Source: Propionicimonas sp.
GTDB lineage: Bacteria > Actinomycetota > Actinomycetes > Propionibacteriales > Propionibacteriaceae
Reading direction: 5' to 3'
Length of the DNA stretch: 64,000 nt
Assembly: GCF_029975155.1 (NCBI RefSeq)
Contig: NZ_JARKPQ010000139.1
Coordinates: forward strand, 1-64,000
Made by a program: the position numbers and the translations under genes. The notes below the pieces were generated by a model. It was not told where the DNA came from. It saw only the letters and a list, made by a program, of their open reading frames with translations, and searched no databases. The first letter of the stretch is position 1. The number at the start of each line of letters is the position of its first letter. Shown here piece after piece: positions 1-64,000 of this stretch.

Positions 1-1061
<1,061 letters not shown>

Positions 1062-1087
1062 TCAGGTGATCTCATCGAGCCAGACTG

Positions 1088-1114
1088 ATGGCACTCTCAA
1101 GGTGAGAGTGCTAA
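1088..1114. promoter_or_regulatory. CIRCE operator (HrcA site), copy 1
   Basis: tGGCACTC-TCAAGGTGA-GAGTGCTAA: 9-9-9 architecture matching the TTAGCACTC-N9-GAGTGCTAA consensus, upstream of groEL. Confidence 0.88.
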
Positions 1115-1122
1115 CACAATGT

Positions 1123-1149
1123 CTAGCACTCTCACCCCCCGAGTGCAAA
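1123..1149. promoter_or_regulatory. CIRCE operator (HrcA site), copy 2
   Basis: CTAGCACTC-TCACCCCCC-GAGTGCAAA: 9-9-9 architecture matching the CIRCE consensus. Confidence 0.85.
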
Positions 1150-1162
1150 CGTCCGGACGACA

Positions 1163-1194
1163 GACCGGGCGACGCCGTTCGGCGTCGCCCGGTC
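1163..1194. terminator. Perfect GC-rich hairpin, possible terminator of the HK/RR transcript before the groEL promoter
   Basis: GACCGGGCGACGCC-GTTC-GGCGTCGCCCGGTC, perfect 14-bp stem. Confidence 0.5.
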
Positions 1195-1683
1195 TTCCAG
1201 GGGGAGGCCGTGCGCACACACGGCGCCTCCTCAGGCGGGGGGATGCTTCCCCTGGGTGCCGCCTCCGGCCCTCCCCCGCCAGGGTCGGGCCGGAGGCGCC
1301 GGCCAGCAGCGGCGGTGGATGGCGGATCCACCCGACGCTCTGGTTCCGGCGATCGGCTCGACAGGCAGGACTCCGTGGGCTGCAGGCTAGCCACTCATCC
1401 CGGAACCCCGACTGGAGCCGATCGGCCGTGGCCGGAGGGGTCCCGGCCACGACACCCAGTGCATCGCGCGCACGTTCAGGAGCGGTCAGCCGATCCTCAA
1501 GATTCGATGAAGAAGGCCCGTGGAATCCGGGGACGGCTCCTCACCCGGTCCAGCGCGTCTCGACAAGCTCGACGACCGATGACGAAAGCGGCGGACCGAG
1601 TAGAGAACCGCCCCCAGGTTCGTGAGGGCAGACGAGTGATGTCGAGGGTGCCAGAGGGCGAGCCCTCGGGAGGACTCAGGCGA

Positions 1684-2808
1684 TCACCGGGGGCCGTCCG
1701 CGGGCAGGGTGAGGGTGAACACGGCGCCCTGGCCCGGGCCGGCGCTGGCCGCGGCCAGCGTGCCGCCGTGTGCCAGCGCGATCGCCCGGCTGATCGACAG
1801 GCCGATGCCGGTGCCGCCGGTGTCCCTCGATCGGGCGGCGTCGGTGCGGTAGAAGCGCTCGAAGATGTTCGGCAGGTGAGCCGCCTCGATTCCGTCGCCG
1901 GTGTCGGTGACCGTGATCACCACCGTGTCCGGGCCGCTCACCGCCGCGAGGCCGACCCGGCCGCCCGTGGGGGTGTGCCGAAGCGCGTTGGAGAGCAGGT
2001 TGGTCAGCACCTGGCCGATCCGCTGGGCGTCCGCGCGGACGGTTCCGGACGGAGACCCCAGCACCTGCAGTTCGACGCCGTCCCTGGCGAAGTCCTCTGC
2101 GGCCGCCGCCCTGGCCTGCTCGAGGAGCTCCGCGACGTCACACGGAGCGAGGTGGATCGACATGCCGCCGTCCGCGTCCGCGATGTCGCGCAGGTCGCCG
2201 GCCAGCCGGGTGAGTCGGCCGGCCTGTTCGGTGAGGCTGGCCAGCGTCGCCGGATCGGGCGCCAGTACCCCGTCCGCCACGGCCTCCACCGTCACGGCGA
2301 GGGACGCGATCGGCGTCCGCAGTTCGTGGGCGAGGTCGGCCAGCAGCTGGCGGCGCGCGGCCTCCACCTCGCCGAGCCGGGTGGCCATTGTGTTGAAGCT
2401 GGACGCCAGCAGTGCGACCTCGGACCCGGCCTCCGCGCCCGGTTCGACCCGGCGGCTGAAGTCGCCGGCCGCGACCTGCCGGGCGACGGCGCCGAGCTCG
2501 CGCAGCTGCCGGCGCAGCGGACGCACCGTCGCCGTCCCGATCACCACGGCCACGATCGCGGCCACGAACAGCGCCACGCCGAGCGAGAGCCACAGCGCCC
2601 GGTTGAACGCCTGTTCCGCGAAGGTCAGCTGGTCGACGCTGGTCAACGGTCCGTTGTCGACCAGGTAGTACTCGAACAGGCTCGGCCCGATGCTGGTCAC
2701 GACCACGGCGACCGTGACCAGCAGGACGGCGCCGACGGCGAGCTGGCCGATCAGCAGCCGCCCGTAGAACGTCCGGGTGAACCGCTCCTTCGGCCTCAGG
2801 CTCGGCAC
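1684..2808 (-). CDS. Two-component sensor histidine kinase (HAMP + HisKA + HATPase)
   Basis: [15 protein letters not shown]-box; [15 protein letters not shown]-box; [21 protein letters not shown]-terminal TM segments. Confidence 0.93.
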
Positions 2809-2821
2809 CGCCGCACCTCCC

Positions 2822-3523
2822 TCACCCGGCGCCCATCCGGTAGCCGACGCCGCGGACGGTGATCACGTACTGCTGCCGGGACGGGTCGTCGCCCAGCTTG
2901 CGCCGCAGGTTGGCGATGTGGACGTCCACCAGGTGCTCGTCGCCGGCGTCCGACTCGCCCCAGATGTGCTCGAGCAGCTGGCGGCGGCTCATCGCCAGCC
3001 TCGGCCGCTCCGACAGCACGGACAACAGGTCGAACTCGGTCGGCGTCAGCTCCACCTCGCGTCCACCGACCCGGGCCAGCCGCGCGGACGCGTCCACCTC
3101 CAGGTCGCCGAAGCGGCGCACCGGCAGCGCCTCCGTGCCGGACGTGCCCCGCGGCCGCCGCAGCATCGCCTGCACGCGGGCGACCAGCTCGCGGGCGCTG
3201 AACGGCTTGGTGACGTAGTCGTCCGCGCCGACCGAGAGCCCGATCAGCACGTCCACCTCGTCGGTGCGGGCGGTGAGCATGATCAGGTAGCAGTCGCTGA
3301 AGGTGCGGATCCGCCGGCAGACCTCGACCCCGTCGAGGCCGGGCAGACCCAGGTCGAGGATGATCACGGTCGGGTCGAGCCGCCGCGCCAACTCCACGGC
3401 CTCCAGCCCGTCCCCGCTCACCGTGGTGGCGAAGCCGGCCCGCTCCAGATAGGACGCGACCACACCGGCCAGGACCGCCTCATCGTCGACGATGAGCACG
3501 TGACCCGCACTGCCCGCCTGCAT
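2822..3523 (-). CDS. OmpR/PhoB-family response regulator
   Basis: [14 protein letters not shown] receiver, [16 protein letters not shown]-terminal winged helix ([10 protein letters not shown]...[16 protein letters not shown]...VRGVGYRM). Confidence 0.95.
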
Positions 3524-3598
3524 GCGTCCCTCCCGCGCTCAGCCTAGGGTTCCGCACCCGTCCGACGCGAGTGGGCCGTCGTGCCGCAGAATTGACCC

Positions 3599-4096
3599 GT
3601 GCCGACCCGTCCCGCCACCGACCCCGTGGCCCCGACGCGCGCCGCGCACCGGGTGCGCGCCGTCGGCAATGCCGTGAACCTGACCACGCCCCTGGGTCTG
3701 CTCGTCGCCCTGGCCGGACGGGCGACGCTGCGGCTCGGCCCGGAGGCCCTGGTCGTGGCGGAGGGGTACCGGCTGCCGCTGCCGAAGGCCGGGGCGTTCA
3801 CCGTCGGCGGCGTGGTGCTGGTCCCCCACGGGCTGCTGACCGGCGTGGAACTCCGCCAGCCCGGGACGCTCGCGCACGAGTCGCGGCACGCCTGGCAGTA
3901 CTTCTGGTGCCTGGGCCTGCCGTTCCTGCCGCTGTACGCGCTCGCGTCCGGCTGGTCGTGGCTGCGCCGCGGCGACCCCGCGTCCGGCAACTGGTTCGAA
4001 CGCGACGCCGGGCTCATGACCGGCGGCTACCCCGAACGGCCGGTGACCAACGCCGGGCTCCGGCGGATCGGCCGCGCGCTGCGGCTCGTCCGCTGA
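3599..4096 (+). CDS. Conserved hypothetical protein with HESRHAWQY motif
   Basis: Complete 165-aa ORF, high-GC codon structure, no overlapping better candidate. Confidence 0.65.
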   Translation: MPTRPATDPVAPTRAAHRVRAVGNAVNLTTPLGLLVALAGRATLRLGPEALVVAEGYRLPLPKAGAFTVGGVVLVPHGLLTGVELRQPGTLAHESRHAWQYFWCLGLPFLPLYALASGWSWLRRGDPASGNWFERDAGLMTGGYPERPVTNAGLRRIGRALRLVR

Positions 4097-4143
4097 CGTC
4101 GGTGGGGGTTGCCCGGCACCGCCGCCGGGGCGATGATCGGGCC

Positions 4144-4572
4144 ATGTTCCACACACCGCAGGTGGTGCTGTTCACGAAGCGGATCGACGCGGCGGCCGCG
4201 TTCTACCGGGCGATCGGCTTCGCCGAGGTCTTCCGCGAGCCCGCACAGGGCAAGCCCGCCCACGTCGACCTGGAGCTGGACGGCTACCGCATCGGCCTCG
4301 CGACCGTCCGCTCGGCGCGGGAGGATCACTGGCTGGAGCCGGTGGCGTCCGGCCAGCGCGCGGTGGTGGTGCTGTGGACGGACGACGTCGACGCCGGCTG
4401 GGCGAGGCTGGTGGAACTCGGCGCCAGGCCCGTGCACGAGCCGCAGCCGTGGCTGGACCACCTGCGGATCGGCTGGCTCGCCGACCTGGACGGCCACCTG
4501 ATCCAGGTGGTGCAGGAGGTGCCCGGAAACCGTCGGGACGACGCCGGAGGACCGGCTACACCCGCAGGTTGA
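4144..4572 (+). CDS. VOC (glyoxalase/bleomycin resistance) family protein
   Basis: MFHTPQVVLFTKRIDAAAAFYRAIGFAEVFRE...DDVDAGWARLVELGARPVHEPQPW...DLDGHLIQVVQ. Confidence 0.88.
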   Translation: MFHTPQVVLFTKRIDAAAAFYRAIGFAEVFREPAQGKPAHVDLELDGYRIGLATVRSAREDHWLEPVASGQRAVVVLWTDDVDAGWARLVELGARPVHEPQPWLDHLRIGWLADLDGHLIQVVQEVPGNRRDDAGGPATPAG

Positions 4573-4840
4573 CCCCGAGGCGACGCGCGGTGCGCTCCTT
4601 CTGCCGGGTGGCGCGGAGCCGACGCAGCCGCTTGACCAGCAGCGGGTCGTGCGCGAGTGCTTCCTCGGTGTCGATCAGCGCGTTGATGAGCTGGTAGTAC
4701 CGGGTGGGCGAGATGTCGAACCGCTCGCGGATCTCCGACTCCTTGGACCCTGGCAACGCCCACCACTGCTTCTCGAACTCGAGCAGGGCGGCCTGCTGTT
4801 CGCTGAGGCCCGGGGCGGAAACGGCCATGGGATCGGACAT
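4556..4840 (-). CDS. DUF3263 domain-containing protein
   Basis: LSEQQAALLEFEKQWWALPGSKESEIRERFDISPTRYYQLINALIDTEEALAHDPLLVKRLRRLR is characteristic of DUF3263. Confidence 0.88.
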   Translation of the reverse strand: MSDPMAVSAPGLSEQQAALLEFEKQWWALPGSKESEIRERFDISPTRYYQLINALIDTEEALAHDPLLVKRLRRLRATRQKERTARRLGVNLRV

Positions 4841-4978
4841 GCGCCCACAGTACCGCCGAAACCACATCGATGTCATTCGTCGGGCGTCCCGAACGCCGCG
4901 TCCGACACTCCGCCGCGCCCCGGATAGACTCGACGATGACCCGGCGGGCACCAGACGTCACCGACAAGTGAGGATGCT

Positions 4979-6166
4979 ATGCAGTTGCTGCACGGCACTG
5001 TCCAGCACTATGCGTGGGGAACCACGGATGCGATTCCGGAACTGATGGGGGTGCCCGGCGACGGCCGTCCGTTCGCCGAGTACTGGCTGGGCGCGCACCC
5101 GCTGTCGCCGTCCGAACTGGGTGGGGAGACGCTGGACGCCGTCGTCCGCGAGCACCCCGAGATCATCGGCGAACCCAGCCGGAAGGCCTTCGGCGACCAG
5201 TTGCCGTACCTGATGAAGGTGTTGTCGGCACGGCACGCGCTCTCGCTGCAGGCGCACCCGTCGCGCGACCAGGCGGAGGAGGGCTATGCGCGGGAGAACG
5301 CGGCCGGCCTCGCCCCGGACGCGCCGGAGCGCACCTATCGCGACGACTGGCCGAAACCGGAACTGCTGATCGCCCTCGACGAGTTCCACACCCTCTCCGG
5401 CTTCCGCGATCCCCGGCGCACGGCCGCGCTGTTCGGCGGCCTGGGGGTGGCGGACGCGCTCGTGTCCGTGATCGGACCGCTCACGGAACGGAAGGGGCCG
5501 GCCGCCCTCGCGGAGGTCTTCCTGGACGTGCTCAGCCTCGACGGCGAACGTGCCCGGCTGTCCGAGCAGGTCTGCGCGGCGGCCATGCGGCACAAGGACG
5601 CCCCCGGTGAGTTGGGCGAGTTCGCGCGCACCGTCCTGGAGCTGGACGAGGTGTTCACCGCCGACCCCGGAATCCTGGCCGCGCTGCTGATGAACCGGGT
5701 GGTGCTGCAGCCGGGCGAGGCGGTGTTCGTGCCGGCCGGCCAGATGCACGCCCACCTGCGCGGAACAGGCATCGAGGTCATGGCGAACTCCGACAACGTG
5801 ATCCGCGGCGGCCTGACCAGCAAGCACGTCGACGTCGGCGAACTGGTCCGGGTCGTCGACTTCTCCTCCGGCGAGCCGGAGATCCTCCGTCCCGAGCCGG
5901 TGGGCGCGGGTGTCGACCACTACGCCACGCCCTGCCCCGAGTTCGACGTCTGGCGAGTGCGGGCCGGTGCCGACCTGCCGGGCGACCTCCCCGGGACCGG
6001 CTCGGCCCGGATCCTGCTGGTGGTCCAGGGACGGGCGGAGCTGACCCTCGGGGAGCAGCGACTGACGCTCACCAAGGGCGAGTCGGCCTTCCTCTCCGCC
6101 GCCGATGACCGGGTGACGATGCTCGGCGACGCCACGGCCTTCGTGGCCGCTTCCGGCGTGCGCTGA
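4979..6166 (+). CDS. manA: Mannose-6-phosphate isomerase, class I
   Basis: MQLLHGTVQHYAWGTTDAIPELMG...AEYWLGAHPLSPSEL...LPYLMKVLSARHALSLQAHPSRDQA...VFVPAGQMHAHLRGTGIEVMANSDNVIRGGLTSKHVDV. Confidence 0.96.
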   Translation: MQLLHGTVQHYAWGTTDAIPELMGVPGDGRPFAEYWLGAHPLSPSELGGETLDAVVREHPEIIGEPSRKAFGDQLPYLMKVLSARHALSLQAHPSRDQAEEGYARENAAGLAPDAPERTYRDDWPKPELLIALDEFHTLSGFRDPRRTAALFGGLGVADALVSVIGPLTERKGPAALAEVFLDVLSLDGERARLSEQVCAAAMRHKDAPGELGEFARTVLELDEVFTADPGILAALLMNRVVLQPGEAVFVPAGQMHAHLRGTGIEVMANSDNVIRGGLTSKHVDVGELVRVVDFSSGEPEILRPEPVGAGVDHYATPCPEFDVWRVRAGADLPGDLPGTGSARILLVVQGRAELTLGEQRLTLTKGESAFLSAADDRVTMLGDATAFVAASGVR

Positions 6167-6167
6167 G

Positions 6168-6719
6168 ATGACCGACGTGCCGGCCGCCGTCGCGGCGGCC
6201 GTGCTCCGGCTGGTCGGCTCCGGCGAGCGGCCGGTCGTCCTGATCGACGGCGGGGCCGGGTCGGGCAAGACCACCCTGGCGGACGCCCTGGCCGAGTGGT
6301 GGCCCGGCCGCACCGCGGCCCAGGTCGTGGGGCTGGACGAGCTCTACCCGGGCTGGGGCGGACTGGCGGCGGGTTCGGCGGCCGTACCGGAGGTGATCGC
6401 CGGGAGCGGGTTCCGCACCTGGGACTGGGCCGCCGGCCGGCCAGGATCGTGGCGGCCGCTGGACCCGTCCGCGCCGCTCATACTGGAAGGCTGTGGAGCG
6501 ATCAGCCCCGCGAGCCGCGCGCTCGCCGGCCTGGCCGTCTGGCTCGAACTCGACGAGGCCACCCGCAAGCAGCGCGCCCTCGCCAGGGACGGCGAGCTGT
6601 TCGCCCGCCACTGGGACGAGTGGGCAGCCCAGGAGGCCGTCCACTGGGGCGCCGATCACCCCCGCGAACTGGCCGACGTGGTCCTCGAGATGGCGAGTGC
6701 AGAACACGTCGATCTCTGA
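6168..6719 (+). CDS. P-loop nucleoside/uridine kinase-like ATP-binding protein
   Basis: VVLIDGGAGSGKTTLADALAEWW Walker A; GLDELYPGWGGL. Confidence 0.82.
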   Translation: MTDVPAAVAAAVLRLVGSGERPVVLIDGGAGSGKTTLADALAEWWPGRTAAQVVGLDELYPGWGGLAAGSAAVPEVIAGSGFRTWDWAAGRPGSWRPLDPSAPLILEGCGAISPASRALAGLAVWLELDEATRKQRALARDGELFARHWDEWAAQEAVHWGADHPRELADVVLEMASAEHVDL

Positions 6720-6988
6720 GCGGCGCGTCTCGACAAGCTCGACGGTTCTCCGTTGGACCAGGAACCCAACCGATCCCTGAGGAGGCCGCAGAGCGAGGAA
6801 CGAACTCCGCGACCGTCACGAAGGGCACCCCGATCCCGCCGGTGTATGGGAGTGTACGAAGTTGTCGGCCGAACTCCCCGCGAGCGCGGCGATCCGCTAG
6901 GCTGACCCGCGTCGCGGCGGCGGGGGGGTCGCTCTTCATTGGTGTTGCAGGGGCCTTGGGCCTCCTGCAGGAAGAGAGTAGGCCGACC

Positions 6989-9900
6989 GTGCTTCGTGCA
7001 ATTCTGCACCGCCGTCGTGTGTTGATCCTGACCATGATCGCCGCCCTGGTCACCGGGGTGCTCCCGCTGACGTCGGCCGGAGTCGCAGAAGCAGCCGTGC
7101 TGAGTCCGCCGACACTCACCAGCCCTGCCTCCGGAGCGTCCCTGACCGCGAACCCGATCCTCGCGTGGTCCGCAGTGACGGGCGCGACGAAGTACCGCGT
7201 GGAACTGAGTGCCGAGGCCGGCTTCAGCCCGCTCATCAGCGGCTATCCGGTCACCACCCAGGAACTCCGCTACGCGCCGCCCACCGAGTTGCCGCAGGGC
7301 GAGATCTACTGGCGTGTCGCCGCGGTGGACGCCGCAGGCGCGCCGGGCGACTACGCCGGAGCCAGCTTCGTCAAGGGCTGGGGAGACGCACCGGTCGTGG
7401 TCGCACCCGCCGACGGGAAGTCGTTCGCCTTCCCCACCGAGCCCATCCTGTTCTCCTGGGGCGCCGTGCCGGGCGCGGTGTCCTACGAACTCCAGATCGA
7501 CGACGCCGACGACTTCATCGGCACCAAGACCTACACCACGAAGAACACCGACTACGTGCTCACCGAGCCGGTGACGGTCAACCAGTCGTTCTACTGGCGG
7601 GTCCGTGGCGTGTCCGGAAGCCTCTCCTCGGAGTGGTCGCCCACCTCGTCGTTCACCTCGTCCTGGGCCGGCGCGCCGACGCTGCGCTCCCCCGCCGCGG
7701 ACGCCACCGGCGTCACCGACGTCTTCTTCGACTGGGATCCGGTCCTCGGCGCCAAGGCCTACCAGCTGCAGGTCAGCCCCAACGGGGACTGGGCGAACAA
7801 CATCACGATCGACATCACGGTGAAGTCGACCCGCTATGCGCCGCCCGAGCCGCTGAACAACGGCAACTACTACTGGCGGGTGCGGGCGATGGACGCGGCG
7901 TCGCCGGCCAACTACGGGCCCTGGTCGGCCGCGCGGATCTTCGAGCGCGACTGGCCCGAGAAGCCGGCCATCGTGTGGCCGCAGGACGGCGCCAGCACCT
8001 CGGTCAGGAACACTGCCGACCCGACGTGGCAGAACCCCGCCTTCAGCTGGACACCGGCGAAACGCGCGTCCTGGTACCGCATCCGGTTCGCCACCAACGC
8101 GGCCATGACCGAGAACGTGTACGGCTGCGTGACCAACCGGACCACCTTCACTCCGTATACCTTCGAGGATGGGGTCGACCGCGAGATCGCCGGGCCGTGC
8201 AAGCTGGCGTTCGCCGCCGGCTCCACCTACTACTGGGACGTGTCCGCCCTGGATTCACCGGTGAAGAATGCCGGCATCGATCCGGCGCAGCCCCCGAAGC
8301 TCACCGGCCTGATCTTCGGACAGCGCTCCGCGGTGCGGTCGTTCGTCTACGATCCTCCCGTCCCGACCACCGACGAGCCGCGGGCCCTGACCGCCGCCGA
8401 CTACCTGACCCCGGCGACCTGCGACCCGGCCGCAGGCTGCAACACGGCGGAGAAGGACACGCCCACGCTCACCTGGACCGCGATCCCGGGGGCCACCACC
8501 TACACCGTCGAGGTGTCGCTCGACCGGAACTTCACCAACATCTACCGCAAGTACATCGCGCCCTACAACCGGCTCACGCCGCGCGATTCGTGGCGGGACA
8601 ACCAGGCTGGTCAGGCCTACTACTGGCGGGTCACCCCGGACGACCTTGCCTTCGGAGCCAGTGCCTACGGGGTGATCCGCAAGCAGACCGAGGGCGTCCA
8701 TCGCGCGGCGCCCGCAGGCGGCTCGGCCCAGCCGAACGACTTCACCTTCGCGTGGCAGGACTACCTCGACACGAACCAGGCGCTGAAGCCGGCTGCGGTC
8801 GAGGCGGCCAAGTCCTACCGGATCCAGGTGTCGACGGTCAGTGACTTCGCGACCTTCGTGGACAACCGGGTCGTCAACACTCCCTTCTACACCCCGTACG
8901 ACCGCACCTACCCCGAGGGGCCGATCTACTGGCGTGTGCAGGCGATCGACGGTTCGGGCAACGAGCTCACGGTCAGCAGCGGGAACAACGGCTCGGTGAC
9001 CAAGGCCTCGCCGGCTCCCGCACCCCGCTACCCCGGCAGTGGCGCCACCGTGAAGGGCGTGCCCTACCTGCAGTGGGAGCCCCTCGCCTACGCCGCCTCG
9101 TACGACGTGCAACTGGACAACGACTCGAACTTCTCGTCACCGATCAAGACCGTGACCACGAAGATGGCGGCGTGGGCCCACGTCGATCCGCTCGCCGCGG
9201 GCACCTACTACTGGCGGGTCCGCCGCAATGATGCCGACAACCGGGACGGGGCCTGGTCGACCGTCCGGTCCTTCAACCTGCAGCCCGCACCGGTCACGCT
9301 GAGCAGCCCCACGAACGGCAGCACCCCCGCCGGCAACACGCTGCTGCTCCAGTGGAAGGCCACGCAGCCGAGCCCGAAGTACCGGGTGGAGGTGAGCACG
9401 TCCTCGACGTTCGCCAGCCAGGTCAGCGGGTTCCCGCAGGACACCGTGATGTCTGCGGTGGCGCCCAAGTCGCTGTTCGGCAACGGCACGTACTACTGGC
9501 GGGTCAGGTCGCTCAACGCGTCGAACACCGTTGTCGCGACCTCGTCCACGTGGAATTTCACGGTCGACGCCACCTACCCGAGCGTGGTCGGGCTCGCCCC
9601 GTCCTCGGGTGCACCGATCGACACCGCGTTCACTGTGACCTTCTCCGAACCGGTCACCGACGTCGACGCGACGTCGCTCACCGTGACCGCGGCCGGCGCG
9701 AGCGCTGCCCTGGCAGGAACCGTCACCGTCGTCTCGCCGACCGTGGCGAGGTTCACACCGAAGGCCGCGCTGGTGCCGGGGCAGACGTATACCGTCCGTG
9801 TGAGTCCCGCCGTGAAGGACAGGAGCGGCCTCGCGCTCGCGGCGTACTCGGCGAACGTCCGAACCTCGACCACGGTCCAGGAGGACTCGGGCGCGGTCCA

Positions 9901-10624
9901 GAGGGCGTGGCCCGTCTGGAAGACGTCGGCAGCCTCCGACGGCAAGCTCAAGCTCTCGCAGCGGGCCGGCAGCACGCTGACCTACTCGTTCACCGGCACC
10001 AGCATCGGCCTCCTCGGCTACGTGGGGAAGACCGGCGGCCACGCCGCCATCACGCTGGACGGCGTCGCGCAGGGCAACGTCTCCTTCTACGCGAAGACCG
10101 CGGCCCACAAGGCCACCGTCTGGTCCAGGAGCGGTCTCCCCGCAGGCAAGCACGTGCTGCGGGTGACCACGCTGGGCACCAAGCCCGCCGGGTCCAAGGG
10201 CAAGCTGGTCTACGTCGACGGGTTCACCGTCGACGGCACCACCGTCGGGGAGACCGCGCCGGGCGTGGTCGACGGCTTCGCCCGGGTCGGCACGACGAAG
10301 GCTTCCTCCTCCGCCTACGACGTCATGGACTTCGCCAAGGCCTCCGGCCGCACGGCACCCACGTTCACGCTCACGTTCACGGGCACCGGCATCAGCTGGC
10401 TGGGGACCAAGACGAAGGCCTCCGGCAAGGCGGTGGTCTACATCGACAACGTCAAGAAGAAGACGATCGACCTGTACTCCTCGAAGACCGCCTACAAGAA
10501 GACGCTGTGGACCTCGGCGAAGCTCTCGGACAACGTCCACACCATCAAGGTGGTCGTCCTGGGCAGCAAGCGGAAGTCGGCCAAGGGCTACGACGTCTCC
10601 CTCGACGCCTTCACCATCAAGTAG
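6989..10624 (+). CDS. Large secreted multi-domain protein: about 8 Fn3-like YYWRV modules, a Big_5-type Ig-like domain, and two C-terminal jelly-roll-like repeats
   Basis: GTG start at 6989 followed by MLRAILHRRRVLILTMIAALVTGVLPLTSAGVAEAA signal peptide; repeated Y(Y/I)WRV motifs; YPSVVGLAPSSGAPIDTAFTVTFSEPV. Confidence 0.85.
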   Translation: MLRAILHRRRVLILTMIAALVTGVLPLTSAGVAEAAVLSPPTLTSPASGASLTANPILAWSAVTGATKYRVELSAEAGFSPLISGYPVTTQELRYAPPTELPQGEIYWRVAAVDAAGAPGDYAGASFVKGWGDAPVVVAPADGKSFAFPTEPILFSWGAVPGAVSYELQIDDADDFIGTKTYTTKNTDYVLTEPVTVNQSFYWRVRGVSGSLSSEWSPTSSFTSSWAGAPTLRSPAADATGVTDVFFDWDPVLGAKAYQLQVSPNGDWANNITIDITVKSTRYAPPEPLNNGNYYWRVRAMDAASPANYGPWSAARIFERDWPEKPAIVWPQDGASTSVRNTADPTWQNPAFSWTPAKRASWYRIRFATNAAMTENVYGCVTNRTTFTPYTFEDGVDREIAGPCKLAFAAGSTYYWDVSALDSPVKNAGIDPAQPPKLTGLIFGQRSAVRSFVYDPPVPTTDEPRALTAADYLTPATCDPAAGCNTAEKDTPTLTWTAIPGATTYTVEVSLDRNFTNIYRKYIAPYNRLTPRDSWRDNQAGQAYYWRVTPDDLAFGASAYGVIRKQTEGVHRAAPAGGSAQPNDFTFAWQDYLDTNQALKPAAVEAAKSYRIQVSTVSDFATFVDNRVVNTPFYTPYDRTYPEGPIYWRVQAIDGSGNELTVSSGNNGSVTKASPAPAPRYPGSGATVKGVPYLQWEPLAYAASYDVQLDNDSNFSSPIKTVTTKMAAWAHVDPLAAGTYYWRVRRNDADNRDGAWSTVRSFNLQPAPVTLSSPTNGSTPAGNTLLLQWKATQPSPKYRVEVSTSSTFASQVSGFPQDTVMSAVAPKSLFGNGTYYWRVRSLNASNTVVATSSTWNFTVDATYPSVVGLAPSSGAPIDTAFTVTFSEPVTDVDATSLTVTAAGASAALAGTVTVVSPTVARFTPKAALVPGQTYTVRVSPAVKDRSGLALAAYSANVRTSTTVQEDSGAVQRAWPVWKTSAASDGKLKLSQRAGSTLTYSFTGTSIGLLGYVGKTGGHAAITLDGVAQGNVSFYAKTAAHKATVWSRSGLPAGKHVLRVTTLGTKPAGSKGKLVYVDGFTVDGTTVGETAPGVVDGFARVGTTKASSSAYDVMDFAKASGRTAPTFTLTFTGTGISWLGTKTKASGKAVVYIDNVKKKTIDLYSSKTAYKKTLWTSAKLSDNVHTIKVVVLGSKRKSAKGYDVSLDAFTIK

Positions 10625-10746
10625 AGCCGAATCGGTCGCTGGCCTCGGGGACCATCGTCCTCGGGTCCGGCGACCGGTGCCGCGCCCGGGGTCGACGCGT
10701 CTGCCGTCCGCTTTTGGCACAATGGTGCGCCGGGCCCAGCGCCCGC

Positions 10747-10819
10747 GCCGCGTTAGCTCAGTTGGCAGAGCTCCGATCTTGTAAATCGGTTGTCGGGAGT
10801 TCGATTCTCCCACGCGGCT
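10747..10819 (+). tRNA. tRNA-Thr (anticodon TGT)
   Basis: Cloverleaf: acceptor GCCGCGT/ACGCGGC, anticodon stem-loop CCGAT-CTTGTAA-ATCGG, T-arm CGGGAGTTCGATTCTCCCA. Confidence 0.95.
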
Positions 10820-10857
10820 CTGTCGGCGGCCCTGTCGGCCTAGCGTATGTTCGGGGC

Positions 10858-11463
10858 ATGACTCACCCAATCGGCCAGTGGCAGCAGATCATCTCGCGCG
10901 ACCCGGGCCATTCTTCCCGATACATCGAGCGGTTCAAGATGCTCGCCGCCCAGGGCCACGACCTGTACGGCGAGGCGCGCCTGATCGACGCCATCGTCGG
11001 TCGCGGCGCCGCGATCCTGGACGCGGGGTGCGGTCCGGGCCGGCACGCCGGGTATCTGCACCGCGCCGGTCATGTTGTCGTGGGCGTGGACGTCGACCCC
11101 ACCCTGATCGCCGCCGCCGAGGACGACGATCCCGGACCCACCTACGTGGTCGGCGACCTGGCCGGGTTCGAACTGCCGCCGGGCGTTCCGCAGGAGTTCG
11201 ACGCCGTCCTCTGCGCGGGCAACGTGATGACGTTCCTGCACCCGGACACCCGCGTCCCGGTGCTGGCGGGGTTCGCGTCCCGGCTCTCCGCGACCGGACG
11301 CGCCGTGGTCGGCTTCGGCGCCGGTCGCGGCTACGGGTTCGACGAGTTCCTCGCCGACGCCCGGTCCGCAGGCCTCGCACTGGAATCCCGCTTCGCCACC
11401 TGGGACCTGCGCCCGTTCTCCCCCGAGGCCGACTTCCAGGTCGCCCTGCTCACCCGCGCCTGA
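10858..11463 (+). CDS. Class I SAM-dependent methyltransferase
   Basis: AAILDAGCGPGRHAGYLHRAGHVVVGVDVDPTLIAAA motif I. Confidence 0.92.
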   Translation: MTHPIGQWQQIISRDPGHSSRYIERFKMLAAQGHDLYGEARLIDAIVGRGAAILDAGCGPGRHAGYLHRAGHVVVGVDVDPTLIAAAEDDDPGPTYVVGDLAGFELPPGVPQEFDAVLCAGNVMTFLHPDTRVPVLAGFASRLSATGRAVVGFGAGRGYGFDEFLADARSAGLALESRFATWDLRPFSPEADFQVALLTRA

Positions 11464-11484
11464 GCCCGCCGGCTGCCGGCCATT

Positions 11485-11564
11485 GTCATCCCGGACTTGA
11501 CCCCGGATCCCCGGCGGCCGACCTGCCAGGCCCGTCCAGGGATCCCGGCGTACGCCGGGATGAC
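11485..11564. repeat. Composite palindromic intergenic repeat (GTCATCCCGG family), copy 1
   Basis: GTCATCCCGGACTTGACCCCGGATCCCCGGCGGCCGACCTGCC...GATCCCGGCGTACGCCGGGATGAC. Confidence 0.85.
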
Positions 11565-11671
11565 GCGGGAGCAAGTCGCTCCCTGAGAAGCATCCCGGCG
11601 AGGAACGAGCCGGGACGCGTCACCAAGGGCACCCGACGGAACACCCGCGGGAAGCTGGCAGCCACAGCCAC

Positions 11672-11750
11672 GTCATCCCGGGCTTGACCCGGGATCCCCG
11701 GCGGCCGACCTGCCGGGCCGGTACCGGGATCCGGCGTTCGCCGGGATGAC
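11672..11750. repeat. Composite palindromic intergenic repeat (GTCATCCCGG family), copy 2
   Basis: GTCATCCCGGGCTTGACCCGGGATCCCCGGCGGCCGACCTGCCGGGCC...GATCCGGCGTTCGCCGGGATGAC. Confidence 0.85.
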
Positions 11751-11776
11751 ATGTAGCAGTCACGGCCGGCCGAGGC

Positions 11777-12514
11777 TCAGGCGGACGGGGGCTTCCGCTG
11801 CCTCCACCAGTACTGGCCGATCACGACCACGAGGATGGCGAGGGAGACGTACCAGAGGTAGTTGCCGTACATCCGCATCACCTCGACGGCCGGCGCACCG
11901 ATCCAGTAGCCGATCGCCAGGTACGCGCCGGTGGTGACGAAGGACGAGATCACCGACACGGTCAGGAACTTGCGCAGGCTGGTCCCGGCTTCGCCGAGCA
12001 CGGCGAGAACGACCGCGCGCGGCAGCGGGATCGGCAGGAAGCCGACCACGATCGCCAGGGTCTCGTACTTGCGGGCGAACCGCTCCGCGCGGGCGTTGGC
12101 CCGACGGGCGCGCTCGGAGCGTCCGGACCAGACCTCGATCAGCTCGCGTCCCCACAGCCGTCCGGCCCACCAGTAGATCCAGTCGAACTTGATCAGCCCG
12201 ATCGTGCCGAACACCCACACCAGCGGCCACCAGGGGTCGCCGTCCCTCGCGCTGGCGCCGATCAGGACGCTGCCGCTCCACGAACCGAGGGACGCGAGCA
12301 CGTGCGGAGCGGTCCCGAGCAGCCCGGGCCGCAGCACGGAGATCGCCACGCCGTAGACCGCGGCGACGCCGAGCCACGTGAAGCAGACGATGTCGGCCCT
12401 GGTCGGCTCGTGCTTCCAGGGCAGGGACGGGTCGTCCCACCACGGGCGCTCGGCCGACGGTTCCGGTTCCACCGGTGCGTCGGCCCGGCCCTTCTCCGGC
12501 TCGGCGTCGGTCAC
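11777..12514 (-). CDS. DedA/VTT (SNARE-associated) family membrane protein
   Basis: Several TM helices; GFLPIPLPRAVVLAVLGEAGTSLRKFLTVSVISSF. Confidence 0.8.
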   Translation of the reverse strand: MTDAEPEKGRADAPVEPEPSAERPWWDDPSLPWKHEPTRADIVCFTWLGVAAVYGVAISVLRPGLLGTAPHVLASLGSWSGSVLIGASARDGDPWWPLVWVFGTIGLIKFDWIYWWAGRLWGRELIEVWSGRSERARRANARAERFARKYETLAIVVGFLPIPLPRAVVLAVLGEAGTSLRKFLTVSVISSFVTTGAYLAIGYWIGAPAVEVMRMYGNYLWYVSLAILVVVIGQYWWRQRKPPSA

Positions 12515-12700
12515 CCGGCGAGCGTACCCGAGGCGCGCACCCCCTGCCCCAACCTGTCCCGGTCACCCGGAAGGGGGATTGAAACGAGACTATGGCGACC
12601 CGGGCGCCCGGCGTGCCAAGATGACTTCTGCCGCACCCGCGGTGCTTCTTCCACTACGGATCGTCGGGCACGTACCTGCCCGTGGAAAGGTGTATTTGGC

Positions 12701-13795
<1,095 letters not shown>

Positions 13796-13810
13796 CGCCC
13801 GCAGCAGTTC

Positions 13811-13858
13811 GGGGACAGACCCCTTTTCCGCCACGTGGTGGAAAAGGGGCCTGTCCCC
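13811..13858. repeat. GGGGACAG...CTGTCCCC palindromic repeat (REP-like)
   Basis: GGGGACAGACCCCTTTTCCGCCAC/GTGGTGGAAAAGGGGCCTGTCCCC. Confidence 0.8.
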
Positions 13859-14041
13859 GTTTTCGGCCATTTTCGGCCAGGCGGGGTCTGGCCTCGGGGC
13901 GACCGGGCCGGCCGCGTCCCCCGCGGGGTCTGGGACGGGGCCTCCGTAGGCCCTGAACGGAAAGGGGACGGGTCCCTTTCCGTTCACCTGCCGGGACCAG
14001 CCGGCGAAGGCCCCTGGCCGGCCGCGTGCGAGAATGGCGCG

Positions 14042-15424
14042 GTGCCCCGGTTCCTCTCCTCACGCCCGGACTCACGGCTGATCCCGCTGCCGTGGGAGAC
14101 GCCGCTCGCCGAGTGGCCGACCGAGCACCTGGTCGCACTGCCCCGCGGCATCTCGCGCCACGTCGTCCGCTTCATCAAGGTGGGCAATTCCGTGTACGCG
14201 GCGAAGGAGGTCATCGAGGACCTCGCCATCCACGAGTACCGGATGCTGACCGACCTGCACCGCACCGACACCCCCGCCGTCGAGCCGCTGGCGGTGGTCA
14301 CCGGCCGGGTCGACATCGACGGCGAGCCGCTCGACCCCGTGCTGATCACCAGGCACCTGGAGTTCTCGCTGCCGTACCGCTCGCTGTTCGCTCAGGGCGT
14401 CCGTCCCGACACCGTCGGACGGTTGCTGGACGCGATGGTCGTCCTGCTCGCGCGGCTGCACCTGGTCGGCTTCCTGTGGGGCGACGTGTCGCTGTCGAAC
14501 ATCCTGTTCCGGCGCGACGCCGGCGAGTTCGCCGCCTATCTCGTCGACGCCGAGACGGCCGAGATGCACGAGGCGCTCACCGACGGCCAGCGTGAACACG
14601 ACCTGACCATCGCCACCACCAACCTCTACGGCGAGTTCAGCGACCTCGAGGCCGGGCAGATGCTGGACGCGTCCCTCGACCCGCAGAAGCTCGTCGAGTC
14701 CATCCTCACCCGCTACCGCGAGCTGTGGGCGGAGCTGACCGGCGTCGAGGAGTTCTCCGACCAGGAGGTGTTCCGGATCGAGAACCGCGTCCGCCGGCTG
14801 AACGCGCTGGGCTTCGACGTGGCCGAACTCTCCATCGAGACCTCCCCCGCTCCCGACGGCTCGCACATCCGCATCCAGCCGAAGGTCGTCGACGCCGGCC
14901 ACCACACCCGCCGGCTGCTGCGGCTCACCGGCCTCGACGTCGAGGAGCACCAGGCCCGGCGGCTGCTGAACGACCTGGACACCTTCCGCGCCCGCACCAA
15001 CCAGGGACACGTGGACGAGGCCGTGGTCGCCCACCAGTGGCTCACCGAGTGCTTCCAGCCGGTGGTCACCGCCATCCCGCCGGAGCTGCGCGGCAAGCGC
15101 GAGGGCGCACAGATCTACCACGAGGTGCTCGACTACCGCTGGTACGCCTCCCAGCGGGCGAACCGCGAGGTGCCGCTGGTCGAGGCCACCTGGGGCTACA
15201 TCCAGGACGTGCTCCGCGCGCTGCCGGACGAGGCCATGACCGACACCCGCGCCATCGGGGACGAACGGCAGCTGGCCAACCCCTACGACCCGTCCCAGGG
15301 TTTCGTCGACGACGACGGCCCCATGCCCGAGGATCCGTGGGAGGCCGCCGCGGACGGCGTCGAGGTCGCTCCGTCCGGATTCCTCGACATCGAGGCCCTG
15401 CGCACCGCCCGCAAGCGCGGCTGA
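14042..15424 (+). CDS. DUF4032 domain-containing protein (kinase-like fold)
   Basis: GTG start; RFIKVGNSVYAAKEVIEDLAIHEYRMLTDLHR; HLVGFLWGDVSLSNILFRRDAGEFAAYLVDAETAE. Confidence 0.87.
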   Translation: MPRFLSSRPDSRLIPLPWETPLAEWPTEHLVALPRGISRHVVRFIKVGNSVYAAKEVIEDLAIHEYRMLTDLHRTDTPAVEPLAVVTGRVDIDGEPLDPVLITRHLEFSLPYRSLFAQGVRPDTVGRLLDAMVVLLARLHLVGFLWGDVSLSNILFRRDAGEFAAYLVDAETAEMHEALTDGQREHDLTIATTNLYGEFSDLEAGQMLDASLDPQKLVESILTRYRELWAELTGVEEFSDQEVFRIENRVRRLNALGFDVAELSIETSPAPDGSHIRIQPKVVDAGHHTRRLLRLTGLDVEEHQARRLLNDLDTFRARTNQGHVDEAVVAHQWLTECFQPVVTAIPPELRGKREGAQIYHEVLDYRWYASQRANREVPLVEATWGYIQDVLRALPDEAMTDTRAIGDERQLANPYDPSQGFVDDDGPMPEDPWEAAADGVEVAPSGFLDIEALRTARKRG

Positions 15425-15614
15425 GTCGAGGAGGTCGTCCACAACGGACATCCCACGCCTTCGCTCCCCGAGCCACTTCCCACAACGTGGTGGAGCGAAA
15501 CCGGTCAGGACGCCGGGGAGGTCTCCACCTCAGTGTGGGAGCGGGCGCCGAGGACGGGCAGAGCCGCGAGGGCACGATGAACGGCGACGGCCGGACGCTG
15601 GATAGACTGCCGCG

Positions 15615-17051
15615 GTGAGTTTCCGCCTGTACGACAGCGCCCAGCGCAGAGTGGTCGAGTTCCAGCCGTTGCACCCCGGCAAGGTCTCGATCTACTGCTG
15701 CGGGCCCACCGTGCAGTCGGCCCCGCACCTGGGCCACATCCGCAAGGAGGTCAACTTCGACGTCCTGCGTCGCTGGCTGGAGGTGTCCGGGTACGAGGTG
15801 ACGATGGTGACCAACATCACCGACATCGACGACAAGATCCTGATCAAGTCGGCGGAGGAGGGTCGCGAGTGGTGGGAGCACGCCTACCTGTTCGAGGGCG
15901 TCTTCCACTCTGCGTTCCGGTCGTTGGGCGTCCGCCGGCCCACCTACGAGCCGCGGGCCACCGGGCACATCCCCGAGATGATCGACCTGATCCGGACGCT
16001 GATCGAGCGCGGCCACGCCTACGCCGCCGCCGATGGCTCGGGCGACGTCTACTTCGACGTGAAGTCGTGGCCGGCCTACGGCTGGCTGTCCGGGATGCGG
16101 GTGGACGAGATGGAGCCCGCCGAGGACGCTGACCCGCGCGGCAAGCGCGACCCTCGCGACTTCGCGCTCTGGAAGGGTCACAAGCCCGGCGACCCGCAGA
16201 CCGCCGCCTGGGAGACCCCGTGGGGCCCGGGGCGTCCCGGCTGGCACCTGGAGTGCTCGGCGATGGCCGGCAAGTACCTCGGCGACGCCTTCGACATCCA
16301 CGGCGGCGGCCTCGACCTGCGCTTCCCGCACCACGAGAACGAGGTGGCCCAGTCCCGCGCGGCGGGGCGGCCGTTCGCGTCCTACTGGATGCACAACGCC
16401 TGGGTCACGCTCGCCGGCGAGAAGATGAGCAAGTCCCTGGGCAACACCGCGGACGTGCTCAGCGCCGTCGAGGCCTACGGCGGACGGGCCGTCCGGCTCT
16501 ACCTCGCGGGGCCGCACTACCGCTCGGCGATCGAGCTCTCGGACGCCTCGCTTTCGGAGGCCGCAGCCCAGCTCGCCCGGATCGACTCGTTCCTGGAGCG
16601 CGCCAGCGCCCTCACGGTCCCTGAGGAGCCCGGGAGCGCAGCGAGCGGGCCTCACGAAGGGCCGTCGATCCCCGCCGCGTTCGCCGCAGCGATGGACGAC
16701 GACCTCGGCACCCCGGGGGCGCTGGCCGTCCTGTTCGGCACGATCAAGGAGGGGAACGTCGCGCTCGAGGCGGGCAACACCGACGGCGCGATGAAGGCGC
16801 TCACGGGGGTGCGCGCGATGCTCGGCGTGCTCGGCCTCGACCCGGACGCACCGGAGTGGGCGGACACGCAGGCCGGCGACGACCTGAAGCCCGTGGTGGA
16901 CGGGCTGGTGGCGGCCCTGCTCGAACAGCGGCAACAGGCCCGGGCCCGCAAGGACTGGCCGGCGGCGGACGCGATCCGCGACCAGCTGGCCGCCATCGGA
17001 CTGAGGGTCGAGGACACCCCGAACGGCCCGCGCTGGGCACTGGAGAAGTAG
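15615..17051 (+). CDS. cysS: Cysteinyl-tRNA synthetase
   Basis: [68 protein letters not shown]. Confidence 0.97.
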
Positions 17052-17058
17052 GAGCGGC

Positions 17059-18036
17059 ATGCCAGGGAACAGCCAGCGCAAGGGCGCCGTCCGCAAGAAG
17101 GGCAAGACCACGCCGGCCGGGTCGGGCGGACGCGTCCGCCGGGGTCTGGAGGGCAAGGGTCCGACCCCGAAAGCCGAGGATCGGCCCTACCACAAGGCCT
17201 ACCGCAAACGCGGACCCGATGAGCCCGGGAAGACCGCCGGCAAGCCGAAGGGCGGGCGACAGGCCCGCCAGGCGACGCGCAGCGGCACCGCGACGGCCGG
17301 CGCCGACTGGGTGATCGGCCGCAACCCGGTGCTCGAGGCCCTGCAGGCCGGACTGCCGATCCGCCGCGCCTACGTGGCGGACGGCGTCGAGCGCGACGAC
17401 CGCCTTCGCGACATCCTCACCTACGCCGCCGAGCACGGCGTCCCGCTGTTGCAGGCCACCCGTTCCGAGCTCGATCGGCTCACCGGCGGTGGCGTCCACC
17501 AGGGCGTGGCGCTGCAGCTGCCCGCCTTCGAGTACGCAGACGCCGACGACGTACTGGCCGATGCGCTGGACTCCCCCACCCCGGGCCTGGTCGTCGCCTG
17601 CGACTCGATCACCGACCCGCGTAATCTGGGCGCGATCATCCGCAGCGCGGCCGCCTTCGGCGCGCATGGCGTGATCATCCCCGAGCGCCGCTCCGCGCAG
17701 ATGACCGCCGCGGCCTGGAAGACCTCGGCCGGCGCTGCGGCACGCGTCCCGGTGGCCCGGGTGACGAACCTCAACCGGACGCTCAAGGCCTATGCGGACG
17801 CCGGGTTCACCGTCGTCGGTCTCGCCGGCGGCGTCGAGACCGACATCGCCGGTTTTCCCGGCATCGACGGCCCGGTGCTCCTCGTGGTCGGCTCGGAGGG
17901 GGAAGGGCTGGCCCGCCTCGTCCGGGACAACTGCGACGTGCTGGTGAATATCCCGATCACCTCCGACGTGGAGTCGCTCAACGCCTCGGTCGCGGCCGCC
18001 ATCGCCCTCTACGAGGTCAGCCGCTCCCGCGCCTGA
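17059..18036 (+). CDS. rlmB: 23S rRNA (guanosine(2251)-2'-O)-methyltransferase RlmB, basic N-terminal extension
   Basis: VIGRNPVLEALQAGLPI...DSITDPRNLGAIIRSAAAFGAHGVIIPERRSAQMT...VGSEGEGLARLVRDNCDVLVNIPI SpoU family. Confidence 0.95.
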   Translation: MPGNSQRKGAVRKKGKTTPAGSGGRVRRGLEGKGPTPKAEDRPYHKAYRKRGPDEPGKTAGKPKGGRQARQATRSGTATAGADWVIGRNPVLEALQAGLPIRRAYVADGVERDDRLRDILTYAAEHGVPLLQATRSELDRLTGGGVHQGVALQLPAFEYADADDVLADALDSPTPGLVVACDSITDPRNLGAIIRSAAAFGAHGVIIPERRSAQMTAAAWKTSAGAAARVPVARVTNLNRTLKAYADAGFTVVGLAGGVETDIAGFPGIDGPVLLVVGSEGEGLARLVRDNCDVLVNIPITSDVESLNASVAAAIALYEVSRSRA

Positions 18037-18099
18037 CGCGCTGGTCGACCCCAACCGCTGGTCCCACAACCGCCGGACGCCCCACCGCCGGACGTCCAT

Positions 18100-18262
18100 A
18101 ACCGCTGCTCCCCCAAACCGCTGGTCGCCCCCCAAACCGCTGGTCGCCCCCCAAACCGCTGGTCGAGCTTGTCGAGACCCACCCCGCATCTCGACAAGCT
18201 CGATGAACGGCTGTTACCGGGAGCTCGATGAACGGTTGTCCCGGGAGCTCGATGAACGACGG
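18100..18262. repeat. Cluster of short tandem repeats: 19-bp unit (AAACCGCTGGTCGCCCCCC) and 24-25-bp unit (GATGAACGG.TGT.CCGGGAGCTC), with CTCGACAAGCTCGA palindrome
   Basis: 19-bp spacing of AAACCGCTGGTCG at 18115, 18134, 18153; GATGAACG at 18202, 18227, 18251. Confidence 0.85.
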
Positions 18263-18408
18263 CCGGCTGAGTGCCTCCTGAGGGCGGGCTAAACATCTGC
18301 GCCGGGAGCGCACGAGATCGTCCGACCTTGCTCCGAGTGTCGGCGGTCACTGGCATTGTCGGGCAGGGACGTCACCTCACCCAGAGCCACCAGGAAGGCG
18401 GAGAACGC

Positions 18409-20313
18409 ATGACCCGCAGCATCGTCAGTTCCCGAGCCGTGACCGCGAGGCCCCGCCGGCACCGGCTCCTCGCCGTGCTGGCTGCCATCACGCTCGGCGT
18501 CGGCTTCACGACCGCCAGCACCCCGGCTCACGCCGCGGACGCCGGCTTCTGCCCCGACGGCAGCCAGCCCTACGTCCCCGTCTCCGAGGTCGAGGCGTTC
18601 AGCCCCGGCACGGGTGTGACCGGCCTGTCGGTCACCAGCGGCACCACGCCTGACGGGTTCACCGGCAGCTACATCGGCCACGTCGCCAACTGGTTCGGCA
18701 AGGGCAAGGACCTGCCGCTGTTCCGGCTGAGCAGCCCGGTGATCGACGGAACCAGCGGGACGAAGGCGGCGGGCATCTGGGCGGGCATGTCCGGGTCGCC
18801 GGTCTATGCCCAGGACGGACGCCTGATCGGCGCGGTCTCGTACGCTCTCAACGCCGACAACCTGCCGATCGCGGGCGTCACGCCGGCCGAGTACATGAAG
18901 AGCATCGGCACCACCGCTCTCGGCGCCGCCCGCACGGGCAGGCTGACCGGCTCGGCGGTGCGGGTCTCGTCCGCGGGGACGAAGGTGGCCGGCACGAACC
19001 TCGTCGGCTCGTCCATCTCCCAGATCCGCACGGTCGACGTCGCCGGGTCCGCGGGTCCGGGGCAGAACGCCTTCGTCAACCGCACCCTCGCCCGGACGCC
19101 ACGGACCGCGAAGGCCGCCTCGTTCGTCCGCAGCAACTCATTCCTGCCCGCCGCGGCCCAGTCGGCCCAGGTCACCGCTCCGCTGGTCGCCGGGGGCTCC
19201 GTGGCAGCGCTCTACGGCAGCGACGACCTCGTCACCGGCGCGATCGGCACGGTCACCGCGGTCTGCGGCGACACGGTGTGGGCCTTCGGCCACCCCATGG
19301 CATACGCGGGCAGCACCACGCTCCTGCTGGCCAACGCCTCGACGGCGATGATCGTCCCCGACAGCACCGGTGTGGTCGGCTCGTACAAGCAGGTCTCGGC
19401 CTTCGGCGCGCCCGTGGGCATGGTCACCCAGGACCGCGCCGTCGGCATCCGCGGCACCATCGGCGCCGTCCACGCGTTCCCGGTCGACGTGGCCGTCCAG
19501 AACGCGTCGGGCACGGAGGTCGCTGCGTACCACGGCGAGCTCGCCAACCAGGAACTCACCGGGTCCGCCGTGGCGTACCTGATCGGCGAGGCGGCGATCG
19601 AACAGCTCGACCAGGTCGGATCGGGCACGGCCGAGGTCACCTGGACCATCGACTACCGGCGCGCGGACGGCACCGAGGAGAGCCTGACCAACTCCCAGGT
19701 CGTCAGCGACCGGCTGTACTTCCCCGACGCCATCGGGACGGACGCCGGCAACGACGCCTGGGCCATCACGGACAACGAGTTCGAGGACGTTGCCATCACC
19801 GGCGTCAGCGCGACCCTCACGCTGGTCAGTGCGGACGCCATCAGCTACAAGGCGGCCAAGGTCCAGTTGCGCGGCAAGACCGGTCAGTGGAAGGCGCTGT
19901 CCGGCAACACCCTGAAGGCCGGGAAGACCTACGCCCTTCGCCCTCAGTACACGGTGAAGAAGAACGGCAAGGCCAGCGGCAGCGCCTACGGCGACCCGAT
20001 CTCGGTGAAGCTGTCCACCAAGGCGCGCAAGAGCGGCGCGTTCACGTTCGGCAGCGCGAGCGGGAGCCTGGACGAGGTGTGCGACATCGCTTCCGGCAGC
20101 ACTGTCAACTGCGCGGACTGGGACGAGGACGAACCCCAGTACTCCGACTTCGACGAGCTGATCGCCGACCTCGACAGCCTGCAGCCGGCCAGCCTGGTCA
20201 GCGGCGAACTGCGCTACCGGCTGAAGAAGGGCTCCACGTCGAAGGGCTTCGAGTGGACAGGCCCCGGTGTTGTGATCGGCTCGGCCAGCGGGTCGTTCTC
20301 GATCCGCGCCTGA
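18409..20313 (+). CDS. Secreted SpoIVB peptidase S55 domain-containing protein
   Basis: Signal peptide LAAITLGVGFTTASTPAHAADAG; FTGSYIGHV; GTKAAGIWAGMSGSPVYAQDGRLIGAVSYAL; VWAFGHPMAYAGSTTLLLANA. Confidence 0.85.
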   Translation: MTRSIVSSRAVTARPRRHRLLAVLAAITLGVGFTTASTPAHAADAGFCPDGSQPYVPVSEVEAFSPGTGVTGLSVTSGTTPDGFTGSYIGHVANWFGKGKDLPLFRLSSPVIDGTSGTKAAGIWAGMSGSPVYAQDGRLIGAVSYALNADNLPIAGVTPAEYMKSIGTTALGAARTGRLTGSAVRVSSAGTKVAGTNLVGSSISQIRTVDVAGSAGPGQNAFVNRTLARTPRTAKAASFVRSNSFLPAAAQSAQVTAPLVAGGSVAALYGSDDLVTGAIGTVTAVCGDTVWAFGHPMAYAGSTTLLLANASTAMIVPDSTGVVGSYKQVSAFGAPVGMVTQDRAVGIRGTIGAVHAFPVDVAVQNASGTEVAAYHGELANQELTGSAVAYLIGEAAIEQLDQVGSGTAEVTWTIDYRRADGTEESLTNSQVVSDRLYFPDAIGTDAGNDAWAITDNEFEDVAITGVSATLTLVSADAISYKAAKVQLRGKTGQWKALSGNTLKAGKTYALRPQYTVKKNGKASGSAYGDPISVKLSTKARKSGAFTFGSASGSLDEVCDIASGSTVNCADWDEDEPQYSDFDELIADLDSLQPASLVSGELRYRLKKGSTSKGFEWTGPGVVIGSASGSFSIRA

Positions 20314-20482
20314 CCCGCTCGACGGTCCCTGAGGAGCCGGCGCCCGAGCGTGCGAGGGCACCGGCGTCACGAAGGGCGCCCGCACCCCACCGGGTCGCCG
20401 TTCAGCCGTCCGACGCCCCGGCGACGACTCCCGTTCACCCACTCCGCCTACGCTTCGGCCGAACCGGACGAAAGGCGGAGAC

Positions 20483-21787
20483 GTGCCCCCACACGTGATG
20501 CTCGTGGCGGCCTACGACTCACAGCTGAAGTGGGTGATGAGTCTCGCCGGCGAGTTCGAGCGGCGCGGCTGGCGGTACTCGGTGGTGGTGCCGGCGGACG
20601 TCCGCAGCGCGCTCTCCGCCGAGCAGGTGGCGGCGGTCGGCCTGGACGACGTCCGGCGGGTTCCGTGGCGGCAGCTGCTGGGGCGGGCACGCCTCGCCGA
20701 CTGCGTGGTGCTCGCGCTGCAGGGGACGCTCGTAGCGAGGTTCACCGACGAGCTGCAGCTGATCCGCCGCGCCGCCCCGGCCGACCACGAGCCCGTCGTG
20801 GTCGCCGGCTGGGTGGGGATCATCATCGAGAAGCTGGTCGCGGGCTACCTGGACCGGGCCGGCGCGGACGTGGTCGCGGTGAACTCCGCGGACAACCTCC
20901 GGGCGTTCACCGAGACCGGCCGCTGGCTCGGCATACCGCCGGACAACCTGCTGCTCAGCGGGCTCCCCCTGCTGCCCGCGCATCCGGAGCCAGGAGCCAC
21001 AGGACCGATCCGCACCGTCCTCTTCGCCGACCAGCCCACCGTTCCGAGGGACCGGTGGGATCGCGCCTACGTCTATCAGCGCCTGCTCGACTACGCCCAC
21101 GCCCATCCGGACCGGAGGGTGCTGCTCAAGCCGCGGCACCGTCCTGGGGAGGGCACCTTCCACGTCATGCAGGACCATCCCGAGACCGTGCTACGTCAGC
21201 TCGGCCCGGTGCCGGCGAACTTCGCGGTGGTCTACGACAGCGTGACCACCCTGCTACCGGCGACCGACCTGGTGCTGACCGTCTCCTCGACGGCCGGGCT
21301 GGAGGCGGTCGGCGCCGGTGTCCGCACCGTGTTCGTCGCGGACCTCGGCATCCACGAGAAGCACGGGAACCAGGTGCTGGTGGAGTCCGGCCTGGTGGCG
21401 GGCTTCGCCGACGTGATCGCAGATCGGATCCCGCAGGCCAACCCCGCCTGGCTCGATGACGTGTTCGTCGGCGGCGACCTGCGTCCCGCCGCCCGGATCG
21501 TGGCACGGGTGGAGGAACTGCTCGACACCGACCCTGCCGAGCGTCCGAGCCGGACGGTCGCCGCCGGCCGCTACCTCAGCGGACGCATCGCCGTCCGCGA
21601 ACTCCGGCGCAGCCTGCCGCCCGTCGCTCGCGACCCCGCCGACGCACCCCGAAACGCCGGCCGGTGGTGGCCGCTCCTGTTCTCGGTCGCACGCCGCGGC
21701 GACCACCTGCTGCGCGCGCTCCTCCCCGCGAGGTGGCACCGCGCCGCCCTGAACGCCTGGCGTCGCCTGCCAACGGCCGCCCCCTGA
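20483..21787 (+). CDS. DUF6716-type putative glycosyltransferase
   Basis: Complete 434-aa ORF; MLVAAYDSQLKWVMSLAGEFERRGW; VYDSVTTLLPATDLVLTVSSTAGLEAVGAGVRTVFVADLG. Confidence 0.7.
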   Translation: MPPHVMLVAAYDSQLKWVMSLAGEFERRGWRYSVVVPADVRSALSAEQVAAVGLDDVRRVPWRQLLGRARLADCVVLALQGTLVARFTDELQLIRRAAPADHEPVVVAGWVGIIIEKLVAGYLDRAGADVVAVNSADNLRAFTETGRWLGIPPDNLLLSGLPLLPAHPEPGATGPIRTVLFADQPTVPRDRWDRAYVYQRLLDYAHAHPDRRVLLKPRHRPGEGTFHVMQDHPETVLRQLGPVPANFAVVYDSVTTLLPATDLVLTVSSTAGLEAVGAGVRTVFVADLGIHEKHGNQVLVESGLVAGFADVIADRIPQANPAWLDDVFVGGDLRPAARIVARVEELLDTDPAERPSRTVAAGRYLSGRIAVRELRRSLPPVARDPADAPRNAGRWWPLLFSVARRGDHLLRALLPARWHRAALNAWRRLPTAAP

Positions 21788-21924
21788 GCCTGAATCCTCC
21801 GAAATCGCCCGTCGAGCTTGTCGAGACGCGCTCGATGGGTGGCTCCAGGCTGAGCCTGACGAAGGGCGGGCTTCGTCACGCTCAGCCAGCATCACCAGGC
21901 TTTGTCACGCTCAGCCAGCATCCG

Positions 21925-22467
21925 CTACCCCTTGGCGACCGCGTCCACCAGTGCTGCGTCAAAGGCCGGCAGGTCGCGGGGACTGCGGCTGGTGATCAGG
22001 TTGCCGTCCACCACCACCTCCTGGTCGACCCAGTTCGCTCCGGCGTTCTTCAGGTCGGTGGAAATCCTGGTGGTGGACGTGATCGTGCGTCCCTTCACCA
22101 CTCCGGCCTCGATCAGGATCCACGGCCCGTGGCAGATGGACGCCACCGGCTTCCCGGCGTCGAAGAACGCCCTGACGAACGCGATCGCCTTGGGGTTGGT
22201 GCGGATCTTGTCCGAGTTCAGCGTGCCGCCGGGCAGCACGAGAGCGTCGTAGTCGGCCGGGTCGGCCTCGTCGAGGGTGAGGTCCACGGTGAAGTCCTCG
22301 CCGCGGTCCCAGTCACCGATCAGCGCAGTGATGGTGCCGTGCTCCTCCGAGACCAGCACCGGCTTCGCACCCGCGCTCTCCAGCGCCGCCCAGGGCTCGG
22401 TGAGCTCCGGCTGCTCGACGCCCCGCTTCAGCAGGAACGCCACGGTCTTGCCACTCAGGTCAGTCAT
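21925..22467 (-). CDS. DJ-1/PfpI family type 1 glutamine amidotransferase-like protein
   Basis: YDALVLPGGTLNSDKIRTNPKAIAFVRAFFDAGKPVASICHGPWILIEAGVVKGR. Confidence 0.95.
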   Translation of the reverse strand: MTDLSGKTVAFLLKRGVEQPELTEPWAALESAGAKPVLVSEEHGTITALIGDWDRGEDFTVDLTLDEADPADYDALVLPGGTLNSDKIRTNPKAIAFVRAFFDAGKPVASICHGPWILIEAGVVKGRTITSTTRISTDLKNAGANWVDQEVVVDGNLITSRSPRDLPAFDAALVDAVAKG

Positions 22468-22508
22468 ATCCCGACACTACCCAGCCACCGTCCGTCCGGA
22501 CGCAGCAC

Positions 22509-22570
22509 AACCGGGGACAGGTCCCATTCCCGTTCACGCGGGTGAACGGGAATGGGACCTGTCCCCGGTT
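22509..22570. repeat. Perfect 29-bp-arm palindrome of GGGGACAGGTCCC family, immediately 3' of the E1 gene
   Basis: AACCGGGGACAGGTCCCATTCCCGTTCAC-gcgg-GTGAACGGGAATGGGACCTGTCCCCGGTT. Confidence 0.9.
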
Positions 22571-22572
22571 GT

Positions 22573-25026
22573 TCAGACGCCGAGCCGGGTGCGGCGGACG
22601 AGTTCGCCGTCCGTCCAGTTGGACGTCGGGACGTGGCCGGGCAGGGGCAGGATCCGTTCGTGGACGGCGTCCACGATCCATTCCGGCTGCGGGAAGAACA
22701 GGTCCTCCAGTTCCGGGGCGGGCGTGATGTGGTTGCGGGCGCCGACCACGACGACCGGGGCGTCCAGGGCGTCGAAGGCGAGGTTCTGGACGTCCGAGGC
22801 GACGGTCTGCAGGAACGAGCCGCGGGTGACGGCGTCCGAGGCGAGCACCAGCCGTCCGGTCTTGGTCACCGACTCCACCACCGTCGTGTAGTCCAGCGGC
22901 GCCACGAAGCGCAGGTCGATCACCTCGGCCGAGATGCCGTAGGCCTCCTGCAGCTGGTCAGCTGCCTCCAGCGCCCGGTACAGGGTCGCGCCGAGCGTGG
23001 CGATGGTGAGGTCCGTGCCCTCGCGACGGACGACCGGCTGGCCCTCGGGGGTCTCGTAGTAGCCCTCGGGGACGCCGTCCGCCTCGAACTGCTCGCCCAC
23101 GTCGTACAGCAGCTGGGACTCCAGGAACACCACCGGGTCGGTGCCGGCCAGCGCCCGGTTCAGCATGCCCTTGGCGTCGGTCGGGGTGGCCGGGAAGTAC
23201 ACCTTCAGGCCGGGGATGTGCGCGACCAGCGCGGCCCAGTCCTGGGAGTGCTGGGCGCCGTACTTGTTGCCGACCGACACCCGCAGCACCAGTGGCATGG
23301 TCAGCAGGCCGGCAGACATCGACTGCCACTTGGCCATCTGGTTGAACACCTCGTCACCGGCGCGGCCGAGGAAGTCGCAGTACATCAGCTCGACCACCGC
23401 GCGTCCGCCGGACAGTGCGTAGCCCACGCCGGCGCCGACGATCGCGGCCTCCGAGATCGGGGAGTTGAACAGCCGCCGGTACGGCAGCAGCTCGGTCAGC
23501 CCGCGGTAGACGGCGAACGCACCGCCCCAGTCCCGGTTCTCCTCGCCCCAGGCGCACATCGTCGGGTCGATCGCGTACCGGTGCGCCATGGCCTCGAACA
23601 GGCCGTCGCGGAACTGGTACATCCGCACCTTGGAGACCGGCCTGCCGTCCGCGTCGGTGGTCTTGCGCACCTTCTTCGCGATCGCCTTCACCCGGGCGTT
23701 CTCGGCCAGCGGCTCGGTCAGCTCCGGCTCGCCCTCGCCGAACGCCTCCACGTGCCCGTTGGAGAGCATCTTCGACTCGATGTAGGTGGCATCCACCCGC
23801 TCGAGCTCGTCGCTGGACGCCAGCGCGAGCACCTTGGTGAGCCGCTCGACGATCCGTCCGTGCAGCTCCTCCACGCCGGAGGAGGTGATCGCCTTCTCGG
23901 CCACGAGCAGGTCGGCGAAGGACGTGATCGAGTCGGCCGCCTCCCAGGCCTCGATCTCCTCGCGGCTGCGGTAGCTGGAGGCATCGGACGGGGAGTGCCC
24001 CGAGATCCGGTACGTGATGGTGTCCAGCAGGACGGGACCGCGTCCGGCCAGCAGCAGCTCCTTCTTGCGCCGGATCGCGTCGGCGACCGCGAGCGGGTCG
24101 TAGCCGTCCACCCGCTCGGCGTGCATGGCCTCGGGGTTCACGCCCGCGCCCACCCGGGCGAGGATGTCGTAGCCCATGGTCTCGCCGTCGGTCTGGCCGC
24201 CCATGCCGTAGAAGTTGTTGAAGAAGTTGAACAGGATCGGCGGATTGCCGCCGTCCTCCTCGCGCCACAGCTGGCGGAACTGGTCCATGGCGGCGAACGT
24301 CATCGCCTCCCACACCGGGCCGCAGCCCATGGACGCGTCCCCGATGTTGGCGATCACGATGCCGGGTTGCCGGTTCACCCGCTTGAACAGCGCCGAGCCG
24401 TTCGCGATGGGTGCCGAACCGCCGACGATCGCGTTGTTCGGCATCGAGCCGAACGGGGTGAAGAAGGCGTGCATGGAGCCGCCCATGCCCCGGTTGAAGC
24501 CGGCCTTGCGGGCGACGATCTCGGCCAGCGTGCCGAACAGGATGAAGTTCTCGGTGAGCTCCTCGGCAGTGTCGTAGCCGATCTGCTCCGCGTAGCGCAG
24601 CGTGTCGCCGCCGAGGAACGTGCTCATGATGCCGGCGAGCTTCGCGGCGTCCAGCTTGCGCGCGGCGGAGAACGACTTGGCGAGGATCTCGCCGTGGCTG
24701 CGGTGGGAGCCGAAGATGAAGTCGTCGGCGTCCAGTTCGGCGGCCTGGCCGACCGCCGCGGCCTCCTGGCCCATCGACAGGTGCGCGGGGCCCTTGTGGT
24801 TGTACTCGATGCCCTGCCACCCACCGGTGGTCTTGATCGAGTTCAGCATCGACTCGAACTCCCGGATCATCAGCATGTCGTGCAGCATCGCGACCAGTCC
24901 GTCGGCGCCGTAGCGTTGCTCGGCCGCGGCGTAGTCCCGGGTGTAGGCGTTCACCGGGATCGGCGGGACGGTGATCGTCGAGGCCGCGCGGACCTTCGCC
25001 GGATCGACGTTCAGTGACTTGGGCAT
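22573..25026 (-). CDS. Fused alpha-beta E1 component of a TPP-dependent 2-oxo-acid dehydrogenase complex
   Basis: 817 aa; alpha half [14 protein letters not shown]...[21 protein letters not shown]; beta half [32 protein letters not shown]...[19 protein letters not shown]...[31 protein letters not shown]. Confidence 0.93.
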
Positions 25027-25140
25027 TTCTTCCTTCTTCGAATAATCGTTGATCGAGCTTGTCGAGATCCGCTCGGTCTCGACAAGCTCGACCAGCGATT
25101 GGCGGGTACGGGTCTCGACCAGCGATTGGTGGGTGCGGGG

Positions 25141-26601
25141 TCAGTCCTTGATGGCCCAGGCGGCCTCGCGGATCGCCTCGGACACGGTCGGGTGGGGGAA
25201 GACGACCTGGCGCAGGTCGTCCACGGTGAGCTCGGTTTCGAGGACGGCGGCCGCGCCCCAGATGGTCTCGGGGGCATAGGTGCCGAGCATGTGGACGCCG
25301 AGCACGGCGCGGGTGCGGGCGTCGGCGATCAGTTTCACCGCGCCCGGTCCGCGGACGCCCTGTTCGGCGACGGCGCGGCCGGAGACGGCGAGCGGGACGG
25401 TGGCGGTGGTCACCTCGTGACCGCGGGCGACCGCCTGAGCCTCGGTGAGCCCGACGCCGGCGGCCTCGGGCATCGAGTAGACCGCCCACGGGATGGTGTC
25501 CGTCCGCAGCCGCTGGCCGTTCCGGGACGCCGCCGCGGTGTCGATGATGTGGGCCGCGGCGATCTCGCCCATCCGGTAGGCGGCGTGGGCGAGCAGGCTG
25601 CGTCCGGTGACATCGCCGACCGCCCAGACGTTCGGCAGGTTGGTGCGCATGGTGTCGTCCACCACCACTCCGCGCGGCCCGACCTCCAGCCCGGCCTCGG
25701 CCGCGCCCCAGCCGTCCACGAGCGGACGCCGGCCCACGGCCATCAGCACCAGGTCGGCCTCGGCCCGCTGCTCGGCACCGGTGGCGTCGGTCCAGACGAC
25801 CGTGCCGTCCTCGACGCCGATGACCTTGCAGCCGAGGTGGAAGGTGACCCCCTTGAGCGCCTTGCGGGTGCGGGCGGCGAGGTCGGCGTCCATGAACGGC
25901 AGGATCTCGGGCAGCATCTCGACGACCTCGACGTGGCTGCCGAACGCCGCGAACAGGGACGCGAACTCGACCCCGATCACCCCGCCACCGATCACGACCA
26001 GCCGCCGCGGGACGGACTCGACCGCCAGCAGCCCGGTGGAGTCGACGACCTTCGGGCTGTCCGTGGCGCCGGGGATCGGCGGCATCACCGGCACCGAGCC
26101 GGTGGCGATGATCACGTGGTCGGCGGTCCTGCGCTCAACCCCGCCGATCTCGTCCGGAGATCCCGGCGTTCGCCGGGATGACGAGAGGAGGGTCCGGGAT
26201 GACGAGAGGGAGATCCGGGATGACGAGAGGGAGATGTCGACCACGCCGGGGCCGACCAGGGTGCCGTGGCCGAAGACGACCTCGACCTTGTTCCGCTTCT
26301 CCGTGGCCGCCACTCCGGCCACCAGCCTGGTGACCACGTCGGCCTTCCAGGCCTGGACCTGCGCCCAGTCGAAGGTCACGTTCTCCGCCGTCACGCCGAA
26401 CTGTTCGGAGTGCCGCGCGTGGTCGTACAGCTTCGCCGAGTTGAGCAGGCTCTTGGTCGGGATGCAGCCCACGTTCAGGCAGGTGCCGCCGAGGAACTCC
26501 TTCTCGACGAGCAGCACCCGCTTCCCGGCGTGGCCCAGGCGTTCGGCGGCCAGGTAGCCACCGGGACCACCGCCGAGGATGATCACGTCATAGTCAGCCA
26601 T
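25141..26601 (-). CDS. lpdA: Dihydrolipoyl dehydrogenase (E3) with repeat-derived in-frame insertion
   Basis: DVIILGGGPGGYLAAERLGHAGKRVLLVEKEFLGGTCLNVGCIPTKSLL; IIATGSVP; GGGVIGVEFASLFAAFGSHVEVVE. Confidence 0.96.
   Translation of the reverse strand: MADYDVIILGGGPGGYLAAERLGHAGKRVLLVEKEFLGGTCLNVGCIPTKSLLNSAKLYDHARHSEQFGVTAENVTFDWAQVQAWKADVVTRLVAGVAATEKRNKVEVVFGHGTLVGPGVVDISLSSSRISLSSSRTLLSSSRRTPGSPDEIGGVERRTADHVIIATGSVPVMPPIPGATDSPKVVDSTGLLAVESVPRRLVVIGGGVIGVEFASLFAAFGSHVEVVEMLPEILPFMDADLAARTRKALKGVTFHLGCKVIGVEDGTVVWTDATGAEQRAEADLVLMAVGRRPLVDGWGAAEAGLEVGPRGVVVDDTMRTNLPNVWAVGDVTGRSLLAHAAYRMGEIAAAHIIDTAAASRNGQRLRTDTIPWAVYSMPEAAGVGLTEAQAVARGHEVTTATVPLAVSGRAVAEQGVRGPGAVKLIADARTRAVLGVHMLGTYAPETIWGAAAVLETELTVDDLRQVVFPHPTVSEAIREAAWAIKD
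26159..26234. repeat. GATCCCGGCGTTCGCCGGGATGAC repeat plus decayed direct repeats inside lpdA
   Basis: Encodes SSRRTPGSP plus SLSSSRISLSSSRTLL in frame. Confidence 0.85.
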
Positions 26602-26609
26602 GTCTCTGC

Positions 26610-28055
26610 CTAACCCAGGACCGTGAGGTCGATGTCGGTGATCGCCGCGCACAGGTCGCGCAGGTAGCGGGCGGCATCTGCGCCGTCGATCACCTGGTGG
26701 TCGGCGGTCAACGAGAAGCCGATCCGCTGTTCCGCGCCGACCGAGCCGTCCGGGTTGATCACCGCGCGGGGGACAATCGCGTCCACGCCGAGGATCGCCA
26801 CCTGCGGCACGTTCAGCAGCGGGGTGAACGACTCGATCCCGAACGAGCCCAGGTTCGACACGGTGAACGTCGCGCCACCGAGCAGGTCGGGGTTGATCGA
26901 GCCGCCGATCGCCTCGTTCGCCAGCGCCTTGGACTGCACCGAGAACTCCCGCAGGGTGAGCGTGTCGGCGAACCGCAGCGTCGGGACGAGCAGGCCGCGC
27001 GGGGTGTCCACGGCCATGCCGAGGTGCACGTTCGCGAACGTGCGCAGCACGCCACCGGAGAGGTGGGCGTTCACCACCGGGTGCTTCGACAAGGTCTTCA
27101 CCGTCGCATAGCCGACCAGGTCGCCGATCGTCACTGAAGCCAGCTCGGGGTCGGACGCGTGCTTCAGCCGCTTCCTCAGCGCCAGCAACCCCGCCGCCGG
27201 AGCGGTCGCGGTGTAGGTCAACTGCGCGGACGTCGCGAGGGAGTTCATCATCCGCTCCGCGATCACCTTGCGGATGCCCTTGAGCGGGGTGTCGGTGAAG
27301 GCGCCGGGGAACTCCCTGGGCACACCGGTCGTCGAGCCCGTCGAGACGCCCGCCCCGGTCTCGACCCGTCGAGACGCCGCGCTCGCACGCTCGCTCGGCT
27401 CCTCAGGGGAACCAGGCTCGACCAGCGGTTCAGCGGCGAGGTCGGCGCGGGTCACCCGGCCACCGATGCCCGTGCCGGCCGCACCCGGGACGAAGCCCTC
27501 GGCCTCGGCGCGGGCGCCCACGGTGAGCCCCGGGCCGGCCGCGATCGCAGCCTGGACGTCGCGCTCGATCACCCGTCCCTGGGGGCCGGTGCCGGTCAGT
27601 CGCTCCACCGCGATCCCCTGGGACGCCGCGAGTCCGCGCGCACGTGGCGACACTGAGCCACTGGTTGAGCTGGTCGAAACCGGCCGCGGCGTCTCGACAG
27701 GCTCGACGACCGGTTGCGGAGTCAGCCGCTCGGTCGGCGCCTCATCGACCTCACCGGCCTCGCCGGTGGTCTGCGGGGGCAGCCCGGCGCTGGCCAGAAG
27801 CTGCTCGATGTCCTCGCCGGGTTCGCCGATGACGGCGATCGGGTCCTTCACCGGCACGTCGTCACCCTCCTCGGCGAGCAGCGCGAGCACCGTCCCCGAG
27901 ACACCAGAAGGCACCTCCATGGCTGACTTGTCGGTCTCGATCTCGCACAGCAGCGTGTTCGCGTCCACCGTGTCGCCGAGCTTCACCAGCCAGGTGGTGA
28001 TCAGGCACGACTCCACCGTGTTGCCGAGCTGTGGCATCACCACGACCTGGGCCAT
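26610..28055 (-). CDS. Dihydrolipoamide acyltransferase (E2) of 2-oxo-acid dehydrogenase complex
   Basis: Lipoyl domain ETDKSAMEVPS; E3-binding region SPRARGLAASQGIAVERLTGTGPQGRVIERDV; catalytic end GFSLTADHQVIDGADAARYLRDL. Confidence 0.94.
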   Translation of the reverse strand: MAQVVVMPQLGNTVESCLITTWLVKLGDTVDANTLLCEIETDKSAMEVPSGVSGTVLALLAEEGDDVPVKDPIAVIGEPGEDIEQLLASAGLPPQTTGEAGEVDEAPTERLTPQPVVEPVETPRPVSTSSTSGSVSPRARGLAASQGIAVERLTGTGPQGRVIERDVQAAIAAGPGLTVGARAEAEGFVPGAAGTGIGGRVTRADLAAEPLVEPGSPEEPSERASAASRRVETGAGVSTGSTTGVPREFPGAFTDTPLKGIRKVIAERMMNSLATSAQLTYTATAPAAGLLALRKRLKHASDPELASVTIGDLVGYATVKTLSKHPVVNAHLSGGVLRTFANVHLGMAVDTPRGLLVPTLRFADTLTLREFSVQSKALANEAIGGSINPDLLGGATFTVSNLGSFGIESFTPLLNVPQVAILGVDAIVPRAVINPDGSVGAEQRIGFSLTADHQVIDGADAARYLRDLCAAITDIDLTVLG

Positions 28056-28070
28056 TGGTACTCCTGTTTC

Positions 28071-28826
28071 CTAGACGAAGCGGGCGTCGACGCCGCTGTG
28101 GGTGAGTTCTGTGCGGGCCGCGTCCGGCAGACCCGAATCGGTGATCACGCCGGTGAGTCCGGCGAGCTCCATCACGGAGACGAAGCCGGCCTTGCCGTAC
28201 TTGGACGAATCGGCGACCAGCCACGACTCGCTCGCGCGGGCCTTCATCGCCCGGATCACCTCCGCGCCTTCGGCGAAAGCGGTGGTCAGGCCACGTTCGG
28301 CGCTGAAGCCGTCAGTGCCGAAGAACGCCAGCCGGACGTTGAAGTCGTCGATCGCACGCAGCGCGCCGGGCCCGACCAGCGACTCGCTGGCGCGGTGAAA
28401 GGTGCCCCCGGTGAGGATCACGGTCAGGTTCGCGTACAGCCGGGCGTGCCGGAGCACCAGCGTCGAGTTGGTGAGGATCTGGACGCCACGGCGCGCGCCG
28501 AGGTGCGCGACGATCTCCGCGCACGTGGTGCCGGCCTCGATCATGACCAGGTCGTTGTCCTGGACGAGCGCTGCCGCGGCGGCCGCGATCTGTTCCTTCT
28601 CCCGGGAGTGCTGCAGCTGGCGTTCCAGCACGTTGCGATAGCCGGTGGCCTCTGCGCCCCCGTGGGTCCGGGCGAGCAGGCCCCGCTCCTCGAGCGTCCG
28701 CAGGTCGGTGCGGATCGTCACCTCGGAGACCCCGAGCTGCTTCGACAGCGCGACCACGGAGAGCGTCCCCTCCCGCGCGAGCCGCGCGAGGATCAGGGAC
28801 TCGCGCTCCGAGCGTTCGATCGACAT
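28071..28826 (-). CDS. DeoR/GlpR-family transcriptional regulator
   Basis: RESLILARLAREGTLSVVALSKQLGVSEVTIRTDLRTLEERGLLARTHGGAE; C-terminal sugar-phosphate sensor domain. Confidence 0.94.
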   Translation of the reverse strand: MSIERSERESLILARLAREGTLSVVALSKQLGVSEVTIRTDLRTLEERGLLARTHGGAEATGYRNVLERQLQHSREKEQIAAAAAALVQDNDLVMIEAGTTCAEIVAHLGARRGVQILTNSTLVLRHARLYANLTVILTGGTFHRASESLVGPGALRAIDDFNVRLAFFGTDGFSAERGLTTAFAEGAEVIRAMKARASESWLVADSSKYGKAGFVSVMELAGLTGVITDSGLPDAARTELTHSGVDARFV

Positions 28827-28836
28827 CGACCGGCCC

Positions 28837-28880
28837 TTTCGATTTACTTTCGATTTAGAGGATTTATCGATTCAATCGTA
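28837..28880. promoter_or_regulatory. Candidate DeoR operator (direct TTTCGATTTA repeats plus ATCGATTCAATCG)
   Basis: TTTCGATTTA at 28837-28846 and 28848-28857, 11-bp period, just upstream of the DeoR ATG. Confidence 0.45.
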
Positions 28881-28930
28881 ACCCATCCGCGATCGCCCCG
28901 CAACTGCCTTGAGCCACTGTTCCGTCCCCC

Positions 28931-29002
28931 CACAGAAGCTGCCGAAAGTCGCCGAAGCTGCCGAAGGTTCGGCAGCTTCGGCAGTCTTCGGCAGCGTCTG
29001 TG
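28931..29002 (-). terminator. Long imperfect hairpin downstream of the SorE-like dehydrogenase gene (boundaries approximate)
   Basis: CACAGAAGCTGCCGAAAGTCGCCGAAGCTGCCGAA / TTCGGCAGCTTCGGCAGTCTTCGGCAGCGTCTGTG. Confidence 0.65.
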
Positions 29003-29029
29003 CGGGAGGAGCGCCGGGTCAGCGCCGGG

Positions 29030-30670
29030 TCAGGGCTGACTGGCGAGCAACGCCGCCTCGGCGGCCTTCGTCCAGCGGCCCGCGTCGAGGGCGGCGGCGA
29101 CGGTGGGCAGCTTCTCGGCGAGCTCGTCCAGCCTCACCAGGCCGAGGTCGGGCAGCATCGGGTAGACCATGATCTTCCCGCCGGAGGTGCGGTTGTTGAC
29201 GCTCTCGATCGCGTCCGCCACACCGGCCATGCCGGTCACCGCCCACAGCGAGACGTTGGTGTCCAGCTGGCCCGATTCGACCTTGGCGAGCATGGTCTTC
29301 ATGTCCTGGATCCGCGACCCGGAGGTGCCGACCAGGTAGATCCCCTCGGCGGCGATCTTGGTCAGGTCCAGCTCGGCCATGGTGCCGATGGCGAAGCCGG
29401 CGAAGGCGTTCACGATGGCTCCCGCGGCAGCGAGGTCCACGGCCTGGGCGATCAGGAACGGCGCCGGCACCATCGCGGCGATGTAGGTGTAGCCGGGCTC
29501 CAGCGGCTCGGTCCTGCTGTTGCGGAACGTCGCCGGGACGCCGTTCGCCGCCGCCACCGGCGCCACGACGGCCGCCAGGTGGGCGAGCCGGGCGTCGTCC
29601 ACGTCCACGGCGTCCATCGTGATGCCCGGGACGCCGGACACCGCCGTCCGCACGGTGTGCATCAGGCCCATCGGACCGGCCGCGCCCACGATCGCGATCC
29701 GCTCGCCCTCGCGCAACTCGCACTGAGCCGGAATCCTGGCGTAGCCCTCGGCCACGTTGTCGCCTGCGGTGCCGGTGTAGCGGATCAGGTCGTAGTGCAC
29801 GCGGCCCACGTCGATCTTCACCGGACGGCCGAACGCGCCGCCGGCCAGCACCACGTCCAGCACGCCACCGAAGCCGAGGTGCGCCCCGAGCGCTTCCACC
29901 ACGTCGGCGTCGGAGCCCACATAGACGATGTCGTCGAAGCTGCCCTCCAGCTCGCCCACCGAGCCGACCACGGTCGCGCCCGGCACCTTCGCCGCGCCCA
30001 CCACCGTGATGGACGCGGGCGTCGCCTGCGCGAGCAGCTCGGGCAGCCCGGCCGCGACATCGGCCACGACCAGCAGCCGGCCGCCGGCTTTGAGGGTCTG
30101 CCGCTCGCCCCAGGCGTAGGCCGCCTCGACGCACGCCCACGGCTCGATCAGCGCCACCGCCGACGCGGACGGGCCCTCGCTCACCGGGATCAGGAACCGC
30201 TCGCCCGTGACCGGGTCCAGGATCGCCCGCTCGTCGAGCACCACGTACTCCTGCAGCGCACCCTCGAAGTTGTAGCCGAAGGCGGCGTTCGAGCTCGCCG
30301 TCGGCAGGTGCCGGTAGTCGGTCTCGACCAGCACCCGCTCCCCCACCCGGTGGTGGGTCACGTCCGCGCCGACCGTGACGATCCGTCCGACCGGCTCGTG
30401 GCCGGGCACGATCGGGGCATCCCCGGGCTGGTAGCTGGGAATCTCCGCCAGTTCGGCAGCACTCAGCCCGCTGAGCACCCGGCTCTTGCGCGGATGGTTC
30501 GTGAACGCGTGCAGGAGTTTGGTGTCGGAGAAGCAGATGCCGCAGGCCTCCGGCTTCAGCAGCAGCTGAGTCGGGCCGAGCTCGTACATCGGCTTCGCCT
30601 GGTTGTGCACCACCTCGTCGGCGCCCACGAACTGGATCGCGTGCTGGGTGGTGGGGAACTCCTGAGTCAT
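29030..30670 (-). CDS. Zinc-binding alcohol dehydrogenase-like protein, resembles L-sorbose-1-phosphate reductase (SorE) family
   Basis: LLLKPEACGICFSDTKLLHAF...GHEPVGRIVTVGADVTHHRVGERVLV...ERIAIVGAAGPMGLMHTVRTAVSG. Confidence 0.78.
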   Translation of the reverse strand: MTQEFPTTQHAIQFVGADEVVHNQAKPMYELGPTQLLLKPEACGICFSDTKLLHAFTNHPRKSRVLSGLSAAELAEIPSYQPGDAPIVPGHEPVGRIVTVGADVTHHRVGERVLVETDYRHLPTASSNAAFGYNFEGALQEYVVLDERAILDPVTGERFLIPVSEGPSASAVALIEPWACVEAAYAWGERQTLKAGGRLLVVADVAAGLPELLAQATPASITVVGAAKVPGATVVGSVGELEGSFDDIVYVGSDADVVEALGAHLGFGGVLDVVLAGGAFGRPVKIDVGRVHYDLIRYTGTAGDNVAEGYARIPAQCELREGERIAIVGAAGPMGLMHTVRTAVSGVPGITMDAVDVDDARLAHLAAVVAPVAAANGVPATFRNSRTEPLEPGYTYIAAMVPAPFLIAQAVDLAAAGAIVNAFAGFAIGTMAELDLTKIAAEGIYLVGTSGSRIQDMKTMLAKVESGQLDTNVSLWAVTGMAGVADAIESVNNRTSGGKIMVYPMLPDLGLVRLDELAEKLPTVAAALDAGRWTKAAEAALLASQP

Positions 30671-30749
30671 GACTATCTCCTCCTGCGTTGTCTCCGCTGA
30701 TCGACTTCACTTCTCCGCTGATCGAGCTTCACTTCACCTCACCGCTGAT

Positions 30750-30840
30750 CGAGCTTGTCGAGATCGGCCGACAGGTCTCGACAAGCTCGACCAGCGGTTT
30801 GGGCTCGACCAGCGGTTTGGGCTCGACCAGCGGTCTTGGT
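30750..30840. repeat. CTCGACAAGCTCGA palindrome plus three 18-bp tandem copies of CTCGACCAGCGGTTTGGG
   Basis: ctcgaccagcggtttgggctcgaccagcggtttgggctcgaccagcggt; reverse complement of the 18.1-kb repeat core. Confidence 0.85.
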
Positions 30841-30843
30841 TGG

Positions 30844-32826
30844 TCAGTTGAGCATGTTCTGGCCGCCGGTGACCGGCACGGCCTGGCCGGTCTCGTAGGC
30901 CTGGTCGACGATGTAGTACACGGCCTTGGCGACGTCGGACGGGGTGCAGCCGCGGCCCATCGGGACCTTGGCCTCGTAGAACGCCCGGACGTCCTCGATC
31001 GTCGTCGCGCCGGGCACCTTGCCCGCCCGCAGGTACTGGACGAACAGGCCGCGCTCGGGATCGCTCCACAGCGGACCGTCCAGGTAGTTGCCCGGGCAGA
31101 TCGCGTTCACCTTGATGCCGTACTCGACCAGTTCCAGCGCGAAGCTCTGGGTGAGCCCGATGCCACCGAACTTCGAGCCGGCGTACGCGAAGTTGCGCTT
31201 CGAGCCCTCCAGTCCCGACTTCGAGTTGATCTCGATGATGTCGGACCACGCCTCGGGACGGACGGCGTGCTGCGCGGCCAGGATCGGCGCCACCGCGCGG
31301 ACGCCGAGGAAGTACCCGCGGTAGTTCACGTTCGTGACCAGGTCGAAGTCGGCCACCGGCTGGGTCATCACGCCCTCGGCGCGCAGCACGCCGGCGTTGG
31401 AGATGAACACGTCCAGCCCTCCGAAGGTGGCGACCACCTCCGCGACAGCGGCCAGCTGGGAGTCGGGGTCGGCGACGTTCACCGCCACCGCGACCGCCCG
31501 TCCGGGACCGTGCTGGGCGCCCAGTTCTGCCGCCTTCTGCCTGGCCAGGTCGATGTTGAGGTCGGCGAGCACCACCTGGGCACCCTCGGCCAGCAGCTCC
31601 GTGGCGATGCCGAGGCCGAAGCCCTGGGCCGCCCCGGTGACCAGCACGACCTTGCCGTCCATCCGGCCGGCCCGCTTCGACGCGGCGACCGCCTTGCGGT
31701 AGCTCTCCGCCTCCCAGTTCTCGATGAAGCCGCGCTCGGCGACGTTCAGGCAGCGCACGGTGCCGATCCGGTTGGCATCGCGCGCCACCCGCAGGGCGTC
31801 GGAGAACGTGGCCAGGGCCGTCTGCGCGGCGACCAGGTCGGCGCCTGCGCCGAACGCGACCACGCCGGGGACGACGGTGATCACCGGGTCCTTGCCGTGG
31901 CGTTCGCGATAGCCGGTGACGGCTGCGGTGACGATCGCCGCGTCGGCGGAAGCGTCCAGCACGAGCGGCAGCGACCCCGCGTAGACGATCTGGTCGGGGA
32001 TCAGCGGGCCGTCGGTGAGGATCGCATCGCCCGCGGGGGTGGTGGTCACCGTGCGGACCAGGTCGGAGGAGTCGGACGTGACCACGGCCAGTCGCTCGGG
32101 CGTGCCCAGCAGGCCGCGGAGGGCGGGGGCGATGGTGGCAACGGCAGTTCCGGGGATCCCGGCGTTCGCCGGGATGACGTTGGGGGAAGGCTCGATGACG
32201 TCAGGGGGGCCTTCGATGGCGGCGGCGATGGTTGCGGTCAGCCACTCGGCGCGCTCGGTGAGCTCGGCGGCGGAGTTGCCGGAGACGATGATGCCGTGGT
32301 TGCCCAGCAGGGTGATCCCGGGGGCGAGCCGGCCAGTGCGCGCGGTGTAGGCGTCGCGGGCGCGCTCGACCTCGCGGGCCAGCGGCACGCCGGGGTCGGT
32401 GTAGGGCACGAACACCGCCTCGTCGCCGAGCAGCCGGGAGGTCAGCGCCTCGGCGTCGACGTTGCAGGTGAGCGCGTTGGCGACGAGCGGATGGGTGTGC
32501 AGCACCAGCGCGTCCGGGATCAGGGCGTGGAACAGGATCTCGACGCTGGGCCGCCGTCCACCGGGGGCATCGACCAGCGCTCTGGTCGCCGCCGTCATCA
32601 CCGGGTCGCCCTCGTCAGGCTCGTCGGAGTGCAGGGCGTCCAGCAGCACGTCCGTCCGCAGCCCGACCAGGTCGGCCGCGGTGAGCGTCGCCAGCGGCAC
32701 GCCGGACGGCTTGATCCGCAGCACCCCGTCCACCTTCACCGAGGCGTTGCCGCCGCCGGCGCGGGAGTACTCAGGATCGGCGCCGAAGTGGTTGGCGACC
32801 GCGATCAGGTCCTCGACGAGGTTCAT
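30844..32826 (-). CDS. Bifunctional class II aldolase / SrlD-like short-chain dehydrogenase fusion
   Basis: N-terminal SRAGGGNASVKVDGVLRIKPSG...PSVEILFHALIPDALVLHTHPLVANAL...GNHGIIVSG; C-terminal KVVLVTGAAQGFGLGIATELLAEGAQVVLAD...EINSKSGLEGSKRNFAYAGSKFGGIGLTQSFALELVEYGIKVNAICPGN. Confidence 0.88.
   Translation of the reverse strand: MNLVEDLIAVANHFGADPEYSRAGGGNASVKVDGVLRIKPSGVPLATLTAADLVGLRTDVLLDALHSDEPDEGDPVMTAATRALVDAPGGRRPSVEILFHALIPDALVLHTHPLVANALTCNVDAEALTSRLLGDEAVFVPYTDPGVPLAREVERARDAYTARTGRLAPGITLLGNHGIIVSGNSAAELTERAEWLTATIAAAIEGPPDVIEPSPNVIPANAGIPGTAVATIAPALRGLLGTPERLAVVTSDSSDLVRTVTTTPAGDAILTDGPLIPDQIVYAGSLPLVLDASADAAIVTAAVTGYRERHGKDPVITVVPGVVAFGAGADLVAAQTALATFSDALRVARDANRIGTVRCLNVAERGFIENWEAESYRKAVAASKRAGRMDGKVVLVTGAAQGFGLGIATELLAEGAQVVLADLNIDLARQKAAELGAQHGPGRAVAVAVNVADPDSQLAAVAEVVATFGGLDVFISNAGVLRAEGVMTQPVADFDLVTNVNYRGYFLGVRAVAPILAAQHAVRPEAWSDIIEINSKSGLEGSKRNFAYAGSKFGGIGLTQSFALELVEYGIKVNAICPGNYLDGPLWSDPERGLFVQYLRAGKVPGATTIEDVRAFYEAKVPMGRGCTPSDVAKAVYYIVDQAYETGQAVPVTGGQNMLN
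32155..32178. repeat. GATCCCGGCGTTCGCCGGGATGAC repeat inside the aldolase-SDR gene
   Basis: Encodes NVIPANAGIPG in frame. Confidence 0.85.
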
Positions 32827-34076
32827 CGGTTCTCTCCCTTGTGGTCCATGCCGACCGGTGCCGCGGGGGATCCCGGCGTTCGCCGGGATGACGGGACGAG
32901 GCGGATCAGCTCGCTGCCGATCTCGATCAGCATGGCGGTGGGGACGGGCGTTCGCGCTCCGGTGGCGTCCACGTACCCGGGCCGCCCGTGCGCCACCTCG
33001 TGCTGATGGGCGGCAACGACGCAGGCGGCCTCCCAGAACGCCTGGCGCGCGTCGTCGGACAGAGGCCCGTCCACACAGGCGGGCTCGACCGGGATGCGGT
33101 CCGGGGTGTTGTGCTCCGTCCCGCCCGTCACGATCAGCCCCGCGTCGGTGAACGCCCTGACATAGGCGTCGACGCAGGCGCCGGTGTTGCGGACCGGGAT
33201 CAGCTCGGCGGCGTGGATGCCGCGCTCGATCAACTGCGCGGCGAGCCGGGGGGCGGGGTCCTCGAACGGGCAGACCGGCTGCACCCCGTCCGCGAGCGTC
33301 GGATAGGTGGGAATGCCGTCCATCTCCAGCACGTAGCGGTAGGCGTCGGCGAAGCTCAGCGGCACCTCGGGGACGAAGCCGGGCGTGCCCACCTTGATCA
33401 GCCGCGAACGGAGCTCGCCCTGCAGCGCCGCCGGGTCGTCGATGTCCACACCGCTCGGACCGCCGTAGGCACGATCGAGGACGGCGGCCCGCTCCTCCCG
33501 CGGCAGGGCGGCGAGCGCACGCTGGAAGGCCATGGCGATGTGCCGTTCCTGCAGCGACACCCACGCGACCGGCACCTGGGCGGCGTCGGCCACGTCCTGG
33601 GCGATCGCCGCCGCGGTCAGGCCGGTGTCCAGCCCGCACGCGGCGAACCACTCGGCGAGCCGGCCAACCATCGCGCTCGCGCGCTCGTCGTTGCCGCTGC
33701 GGATCGCCGCGGCGATCCGCGAGGCCGCGTCCGACTTGCGCGTGAACGGGGAGATGCCCTTGCCGCACAGGTACATCCGGCCGGGGTTGGCCGGGTCGTT
33801 CACCCGGACGCCGGCGGCAGCCAGTTCCTCGTCCAGGGTGATGAACTCCAGCCCGTACAGCGGCACGACGCCCGCGGCCTCCGCCTGCTCGGCGAAGAGC
33901 GCGTAGACCTGCTGGTCGAAGAAGTTGGAGATACCGACGGCCCGGGCGCCTTCCGCCACCGCGGCACCGATGGCGTCCGCAACCGTGGCGAAGGCCGAGA
34001 AGTTGGGCGGGACGTGGACGTGGGTGTTGACCACCGGGAGCTTCCCGGCTGCGTCCAGGACGTCACTGTCGGTCAT
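32823..34076 (-). CDS. PHP-domain-like metal-dependent hydrolase/phosphoesterase
   Basis: PVVNTHVHVPPNFSAFATVADAIGAAVAEGARAVGISNFFDQQ...PLYGLEFITLDEEL...GLIVTGGTEHNTPDRIP; 4-bp overlap with the aldolase-SDR start. Confidence 0.65.
   Translation of the reverse strand: MTDSDVLDAAGKLPVVNTHVHVPPNFSAFATVADAIGAAVAEGARAVGISNFFDQQVYALFAEQAEAAGVVPLYGLEFITLDEELAAAGVRVNDPANPGRMYLCGKGISPFTRKSDAASRIAAAIRSGNDERASAMVGRLAEWFAACGLDTGLTAAAIAQDVADAAQVPVAWVSLQERHIAMAFQRALAALPREERAAVLDRAYGGPSGVDIDDPAALQGELRSRLIKVGTPGFVPEVPLSFADAYRYVLEMDGIPTYPTLADGVQPVCPFEDPAPRLAAQLIERGIHAAELIPVRNTGACVDAYVRAFTDAGLIVTGGTEHNTPDRIPVEPACVDGPLSDDARQAFWEAACVVAAHQHEVAHGRPGYVDATGARTPVPTAMLIEIGSELIRLVPSSRRTPGSPAAPVGMDHKGENR
32869..32892. 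repeat. GATCCCGGCGTTCGCCGGGATGAC repeat at the 3' end of the PHP gene
   Basis: Encodes [11 protein letters not shown] close to the stop codon. Confidence 0.85.
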
Positions 34077-34127
34077 GTGCAGTACCTGTCTGTGTCTGCC
34101 GGAGGCCGCTTCGCCGATCCGGATTGT

Positions 34128-34140
34128 AACGATTCAAGAC
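34128..34140. promoter_or_regulatory. Candidate LacI (rhamnose-regulon) operator half-site
   Basis: AACGATTCAAGAC, identical to 44140-44152, in the divergent PHP/FGGY-kinase intergenic region. Confidence 0.5.
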
Positions 34141-34305
34141 CATACCACCCATTCCGCCCGGAAGACAGTGCCCCACGCTTCCCGACGTCCCACCGTCGCG
34201 CCCCGCCCGAGCCTCTGCCGGGACGACGACTTCCACTAGCCTTTCCCGGTGAGGGCGGCCTCCAGCGACGGAGATCGCTCCACCTCGGCCTCAGACAGGA
34301 TCCCG

Positions 34306-35787
34306 ATGCTGATCGCACACGACCTGGGCACGTCGGGCAACAAGGCGTCCCTGCACTCCATGGACGGGCGGCTGCTCGCCGCCGCCAGCGCGTCCTACCC
34401 CACCCACTACGCCGCCGACACGACCAGCGAACAGAACCCTCACGACTGGTGGACGGCCGTCGTGGCGGCCACCCGTCAGCTGCTGGCCGCGAGCGGCGTC
34501 CGTCCCGACGAGGTGGACGGCATCTGCGTGTCCGGCCAGATGATGGGGCTCGTCCTGCTCGACGCGGCCGGAAGGCCCGTCCGCCCCGCGATGATCTGGT
34601 CCGACCAGCGGGCCTCCGCGGAGGCGGCGGCACTGGCCCACGACTTCGGTGGTGACGAGGCCTATCGGATCACCGGCAACCGCATCGCGGCCACGTACAC
34701 GCTGCCGAAGCTGGTCTGGGTGCGCGACCACGAGCCGGAGAACTACGCGCGGGCCACCAGGTTGTGCATGGCCAAGGACTACGTCAACCTGCGGCTCACC
34801 GGACGCCTGGCCACCGACCGCTCGGACGCGTCCCACACCGGCGCCTACGACCTGACCGCGGGCGAGTGGTCCGCGCCCCTGCTCGCAGCGGCCGGGGTGG
34901 ACGCCACGCTCTGGCCGGAGATCATCGAGTCCACCGACGTGCTGGGCACCCTCACGTCCGCCGCCGCGGCGGAGCTCGGCCTGCGCCCCGGCACCCCGGT
35001 CGTCACCGGCGGTGGCGACGGGCCGATGGCGGCGGTCGCCGCCGGCTGCGTCGCCCCCGACTCGCCCGGCTACGTCTGCCTGGGCACGTCGGCGTGGTAC
35101 GCGTGCACGACGACCGTCCCGCTGCTGGACCCGGCCCAGCGCTCGTTCACCCTCTGCCACGTGGCACCAGGACTGTTCACCCCCACCGCGACCACGCAGA
35201 CCGGCGCCGGCTCGCTCCAGTGGGCGGCGGAGGCGCTCGGCGAGGAACGCGCGGCGGTCGCTCAGCTGATCGACGCCGCGGCCGAGGTCGCCGCTTCGGA
35301 CGAGGGGCTGTACTTCCTGCCCTACCTGATCGGCGAGCGCACGCCCTGGTGGGACCCGAACGCGTCCGGGGTGTTCCTCGGACTGCGCATGCACCACCGG
35401 CGCGCCCACCTGACCCGGGCCGTCCTCGAGGGCGTGGGCTACAGCCTGGCACTGTGCATGCAGCCCCTGCGCGGGGACGCCGCCGACACCGGCATCGCTG
35501 TGATCGGCGGTGGCGCGGCCAGCGATACCTGGCTCGCCCTGCTGGCCGACATCTGGGGCGTCCCGGTGCGGCGGCGCAGCGTCACCACCCAGGCCAACAG
35601 CCTCGGCGCTGCCGTGACCGGCCTGGTCGGGCTCGGCGAGGCGGACTTCACGATCGCGCCGACCCTTTCCACCGTGGAGGCCGAGTTCCTGCCCGGAGAG
35701 ACGAGCGCTGCGCACGCCGGTCACTTGGCCCGGTTCGCCGACGCCTACACCGCGCTCAGCGGCTGGTTCGCCGCCGGAGCCCGCTGA
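34306..35787 (+). CDS. FGGY-family carbohydrate kinase (xylulokinase-like)
   Basis: MLIAHDLGTSGNKASLHSMDG...GICVSGQMMGLVLLD...MIWSDQRASAEA...GLYFLPYLIGERTPWWDPNASGVFLGL. Confidence 0.92.
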   Translation: MLIAHDLGTSGNKASLHSMDGRLLAAASASYPTHYAADTTSEQNPHDWWTAVVAATRQLLAASGVRPDEVDGICVSGQMMGLVLLDAAGRPVRPAMIWSDQRASAEAAALAHDFGGDEAYRITGNRIAATYTLPKLVWVRDHEPENYARATRLCMAKDYVNLRLTGRLATDRSDASHTGAYDLTAGEWSAPLLAAAGVDATLWPEIIESTDVLGTLTSAAAAELGLRPGTPVVTGGGDGPMAAVAAGCVAPDSPGYVCLGTSAWYACTTTVPLLDPAQRSFTLCHVAPGLFTPTATTQTGAGSLQWAAEALGEERAAVAQLIDAAAEVAASDEGLYFLPYLIGERTPWWDPNASGVFLGLRMHHRRAHLTRAVLEGVGYSLALCMQPLRGDAADTGIAVIGGGAASDTWLALLADIWGVPVRRRSVTTQANSLGAAVTGLVGLGEADFTIAPTLSTVEAEFLPGETSAAHAGHLARFADAYTALSGWFAAGAR

Positions 35788-35883
35788 CGCCCGCGATCGA
35801 TGTCGCCGCGAGGCGTCCACCGCTGGTCGAGCCTGTCGAGACCGACCGCTACCGGCGGAAAGGGCTGCCCCTTCCACCACCTT

Positions 35884-35907
35884 GTCATCCCGGCGAACGC
35901 CGGGATC
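35884..35907. repeat. GTCATCCCGGCGAACGCCGGGATC repeat
   Basis: Palindrome 3' of rhaB. Confidence 0.85.
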
Positions 35908-35913
35908 CCCTGG

Positions 35914-37401
35914 TCAGGCCTTTCCCGGATAGGCCCGGCGCTCCGTCGCCGCCCAGTCGGACGGGCCGAAGGGCAGCACGCCGGGGTGGTAGGTGGTGAG
36001 GTCGGAGGAGGCGATGGCCGTCCGGCGCAACGCCGTCCGGTCGCCGGCGAGCGCGCCGCAGGCCCGGGCCTGCACGAGCAGGTTGCCCAGCGCCGTCCCT
36101 TCCGCCGGTCCCGCGACCACCGGCAGCCCGGTGGCCTCGGCGGTCAGCTGGCACAGCAGGGTGTTCCGGCAGCCACCGCCGACGATGTGCACGACGGAGA
36201 CGTCGCGACCGGCCAGCGCGCACGCCGTGCGGATGGTGCGCCGGTAGGCCAGCGCCAGCGAGTCGAGGATGCAGCGGCAGATCGCCCCCGGGTCGTCGGC
36301 GAGCTCCTGCCCGGTCTCGGCGGCCATCGCCAGCAGCCGGGACGGCATGTCACCCGGCGGCAGCAGGCGGGCGTCCGTCATGTCCAGGACGCAGGCCAGA
36401 CCGGGACGGGTGGCCGCCTCGGCGAGCAGGGTGGCCAGCGCCACCGCGCGTCCGGCGGCCGTCCACGCACGGATGCTCTCACTGAGCACCCACAGGCCCA
36501 TCACGTTCTTCAGGTAGCGGACGGTGCCGTCGATGCCGAGCTCGTTGGTGAAGTCGGCCGCCCGGCTGGCCTCGGTGAGCACCGGCTGCTCCAGCTCGAG
36601 CCCGACCAGCGACCAGGTGCCCGAGGAGATGAACGCGAAATCGGTGTCCGTCGCCGGGATCGACACCACCGCGGACGCCGTGTCGTGGCCGCCGACCGCC
36701 ACGACCTGGACCGGCCGGCTGAACAGGCCCTCGGTGCTCGCGCCCAGGACCGTTCCGGGTTCGACGAGTTCCGGCAGCACCCGCGGGACGGGCAGCCCGT
36801 ACCGCTCGGCCAGGTGCGCGCACGTGGCGTCCGACCAGGTGCGGGTGGCGACGTCCAGCAGTCCGGTGGTGGAGGCGATGGTCACTTCCGCGACCTCGCG
36901 TCCGCACAGCCAAGAGGACATCAGGTCGGGCGTGAGCAGGATCCGGGAGACCTCCGCCCAGCGTGGATCGTCGCGACCGGCCACGAGCTGGAAGATCGTG
37001 TTGAACGGCATCACCTGCAGCCCAGCCGTGGCGTACAGCCGTTCGGCCGGGAGGTCGGCGAAGACCAGGTCCGGGACGCCGGTCGTGCGGTCGTCCCGGT
37101 AGTGGAAGGGTGGTTCGAGCAGCTCGCCGTTAGCGGCGAGTCGGCCGTAGTCGACTCCCCAGGTGTCCACGCCGACCGACTCCAGCCGTCCGCCGCTGGC
37201 CTGGATCGCCGCCTCGACGCCGTCCCGGACGTGCTCGAAGAGTCCGACGGCATCGGTGTGGATCCCGTCCGCCGCCTCGACAGGACCGTTGTCGAATCGC
37301 GCCGTCTCACTCAGCTCGAAGCGCCCGTCCTCCAACCTGCCGAGGATCACCCGCCCACTGGACGCGCCGAGGTCGGCTGCGGCGAAGTAGCGAGGGTTCA
37401 T
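35914..37401 (-). CDS. rhaB: Rhamnulokinase (FGGY family)
   Basis: FAAADLGASSGRVILGRLEDGRFELSETARFDNGPV...SVGVDTWGVDYGRLAANGELLEPPFHYRDDRT; located in a rhamnose cluster. Confidence 0.92.
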   Translation of the reverse strand: MNPRYFAAADLGASSGRVILGRLEDGRFELSETARFDNGPVEAADGIHTDAVGLFEHVRDGVEAAIQASGGRLESVGVDTWGVDYGRLAANGELLEPPFHYRDDRTTGVPDLVFADLPAERLYATAGLQVMPFNTIFQLVAGRDDPRWAEVSRILLTPDLMSSWLCGREVAEVTIASTTGLLDVATRTWSDATCAHLAERYGLPVPRVLPELVEPGTVLGASTEGLFSRPVQVVAVGGHDTASAVVSIPATDTDFAFISSGTWSLVGLELEQPVLTEASRAADFTNELGIDGTVRYLKNVMGLWVLSESIRAWTAAGRAVALATLLAEAATRPGLACVLDMTDARLLPPGDMPSRLLAMAAETGQELADDPGAICRCILDSLALAYRRTIRTACALAGRDVSVVHIVGGGCRNTLLCQLTAEATGLPVVAGPAEGTALGNLLVQARACGALAGDRTALRRTAIASSDLTTYHPGVLPFGPSDWAATERRAYPGKA

Positions 37402-37429
37402 CAGCGCTTCCTTGCGAGTGGTTGAATCG

Positions 37430-37447
37430 TTTCATACCTTACGTCCC
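37430..37447. promoter_or_regulatory. Candidate LacI (rhamnose-regulon) operator upstream of rhaB
   Basis: TTGAATCGTTTCATACC; reverse complement contains AAACGATTCAA. Confidence 0.5.
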
Positions 37448-37497
37448 GGCAACACATCCGTCAAGCGCCCAGCCAGACCCCCACCTCCAGGCGCCTC

Positions 37498-37579
37498 CCA
37501 CCCACAGAGGCTGCCGAAACGTGCCGAAGCTGCCGAAGGTTCGGCAGCTTCGGCAACTTTCGGCAGCCTCTGTGGGTGG
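37498..37579 (-). terminator. Very long (about 40-bp arm) hairpin 3' of rhaM
   Basis: CCACCCACAGAGGCTGCCGAAACGTGCCGAAGCTGCCGAA / TTCGGCAGCTTCGGCAACTTTCGGCAGCCTCTGTGGGTGG. Confidence 0.75.
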
Positions 37580-37607
37580 CTGGAGGGGAGGTGGCGCCTG
37601 TGAGGGG

Positions 37608-37946
37608 TCAGTGGCCGCTCGCGGCGAGCTGGTCCTCGAGGTTGAACACTTCGTCGACGCGCTCCCAGGCCTCGTCGGGGGCACCCTCGGACGCGAACAG
37701 CCGGGACATCTCCGCCTGCCATGTCGCGTTGATCTCGGTGGCGGCGACCTTGGCCTGCGCCTCGTCGAGGTCGTCGGCCTCGCAGTAGCCGATCAGCAGG
37801 CCGTCCGGGCGCAGGAACAGCGAATAGTTGCGCCAGCCGGAGTCCCGTAGCGCCACCAGCAGTTCCGGCCAGACGGCGGCGTGCCGCGCCTTGTACTCGT
37901 CCAGCTTCGCCGGGTCCACGCGACCCAGCAGGCAGTACCTCGCCAT
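37608..37946 (-). CDS. rhaM: L-rhamnose mutarotase
   Basis: RYCLLGRVDPAKLDEYKARHAAVWPELLVALRDSGWRNYSLFLRPDGLLIGYCEAD. Confidence 0.93.
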   Translation of the reverse strand: MARYCLLGRVDPAKLDEYKARHAAVWPELLVALRDSGWRNYSLFLRPDGLLIGYCEADDLDEAQAKVAATEINATWQAEMSRLFASEGAPDEAWERVDEVFNLEDQLAASGH

Positions 37947-37976
37947 CGAGCGCTCCCTCTCTCCTCAAACTCTTCA

Positions 37977-38024
37977 GCAAGGTGGACTGAGACCGTCGAC
38001 GTCGACGGTCTCAGTCCACCTTGC
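37977..38024. repeat. Perfect 48-bp loopless palindrome in the rhaI-rhaM intergenic region
   Basis: GCAAGGTGGACTGAGACCGTCGAC|GTCGACGGTCTCAGTCCACCTTGC. Confidence 0.95.
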
Positions 38025-38075
38025 GCGGGTGGTGGGTGGACCGGAACCGGGGACGGTTCCGGACTCGGTCCGAAC

Positions 38076-39242
38076 TCAGGCGCCCCAGCCGGCATGGGTG
38101 CCGCCGACGCGCTCCTCGGCGATCTTGGCGAGGTAGCCGGTGGCGGCGAAGGCCTTCATCGGGTCAGCCGGCAGACCGCGGGACTCCCGCCAGGCGGCCA
38201 GGTCGGCCCGCACGTCGGTGTAGAAGGCATCCATGAACACCTGGTTCGCGCCGAGCACGTCACCGGCGTCCTGCGCCTCCTTCAACGCGACCGCATCGAC
38301 CAGCAAGGCCTTGGCGGTCATCTCCTGCACATTCAACACCGACCGGATCTGGCCAGGGATCTTGTCCTCCACGTTGTGACACTGGTCCAGCATGAACGCC
38401 ACCGGCGAGCCCGGGCCATACCCGCCGCCACGAATCACCTCATACAGGATCCGGAACAACTGGAACGGATCCGCCGCACCCACGATCAGATCATCATCGG
38501 CATAGAACCGCGAGTTGAAGTCGAACGAACCCAACTTCCCCAGCCGCAACAACTGCATCACGACGAACTCGATGTTCGTACCCGGCGCGTGATGCCCGGT
38601 ATCCAGACACACCATCGCCTTGGGGCCCAACGTCGCGCACTGCACATACGAGGTGCCCCAGTCCGGCACATCGGTGTGATAGAACGCCGGCTCGAAGAAC
38701 TTGTATTCCAACACCATCCGCTGCCCAGGCCCCAGCCGGTCATAGATCCTCGCCAAGCTGTCCGCCAGCCGGTCCTGCCGCCCCCGCAGATCGCCCTGGC
38801 CCGGATAGTTCGAGCCGTCGGCCAACCAGATCTTCAAATCACGCGACCCGGTCGCGTACATGATCTCGATGCACTCCAGATGATGGTCGACAGCCTTCTG
38901 CCGAACCACCGGATCCACATGGGTCAACGACCCGAACTTGTACGCCTCGTCCTGGAACGTGTTGGAGTTGACCGTGCCCAACGCCACACCCAGATCCCCG
39001 GCATAGGACGCGAGCGCCGCGTAGTCGTCCACCCTGTCCCACGGAATGTGCAGCGCCACCCTCGGCGCCAACCCGGTGAACCGGTGCACCTGCGCGGCAT
39101 CGGCGAGCTTCTCCCGCACCGTCCGCGGCGTGCCCGGCGTACCGAACACCTTGAACCTGGTCCCCGAGTTCCCGAACGCCCAAGAAGGCAGCTCGATGGC
39201 CTGCAGGGCCAGCTGGTCAGTAATCGAATCAAACGTGGTCAT
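38076..39242 (-). CDS. rhaI: L-rhamnose isomerase (RhaI-type TIM barrel)
   Basis: LPSWAFGNSGTRFKVFGTPGTPRTVREKLADAAQVHRFTGLAPRVALHIPWD...MVLEYKFFEPAFYHTDVPDWGTSY...CLDTGHHAPGTNIEFVV. Confidence 0.95.
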   Translation of the reverse strand: MTTFDSITDQLALQAIELPSWAFGNSGTRFKVFGTPGTPRTVREKLADAAQVHRFTGLAPRVALHIPWDRVDDYAALASYAGDLGVALGTVNSNTFQDEAYKFGSLTHVDPVVRQKAVDHHLECIEIMYATGSRDLKIWLADGSNYPGQGDLRGRQDRLADSLARIYDRLGPGQRMVLEYKFFEPAFYHTDVPDWGTSYVQCATLGPKAMVCLDTGHHAPGTNIEFVVMQLLRLGKLGSFDFNSRFYADDDLIVGAADPFQLFRILYEVIRGGGYGPGSPVAFMLDQCHNVEDKIPGQIRSVLNVQEMTAKALLVDAVALKEAQDAGDVLGANQVFMDAFYTDVRADLAAWRESRGLPADPMKAFAATGYLAKIAEERVGGTHAGWGA

Positions 39243-39283
39243 CTCGGGGTTCTCTTCTTGCAGTGATGATGTCGAGCAGGGGT

Positions 39284-39319
39284 GCCGTGGCGCCCGGCTG
39301 TGGGGCCGGGCGCCACGGC
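39284..39319 (-). terminator. Perfect 15-bp-stem hairpin between rhaS and rhaI (intra-operon attenuator/stabiliser)
   Basis: GCCGTGGCGCCCGGC ... GCCGGGCGCCACGGC. Confidence 0.7.
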
Positions 39320-39328
39320 CCTGACAAC

Positions 39329-40366
39329 TCAGAAGTTGAAGTTGTCGATGTTGTCGGCGTTGAACTTGTACGGATCGCCGAGCAGGACGGTCTGGTCGGC
39401 CCCCACGGTGTAGGCGCCGAGCTTGCCGGCGGTGAACTTGTCACCCTCGGCGCCGGTGATGGTGCCGTCAGCCAGTGCCTTGATGGCGAACACGGTCAGG
39501 TAGCCCAGATCCTCGGGGTTCCACAGGGCGAACTCCTTCACGGTGCCGTCCTTGACGAACGCCCGCATGTCGTTCGGGGTGCCGAGACCGGTGACCATGA
39601 CCTTGCCCTTGGCGTCCGAGGTGGACACGTAGCGGGCAGCGGCCGCGATACCGACCGTGGTCGGCGCGACGATCACCTTCAGCTTCGGGTGCTTCTGCAG
39701 CAGCGACGCGGTCTCGTCGAACGACTTCTGGTCCTGGTCGTCGCCGTAGGCGACCTCGACCAGCTTGATGTCGGGGTGGTTGGCCTTCAGATCGGCCTTC
39801 ATCGCGTCGATCCAGGCGTTCTGGTTGGTCGCGTTCGCCGTGGCCGACAGGATCGCGATCTCGCCCGAACCGCCGGACTGGTCGACGGCCATCTCCACCA
39901 GCACCTTCGCGATGCCCTCGGACGTGGCCTGGTTGATGAACAGGTCGCGGCAGGTCGGCGCGTCGGAGTCGAAGGTCACGACCTTCACCCCGGCCGCCTG
40001 GGCTGCCTTGACCGAGTCGCACAGCGCGGTCTGGTCGTTCGCGGACAGCGCGATCGCGGACACCTTCTGCTGGGTCGCGGTCTCGATGTACTGCACCTGG
40101 GCGTCGGCGGCAGCCTCGGCCGGTCCGACCTGCTCGGTGGTGGCGCCGATCTCCTTCGCGGCCGCCTCCATGCCCTTGGTCGAGGTGTCGAAGTACGGGT
40201 TGCCCAGGTTCTTCGGCAGGATCGTGATCTTCAGGTCGCCAGCAGCCGAGCCCGGGGTGTCGGAGGCACCGGCCGCCGGCGTCCCGGTGACGGTGGGCGT
40301 CGTGCAGGCGCTCATCAGCACCAAGGCAGCGGCCGACAGCGCGACCGCGGTCTTCGTGAACTTCAT
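39329..40366 (-). CDS. rhaS: Rhamnose ABC transporter substrate-binding lipoprotein
   Basis: Lipobox LVLMSACTT; ITILPKNLGNPYFDTSTKGMEAAAKEIGATTEQVGPAEAAADAQVQYIETATQQKVSAIALSANDQTAL. Confidence 0.93.
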   Translation of the reverse strand: MKFTKTAVALSAAALVLMSACTTPTVTGTPAAGASDTPGSAAGDLKITILPKNLGNPYFDTSTKGMEAAAKEIGATTEQVGPAEAAADAQVQYIETATQQKVSAIALSANDQTALCDSVKAAQAAGVKVVTFDSDAPTCRDLFINQATSEGIAKVLVEMAVDQSGGSGEIAILSATANATNQNAWIDAMKADLKANHPDIKLVEVAYGDDQDQKSFDETASLLQKHPKLKVIVAPTTVGIAAAARYVSTSDAKGKVMVTGLGTPNDMRAFVKDGTVKEFALWNPEDLGYLTVFAIKALADGTITGAEGDKFTAGKLGAYTVGADQTVLLGDPYKFNADNIDNFNF

Positions 40367-40470
40367 AGCAGGTTCCTTTCGGTTGTGGCCCACCAGACCG
40401 GCGTTGGCGCAGTGGGACAGTTGGTTGGGGAGTGACCCCCTGTGGACGGGGTTGCCCCCGCTGATTTCGC

Positions 40471-41496
40471 CTAGCCCCCGGCTGTCGCCGAGGTGGGTTT
40501 GACTCTCCGGTTCTGGATCCAGGTGATCAGTGAGCCGGCCACCACTGAACCGATCAGCAGCACGCCGGTGATGATCTTGATGACCTCGGCGGTCACGCCG
40601 ACCAGTCGCAACGCGCTCGAGAGCGCGCCGATCAGCAGGACGCCGGCGACGACGCCGTGCAGCGCCCCGATGCCGCCGAACACCGACACTCCGCCCAGCA
40701 CGACGGCCGCGATCACCTGCAGTTCGAGGCCGTCGCCCACGTCGCCACGGGCGGTGCCGCGCAGCAGGGTCCAGTAGATGCCGCCCATCGCCGAGAGGGT
40801 GCCGGCGAGGACGAACAGGATCGTCCGCGTGCGTTCCCGGTTGACCCCGGAGAAGGCGGCGGCCTCGGAGTTCAGGCCGATCGCGTACACCCCGCGGCCG
40901 AACCGGGTGAAGTGGAGGACGTAGACGAAGGCCGCCAGCAGCAGCACGAAGATCACGATGATGAACGGGATCCCGGTGTGGCCGATCTCGTACTTGGTGA
41001 GGTCCGTCCAGGCCTGCGGGAACTTGGTGATGGTCGAGGTGCCGAGCAGGCCGACAGCGATGCCGCGGAACAGGGCCATCGTGCCGATCGTCACCGCCAG
41101 TGCGGGCAGTCCGATCCTGGTGACCAGCAGGCCGTTGAGCAGGCCGCCGGCCGCGCCGACGACCAGCACGATCACCATCGCGAGCTCGAACGGCACGCCG
41201 GACGCGTACAGCAGGCCGAGCAGCGAGCAGGACAGGCCGACCATCGAGCCCACCGAGATGTCGATGTCGCCGGTGATCATCACCAGCGCCATCGGCAGCG
41301 CGATGATCAGCGTCGCGAACATGTCGCGCAGCAGGTTGTAGGCGGTGAGCCGGTCGGCGAAGTAGGGGACGGCGATACTGGCGACCAGCAGCGTGACCGC
41401 GAGCAGCGCGACGATCGCCATCTCGCGGGTCAGGAAGACCCGCTTCCACAGTGGCTGGCCGTAGTCGGGGTAGGCCTGGACGGCGACGGCGCTCAC
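40471..41496 (-). CDS. rhaQ: Sugar (rhamnose) ABC transporter permease
   Basis: GTG start; REMAIVALLAVTLLVASIAVPYFADRLTAYNLLRDMFATLIIALPMALVMITGDIDISVGSMVGLS. Confidence 0.9.
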   Translation of the reverse strand: MSAVAVQAYPDYGQPLWKRVFLTREMAIVALLAVTLLVASIAVPYFADRLTAYNLLRDMFATLIIALPMALVMITGDIDISVGSMVGLSCSLLGLLYASGVPFELAMVIVLVVGAAGGLLNGLLVTRIGLPALAVTIGTMALFRGIAVGLLGTSTITKFPQAWTDLTKYEIGHTGIPFIIVIFVLLLAAFVYVLHFTRFGRGVYAIGLNSEAAAFSGVNRERTRTILFVLAGTLSAMGGIYWTLLRGTARGDVGDGLELQVIAAVVLGGVSVFGGIGALHGVVAGVLLIGALSSALRLVGVTAEVIKIITGVLLIGSVVAGSLITWIQNRRVKPTSATAGG

Positions 41497-42527
41497 GGCT
41501 CCATCCTTTCCGCGATCAGCTTTCGTTTCTGCCGGTCGGCGAGCACCCGGTCGAGGATGATCGCGCCGAGGATCAGGGCGCCGACGACTGCGCGCTGCCA
41601 GAACGACTGGATGCCGAGGACGGGCAGCGCGGAGTTGATCGTGGCCAGCAGGATGGCGCCGAAGGCGGCACCGATCACCGTCCCGGAGCCGCCGGTGATC
41701 GCCACGCCGCCGATCACCGCGGCGCCGATCGCCTGCAGTTCGTAGCCGGTGCCGGCGTTGGACGCAATCGTGCCATAGCGGGCGGCAAACATGACGCCGG
41801 CCAGGCCGGCCATGGCGCCCGAGACCACGAAGGACATCAGCATCCGCTGCCGGACCGGCAGGCCGTACAGCTCGGCCGCCTCGGGAGCGGACCCGATCGC
41901 GTACAGCTCGCGGCCGGAGCGGGTGTTGTGGAGGTACCAGGCGGCGACCAGCAGCACCACGACCGCGAGGATCGTGAGCGCCGGGATCCCGACCACCTGC
42001 GCGTTGCCGAAGGCCAGGAAGTCCTGACCCATCTGGGAGGCGTTGATCCGGGTCGAGCCGGCCCAGAGGATGTTGATGCCGCGGAAGATGTACATCGTGC
42101 CGAGCGTGATCACCATGCCGGGCACCTTGGCCACGGCGACCAGGCCGCCGTTCAGCAGTCCGAGCAGCCCGCCGAACGCGGTGCCGAGCAGGAACGCGAC
42201 CACTGCCGGCATCGAGGGCCAGGCGATGTAGACCGAGCCCACCAGGAAGGCGGTGAGCCCCATGGTCGAGCCCACCGAGAGGTCGACCGAGCGGGTGATG
42301 ATCACGAACGCGACGCCGATCGCCAGCACCATGTAGATCGCCGGGTTCAGCAGCAGGTTGCGCCACCCGTCCGCGCTGAAGACGAAGGTCGGGCTGACCG
42401 CGGCGGTGGCCACCACCATGAGCAGGAAGGCCGCCAGGATCGAGGTCTCCCGCCGGCGCAGCAGGCCGAGCAGGCGGCTGCCGACGCCGGCGGTGCCGAC
42501 GTGGGCAAGGGTCACCTCGGTGCTCAT
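41493..42527 (-). CDS. rhaP: Sugar (rhamnose) ABC transporter permease
   Basis: AFVIITRSVDLSVGSTMGLTAFLVGSVYIAWPSMPAVVAFLLGTAFGGLLGLLNGGLVAVAKVPGMVITLGTMYIFRGI. Confidence 0.9.
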   Translation of the reverse strand: MSTEVTLAHVGTAGVGSRLLGLLRRRETSILAAFLLMVVATAAVSPTFVFSADGWRNLLLNPAIYMVLAIGVAFVIITRSVDLSVGSTMGLTAFLVGSVYIAWPSMPAVVAFLLGTAFGGLLGLLNGGLVAVAKVPGMVITLGTMYIFRGINILWAGSTRINASQMGQDFLAFGNAQVVGIPALTILAVVVLLVAAWYLHNTRSGRELYAIGSAPEAAELYGLPVRQRMLMSFVVSGAMAGLAGVMFAARYGTIASNAGTGYELQAIGAAVIGGVAITGGSGTVIGAAFGAILLATINSALPVLGIQSFWQRAVVGALILGAIILDRVLADRQKRKLIAERMEP

Positions 42528-42588
42528 GCGGGGTCCCCGCGGAGTTGTTCGGGGGAGCGCAGCGGAGGAGAAGAACTCTGTGGGGTGC

Positions 42589-44106
42589 TCATGCCGAGAC
42601 CTCCTCGGGGGCGTGGGTGGCGGCGAACATGACCGTCTCGGGGGTGGCCTCGGCGCGGGTGAGTTCGGCGGTGAGGCGTCCCTCGTGCATGACGAGGACG
42701 CGGTCGGCCATCCCGAGGACTTCGGGCAGCTCGGACGAGATCATCAGGATCGCCAGCCCCTCACCGGCCAGCTCCGACATGCGGCGGTGCACCTCGGACT
42801 TCGTGCCCACGTCGATGCCGCGGGTGGGCTCGTCGATGATCAGCAGGGCCGGGTGGGTGGCCAGCCACTTGGCGAGGACGACCTTCTGCTGGTTGCCGCC
42901 CGAGAGCGTGCCGGCCTGTGTGTCGAGCGCCGCGCACTTCACCTCGAGCGCCCGCGCCCATTCCTGCGCGGCCGCGTTCTCGGCCCTGCGGGTGATCACG
43001 CCACCACGAACCAGCCTGCCGCGGATGGCGTCGGTGATGTTGGTGGCGATCGCAGCTTCGAGGACGAGGCCCTGCTGCCGGCGGTCCTCGGGGACGAAGC
43101 CGATCCCGGCCTTCATCGCTTCCGCCGGGTTGCTCCTGGGCAGCGGGGCGCCCTTCAGCCGGACTTCCCCGTCGATGTACGGGTCCACCCCGAAGACCGC
43201 GCGCGCGACCTCGGACCGTCCGGCCCCGACCAGTCCGGCCAGGGCGACGATCTCGCCGGCCCGGACGTCGAAGCTGATGTCGGCGAATAGACCGGGCGAG
43301 GTGAGCCCGCGAACCTCGAGCACCGGGTCACCGATCGGCGCCTCGATCTTCGGAAAGAGCTCGTTGACGTCGCGGCCGACCATCATCCGCACGATCGCCG
43401 GGACGTTGGTCGCCGCCGTCGGCACGGTCGAGATGTAGCTGCCGTCCCGCATCACGGTGATCGTGTCGCAGAGCGAGAACACCTCGTCGAAGCGGTGAGA
43501 GATGAACATCAGCGCGCGGCCCTCGTCGCGCAGGCTGCGGGCGACCGCGAACAGCCGCTCCACCTCGACACCGGACAGGGCCGCGGTGGGCTCGTCCATG
43601 ATCATGACCTTGGCATCGAGGGAGATCGCCTTGGCGATCTCGATGATCTGCTGGTCGGCGATCGACAATCCCTGCGCCGGGCGGTCGGGGTCGATTGACA
43701 CGCCCAGCCGCTGCATCAGCTGCAGCACCTCGGCGCGCATCGCGGCCCGGTCGATCCGGCCGAACCGTCCCACGGGCTGACGCCCCATGAAGACGTTCTC
43801 GGTCACCGACAGGTCGGGGAACAGCGTCGGCTCCTGGTAGATCACCGCGATGCCGGCGGCCTTGGACTCGGCGGTGGAACGGAAGTTGACCGGCCGCCCT
43901 TCGAGCTCGAAGGTGCCGGTGTCCCGGTGGTAGAGCCCCGCCATGATCTTGACCAGCGTCGACTTGCCGGCACCGTTCTCGCCGACCACGGCGTGGATGG
44001 AGTGGGCGCGCAGGGTCAGGTCCGCGTTCCGCAGAGCCACCACGGCCCCGAAGCTCTTGGAGACGCCCTTGAGTTCGAGTACCGGGCTTGCGTCGTTACT
44101 CTGCAT
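42589..44106 (-). CDS. rhaT: Sugar (rhamnose) ABC transporter ATP-binding protein (tandem ABC); alternative upstream start at 44136
   Basis: MQSNDASPVLELKGVSKSFGAVVALRNADLTLRAHSIHAVVGENGAGKSTLVKIMAGLY; LSIADQQIIEIAKAISLDAKVMIMDEPTAAL; LSGGNQQKVVLAKWLATHPALLIIDEPTRGIDVGTK. Confidence 0.93.
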   Translation of the reverse strand: MQSNDASPVLELKGVSKSFGAVVALRNADLTLRAHSIHAVVGENGAGKSTLVKIMAGLYHRDTGTFELEGRPVNFRSTAESKAAGIAVIYQEPTLFPDLSVTENVFMGRQPVGRFGRIDRAAMRAEVLQLMQRLGVSIDPDRPAQGLSIADQQIIEIAKAISLDAKVMIMDEPTAALSGVEVERLFAVARSLRDEGRALMFISHRFDEVFSLCDTITVMRDGSYISTVPTAATNVPAIVRMMVGRDVNELFPKIEAPIGDPVLEVRGLTSPGLFADISFDVRAGEIVALAGLVGAGRSEVARAVFGVDPYIDGEVRLKGAPLPRSNPAEAMKAGIGFVPEDRRQQGLVLEAAIATNITDAIRGRLVRGGVITRRAENAAAQEWARALEVKCAALDTQAGTLSGGNQQKVVLAKWLATHPALLIIDEPTRGIDVGTKSEVHRRMSELAGEGLAILMISSELPEVLGMADRVLVMHEGRLTAELTRAEATPETVMFAATHAPEEVSA

Positions 44107-44122
44107 CGGGCCTCCGTTGGCG

Positions 44123-44149
44123 TTGAAACGTTCCATACGAACGATTCAA
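44123..44149. promoter_or_regulatory. Candidate LacI operator of the rhamnose transporter operon
   Basis: TTGAAACGTTC-CATAC-GAACGATTCAA, 11-bp arms with one mismatch. Confidence 0.65.
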
Positions 44150-44176
44150 GACACTACGCACGCAGAGCGCGCGATG

Positions 44177-45250
44177 TCAACCCTTCCGGCGACTCCGGGG
44201 TTGGGTCGAGCGACGGGCCACCAGCTGCGGAGTGAACCGGACCGCCTCGTGCTGGTGCGGACGGCCGCCGTCCGCGGCCTCGATCTCCCTGGTCAACAAT
44301 TCAGCGGACTTGCGTCCGATGTCCTCACGCGGCTGCCGGATCGACGACAGCGGGACGGCGGCGGCCGCGGCGAACGCGATGTCGTCGTAGCCGATGATCG
44401 CGATGTCGTCCGGCACCCGCAGGCCTGCGGTGACGAAGCCCTGCAGCAGGCCGATCGCGACGAGGTCACAGGCCGCGAACACCGCCGTCGGCCGCTCGGC
44501 CTCAGCCAACGCGGCGATCTCGCCCGCGCCGCTGACCCCGTCCGCGATTCCGAGAGCCGGCGTGCTCACCGCCAGCAACGAGACCCCGTCGCCGGCCTGC
44601 TCCACCGCCAGCTCCATCCCGCGGCGGCGGTCGCGCACCTGGGCGAGCGAACTGGGGCCGCCGACGAAGGCGAGCCGTTGATGACCCTGGTCCAGCAGGT
44701 GCTGGCCCGCCAGCCGGCCGCCGGCGAGGTCGTCCACACCGACCGAGCAGAAGTCCGCCCCGCTGCCGACCCGGTCGACCAGCACCACGGGGATTCCCCG
44801 TTGGCGCAGCCGCAGCACGCGCTCGGCACTGTCCTCGATCGGAGCGAACAGCACTCCGCCGACCCGCTGCTGTTCGAACCGCTCCAGCAGGGTGAGTTCG
44901 CGGTCGGGATTCTGGTCACTGTTGCCGATGTGCACGGAGTACTGCTGCTCGTAGAGCAGTTCCTCCGCACCTCTGGCGACGTCGGTGAAGAACGGGTTGG
45001 CGATGTCCATCACCACCATGCCGATCGATCGGCTGCGGCCCGCGCGGAGCTGGCGGGCCGACTCGTTGGGCACCCAGCCGAGCTTGTCGATCGCGTCCTG
45101 CACACGCTGCCTGGTGGCGTCCGACACTCGCTCCGGAGAATTCAACACATTGGAGACCGTGCCCACCGACACCCGCGCGAGCGTCGCAACATCGCGCATG
45201 CTCACCGAGCTTCTGCTGCTCATCGCCATTCCCTCGTCGCCGTTGGTCAC
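44177..45250 (-). CDS. LacI-family transcriptional regulator (putative rhamnose regulator)
   Basis: MRDVATLARVSVGTVSNVLNSPERVSDATRQRVQDAIDKLGWVPNESARQLRAGRSRSIGMVVMDIANPFF. Confidence 0.95.
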   Translation of the reverse strand: MTNGDEGMAMSSRSSVSMRDVATLARVSVGTVSNVLNSPERVSDATRQRVQDAIDKLGWVPNESARQLRAGRSRSIGMVVMDIANPFFTDVARGAEELLYEQQYSVHIGNSDQNPDRELTLLERFEQQRVGGVLFAPIEDSAERVLRLRQRGIPVVLVDRVGSGADFCSVGVDDLAGGRLAGQHLLDQGHQRLAFVGGPSSLAQVRDRRRGMELAVEQAGDGVSLLAVSTPALGIADGVSGAGEIAALAEAERPTAVFAACDLVAIGLLQGFVTAGLRVPDDIAIIGYDDIAFAAAAAVPLSSIRQPREDIGRKSAELLTREIEAADGGRPHQHEAVRFTPQLVARRSTQPRSRRKG

Positions 45251-45348
45251 GATTAGATCACAAAAACCGATTCATTGAACCGTATCAGTGGATCACGTTT
45301 GACCGGCCGCCCACCATCGCTCGTCGAGCCTGTCGAGACGCCACTACC

Positions 45349-45597
45349 CCTTCCGTCATCCTGGCGAACGCCGGGATCCCCGACACCCGACCGGCAACGC
45401 ACGTCACGGGATCCCGGATCAAGCCCGGGACGACGACGGATCAAGCCCGGGACGACGCGATTCCCCTTCCGTCATCCCGGCGAACGCCGGGATCCCGGTC
45501 ACCCGACCGGCAACGCACGTCACGGGATCCCGGATCAAGCCCGGGATGACGACGGATCAAGCCCGGGACGACGACGGATCAAGCCGGGATGACGACG
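45349..45597. repeat. Tandem duplication (116-bp period) of a composite GTCATCCCGG/GGATCAAGCCCGGGA repeat
   Basis: GTCATCcCGGCGAACGCCGGGATCC at 45355 and 45471, both followed by ACCCGACCGGCAACGCACGTCACGGGATCCCGGATCAAGCCCGGGA. Confidence 0.88.
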
Positions 45598-45609
45598 GGG
45601 ACGGACGCC

Positions 45610-46857
45610 TCAGCCGCAGGCGGTCGCCGGCTCACCGTGGTAGACGAGGACGCGCGGAGTGCTGCCGCAGATCGACGCTGCCGGCTTCTCGCCCGTCTTG
45701 AGCGCCGGCGCGTGCCCGGGCACCCGGGCCTCGGCGCCCAGCAGCTGCTCCAGCATGGACGGCGCCGCCGGCGTCACCACCCTGGTGTCGTCCGGGTCGA
45801 CGCCCATCGCCGTCGCCGCGTGCCGGTACGCCTCGTCGATGCCCATCTGGGAATCGATCAGGCCGTTGGCGATCGCGGTCTTCGGGTCGAAGATGTGCGC
45901 GCCGAGCTTCTCGGTGATGAAGGACGGCTCGAGGTCACGTCCCTTCGCCACCGCGTCGACGAAGTCGTCGTAGACGTTCTTCATGCCAGCCATCAGGGTG
46001 TCCCGCTCCTCCTTCCTCATGTCCCGGAACGGGTTGCCGAAGTCCTTGTCCCTGCCCATGGTCAGGTAGGTCTGCTCGATGCCACCCTCGGTCTCGATGC
46101 CGGGGGTGAACGCCGTCCCGGTGATCGCCTTGACGTCCTTGTACCGCTCGAACGGCCCGTAGATGACGCCGATGCTGCCGATCAGCGATCCGTAGTCGGC
46201 GATGATCTCGTCCGCGCCGGCCATCGTGTACATGCCGCCCGACGCCGACATGCCCTGCACATGGGCAATGACCTTCTTCTGCGTGCGCTGCTGGTAGCGC
46301 GCGATCGCGTCCGCCATGGCCTTCGAGCCGTTGATCGAGCCGCCCGGGGTGTTCAGCACCAGGAGCAGGCCCGCCGCGTCGTCCGCGTCGAGCGCGTCGA
46401 TCTGCCGGGCGAGCTCGTAGCCGTAGGTGCCGCCGGTGAGCGTCGAACCGTCGCTGGAGCCGGCGAGGATCGTCCCGGTCACGAAGACCGCCCGGATCTG
46501 GTTCTTCGCCGACGCCGAGCCCCAGATCGTCTGCAGGCCAGGCCCGGCAGCCCCCGCAGAGGCAGCTCCCGCGAACAGGCCACCCAGGACCAGCGAGGAG
46601 ACGATCATGCCGATCGCCAGCACGGCGCCGAGGCCGATGCCTGCGCCCGCCCCCGCTCCGAAGCCTCGTGCGAACGAGCCCTTCGCCCGCGCCGGTGGCG
46701 GCGTGACGTGCTGCGGTGGCGCGGTCGGCACCCAGCCGTACGGCGGCTGCGCCACCGGTGGCCAGGCGCCCTGCGGTGGCTGCGGGACGGCCGACGTCCC
46801 CGCGGCGGGCGGAACAGTGCTGGCGGACGGCCGTGCGGACGGATCGGGTGTGCTCAT
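45610..46857 (-). CDS. sppA: S49 family signal peptide peptidase (SppA-like)
   Basis: Pro-rich N-terminus, TM; LDADDAAGLLLVLNTPGGSINGSKAMADAIARYQQRTQKKVIAHVQGMSASGGMYTMAGADEIIADYGSLIGSIGVIYGPFERYKDV. Confidence 0.92.
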   Translation of the reverse strand: MSTPDPSARPSASTVPPAAGTSAVPQPPQGAWPPVAQPPYGWVPTAPPQHVTPPPARAKGSFARGFGAGAGAGIGLGAVLAIGMIVSSLVLGGLFAGAASAGAAGPGLQTIWGSASAKNQIRAVFVTGTILAGSSDGSTLTGGTYGYELARQIDALDADDAAGLLLVLNTPGGSINGSKAMADAIARYQQRTQKKVIAHVQGMSASGGMYTMAGADEIIADYGSLIGSIGVIYGPFERYKDVKAITGTAFTPGIETEGGIEQTYLTMGRDKDFGNPFRDMRKEERDTLMAGMKNVYDDFVDAVAKGRDLEPSFITEKLGAHIFDPKTAIANGLIDSQMGIDEAYRHAATAMGVDPDDTRVVTPAAPSMLEQLLGAEARVPGHAPALKTGEKPAASICGSTPRVLVYHGEPATACG

Positions 46858-47000
46858 GACGACTCCTGCAGAGTGAGTGTCCCTCCACCCTAGGGCGGGC
46901 CACCCACGGGCCCCGCGCGCCACCACGGGAGCACGCAGGTTCGTACGCTCTCGCCACCGGTACAGTGGCCTCCTCCACAGAGTCCACGCAGGAGTGCCCG

Positions 47001-48440
47001 TTGTCTGATCTCGCCCGCACCGCGTCGTCCATCTACAGCCAGGCCCTCGGGGTGATCGAGCAGGTCGAACCCCGGATCGCCGAGGCCACCCGCGCCGAAC
47101 TGCGCGACCAGCGCGCGTCCCTCAAGCTCATCGCCAGCGAGAACTATGCGTCGCTGCCCGTGCTGATGACCATGGGCACGTGGCTCAGCGACAAGTACGC
47201 GGAGGGCACGATCGGCCACCGCTTCTACGCCGGCTGCCAGAACGTCGACACGGTCGAGGCCGTCGCGGCGGAGCACGCCCGCGAGCTGTTCGGCGCCGAG
47301 TACGCCTACGCGCAGCCGCACTCGGGCATCGACGCCAACCTCGTGGCCTACTGGTCGATCCTCTCGCACCGCGTGGAGAACCCGGCCCTGGCGAAGCTCG
47401 GCGCGAAGACCGTGAACGACCTCACCGAGGACGACTGGGAGACGCTGCGCGCCACCTTCAACTCCCAGCGGGTGATGGGCATGGCCCTGGACGCCGGCGG
47501 CCACCTCACCCACGGCTTCCGCCACAACATCTCCGGCAAGATGTTCCGCCAGCACTCCTACGGCACGCACCCCGAGACCGGCCTGATCGACTACGACAAG
47601 TTGCTCGCCGACGCCCGGCAGTTCCGGCCGCTGATCCTGGTCGCCGGCTACTCGGCGTACCCGCGGCGGGTGAACTTCGCGAAGATGCGCGAGATCGCGG
47701 ACGAGGTCGGCGCCACCCTCTTCGTGGACATGGCCCACTTCGCGGGCCTGGTCGCCGGCAAGGTGTTCACCGGCGAGGAGAATCCCATCCCCTACGCCGA
47801 CGTGGTCGCCACGACCACCCACAAGTCCCTGCGAGGCCCCCGCGGCGGCCTCGTGCTGGCCACGGCCGAGTACGCGCCCAGCGTCGATCGCGGCTGCCCG
47901 ATGGTGCTCGGCGGTCCGCTCAGTCACGTCATGGCGGCCAAGGCCGTCGCGCTCGCCGAGGCCAGGCAGCCGTCCTTCCGGACGTACGCCCAGGCGGTGG
48001 CCGACAACGCGAAGACCCTTGCCGACGGCCTGTTGAAGCGCGGGGTGACCCTCGTCACCGGCGGCACGGACAACCACATCGTGCTGCTCGACGTCGGCTC
48101 CTTCGGGCTCACCGGGCGGCAGGCCGAGTCCGCCCTGCTGGACGCCGGGATCGTGACCAACCGCAACTCCGTCCCGAACGACCCCAATGGCGCCTGGTAC
48201 ACCACCGGCGTCCGGATCGGCACCCCCGCGCTCACCTCGCGCGGCTTCGGCGCGGACGAGTTCGACACGGTGGCCGAGCTGATCACCGGCGTGCTGAAGG
48301 CCACCACCCCGGTGGTCACCGCGGCCGGCGTCCCTGGCAAGGCGAAGTACACCCTGGCCTCGGGCGTTGCGGAGCGGACGAGGGCCGCCGCCGCCGAACT
48401 GCTGGACGCCAACCCGCTGTACCCGGGCCTGGAGGTCTGA
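47001..48440 (+). CDS. glyA: Serine hydroxymethyltransferase (TTG start preferred; RBS AGGAG at about 46990)
   Basis: [67 protein letters not shown]. Confidence 0.95.
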
Positions 48441-48475
48441 GCCACCGGACCGCCGTCCGCATCCGTCTCATCGCT

Positions 48476-48541
48476 GAACGCCTCCGTTTCGGTCAAACGC
48501 TCCCCCCGGCGCGGTGGCGTCTGACCGAAACGGAGGCGTTC
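48476..48541. terminator. Bidirectional terminator-like inverted repeat between convergent glyA and DUF2207 gene
   Basis: GAACGCCTCCGTTTCGGTCA ... TGACCGAAACGGAGGCGTTC. Confidence 0.75.
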
Positions 48542-48587
48542 GACGGGGACTGGGCTCAGTGGGGAACGGGCTCAGCGGGGAACGGGC

Positions 48588-50279
48588 TCAGCGGCTGAAC
48601 AGGGTGCCCTGCACGGTGGTGATGAAATTCGCCAGCGACGCCGGCAGGTCGGCGAGCTGCCAGTCGTTCGGCGCGTGGTACCAGTCGAGGTCGGTCGAGT
48701 CGGCCACGTCGTCGTCATCGGAATCGGCCATCGCCCCCAGCCAGCGCTCCTTGCCGCCGAGCACGACGGCGTACGGCAGGATCGACGACAGCTGGGCGTA
48801 CCCCTTCCCGGTCGGCAGTGTGTCCACCGGCTGGGTGAGCAGACTGCCGCACAGCACGTCCAGGCCGGCCAGCACGCTGCTGCCCGCGCTCGTCCGCGCC
48901 GGCATCTCCTGCGCGACCAGCACGACGCCGAGCGCGAGGACGACCAGCGCGAGCCCGACGAGTCCGAACCGGGTGAACGCGGCGAGCAGCACCGTCACCA
49001 CGACGGCCGCGCCGAGACCGATCCAGCCGATCAGGGCCCAGCGGTTGCGCGTCGAGTCCGGACGCCGGGCGAACCAGCCCCGGTCGACGACCGCGTCGTA
49101 CAGCTCGGCCTGCACCTGCCCGATCACCGCGCGGACGCTGCCGGAGAGGTTCGAGACCCGTACCGGCTCCCCCTGAACCGGAGCCACGGCGTCCAGGAGC
49201 GTGTGCTCGTAGGCCGCGAGCCGATCCGTGCTCTCCCGTCGCGCGAAGGTCCAGTCGCTGACGGCGTGCTCGGACTCCCTGGGCAGCTCGGTGATCCGCA
49301 GGTGGCCGCGCACGGCGAGGTCCAGCAGGGTCGCGGTGACGTCGATCGGGTCGACCCGCTCGTCCGCCACCGTGCCGATCTCCCCCGGACGGATGTGGTC
49401 GACCACGCGGAACTCGCTCTCGCCCGGACCGACGGGATGAAAAGCGGCGACCAGGGTCGGCGCGGCGGCGCCGGCGGCGTCCCGTCCGATCCGGCGGTGG
49501 GCCGCCCACAGCCCCAGCCCGCCGAGCAGCAGCAGGCCGGACGCGAGCGCCAGCTGCAGCGGGGCGGCGGAGAAGGCGTGGTCGAGGGACCAGAGCTCGC
49601 GCAGGTCCTCGTTCACCGCGACCGCGCTGCGCGGGAACGTGACGGTGGCGACCACCACGTCGCCGGCCGCGACACCCTCGTGGTGGAAGACCGGGCTCGG
49701 GTTGTCGTGCGTACCGCCGCCGTAGTAGGTGCAGGCGCCCGGCGAGGACGGGTCGCCGGCAGCGCAGTCCATCGACGTGAACAGGCCGGGGATGGCCACC
49801 GTCGCATCGAAGGTGCCGACGGGCACGTCGAGCCCCTGCAGCAGGGGCCAGGTGACCGTGGTGGTGTCGTCGGCCGTGGCGATCGCGGCGCCGCGCACGG
49901 TGTAGCTGAGCTCGATCGGATCGCTCGAGCCACCGGTGGGCACCGTCACGGTGGTGGTCCGCGCCCCCGCCGTCACCGTGGCGGGGAGGACCTTGCCGGC
50001 CGCCGTGGCCCGCACGTCGGCGAGCGTGTAGCGGTATTCCATGCGATCGGGCGTGCGGGTGGACGTGGCGAACACCTGACGCAGCTCGGCCGGAGCCGCG
50101 CCGGCGAAGCTGAGCGTCGCGGCGACCTGGAGGGCGCCGTCGGTGCCGATCGTCGCCCTCACGACGTAGGTGGCCACCTGATCCGCCGCCCGCGCGGACG
50201 GCGCGGCGCACGCCAGCAGCGCCAGCGCGGTGATCGCGATCGCCGCGAGCCGCCGGAGCCCGGTCGCCTGCTTCGCCAT
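48588..50279 (-). CDS. DUF2207 domain-containing membrane protein
   Basis: Signal peptide; IGTDGALQVAATLSFAGAAPAELRQVF; VRPGEIGTVADERVDPIDVTATLLDLAVRGHLRITEL; two TM helices. Confidence 0.87.
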   Translation of the reverse strand: MAKQATGLRRLAAIAITALALLACAAPSARAADQVATYVVRATIGTDGALQVAATLSFAGAAPAELRQVFATSTRTPDRMEYRYTLADVRATAAGKVLPATVTAGARTTTVTVPTGGSSDPIELSYTVRGAAIATADDTTTVTWPLLQGLDVPVGTFDATVAIPGLFTSMDCAAGDPSSPGACTYYGGGTHDNPSPVFHHEGVAAGDVVVATVTFPRSAVAVNEDLRELWSLDHAFSAAPLQLALASGLLLLGGLGLWAAHRRIGRDAAGAAAPTLVAAFHPVGPGESEFRVVDHIRPGEIGTVADERVDPIDVTATLLDLAVRGHLRITELPRESEHAVSDWTFARRESTDRLAAYEHTLLDAVAPVQGEPVRVSNLSGSVRAVIGQVQAELYDAVVDRGWFARRPDSTRNRWALIGWIGLGAAVVVTVLLAAFTRFGLVGLALVVLALGVVLVAQEMPARTSAGSSVLAGLDVLCGSLLTQPVDTLPTGKGYAQLSSILPYAVVLGGKERWLGAMADSDDDDVADSTDLDWYHAPNDWQLADLPASLANFITTVQGTLFSR

Positions 50280-50385
50280 TGGCCACTCCCCTCACCTCGG
50301 TGTTCGTGGCAACAGACTAGGGCGTGCCGGACAGCCGTGCCCGGGAGCACCGGCGGCTGTCGCACCGCGCGCGTAGGCTGGCCGC

Positions 50386-51561
50386 GTGACGCAGCAGTGG
50401 GGGACGCAGGGTGGCCAGCAGTGGCCGCCGCCGCAGGGCTGGAGCCGTCCGGTGCCGCCGGGGGCGCCGTACCCGCCGCCGCAGCCCTACGGCCAACAGT
50501 ACCCCGCGCAGTACCGGACGCCGCAGGCCCAGTTCGGGCAGCCGGCGTACGGCCAGCCCGGCACGTTCCAGCCCGCTCCCGGCTACCCTCCCGGTGGCCC
50601 CCGCCGGGGCAGCCCGCTGCGCAGCCTGCTGCTCGGCATCGTGCTCGTGGTCGGCATCGGGGTGTTCGCGATCTCGCTGATGCACTACCTCTCCGGCGGC
50701 GCGGACGGCGACGACATCGCGACCTCGCCCGGTGGCGTCCAGACCACGACCGCGCCGGCGCCCCAGCCCACCGTCAAGGTGCCGGCGCCGGACTCCGACC
50801 CTCCGCAGATCCCCCAGCCGAAGACCTTCGACCAGGCTGAGCAGTGGCTCGTCTCGAACCCGGTGTACCAGCAGGCCGCCCTGGTGCCGACCGACTGTCC
50901 GGTCCCCGGCATCGACATGCGGACGGCTCCGGTGGGCGAGCTGACCACCCATCTCAACGAACTCACCGCCTGCCTGTGGCGGGTGTGGTCCGGACCGCTC
51001 GAGGCCGCCGGCTACCAGCTCCCCCGGCCGCCGGTGACCGTGTACACGCAGCCGATCACGACCGGCTGCGGGAAACTGGACGAGGTGAACGCCGTCTACT
51101 GCGCGGCCGACCAGCGGATCTACTATGCCAAGCCACTGTGGAAGATCTTCCCGGCCGACCAGCAGACGCTGCCGTTCGTGGTGGAGTCGATCATCGCCCA
51201 CGAGTTCGGGCACACCATCCAGGCCCGGACCGGGATCCTGATCTCGTCGATGGCCTTCGAGCAGAACGCGTCCGACTCCGAGGCCAAGATCTTCTCGCGG
51301 CGGCTGGAGGTGCAGGCCGACTGCCTCGCCGGCACCTTCACCGCGTCGGTCGGGCCGTCGTCCGGGCTGTCGGACGGTGACCTGGCGAACCTCCGCGACG
51401 TCTTCTACAGCCTCGGCGACGACGTGCTCAGCGGCCAGGCCAACATCCAGGGCGACCACGGCCTCGGCCGGTCCCGCAAGGCCTGGTTCACCACGGGCCA
51501 GCGCAACGCCCTGATCGGCACGTGCAACACCTACACGGCCGCGAAGAGCTCGGTCCGCTGA
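50386..51561 (+). CDS. Neutral zinc metallopeptidase (YpfJ-like), membrane-anchored
   Basis: Pro/Gln-rich N-terminus + TM; CGKLDEVNAVYCAADQRIYYAKPLW; IIAHEFGHTIQARTG; RRLEVQADCLAGTF. Confidence 0.92.
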   Translation: MTQQWGTQGGQQWPPPQGWSRPVPPGAPYPPPQPYGQQYPAQYRTPQAQFGQPAYGQPGTFQPAPGYPPGGPRRGSPLRSLLLGIVLVVGIGVFAISLMHYLSGGADGDDIATSPGGVQTTTAPAPQPTVKVPAPDSDPPQIPQPKTFDQAEQWLVSNPVYQQAALVPTDCPVPGIDMRTAPVGELTTHLNELTACLWRVWSGPLEAAGYQLPRPPVTVYTQPITTGCGKLDEVNAVYCAADQRIYYAKPLWKIFPADQQTLPFVVESIIAHEFGHTIQARTGILISSMAFEQNASDSEAKIFSRRLEVQADCLAGTFTASVGPSSGLSDGDLANLRDVFYSLGDDVLSGQANIQGDHGLGRSRKAWFTTGQRNALIGTCNTYTAAKSSVR

Positions 51562-51668
51562 CCGGCCCGTCTCGACAGGCTCGACGATCGATGGGGGGAC
51601 GCCCCTCAGTGCGCCGACGGTTGCGTCTCGACAGGCTCGACGACCGATGGGGACGCCGTCGGGCGGGC

Positions 51669-52136
51669 TCAGGCCTCGCTGACCAGCGCGGTGGCGATCG
51701 CGGCCAGGCCCTCGCCGCGGCCGGTCAGGCCCAGGCCGTCCGTGGTGGTGCCGGAGACGCTGACCGGGGCGCCGAGCGCTGCGGACAGCGTCCCTTCCGC
51801 CTCCGCGCGGCGCGCGGCGAGCCGGGGCCGGTTGCCGATCACCTGGATGGCCACGTTCTCCACGCGGAAGCCGGCCTCGCGAAGCAGGCCGGCGGTCGCG
51901 GTGAGGAACGCCACCCCGCTCGCGCCCGCCCATTCCGGGCGGTCGGTGCCGAAGTTGCTGCCGAGGTCGCCGAGGCCCGCGGCCGACAGCAGGGCGTCAC
52001 AGGCGGCGTGGGCCGCGACGTCTCCGTCCGAGTGCCCGGCGAGGCCGTCAGGCTCGTCCTCGAAGTGCAGTCCGGCGAGCCACAGGGGGACCCCGGGCGC
52101 GAACCGGTGGACGTCGACGCCGATGCCGGTCCTCAT
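51669..52136 (-). CDS. ispF: 2-C-methyl-D-erythritol 2,4-cyclodiphosphate synthase
   Basis: [68 protein letters not shown]. Confidence 0.97.
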
Positions 52137-52900
52137 CTGCCCACCGCGGGCCGGTGCAGCTGTCGCCAGAACCGCTTGCCGGAGTGATGGCCGAAGCTCG
52201 CACGCACCCGCCACAGCGCCTTGGCCACGGTGAGGTCGGCCGGCTCGGTGATCTTCATGCCCATCCGCGATCCGGGCACCAGCGTGACGGTGTGGCCGTT
52301 CATCTCGCACGCGGTCACATCGTCGGTGAAGTCCCGGCCCAGCTCGGCCATGCGTTCGTGGCTCTCCAGCAGCACCTTGGCGGCGAAGCCCTGCGGAGTC
52401 TGGACGGCCCGCAGCTTCGACCGGTCGAAGGCGGAGTTCTCCGAGTCGTTGCCATTCGGCACCAGCCGGATGCTGTCGGTCACCGCCACCGCGGGAGCCA
52501 CGGCCACGGCGCCGCCACGGACGGCATTGATCACGTTCTCCACGACATAGGCCGGCATCATCGGGCGCACCGCGTCGTGCACGAGGATCACGTCGGCCTC
52601 GGCCAGTCTCGGGTCGTTGCGGATCACGTCCAGCCCGCGTTCCACCGACTGCTGGCGGGTGTCGCCGCCGGGCGTGGTGATCACCGGGATGGGCAGGCCC
52701 GTCAGCGCCATGTGGAACAGATGCGAGGTCCTGCCGTTGATCACGACGACCGCGTCGGTGACACCGCCCGCGGCCAGTCCCTCGACCGCCATCGCCACGA
52801 CCGCCTTGCCCAGGATGCGCAGCGTAGGTTTCGGCTTCGTCCCGCCGTACCTCAACCCGAGGCCGGCGGCGACGACGACTGCCACCACCGGTTTCGACAC
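52133..52900 (-). CDS. ispD: 2-C-methyl-D-erythritol 4-phosphate cytidylyltransferase
   Basis: [53 protein letters not shown]; 4-bp overlap with ispF. Confidence 0.95.
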
Positions 52901-52957
52901 GCCAGGAAGTATAGGCGTCGCCCCGACCCCTCTTTTGCCGACTTGTCAGCGGTGGGT

Positions 52958-53944
52958 TCAGTGGACGCGGGAGCCGGCGGCGTGGCGGCGCAGGACCTCG
53001 GTGGCCAGTTCGGCATCGAGCACCGCGACATCGATCACGCCGGAGCGGAGCACGGCGAGCACGCCGCGCGCCTTGCCGACGCCGCCGGCGAGCCCGACGA
53101 CCGTGGGGATCTGCCGGAGGTCGTCGAAGCCGACCCCGATCACCCGCGAGGACGTCGGCCCGGACAGTGGCACTCCGTCGTCGTCGAAGAACCGTCCGCA
53201 GAAGTCGCCGGCCGGATCGGCGGCCCGCACCTGCGCCAGTTCCGCACCGGTCAGCCGCATGGCGGCCAGCAACTGCTCGCTGCTCCCTCCCGGAACGCCG
53301 ACCGATCCGATGCCCGCCCAGGCCGTGTCGACCGTGGTGGACAGCTCCAGTGCGCTCCGCACGCTGGACTCTCGCAGAATCGCGGCACAGGTCTCGGGTG
53401 ACTCGACGATCGCCGGCGCATCGATCCGCCGCGCGCGGACGCCCAGCTTCTGCGCGAGCGTGGACAGCGAGGTGCTGCCGGAGGGGGCGGTGTCGAGCGC
53501 GGACATCCCGCCGACCAGGGGCAGCAGTTCCAGTTCCGGCGTCACGGGAAGCGGCTCGATCGCCTCCACCAGCCGCCCGATCGTCGCACCCCAGCTCAGC
53601 CCGACCCTGCGCATCGACCACAGCCGGTCCGCGAACAGCTGGGCGCCGAGTTTCGCCACCACCTCGGTCGAACCGAGGTCGGCGGCGCCCGTTGCGACCC
53701 ACGCGGCGGACAGCCCGAAGGCCCGCTCCAGCCTCGCCTCCAGGTGAGGCACCCGATCCACCTCCAGCCGCGGGTCGTGGATGATGATCCGGACGACTCC
53801 GGCGTCGCGGGCCGCGGCGAGCGTGCGGGAGATCGACGACTCGGAGAGCCCCAGGGCCTGGGCTACCGCACGCTGCGAGCGTCCTTCTTCGTAGTACATC
53901 CGCGCGGCAGCGATCAGTGTGTCGAGCGATCGCGTGGACGGCAT
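52958..53944 (-). CDS. SorC/DeoR-type sugar-binding transcriptional regulator (1)
   Basis: [46 protein letters not shown]; sugar-binding domain [17 protein letters not shown]. Confidence 0.93.
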
Positions 53945-54000
53945 GTTCCCAACCTTCCGAACCGGGCCGACCAAAGCCTAGCCCCGGCGCGCCTCCCGCC

Positions 54001-55305
54001 TCAGGCGAGAAGCAGCACCGGGTCGGCCAGGTAGGTCTGCATGGCGTCGAGCGCACGCGCCGCGTCCGCACCGTCCGCCACGCGGTGGTCGACGGTGAGG
54101 CCCGCCTCGCAGGCGATCTGGACGGCGAGCTCGCCGTCGGCGTCCACGGTCGGACGCCGGCCGACGGCCCCCAGCGACAGCGCGGTCGCCTGCGGCGGGG
54201 TGAGCAGCGCGTTGAAACGGTCGACGCCCATGCCGCCGAGGTTGGACACCGTGCCCGTCCCGCCGGAGAACAGGTTGGGATCGGTGTCACCGCGCTTGAT
54301 CGCGTCCGCCACCTCCCGCACCCGACGGTCGAGTTCGCGCAGGGTCATCCGGTCGGGATCGGCGAGGACGGGCGCGAGCAGACCGCGCGGGGTGTCCACG
54401 GCCAGCGCGACGCCGACCGCGGAGTTGGCCTGCACGCCCTGACCCACCCAGTAGCCATTGAGCTGCGGGAACTCACGCAGCACCAGCGCATACGCCCTGA
54501 CCAGGATGGACGTCCAGCTGATCCCCTTCAGCGAGACCTCGCGCGCTCGGGCCAGCCGGCCCAGGTCGAGCGCACGGAACACCGTGAACTGCGGGATCGC
54601 GGCGCTGGCGACCATGACGTTCGCGGTCGCCACCCGCAGCCGGCGGACGCCCGGGTCGCCCAGCAGCTCTCCGGTCGCCGGAGCCACCGGAGCGGCTACC
54701 GCGGCAGGTGTGGGGGCCGCCGCGGGCTGAGCCGGCGCAGGACGGGAATCCCGCTCGGCGATGGCGTCGCGCACGTCCCGCGCCCGGATCGTCCGCGCCG
54801 GTCCGGTCGCGGTCACCGTGCTCAGGTCGAGGCCTGCCTCCGCGGCGATCCGGCGGGCCAGGGGGACGGCGCGTACGGAGGCGTCGGAGGTGTCCGGTGC
54901 GGCGGGGGTGGTGGGGGCCCTTCGTGACGCCGGCTCGTTCCTCGCCGGCCCCTCAGGGAGCGGTGGGGGGGTTGGCTCGTTCCTCGCCGGCCCCTCAGGG
55001 AGCGGTGGGGGGGTCGGCTCCTCGGGGGCGGAGGGGGCGAACAGGTCGCCGAGCAGGTCCTCGGCCTCGGTCTGCACCCAGGCGATCGGCTGGCCGACGG
55101 GGATCTCGGCACCCTCTCCGGCGACGATCTCCTCCAGGACGCCGTCGAAGGTGGCCTCCACCTCCATGTCGACCTTGTCCGTGGTCACGACGACGACGGC
55201 GTCCCCGTTCTTGATGGGGTCACCCGGGTTGGCCAGCCACTCGACGACGGTGCCGAACTCCATGGTCATCGACATCTTCGGCATGTTCAGCGGAACGCGT
55301 GGCAT
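54001..55305 (-). CDS. Dihydrolipoamide acyltransferase (E2) of second TPP-dependent dehydrogenase complex
   Basis: [104 protein letters not shown]. Confidence 0.94.
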
Positions 55306-55311
55306 GGCTGC

Positions 55312-56316
55312 TCACCACTCCCGCACGAGGGCGCCGGCCTCGCGCACGATGTCGTCCACCTGCGGCACGCTCGCGCGCTCGAGGTTCGGGTTGTACGGGA
55401 TCGGGGTGTCCAGGCCGCACAGGCGCCGCACCGGAGCCTGCAGCGCGCCGAACGCACGCGACTCGGTGATGGTGGCCGCGACCTCGGCCATGAAGCCGCC
55501 GAACTTCACCGCCTCCTGCACGAGCAGGACGCGTCCGGTCTTCTCCACCGACGTCAGGATCAGCTCGGTGTCGAGCGGACGGATGGTCCGCGGGTCGATC
55601 ACCTCGACGCTGATGCCCTGCTCCGCCAGCCTCTCGGCCGCCTCGACCGACCGCTGCACCTCGACGGAGGTCGCCACGATGGTCAGGTCGGTGCCCTCGC
55701 GCTCGATCCGGCCCTCGCCGAGACGGGCCTTGGGGAAGGTCGCCGGCACCTGGAAGCTCTGCTTGTAGAGCAGCTTGTGCTCCAGCACGATCACGGGGTT
55801 CGGGTCCTCCAGCGCGGCGAGCAGCAGCGCGCCGGCGTCCGTGGCGTTGGACGGCATCACGACCTTCAGCCCGGGGATGTGCGCGAACCAGGCCTCCAGC
55901 GACTGGCTGTGCTGCGCGGCGGCGCCGGTGCCGGAACCGCCGGGCGCCCGGATCACCAGCGGGACGGCGGCCTGCGCGCCGACCATGAAGTGGATCTTCG
56001 CCGCCTGGTTGACGATCTGGTCCATCGCCTGGGCGGTGAAGTCGGAGAACTGGATCTCGACGATCGGCCGCATGCCGGTGAGGGCAGCGCCGACGCCCAT
56101 GCCCACGATGCCCAGCTCGGAGATCGTGGTGTCCCGCACCCGCTCGGTGCCGAAGCGCTGGTAGAGGTCGTTCTCCACGCCGAACGCGCCGCCGTAGATG
56201 CCGACGTCCTCGCCCATCAGGAAGACGCGCTCGTCGTTCTCCATGGCGATCGCCATCGCCTCGCGGACGGCCTCCGCGTACGTCATCGTCCGCATCCCGG
56301 TACCTGCCTCGGTCAT
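55312..56316 (-). CDS. TPP-dependent dehydrogenase E1 beta subunit
   Basis: [71 protein letters not shown]. Confidence 0.95.
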
Positions 56317-57305
56317 GCCCGCGCCTCCTCGGCGAAGAAGTCGTCGGGGGCGTAGACGCCCGCCAGCATCGCCTCCACGGTGGGTTCCTCGCCCTTGGTG
56401 CCGAAGACCACCGCGTCCCTGATCTCCTGCCGGACGCCGGCCTGGATCGCGTCCAGTTCCTCCTGGGTGAGGACGTCCTCCTCCAGCACCTGCGCCGCGT
56501 AGTGGGCGATCGGGTCGCGGTCGCGCCATTCGGCGATCTCGGCCTTGCTGCGGTAGAGGTTCTTGTCCGACTTCGAATGCCCGCGCCAGCGGTAGGTGAC
56601 GGCGTCCACGAAGCTGGGGCCCTGGCCGGCCCGGGCGCGCTCGACGGCCCGTCCGACCGCTTCGGCGACCGCCTCGACGTCGTTGCCGTCCACGGTCTCG
56701 CCCGGCATGCCGTAGCCGGGGGCCTTGTCGCTGAGCTTCTCGACCTTGTAGGCGGCGAGGCTCGGCAGGGACATGCCGTACTGGTTGTTCTCGCAGAGGA
56801 ACACCACCGGCAGGTCCCACATGGACGCGAGGGTCATCGCCTCGTGCCACGCGCCCTCGCCGACGGCGCCGTCGCCGTGGACGCAGACCGTGACGTTCGT
56901 GGTGCCGCGCATCTTCTGGGACAGGCCGGCGCCCGCGGCGATCGGCAGGCCACCGGCGACGATGCCGTTCGCGCCGAGGTTGCCGGTGGCGACGTCCGCG
57001 ATGTGCATCGAGCCGCCGCGTCCCTTGCAGTAGCCGTTCTCGCGGCCGAGCAGCTCGGCCATCATCCGGCCGAGGTCGGCGCCGCGGGCGATGGTGTGGC
57101 CGTGGCCACGGTGCGTACAGGTGATCACGTCACCCTCGCCCAGGTGCAGGCTCGTGCCGACCGGCACGGCCTCCTGCCCGATCGAGAGGTGCATGGTGCC
57201 GTGCATCATGCCCCGCCCGTAGAGGTCCTCCACCGCTTCCTCGAACAGCCGGATGCGCCACATGTCCCGCAGCACGTCCGTCACTCGTTGCTTGTCCCAT
57301 GACAT
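56313..57305 (-). CDS. TPP-dependent dehydrogenase E1 alpha subunit (acetoin/pyruvate-type)
   Basis: [36 protein letters not shown]...[36 protein letters not shown]. Confidence 0.95.
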
Positions 57306-57371
57306 GCCGTCAGTTTAGCCCGATGACGCAAGTTCTGTCACTCTGAGCCATCCATAACGCATATTCTTGCA

Positions 57372-57462
57372 GATGTGGGGACAGGTCCCATTCCCGTTCA
57401 CGTGACGCGGAATGGACCTGTCCCCAGTGGGAAGCGTGACGCGGAATGGGACCTGTCCCCAT
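57372..57462. repeat. Double, partly degenerate GGGGACAGGTCCCATTCC palindrome
   Basis: ggggacaggtcccattcccgttcac...gacgcggaatgggacctgtcccc. Confidence 0.8.
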
Positions 57463-57491
57463 TTCCCGCCACCCGGGCCGGGCGGACGGGG

Positions 57492-58454
57492 CTACTCGGC
57501 GCCGGCGAGGTTGAGCACGGCCCGAGCGAGGTCCTCGTCGACGACGACCTCGTCCAGCGTGCCGGAGCGCAGGGCGCCGACGACGCCGAGCGCCTTCTCG
57601 ACGCCGGCGGCCAGGCCGACCACGTCCGGGATGGCGGTGAGCTGCTCGACGGTGATCCCGATCACCCGCTGCGAGGTGGGCAGGCCGAGCGGACGGCCGT
57701 TGACGTCGTAGAAACGGCCACAGATGTCCCCGGCCGGGGCCTGGCGCGACAGCAGCGCGGCCTCCGACTCGTTCAGGTGCATGGCCGCGACCACCCGGCG
57801 CGAGTTGTGCACGCCGAAGGAGCCGACGCCGACGAAGGCGAGGTCGACCGCCGCCGCCCGCTCCACGGCTGCGCGGATCACCGACTCGCGAGTCAGCGCG
57901 AGCCACGTGCCGGGTGACTCCACGACCGCCGGCGACTCGAACCGGAACGAGATCGCCCGCAGCTTCGCCGCCAGCACCTCCAGCGAGGTGTTGCCCGCGG
58001 GGCCGGCGTCGGACGGCAGCCCGCCGACGAGTGGGCAGATCCGCAGGGCGGCGTTCACCGGCTCGATGTTCACCAGCCCGGCGAACCGCTCGATCATCGC
58101 GCCCCAGCTGATCCCGAAGGACGTGATCCGCGGGTAGCGCTCCTCGAAGATGTGCGCAGCCGCCTGCGCGACCACCTCGATCGGCGAGCGGCCCCGCGGT
58201 CGCGGGACGACGAAGGCCGTCTTCACCCCGAACGCCCGGCACAGGCCCTGTTCGAGCTCGGTGACGTGGCCGATCACTCCCGGATCGTGGATCCGGACCT
58301 CGACCAGGCCCTGGTCCCGCGCCGCCGTGAGAATCCGGGAGACGCTCGAGCGGGAGATGCCCAGGGTCTTCGCGATCTCTCCCTGGGAGCGATCCTCGAG
58401 GTAGTACAGCCGAGCGGCCTTGACCAGGACGTCTTGACTTCGGGGAGCCGGCAT
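57492..58454 (-). CDS. SorC/DeoR-type sugar-binding transcriptional regulator (2)
   Basis: AARLYYLEDRSQGEIAKTLGISRSSVSRILTAARDQGLVEVRIHDPG; SFGISWGAMIERFAGL. Confidence 0.93.
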   Translation of the reverse strand: MPAPRSQDVLVKAARLYYLEDRSQGEIAKTLGISRSSVSRILTAARDQGLVEVRIHDPGVIGHVTELEQGLCRAFGVKTAFVVPRPRGRSPIEVVAQAAAHIFEERYPRITSFGISWGAMIERFAGLVNIEPVNAALRICPLVGGLPSDAGPAGNTSLEVLAAKLRAISFRFESPAVVESPGTWLALTRESVIRAAVERAAAVDLAFVGVGSFGVHNSRRVVAAMHLNESEAALLSRQAPAGDICGRFYDVNGRPLGLPTSQRVIGITVEQLTAIPDVVGLAAGVEKALGVVGALRSGTLDEVVVDEDLARAVLNLAGAE

Positions 58455-58505
58455 CTCACCTCCGTCCGGATCCTGGTGCTGCCGTGGCACCATTGCGAAG
58501 CCTAG

Positions 58506-58520
58506 TTGCACAAACGTGCG
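58506..58520. promoter_or_regulatory. Candidate SorC operator
   Basis: TTGCACAAACGTGCG upstream of the SorC(2) start. Confidence 0.45.
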
Positions 58521-58588
58521 GACGGAGGCGATCCGGCGATTCCCCGTCCGGCCCGATCCACAACGGCCGCGGACGGGGAATCGGCAGG

Positions 58589-59887
58589 TCAACCGATGAC
58601 GCCGGACCTGACCAGCGCATCCTGCAGCCGACGCATCGCCACCAGCGGCCTGGTCTCGTCGACCTCCACGTCGTCGTAGGTGAGCGTGGCGCCCGCCTCG
58701 AGGTCGCGCTTCAGCACGCAGCCCGCCACCAGACCGATCGGGATGGCGTTCAGCTCCTTGGCGACCTCGGTGTCCACCGTCCAGCCGTGGACGTGATGCC
58801 CGCCCATGCCCTCCAGCACCGTGCCGGCCGTGAGCGGGAACTTCGCCTTCGCGGTCACCTCGGAGCGCCAGGTCTTGGTCTGGAAGTCGGCGGCGCGGTT
58901 CAGCACGGCCTCGCTGATCGACAGGTGCGCCTCGATGGACGCCAGGTGGTGCGGCCGGTAGACCGCGTAGTACGGGCCGGTGCCGAACTTCAGGTAGTCC
59001 AGCTCGTGGGTGACGACCGGATCCTCCGAGCGGACCACCACGAAGATGCCGGGCGCCACGTCGCCCTCGACGGTGTACTCCACCACGGGGGTGTTGCCGA
59101 GGATGCCGCCGTCCGCCGCCGGGATCAGCTTCTTCGCCAGCTCGTCCACCGTGCAGGACGGACCGTGCATGCCGGCCACGTCGACCGGGAAGCCCGTGGC
59201 GTTCGACAGTGCCGCCATCTCCAGCTGTGTCTTGGTGCCGTCGGTGAACTCGCACAGCATGCGCGGGTTCATGTTCTTGCGCGCAGCTTCCTCAGCGACG
59301 TCCTCCGGCACGTCGGTGGGCCGGTTGGGGTTGTTCTTGCCCTTGCCCGCGGCCACGACGGTGAGCCCCAGGTCCTCGGCGTACTCCACCAGCTTCACGC
59401 ACTCGACCGGCTCGTCGCCGCGGCAGATCGTGTAGACCTGATTGCCCGCGTTGGCAATGCTGGACAGCAGCAGGCCGACGGTCACGTCCGCCTCGACCGT
59501 CATCAGCGCGACGTCCTTCTTCCCCACCAGGGACGCGTAGGCGATCTGCGCGGCGATCTCCGGCACACCGGACACCTCCAGCACGATGTCCACCGGCAGC
59601 CGCGGCATCAGCAGGCCGTCGTCGATCACGACAGCGCGGCCGGCCTCGACGAGTGCGGCGGCCCGCGCGACGTCGGTCTCGACGGTCACGTCCTTCCGGC
59701 CGGCCTTGGTGAGCGCCTCGACCCCACGCTCGACGGCGATGTCGGCGACGGCCGCGACCTCCATTCCCCTGGCCCGCTCGATCTGGGCGATCAGACCGCT
59801 GCCCATCTGGCCGGCGCCGACCACGCCGACGCGTACCGGATGGCCGACCTTGCGCTGCCGCTCAAGGAGCCCCTGGGTGTAACTCAT
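58589..59887 (-). CDS. NAD(P)-binding oxidoreductase with SAF domain (homoserine-dehydrogenase-like N-terminus)
   Basis: VRVGVVGAGQMGSGLIAQIERARGMEVAAVADI; C-terminal AIPIGLVAGCVLKRDLEAGATLTYDDVEVDE SAF-like segment. Confidence 0.85.
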   Translation of the reverse strand: MSYTQGLLERQRKVGHPVRVGVVGAGQMGSGLIAQIERARGMEVAAVADIAVERGVEALTKAGRKDVTVETDVARAAALVEAGRAVVIDDGLLMPRLPVDIVLEVSGVPEIAAQIAYASLVGKKDVALMTVEADVTVGLLLSSIANAGNQVYTICRGDEPVECVKLVEYAEDLGLTVVAAGKGKNNPNRPTDVPEDVAEEAARKNMNPRMLCEFTDGTKTQLEMAALSNATGFPVDVAGMHGPSCTVDELAKKLIPAADGGILGNTPVVEYTVEGDVAPGIFVVVRSEDPVVTHELDYLKFGTGPYYAVYRPHHLASIEAHLSISEAVLNRAADFQTKTWRSEVTAKAKFPLTAGTVLEGMGGHHVHGWTVDTEVAKELNAIPIGLVAGCVLKRDLEAGATLTYDDVEVDETRPLVAMRRLQDALVRSGVIG

Positions 59888-59906
59888 CTCGATTCCTCTC
59901 GTACTC

Positions 59907-60350
59907 TCAACGGGGACTGCTCTGCGTCCGGGGGATCCGGATCCGGCCCGCGGACGGTGCTTGTGGGGTCTTCGTCGTGGGCTTGGCGCCCGGGAGCATC
60001 CCGAGTGCGCTGTCGACAGCGCGTTGCAGGTGTTTGTTCTCACCGGTGCGCTCGGCGACGGTGGCGATGGGCCCGGTGAGTTGGGGTGCGGGGCGCAGCC
60101 GGCTGAAGATGGTGGCGCCGGTCATGGCTTTGGCCTCGACGATCTGGTCGGTGGCGGGGTCGACGAGCAGGACGACCAGCGCACCGCTGAGGCGGCCCTT
60201 GTCGCGTCCGCTGACCAGGCGGAGTTGGCGTCCGGCGTTCTCGCGGGCCATCTCGTTGACGACCTTGAGGTAGCCGCGATGCTGCCACAGGGAGAGCACG
60301 ATGCTGGCGACCATGGCGCCGAGCAGGAGGAGCGCGAACTGCCAGCCCAT
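59907..60350 (-). CDS. gutM: GutM-like glucitol operon activator
   Basis: N-terminal TM then LWQHRGYLKVVNEMARENAGRQLRLVSGRDKGRLSGALVVLLVDPATDQIVEAKAMTGATIFSRLRP. Confidence 0.88.
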   Translation of the reverse strand: MGWQFALLLLGAMVASIVLSLWQHRGYLKVVNEMARENAGRQLRLVSGRDKGRLSGALVVLLVDPATDQIVEAKAMTGATIFSRLRPAPQLTGPIATVAERTGENKHLQRAVDSALGMLPGAKPTTKTPQAPSAGRIRIPRTQSSPR

Positions 60351-60352
60351 GG

Positions 60353-60730
60353 TCAGGCCTCCGGGTCGCGATGGACGGCGATCTGGTCGCCGACCGCGGG
60401 GACGGGGACGTCACCGGACGCCTTCACCGCACCCGGCAGCAGGTCGGCGTCGCCGACGTTGAGGTACACCACGATGTGGCCCAGCTGACGGAAGTTGCCG
60501 TTCGCCATCGAACCGACCTCATCGATCCTCATCGAGGTGTTCCCGATCCACAGCCGATCGCCGACCTGGATCGGCTGGAACTCGGATTCAGGGCCACAGT
60601 GCACGAGGCTGACCTCCGCCAGCGCGTCGGGAACCGGCTGGCCGAACAGGATGAACACCCCGGCCTCGAACAGCTCCGCCGCGTCGGATCCGATGTGGAC
60701 CACCGAGGACCGCCAGATGGGCTGGGTCAT
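60353..60730 (-). CDS. srlB: PTS glucitol/sorbitol transporter subunit IIA
   Basis: FILFGQPVPDALAEVSLVHCGPESEFQPIQVGDRLWIGNTSMRIDEVGSMANGNFRQLGHIVVYLN. Confidence 0.92.
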   Translation of the reverse strand: MTQPIWRSSVVHIGSDAAELFEAGVFILFGQPVPDALAEVSLVHCGPESEFQPIQVGDRLWIGNTSMRIDEVGSMANGNFRQLGHIVVYLNVGDADLLPGAVKASGDVPVPAVGDQIAVHRDPEA

Positions 60731-60749
60731 GAAGGCTTTCCTTTCGTAC

Positions 60750-60786
60750 GGTGCCCTGGCGAGCCGAGTCGGCCCGCCAGGGCACC
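60750..60786 (-). terminator. Hairpin between srlE and srlB
   Basis: GGTGCCCTGGCGAGCC-gagtc-GGCCCGCCAGGGCACC. Confidence 0.6.
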
Positions 60787-60795
60787 GGGGTTGGG

Positions 60796-61788
60796 TCAGA
60801 TGAGCAGGAAGGATGCCAGGTAGGCGATGACCACCGAGACCGGCGAGGTGATCTGGCGGGAGAACAGCACCGCGGGCACACCGACCGCGACCGTCTCGGG
60901 TTCCGCCTCGCCCAGGGACAGGCCCACCGGGACGAAGTCACAGCCGACCTGGCCGTCGATCGCGAACAGCGTCGGCAGCGCGTACTGCACCGGCAGGGCA
61001 CCGGCGGCGATCTGGGTGCCCATCAGCACACCGATCACCTGTGCGATCGCCGCGCCTGGTCCGAGGATCGGCGACAGGAACGGCAGACCGACGATGATGC
61101 CCAGCAGGACCAGCCCGAACGGGTTCCCCGCCAGCGGGGTCACCGCCTGCGCGATCCAGTTCGACAGTCCGGTGTAGGTGACGATGCCGATCAGCAGCGA
61201 CACGTACGCCATGAACGGGATGATCGTGTTCAGGGTCAGCTTCAGCGCCTGCCGGCCGGAGGACAGCAGCGTGTTGATGAAGTAGCCGATCGCGTTGCCG
61301 AACTTGATCACGAACCCCATGAAGCCCTTGGCCTCGACCGCAGCAGCCCGCGGCGCCCCGCCGGCGGCCACCGCCGCCACCGCCTCCGCCGTGGTGTCAC
61401 CGAGCGGCACCGCGCCGGCCTCGGCCAGCGTCACCTCCGCCGGGGTGACCGCGGAGACGAAGATGTCGTCGGTGATGAACTGCGCCAGCGGCCCACCCGG
61501 CTCACCGGGATAGATGTCGACGGTCGGGATCCGCTTCTTCGGGTACACACCGATCCGGGCCGTGCCGCCGCAGTTGATCACCGCGCACAGCACCTGGGCA
61601 TCGGGAATGTTGTTCACGAACCCGTCCACGGCCTCCGCGCCGGACAATTCCGCGATCTTCGCCGCGACCGGGTGGATCCCGCCACCGGTCACCGACAGGA
61701 CCACGTTCTTCTCCGCCGTCGGCTGCAGGGTCAGCCCGCTGCCCCAGCCACCACGGCCCTTCACGATCTTCACAGCCTGGTAGCTCAC
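60796..61788 (-). CDS. srlE: PTS glucitol/sorbitol transporter subunit IIB(C)
   Basis: GTG start; SYQAVKIVKGRGGWGSGLTLQPTAEKNVVLSVTGGGIHPVAAKIAELSGAEAVDGFVN; C-terminal TM domain. Confidence 0.93.
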   Translation of the reverse strand: MSYQAVKIVKGRGGWGSGLTLQPTAEKNVVLSVTGGGIHPVAAKIAELSGAEAVDGFVNNIPDAQVLCAVINCGGTARIGVYPKKRIPTVDIYPGEPGGPLAQFITDDIFVSAVTPAEVTLAEAGAVPLGDTTAEAVAAVAAGGAPRAAAVEAKGFMGFVIKFGNAIGYFINTLLSSGRQALKLTLNTIIPFMAYVSLLIGIVTYTGLSNWIAQAVTPLAGNPFGLVLLGIIVGLPFLSPILGPGAAIAQVIGVLMGTQIAAGALPVQYALPTLFAIDGQVGCDFVPVGLSLGEAEPETVAVGVPAVLFSRQITSPVSVVIAYLASFLLI

Positions 61789-62387
61789 AGCACACCTCCC
61801 TCGGACTTCGCGCCCTGGATCTGACCGGCCTCGTACATCTCGTCGAACCGCTTGAAGGTCTCCTGGTGACCGCCGCGGTTGATCAGGATCCGGGTGATCC
61901 ACTGGGTCAGGTAACCCCGGATGATGATCACGATGATGCCGACGATGAAGTACAGCACCGCCAGCCGCGCGTACGACTCCGGCGCGATCTGCCGCACGCC
62001 CTCGGCCACACCGGCCCAGACGAACAGCTCACCCGCGTTCGCGTGCGGGAAGAACGCCGTCACCGGGTGCACGAACGACACCGCAGAGTCGTAGAACGCC
62101 GGCTTGTACTTCTCCGGCAGGAATCGACCGAAGGTGTAGGCCATCGGGTTGGTCAGGATGATCACCGCGATGATCGGCATGATCGAGTAGCGGGTGATCG
62201 CGTACTTGCCCGCCCACTGCACCGCCCGGGTCACCCGCTCCTCACCGATCCAGGTGGTCACCGCATACATCGCGGTCAACAGCACGATCAGCAACGGCAG
62301 GATGCCTGTGATCAGACCCATCAAGCTCTCGGCCGACTTGTTGAACAAGCCGATGAAGTGTTCAGCGAACCACGTGATTGCGTCCAT
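61785..62387 (-). CDS. srlA: PTS glucitol/sorbitol transporter subunit IIC
   Basis: AEHFIGLFNKSAESLMGLITGILPLLIVLLTAMYAVTTWIGEERVTRAVQWAGKYAITRYSIMPIIAVIILTNPMAYTFGRFLPEKYKPAFYDSAVSFVHPVTAFFPHANAGELFVWAGVAEGV. Confidence 0.94.
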   Translation of the reverse strand: MDAITWFAEHFIGLFNKSAESLMGLITGILPLLIVLLTAMYAVTTWIGEERVTRAVQWAGKYAITRYSIMPIIAVIILTNPMAYTFGRFLPEKYKPAFYDSAVSFVHPVTAFFPHANAGELFVWAGVAEGVRQIAPESYARLAVLYFIVGIIVIIIRGYLTQWITRILINRGGHQETFKRFDEMYEAGQIQGAKSEGGVL

Positions 62388-62490
62388 CTACCGGTTCCCT
62401 CCAGGATTCGGCGCCACCACCGGCGCGACCAAGCCCACGGCCAACGCCGCGAGCGAAACTGATGGCATCAGCAACTCCTTTGTTCTGGTT

Positions 62491-62526
62491 TGCACCATTG
62501 TGCACACTCTTTCGGACATATGTGCA
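62491..62526. promoter_or_regulatory. Candidate tandem SorC operators upstream of srlA
   Basis: TGCAC-CATT-GTGCA palindrome (62491-62504) and CATATGTGCAC about 20 bp away. Confidence 0.5.
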
Positions 62527-62677
62527 CTGGACGGAAGCTAAGCACACTCTGGAACGGCATGCAAGAGGGCGGCCAGCAATCAGCGTCGCGTCGCGGCGAC
62601 GTCCGCCTGAACGATTCTGCGCAATCCTGCGGACGCGCGGAAACGGGCGTGACCAAGCCACCCCCGCACCCACCCCC

Positions 62678-62770
62678 GTCATCCCGGCGAACGCCGGGAC
62701 CGCACCGCGCGGGCCCGACCATGCAGCCCCCGCACCCACCCCCCTCATCCCGGCGAACGCCGGGATCCCA
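62678..62770. repeat. Two GTCATCCCGGCGAACGCCGGGA repeats in tandem
   Basis: gtcatcccggcgaacgccgggaccg ... ctcatcccggcgaacgccgggatcc. Confidence 0.85.
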
Positions 62771-62788
62771 CCCGGAAGCGGGCACGAC

Positions 62789-62819
62789 AAAGCCGCCCCC
62801 GCTAGGGCGGAGGCGGCTT
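62789..62819 (-). terminator. Rho-independent-like terminator of carD
   Basis: Minus strand AAGCCGCCTCCGCCCTAGCGGGGGCGGCTTTGTC, 11 bp after the carD stop. Confidence 0.75.
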
Positions 62820-62829
62820 CAGCGTGAAC

Positions 62830-63315
62830 TCAGGAGGCGAGGACCTCATCCAGCAGGACCTCTGCACGGTCCTCTGCGACCTTCTCGGCGAGCGCGAGCT
62901 CGGAGACCAGGATCTGCCGTGCCTTGGCGAGCATGCGCTTCTCGCCCGCGGACAGGCCGCGCTCCTTCTCCCGACGCCACAGGTCGCGGACGACCTCTGC
63001 GACCTTCAGGACGTTGCCGGAGTGCAGCTTCTCCAGGTTCGCCTTGTAGCGGCGGGACCAGTTCGTCGGCTCCTCTGCGTGGGGCGCACGCAGAACGGTG
63101 AAGACCCGTTCCAGCCCGTCCGCGTCCACGACGTCCCGAACGCCGACCAGATCGAGGTTGCACGCCGGTACCCGCACCACCAGGTCGTTCTGACCGACGA
63201 TGCGCAGCACAAGATAGAGCTTGTCCTCGCCTTTGATCGCTCGGGTTTCCAGGGCTTCGATCACTGCCGCGCCATGATTGGGGTAGACCACCGTTTCACC
63301 GACTGTGAACGTCAT
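62830..63315 (-). CDS. carD: CarD-family transcriptional regulator
   Basis: [64 protein letters not shown]...[43 protein letters not shown]. Confidence 0.97.
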
Positions 63316-63510
63316 ATAACTTCGACCACCTTTCCCGGCTGTCAAGTCTAGCACAGCGCGCCGCCAGGTTCCTCTGTCTCTCCTAGCCAGAGCCAGTTTA
63401 CAGGGGTTGACAGGACGTGGATTCTGTGCCTGAGGACCCGGTGTTCGGCAGGACTCCTTGCCAGAAGCACGTCCTGACAATTGAGCGCGAACGGCGGTTG
63501 CCCCGGACAC

Positions 63511-63560
63511 GGGGACAGGTCCCATTCCCGTTCAGGCGAACGGGAATGGGACCTGTCCCC
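63511..63560. repeat. Perfect palindrome of GGGGACAGGTCCC family
   Basis: GGGGACAGGTCCCATTCCCGTTC-aggc-GAACGGGAATGGGACCTGTCCCC. Confidence 0.9.
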
Positions 63561-63573
63561 GGTTGGTGAGCGA

Positions 63574-64000
63574 TCAGGCGACCGCCAGGACCTCCTTCTT
63601 CGGCCAGATCGTCTTGGCGGCGACCACCGCGGCAGCGGCGACGGCGACGCCCGCGGCCAGGCTGATCAGGAAGCCGAAGATGGCTGCCGGCAGCGGCTGG
63701 AACGCGAACAGGACGAAGATGCCGCCGTGCGGTGCCCGCAGGCCGACGCCGAGGGCCATGCTCAACGCGCCGGTCACCGCGCCACCCAGCATCATGGACG
63801 GGATCACCCGCAGCGGATCGGCAGCAGCGAACGGGATCGCACCCTCGGAGATGAAGGACGCGCCCAGCAGCCAGGCGGCCGTCCCGTTCTCGCGCTCCAC
63901 CTCGGTGAACAGCTTCTTCCGGACGACGGTGGCCAGGGCCATCGCCAGCGGCGGCACCATGCCGGCGGCCATCACGGCGGCCATCACGTTGAAGTTCGCG
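63574..64000 (-). CDS. fruA: PTS fructose transporter subunit IIC (5' part beyond window)
   Basis: [52 protein letters not shown]. Confidence 0.9.

Follow-up and report, generated by a model that had tools for sequence, protein, structure and literature searches.

In a 64-kb stretch of DNA from Propionicimonas sp. (in the following the window, meaning the whole stretch analyzed), we identified a gene cluster that we read, with a probability of roughly 0.6, as a catabolic module for 6-deoxyhexoses (L-rhamnose in this genome, L-fucose in many relatives), in which aldol cleavage would be replaced by a shift of the ketone along the sugar phosphate and a subsequent E1 cleavage leading to acetyl-CoA. 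At the level of gene content, genome comparison showed that the module belongs to deoxyhexose operons and that it replaces the aldolase. Mucus, plant cell walls, and algal polysaccharides contain both sugars in abundance. FucI was not found in the source genome, and the window carries the rhamnose version of the module.

Gene organization of the cluster

Annotation of the minus strand revealed a LacI-family regulator opening the rhamnose operon (44177–45250), followed by a sugar ABC transporter with a binding protein, two permeases, and an ATPase (39329–44136), an L-rhamnose isomerase (RhaI, 38076–39242; TIGR02635, 622 bits, cut-off 531), and a rhamnulokinase (RhaB, 35914–37401), for which TIGR02627 was the best model with 385 bits, below its cut-off of 528. 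These genes are a continuation of the minus-strand cluster just outside the interval covered by the earlier note, which had left the sugar unnamed; RhaB and RhaI next door indicate L-rhamnose here, and L-fucose is indicated elsewhere (see below). Beyond a divergent FGGY kinase of the xylulokinase-like (XylB-like) type on the plus strand (34249–35787; TIGR01312, 399 bits, cut-off 380), the minus strand continues with genes for a PHP-fold metalloprotein (32823–34076), a fusion of a RhaE-like class II aldolase with a SrlD/RhaW-like SDR (30844 to about 32826; TIGR02632, 286.5 bits, below the cut-off of 567.75), and a SorE-like zinc dehydrogenase of the MDR type that contains an additional Rossmann insertion (29030–30670). 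The stop codon of the PHP gene overlaps the ATG of the aldolase-SDR gene. The cluster ends with a DeoR-family regulator (28071–28826; HTH_DeoR and DeoRC), the E2 lipoyl acyltransferase (26610–28055; Biotin_lipoyl, E3_binding, and 2-oxoacid_dh domains), the E3 dihydrolipoyl dehydrogenase (25141–26601; TIGR01350, 457 bits, cut-off 409), and a TPP-dependent E1 of 817 aa with fused alpha and beta subunits (22573–25026; PF00676, Transket_pyr, and Transketolase_C), separated by gaps of about 15, 8, and 114 bp. Gene identities, positions, strands, and gaps of the earlier note were all confirmed, as was its view that DeoR heads the dehydrogenase operon, of which it is the first gene.

Catalytic motifs were found intact in E1 (GDA...NN, SGHSPSD, AQHSQ), E2 (lipoyl lysine and DHxxxDG, here DHQVIDG), and E3 (CxxNVGC), and in both halves of the fusion (SDR, YxxxK; aldolase domain, HTH/NHG). 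That the aldolase domain of the source genome keeps intact motifs counts against an aldolase-free reading. The SorE-like protein, assigned by AlphaFold/Foldseek (pLDDT 93.5, match to ketose reductase/sorbitol dehydrogenase) and by co-occurrence with E1, has the zinc-ligand positions C46/H91/E92/E176. For the PHP protein (pLDDT 90.6), Foldseek matches were RNase AM-type PHP phosphoesterases, and invariant residues are of metal-ligand type. The source assembly has a reported contamination of 8.3%, a concern that is removed since the synteny is kept in relatives.

DeoR is parted from the SorE-like gene by 203 bp, and the gap contains a repeat-type operator candidate with AATCGA repeats at the DeoR promoter (28839–28872, minus strand). 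Based on this gap and the operator candidate, DeoR-E2-E3-E1 probably forms its own transcript. We also considered an intrinsic terminator in this gap and rejected it, since the palindrome is strong but a T-tract is absent. Since the AATCGA repeats are the sole such cluster in the window, an operator shared with the rhamnose genes was also rejected, and a shared regulon was not demonstrated.

Distinction from pyruvate dehydrogenase

As a simpler alternative, the earlier note had proposed that the complex is the ordinary pyruvate dehydrogenase of the cell, with the sugar genes merely adjacent, and it had named the lack of an aceE-type enzyme elsewhere in the genome, together with constitutive expression of the complex, as a finding against its pathway. 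A canonical AceE was present elsewhere in the same genome (G000:C386; 1347 bits, cut-off 860), together with three further strong PF00676 E1 genes, so that the complex is not the sole pyruvate dehydrogenase of the cell and, because of this AceE, not the housekeeping one. The fused E1 itself fell far short of the curated pyruvate dehydrogenase E1 models (175 bits vs. 394 for alpha, 249 vs. 454 for beta). Though the subunits belong to the PDH/BCKDH superfamily, an ordinary pyruvate dehydrogenase with incidental adjacency was rejected as highly improbable, and the linkage to deoxyhexose genes, which is tight and conserved, speaks against it as well.

Conservation in the family and across phyla

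Co-occurrence of the dehydrogenase genes with the sugar genes, on which the earlier note had made its pathway depend, proved strongly conserved across genomes. Among 198 genomes of the same family, 71 carried the fused E1; E1 and the SorE-like gene were found together in 59 genomes and alone in 12 and 5, respectively (Fisher 4e-32, with species counts that are not phylogenetically independent). In Tessaracoccus-like genomes, this co-occurrence persists although the genes are often unlinked. Most of 40 E1 neighborhoods displayed E1-E3-E2 followed by DeoR and/or SorE-AldSDR-PHP (AldSDR being the aldolase-SDR fusion), and several genomes of another genus harbored E1-E3-E2-SorE-AldSDR-PHP-RhaI in a single run. 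A Pfam tally of unrelated neighbors revealed PfkB kinases as the commonest and little besides. In the close relative L217, the genes for the binding protein, RhaI, RhaB, PHP, AldSDR, and SorE form one operon, in which no FGGY kinase lies between RhaB and PHP; the kinase at 34249, taken as the pathway kinase in the earlier note, is thus probably not a conserved member and was dropped as a core part.

A scan of the collection resulted in more than 570 relatives, the best 80 of which include Spirochaetes/Treponema, Verrucomicrobia, Kiritimatiellia, Lentisphaerae, Chloroflexi, Clostridia, Bacteroidia, and others. A module of the form E1-E3-E2-(DeoR)-PHP-SDR-Zn-dehydrogenase was found within L-rhamnose or L-fucose operons of at least seven phyla; the commonest order in other phyla is DeoR-E2-E3-E1-PHP-SDR-Zn-dehydrogenase, with an SDR free of aldolase. 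Kept in relatives and across phyla, the grouping is, as judged by gene order, not due to chance. Among the E1 loci with at least 4 kb downstream (n = 56), an SDR was detected in 38, PHP in 36, the Zn dehydrogenase in 29, and an aldolase domain in 9. Judging from these arrangements, the fusion is a rhamnose variant and the conserved part is the SDR, not the aldolase; as a core step of the module in general, the aldolase was rejected, since it is missing from most module loci. Of the joint pathway proposed earlier, the kinase, the two dehydrogenases, and the dedicated acyl-CoA-forming complex therefore stand, being conserved together, and the aldolase falls away as a required step. Roughly one in three named E1 loci for which 4 kb of downstream sequence was available has no SDR/PHP genes, so that E1 relatives may have other substrates.

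The Zn dehydrogenase occurs in two forms of 546 or 420 aa, which are apparently exchangeable and have the zinc-ligand positions in common. Companions at module loci that scored above curated cut-offs were FucI, RhaA, and transketolase, with FucI or RhaA at the module loci of Spirochaetes and actinomycetes; rhamnulokinase-like kinases were best model matches, yet below the cut-off. A C4 product would agree with the transketolase that part of the module loci carry. A dehydratase was not found as a recurrent member among the module loci compared.

Aldolase replacement in L-fucose operons

Within the family reached via Pauljensenia hongkongensis, 200 genomes were compared, of which 32 carried E1, 47 FucI, and 27 both. 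Sampling of 20 FucI loci without E1 revealed the organization FucI-kinase-FucU; a class II aldolase lay close by in 19/20, and module genes were present in 0/20. All of 20 sampled FucI loci with E1 displayed FucI-kinase-(LacI)-DeoR-E2-E3-E1-PHP-SDR, and an aldolase was nearby in one (L244, divergent). The contrast of 1/20 vs. 19/20 (Fisher 5.8e-9) is indicative, because the species are not independent. Moreover, seven genomes with module and FucI, including the complete chromosome of Pauljensenia hongkongensis, harbored no PF00596 (class II aldolase) gene genome-wide. Based on this contrast and the seven aldolase-free genomes, it is well supported by gene content that the module takes the place of fuculose-1-P aldolase in L-fucose operons. 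In other module genomes, the rhamnose genes are kept in an operon of their own, whose RhaE stands alone and has no dehydrogenase half.

These findings bear on an alternative in which the aldolase route is retained and the complex is accessory, i.e., RhaE would form DHAP and L-lactaldehyde, the SDR would convert the latter to lactate, and E1/E2/E3 would handle methylglyoxal, acetol, or pyruvate. While this would agree with the resemblance of the fusion to the validated RhaEW (PMC3870299), with its intact aldolase motifs, and with the occurrence of RhaE as a standalone protein where other module genomes have a rhamnose operon, the fusion scores half of the RhaEW cut-off and the L-fucose module operons have no aldolase at the locus. 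In the seven genomes, lactaldehyde would not arise, because a PF00596 gene is missing. Under this alternative, the SorE-like gene would also be left without a role, and we regard an accessory complex as unlikely.

Proposed route

Isomerase and kinase yield a ketulose-1-phosphate (fuculose-1-P or rhamnulose-1-P), and SorE-type and SrlD-type dehydrogenases jointly shift the ketone along a hexose phosphate, the SorE/SrlD pair converting L-sorbose-1-P to fructose-6-P. By analogy, in the ketone-shift reading that we prefer, the C2 ketone of the ketulose-1-phosphate would be reduced, probably by the SorE-like zinc enzyme, and the SrlD-like SDR would oxidize C5, beside the methyl group. The shift from C2 to C5 would give an acetoin-like 1-deoxyketose-6-phosphate, CH3-CO-CHOH-R; both the reaction order and the step assigned to each dehydrogenase are what we infer. 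The TPP-dependent E1 would attack this compound and cut between C2 and C3, the acetyl unit would be transferred via E2/E3 to yield acetyl-CoA and NADH, and the remaining tetrose-4-phosphate would enter the pentose phosphate pathway. According to the bookkeeping of the C2/C3 configuration, both sugars should give an identical tetrose, either D-threose-4-P or L-erythrose-4-P. This is not a standard pathway intermediate, and a further enzyme would be required. As a guess, the PHP protein may process this tetrose phosphate; its fold points to phosphoester hydrolysis. Pyruvate dehydrogenase E1 forms 1-deoxyxylulose, and mutant AceE is an in vivo source of DXP (PMC3424233), a precedent that runs in the reverse direction of the proposed E1 cleavage.

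The aldolase might also be replaced with a different substrate for E1, namely a non-phosphorylated 1-deoxyketose (with PHP acting first as a phosphatase), a dicarbonyl of the 5-keto-6-deoxyhexulose phosphate type, or a 2-oxo acid formed via an unseen step. PHP does have a phosphoesterase fold and both dehydrogenases might work in the same direction; however, the kinase step would be wasted if the phosphate were removed, a C4 fragment bearing a free 3-keto aldehyde would be unstable, and a 2-oxo acid would be hard to make, since no dehydratase is conserved. Taken together, such substrates appear quite improbable.

Returning to the ketone shift, the aldolase domain of the rhamnose versions may be an ordinary rhamnulose-1-P aldolase or, speculatively, a C4 epimerase that turns rhamnulose-1-P into fuculose-1-P; because rhamnulose and fuculose differ solely at C4, such an epimerase could join both sugars. 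In its most extended form, the module could then represent a third, widespread phosphorylative route, in which the carbonyl is walked to the methyl end, the lipoyl complex releases acetyl-CoA and tetrose-4-phosphate, neither lactaldehyde nor 1,2-propanediol is formed, and the former aldolase serves as the C4 epimerase that feeds the fuculose-1-P branch in rhamnose users, a possibility that we put forward tentatively and with some doubt.

Comparison with known systems

If the proposed route is true, acetyl-CoA would be formed in place of the lactaldehyde, lactate, or 1,2-propanediol assumed by current breakdown models, and the fermentation products predicted for gut, rumen, termite-gut, sediment, and marine bacteria would be altered. 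It would also explain genomes that seem unable to complete fucose degradation, add a 2-oxo acid dehydrogenase-type complex that works on a sugar phosphate, and identify hundreds of genes whose current annotation is pyruvate dehydrogenase, sorbitol-6-phosphate dehydrogenase, or PHP protein. In open-access PMC papers, we found no description of this module or of fucitol-1-P, 1-deoxyketose, FucA-less, or dehydrogenase-complex fucose routes.

Two L-fucose routes are known, the phosphorylative FucI-FucK-FucA pathway and the fucolactone route (PMC5583593). While FucI and an FGGY kinase are common to the former and the module loci, the FucA aldolase is gone from these and the module is found instead. 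Compared with the pathway of RhaEW (YuxG), a validated rhamnulose-1-P aldolase/L-lactaldehyde dehydrogenase (Rodionova et al. 2013, PMC3870299), the present cluster likewise unites RhaI and RhaB with a fused aldolase-SDR, but this fusion lies far below the TIGR02632 cut-off, a SorE-like dehydrogenase, PHP, and E1/E2/E3 are added, and the SDR of the module is mostly aldolase-free.

With the dehydrogenase complexes for pyruvate and branched-chain 2-oxo acids, the complex shares fold and cofactor motifs and differs in its E1, which is far below the pyruvate dehydrogenase E1 cut-offs, and in its sugar operon setting. The acetoin dehydrogenase complex (AcoABCL) has in common a TPP E1 of the alpha2beta2 superfamily, a lipoyl E2, and an E3 in one operon, and by analogy an alpha-hydroxyketone CH3-CO-CHOH-R would likewise be the expected substrate. 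In contrast, E1 alpha and beta are fused here, the genes are linked to deoxyhexose genes, and E2 is of the classical 2-oxoacid_dh type instead of the AcoC-type alpha/beta-hydrolase. AcoC-type acetoin-cleaving proteins, along with sugar kinases, adjoin only distant relatives of the fused E1 that lie on plasmids of Rhizobium and Pleomorphomonas, and not the source E1; their presence there speaks for an acetoin-like substrate. Finally, a Zn dehydrogenase and a SrlD-type SDR that act on ketose or hexitol phosphates and shift the ketone are common to the SorE/SrlD pathway of L-sorbose and glucitol, whereas here 6-deoxy substrates would be expected and a lipoyl complex would stand at the end.

Further features of the window

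Besides the module, the same contig carries a separate 2-oxo acid dehydrogenase, encoded by a further E2/E1-beta/E1-alpha gene set at 54001-57305 (PF00676, 288 bits).

Two types of dispersed repeats, GGATCCCGGCGTTCGCCGGGATGACG and TCGAGCCTGTCGAGAC, were detected in frame with the coding sequences of E3 (26153-26246), E2 (27322-27347), the aldolase-SDR gene (32149-32221), and the tail of the PHP protein (32866-32901), the latter repeat-bearing tail being disordered in the AlphaFold-predicted structure. In addition, a palindromic 77-nt repeat was found in two copies with 88% identity (28926-29002 and 37498-37574), each located in an intergenic space of the cluster.

Related loci in other genomes

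Among the loci fetched from other genomes, variant modules of Chloroflexi and Lentisphaerae/Kiritimatiellia (L130, L134, L138, and L139) revealed the SorE-SDR genes on the opposite side of the complex, together with a second, distant PHP type. In several Treponema (L095, L098, L100, and L103), E3 and E1 are separated by a conserved gene whose product has roughly 350 aa, and a TalC/fructose-6-phosphate-aldolase-like gene was located close to the module in two lineages (L047/L077 and L060/L086). In Tessaracoccus-like genomes (L206, L208, and L214), a lone SorE-like zinc dehydrogenase gene adjoins a SorC-type regulator, distant from E1.

Relatives of the fused E1 (53-55%) were also identified on plasmids, namely pRL8 of R. 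johnstonii 3841 (L264) and pSM30-1 of Pleomorphomonas (L265), where their neighbors encode a lipoyl protein and a hydrolase of the AcoC type, along with sugar kinases and transporters; these gene sets perhaps represent a 1-deoxysugar pathway of another kind.
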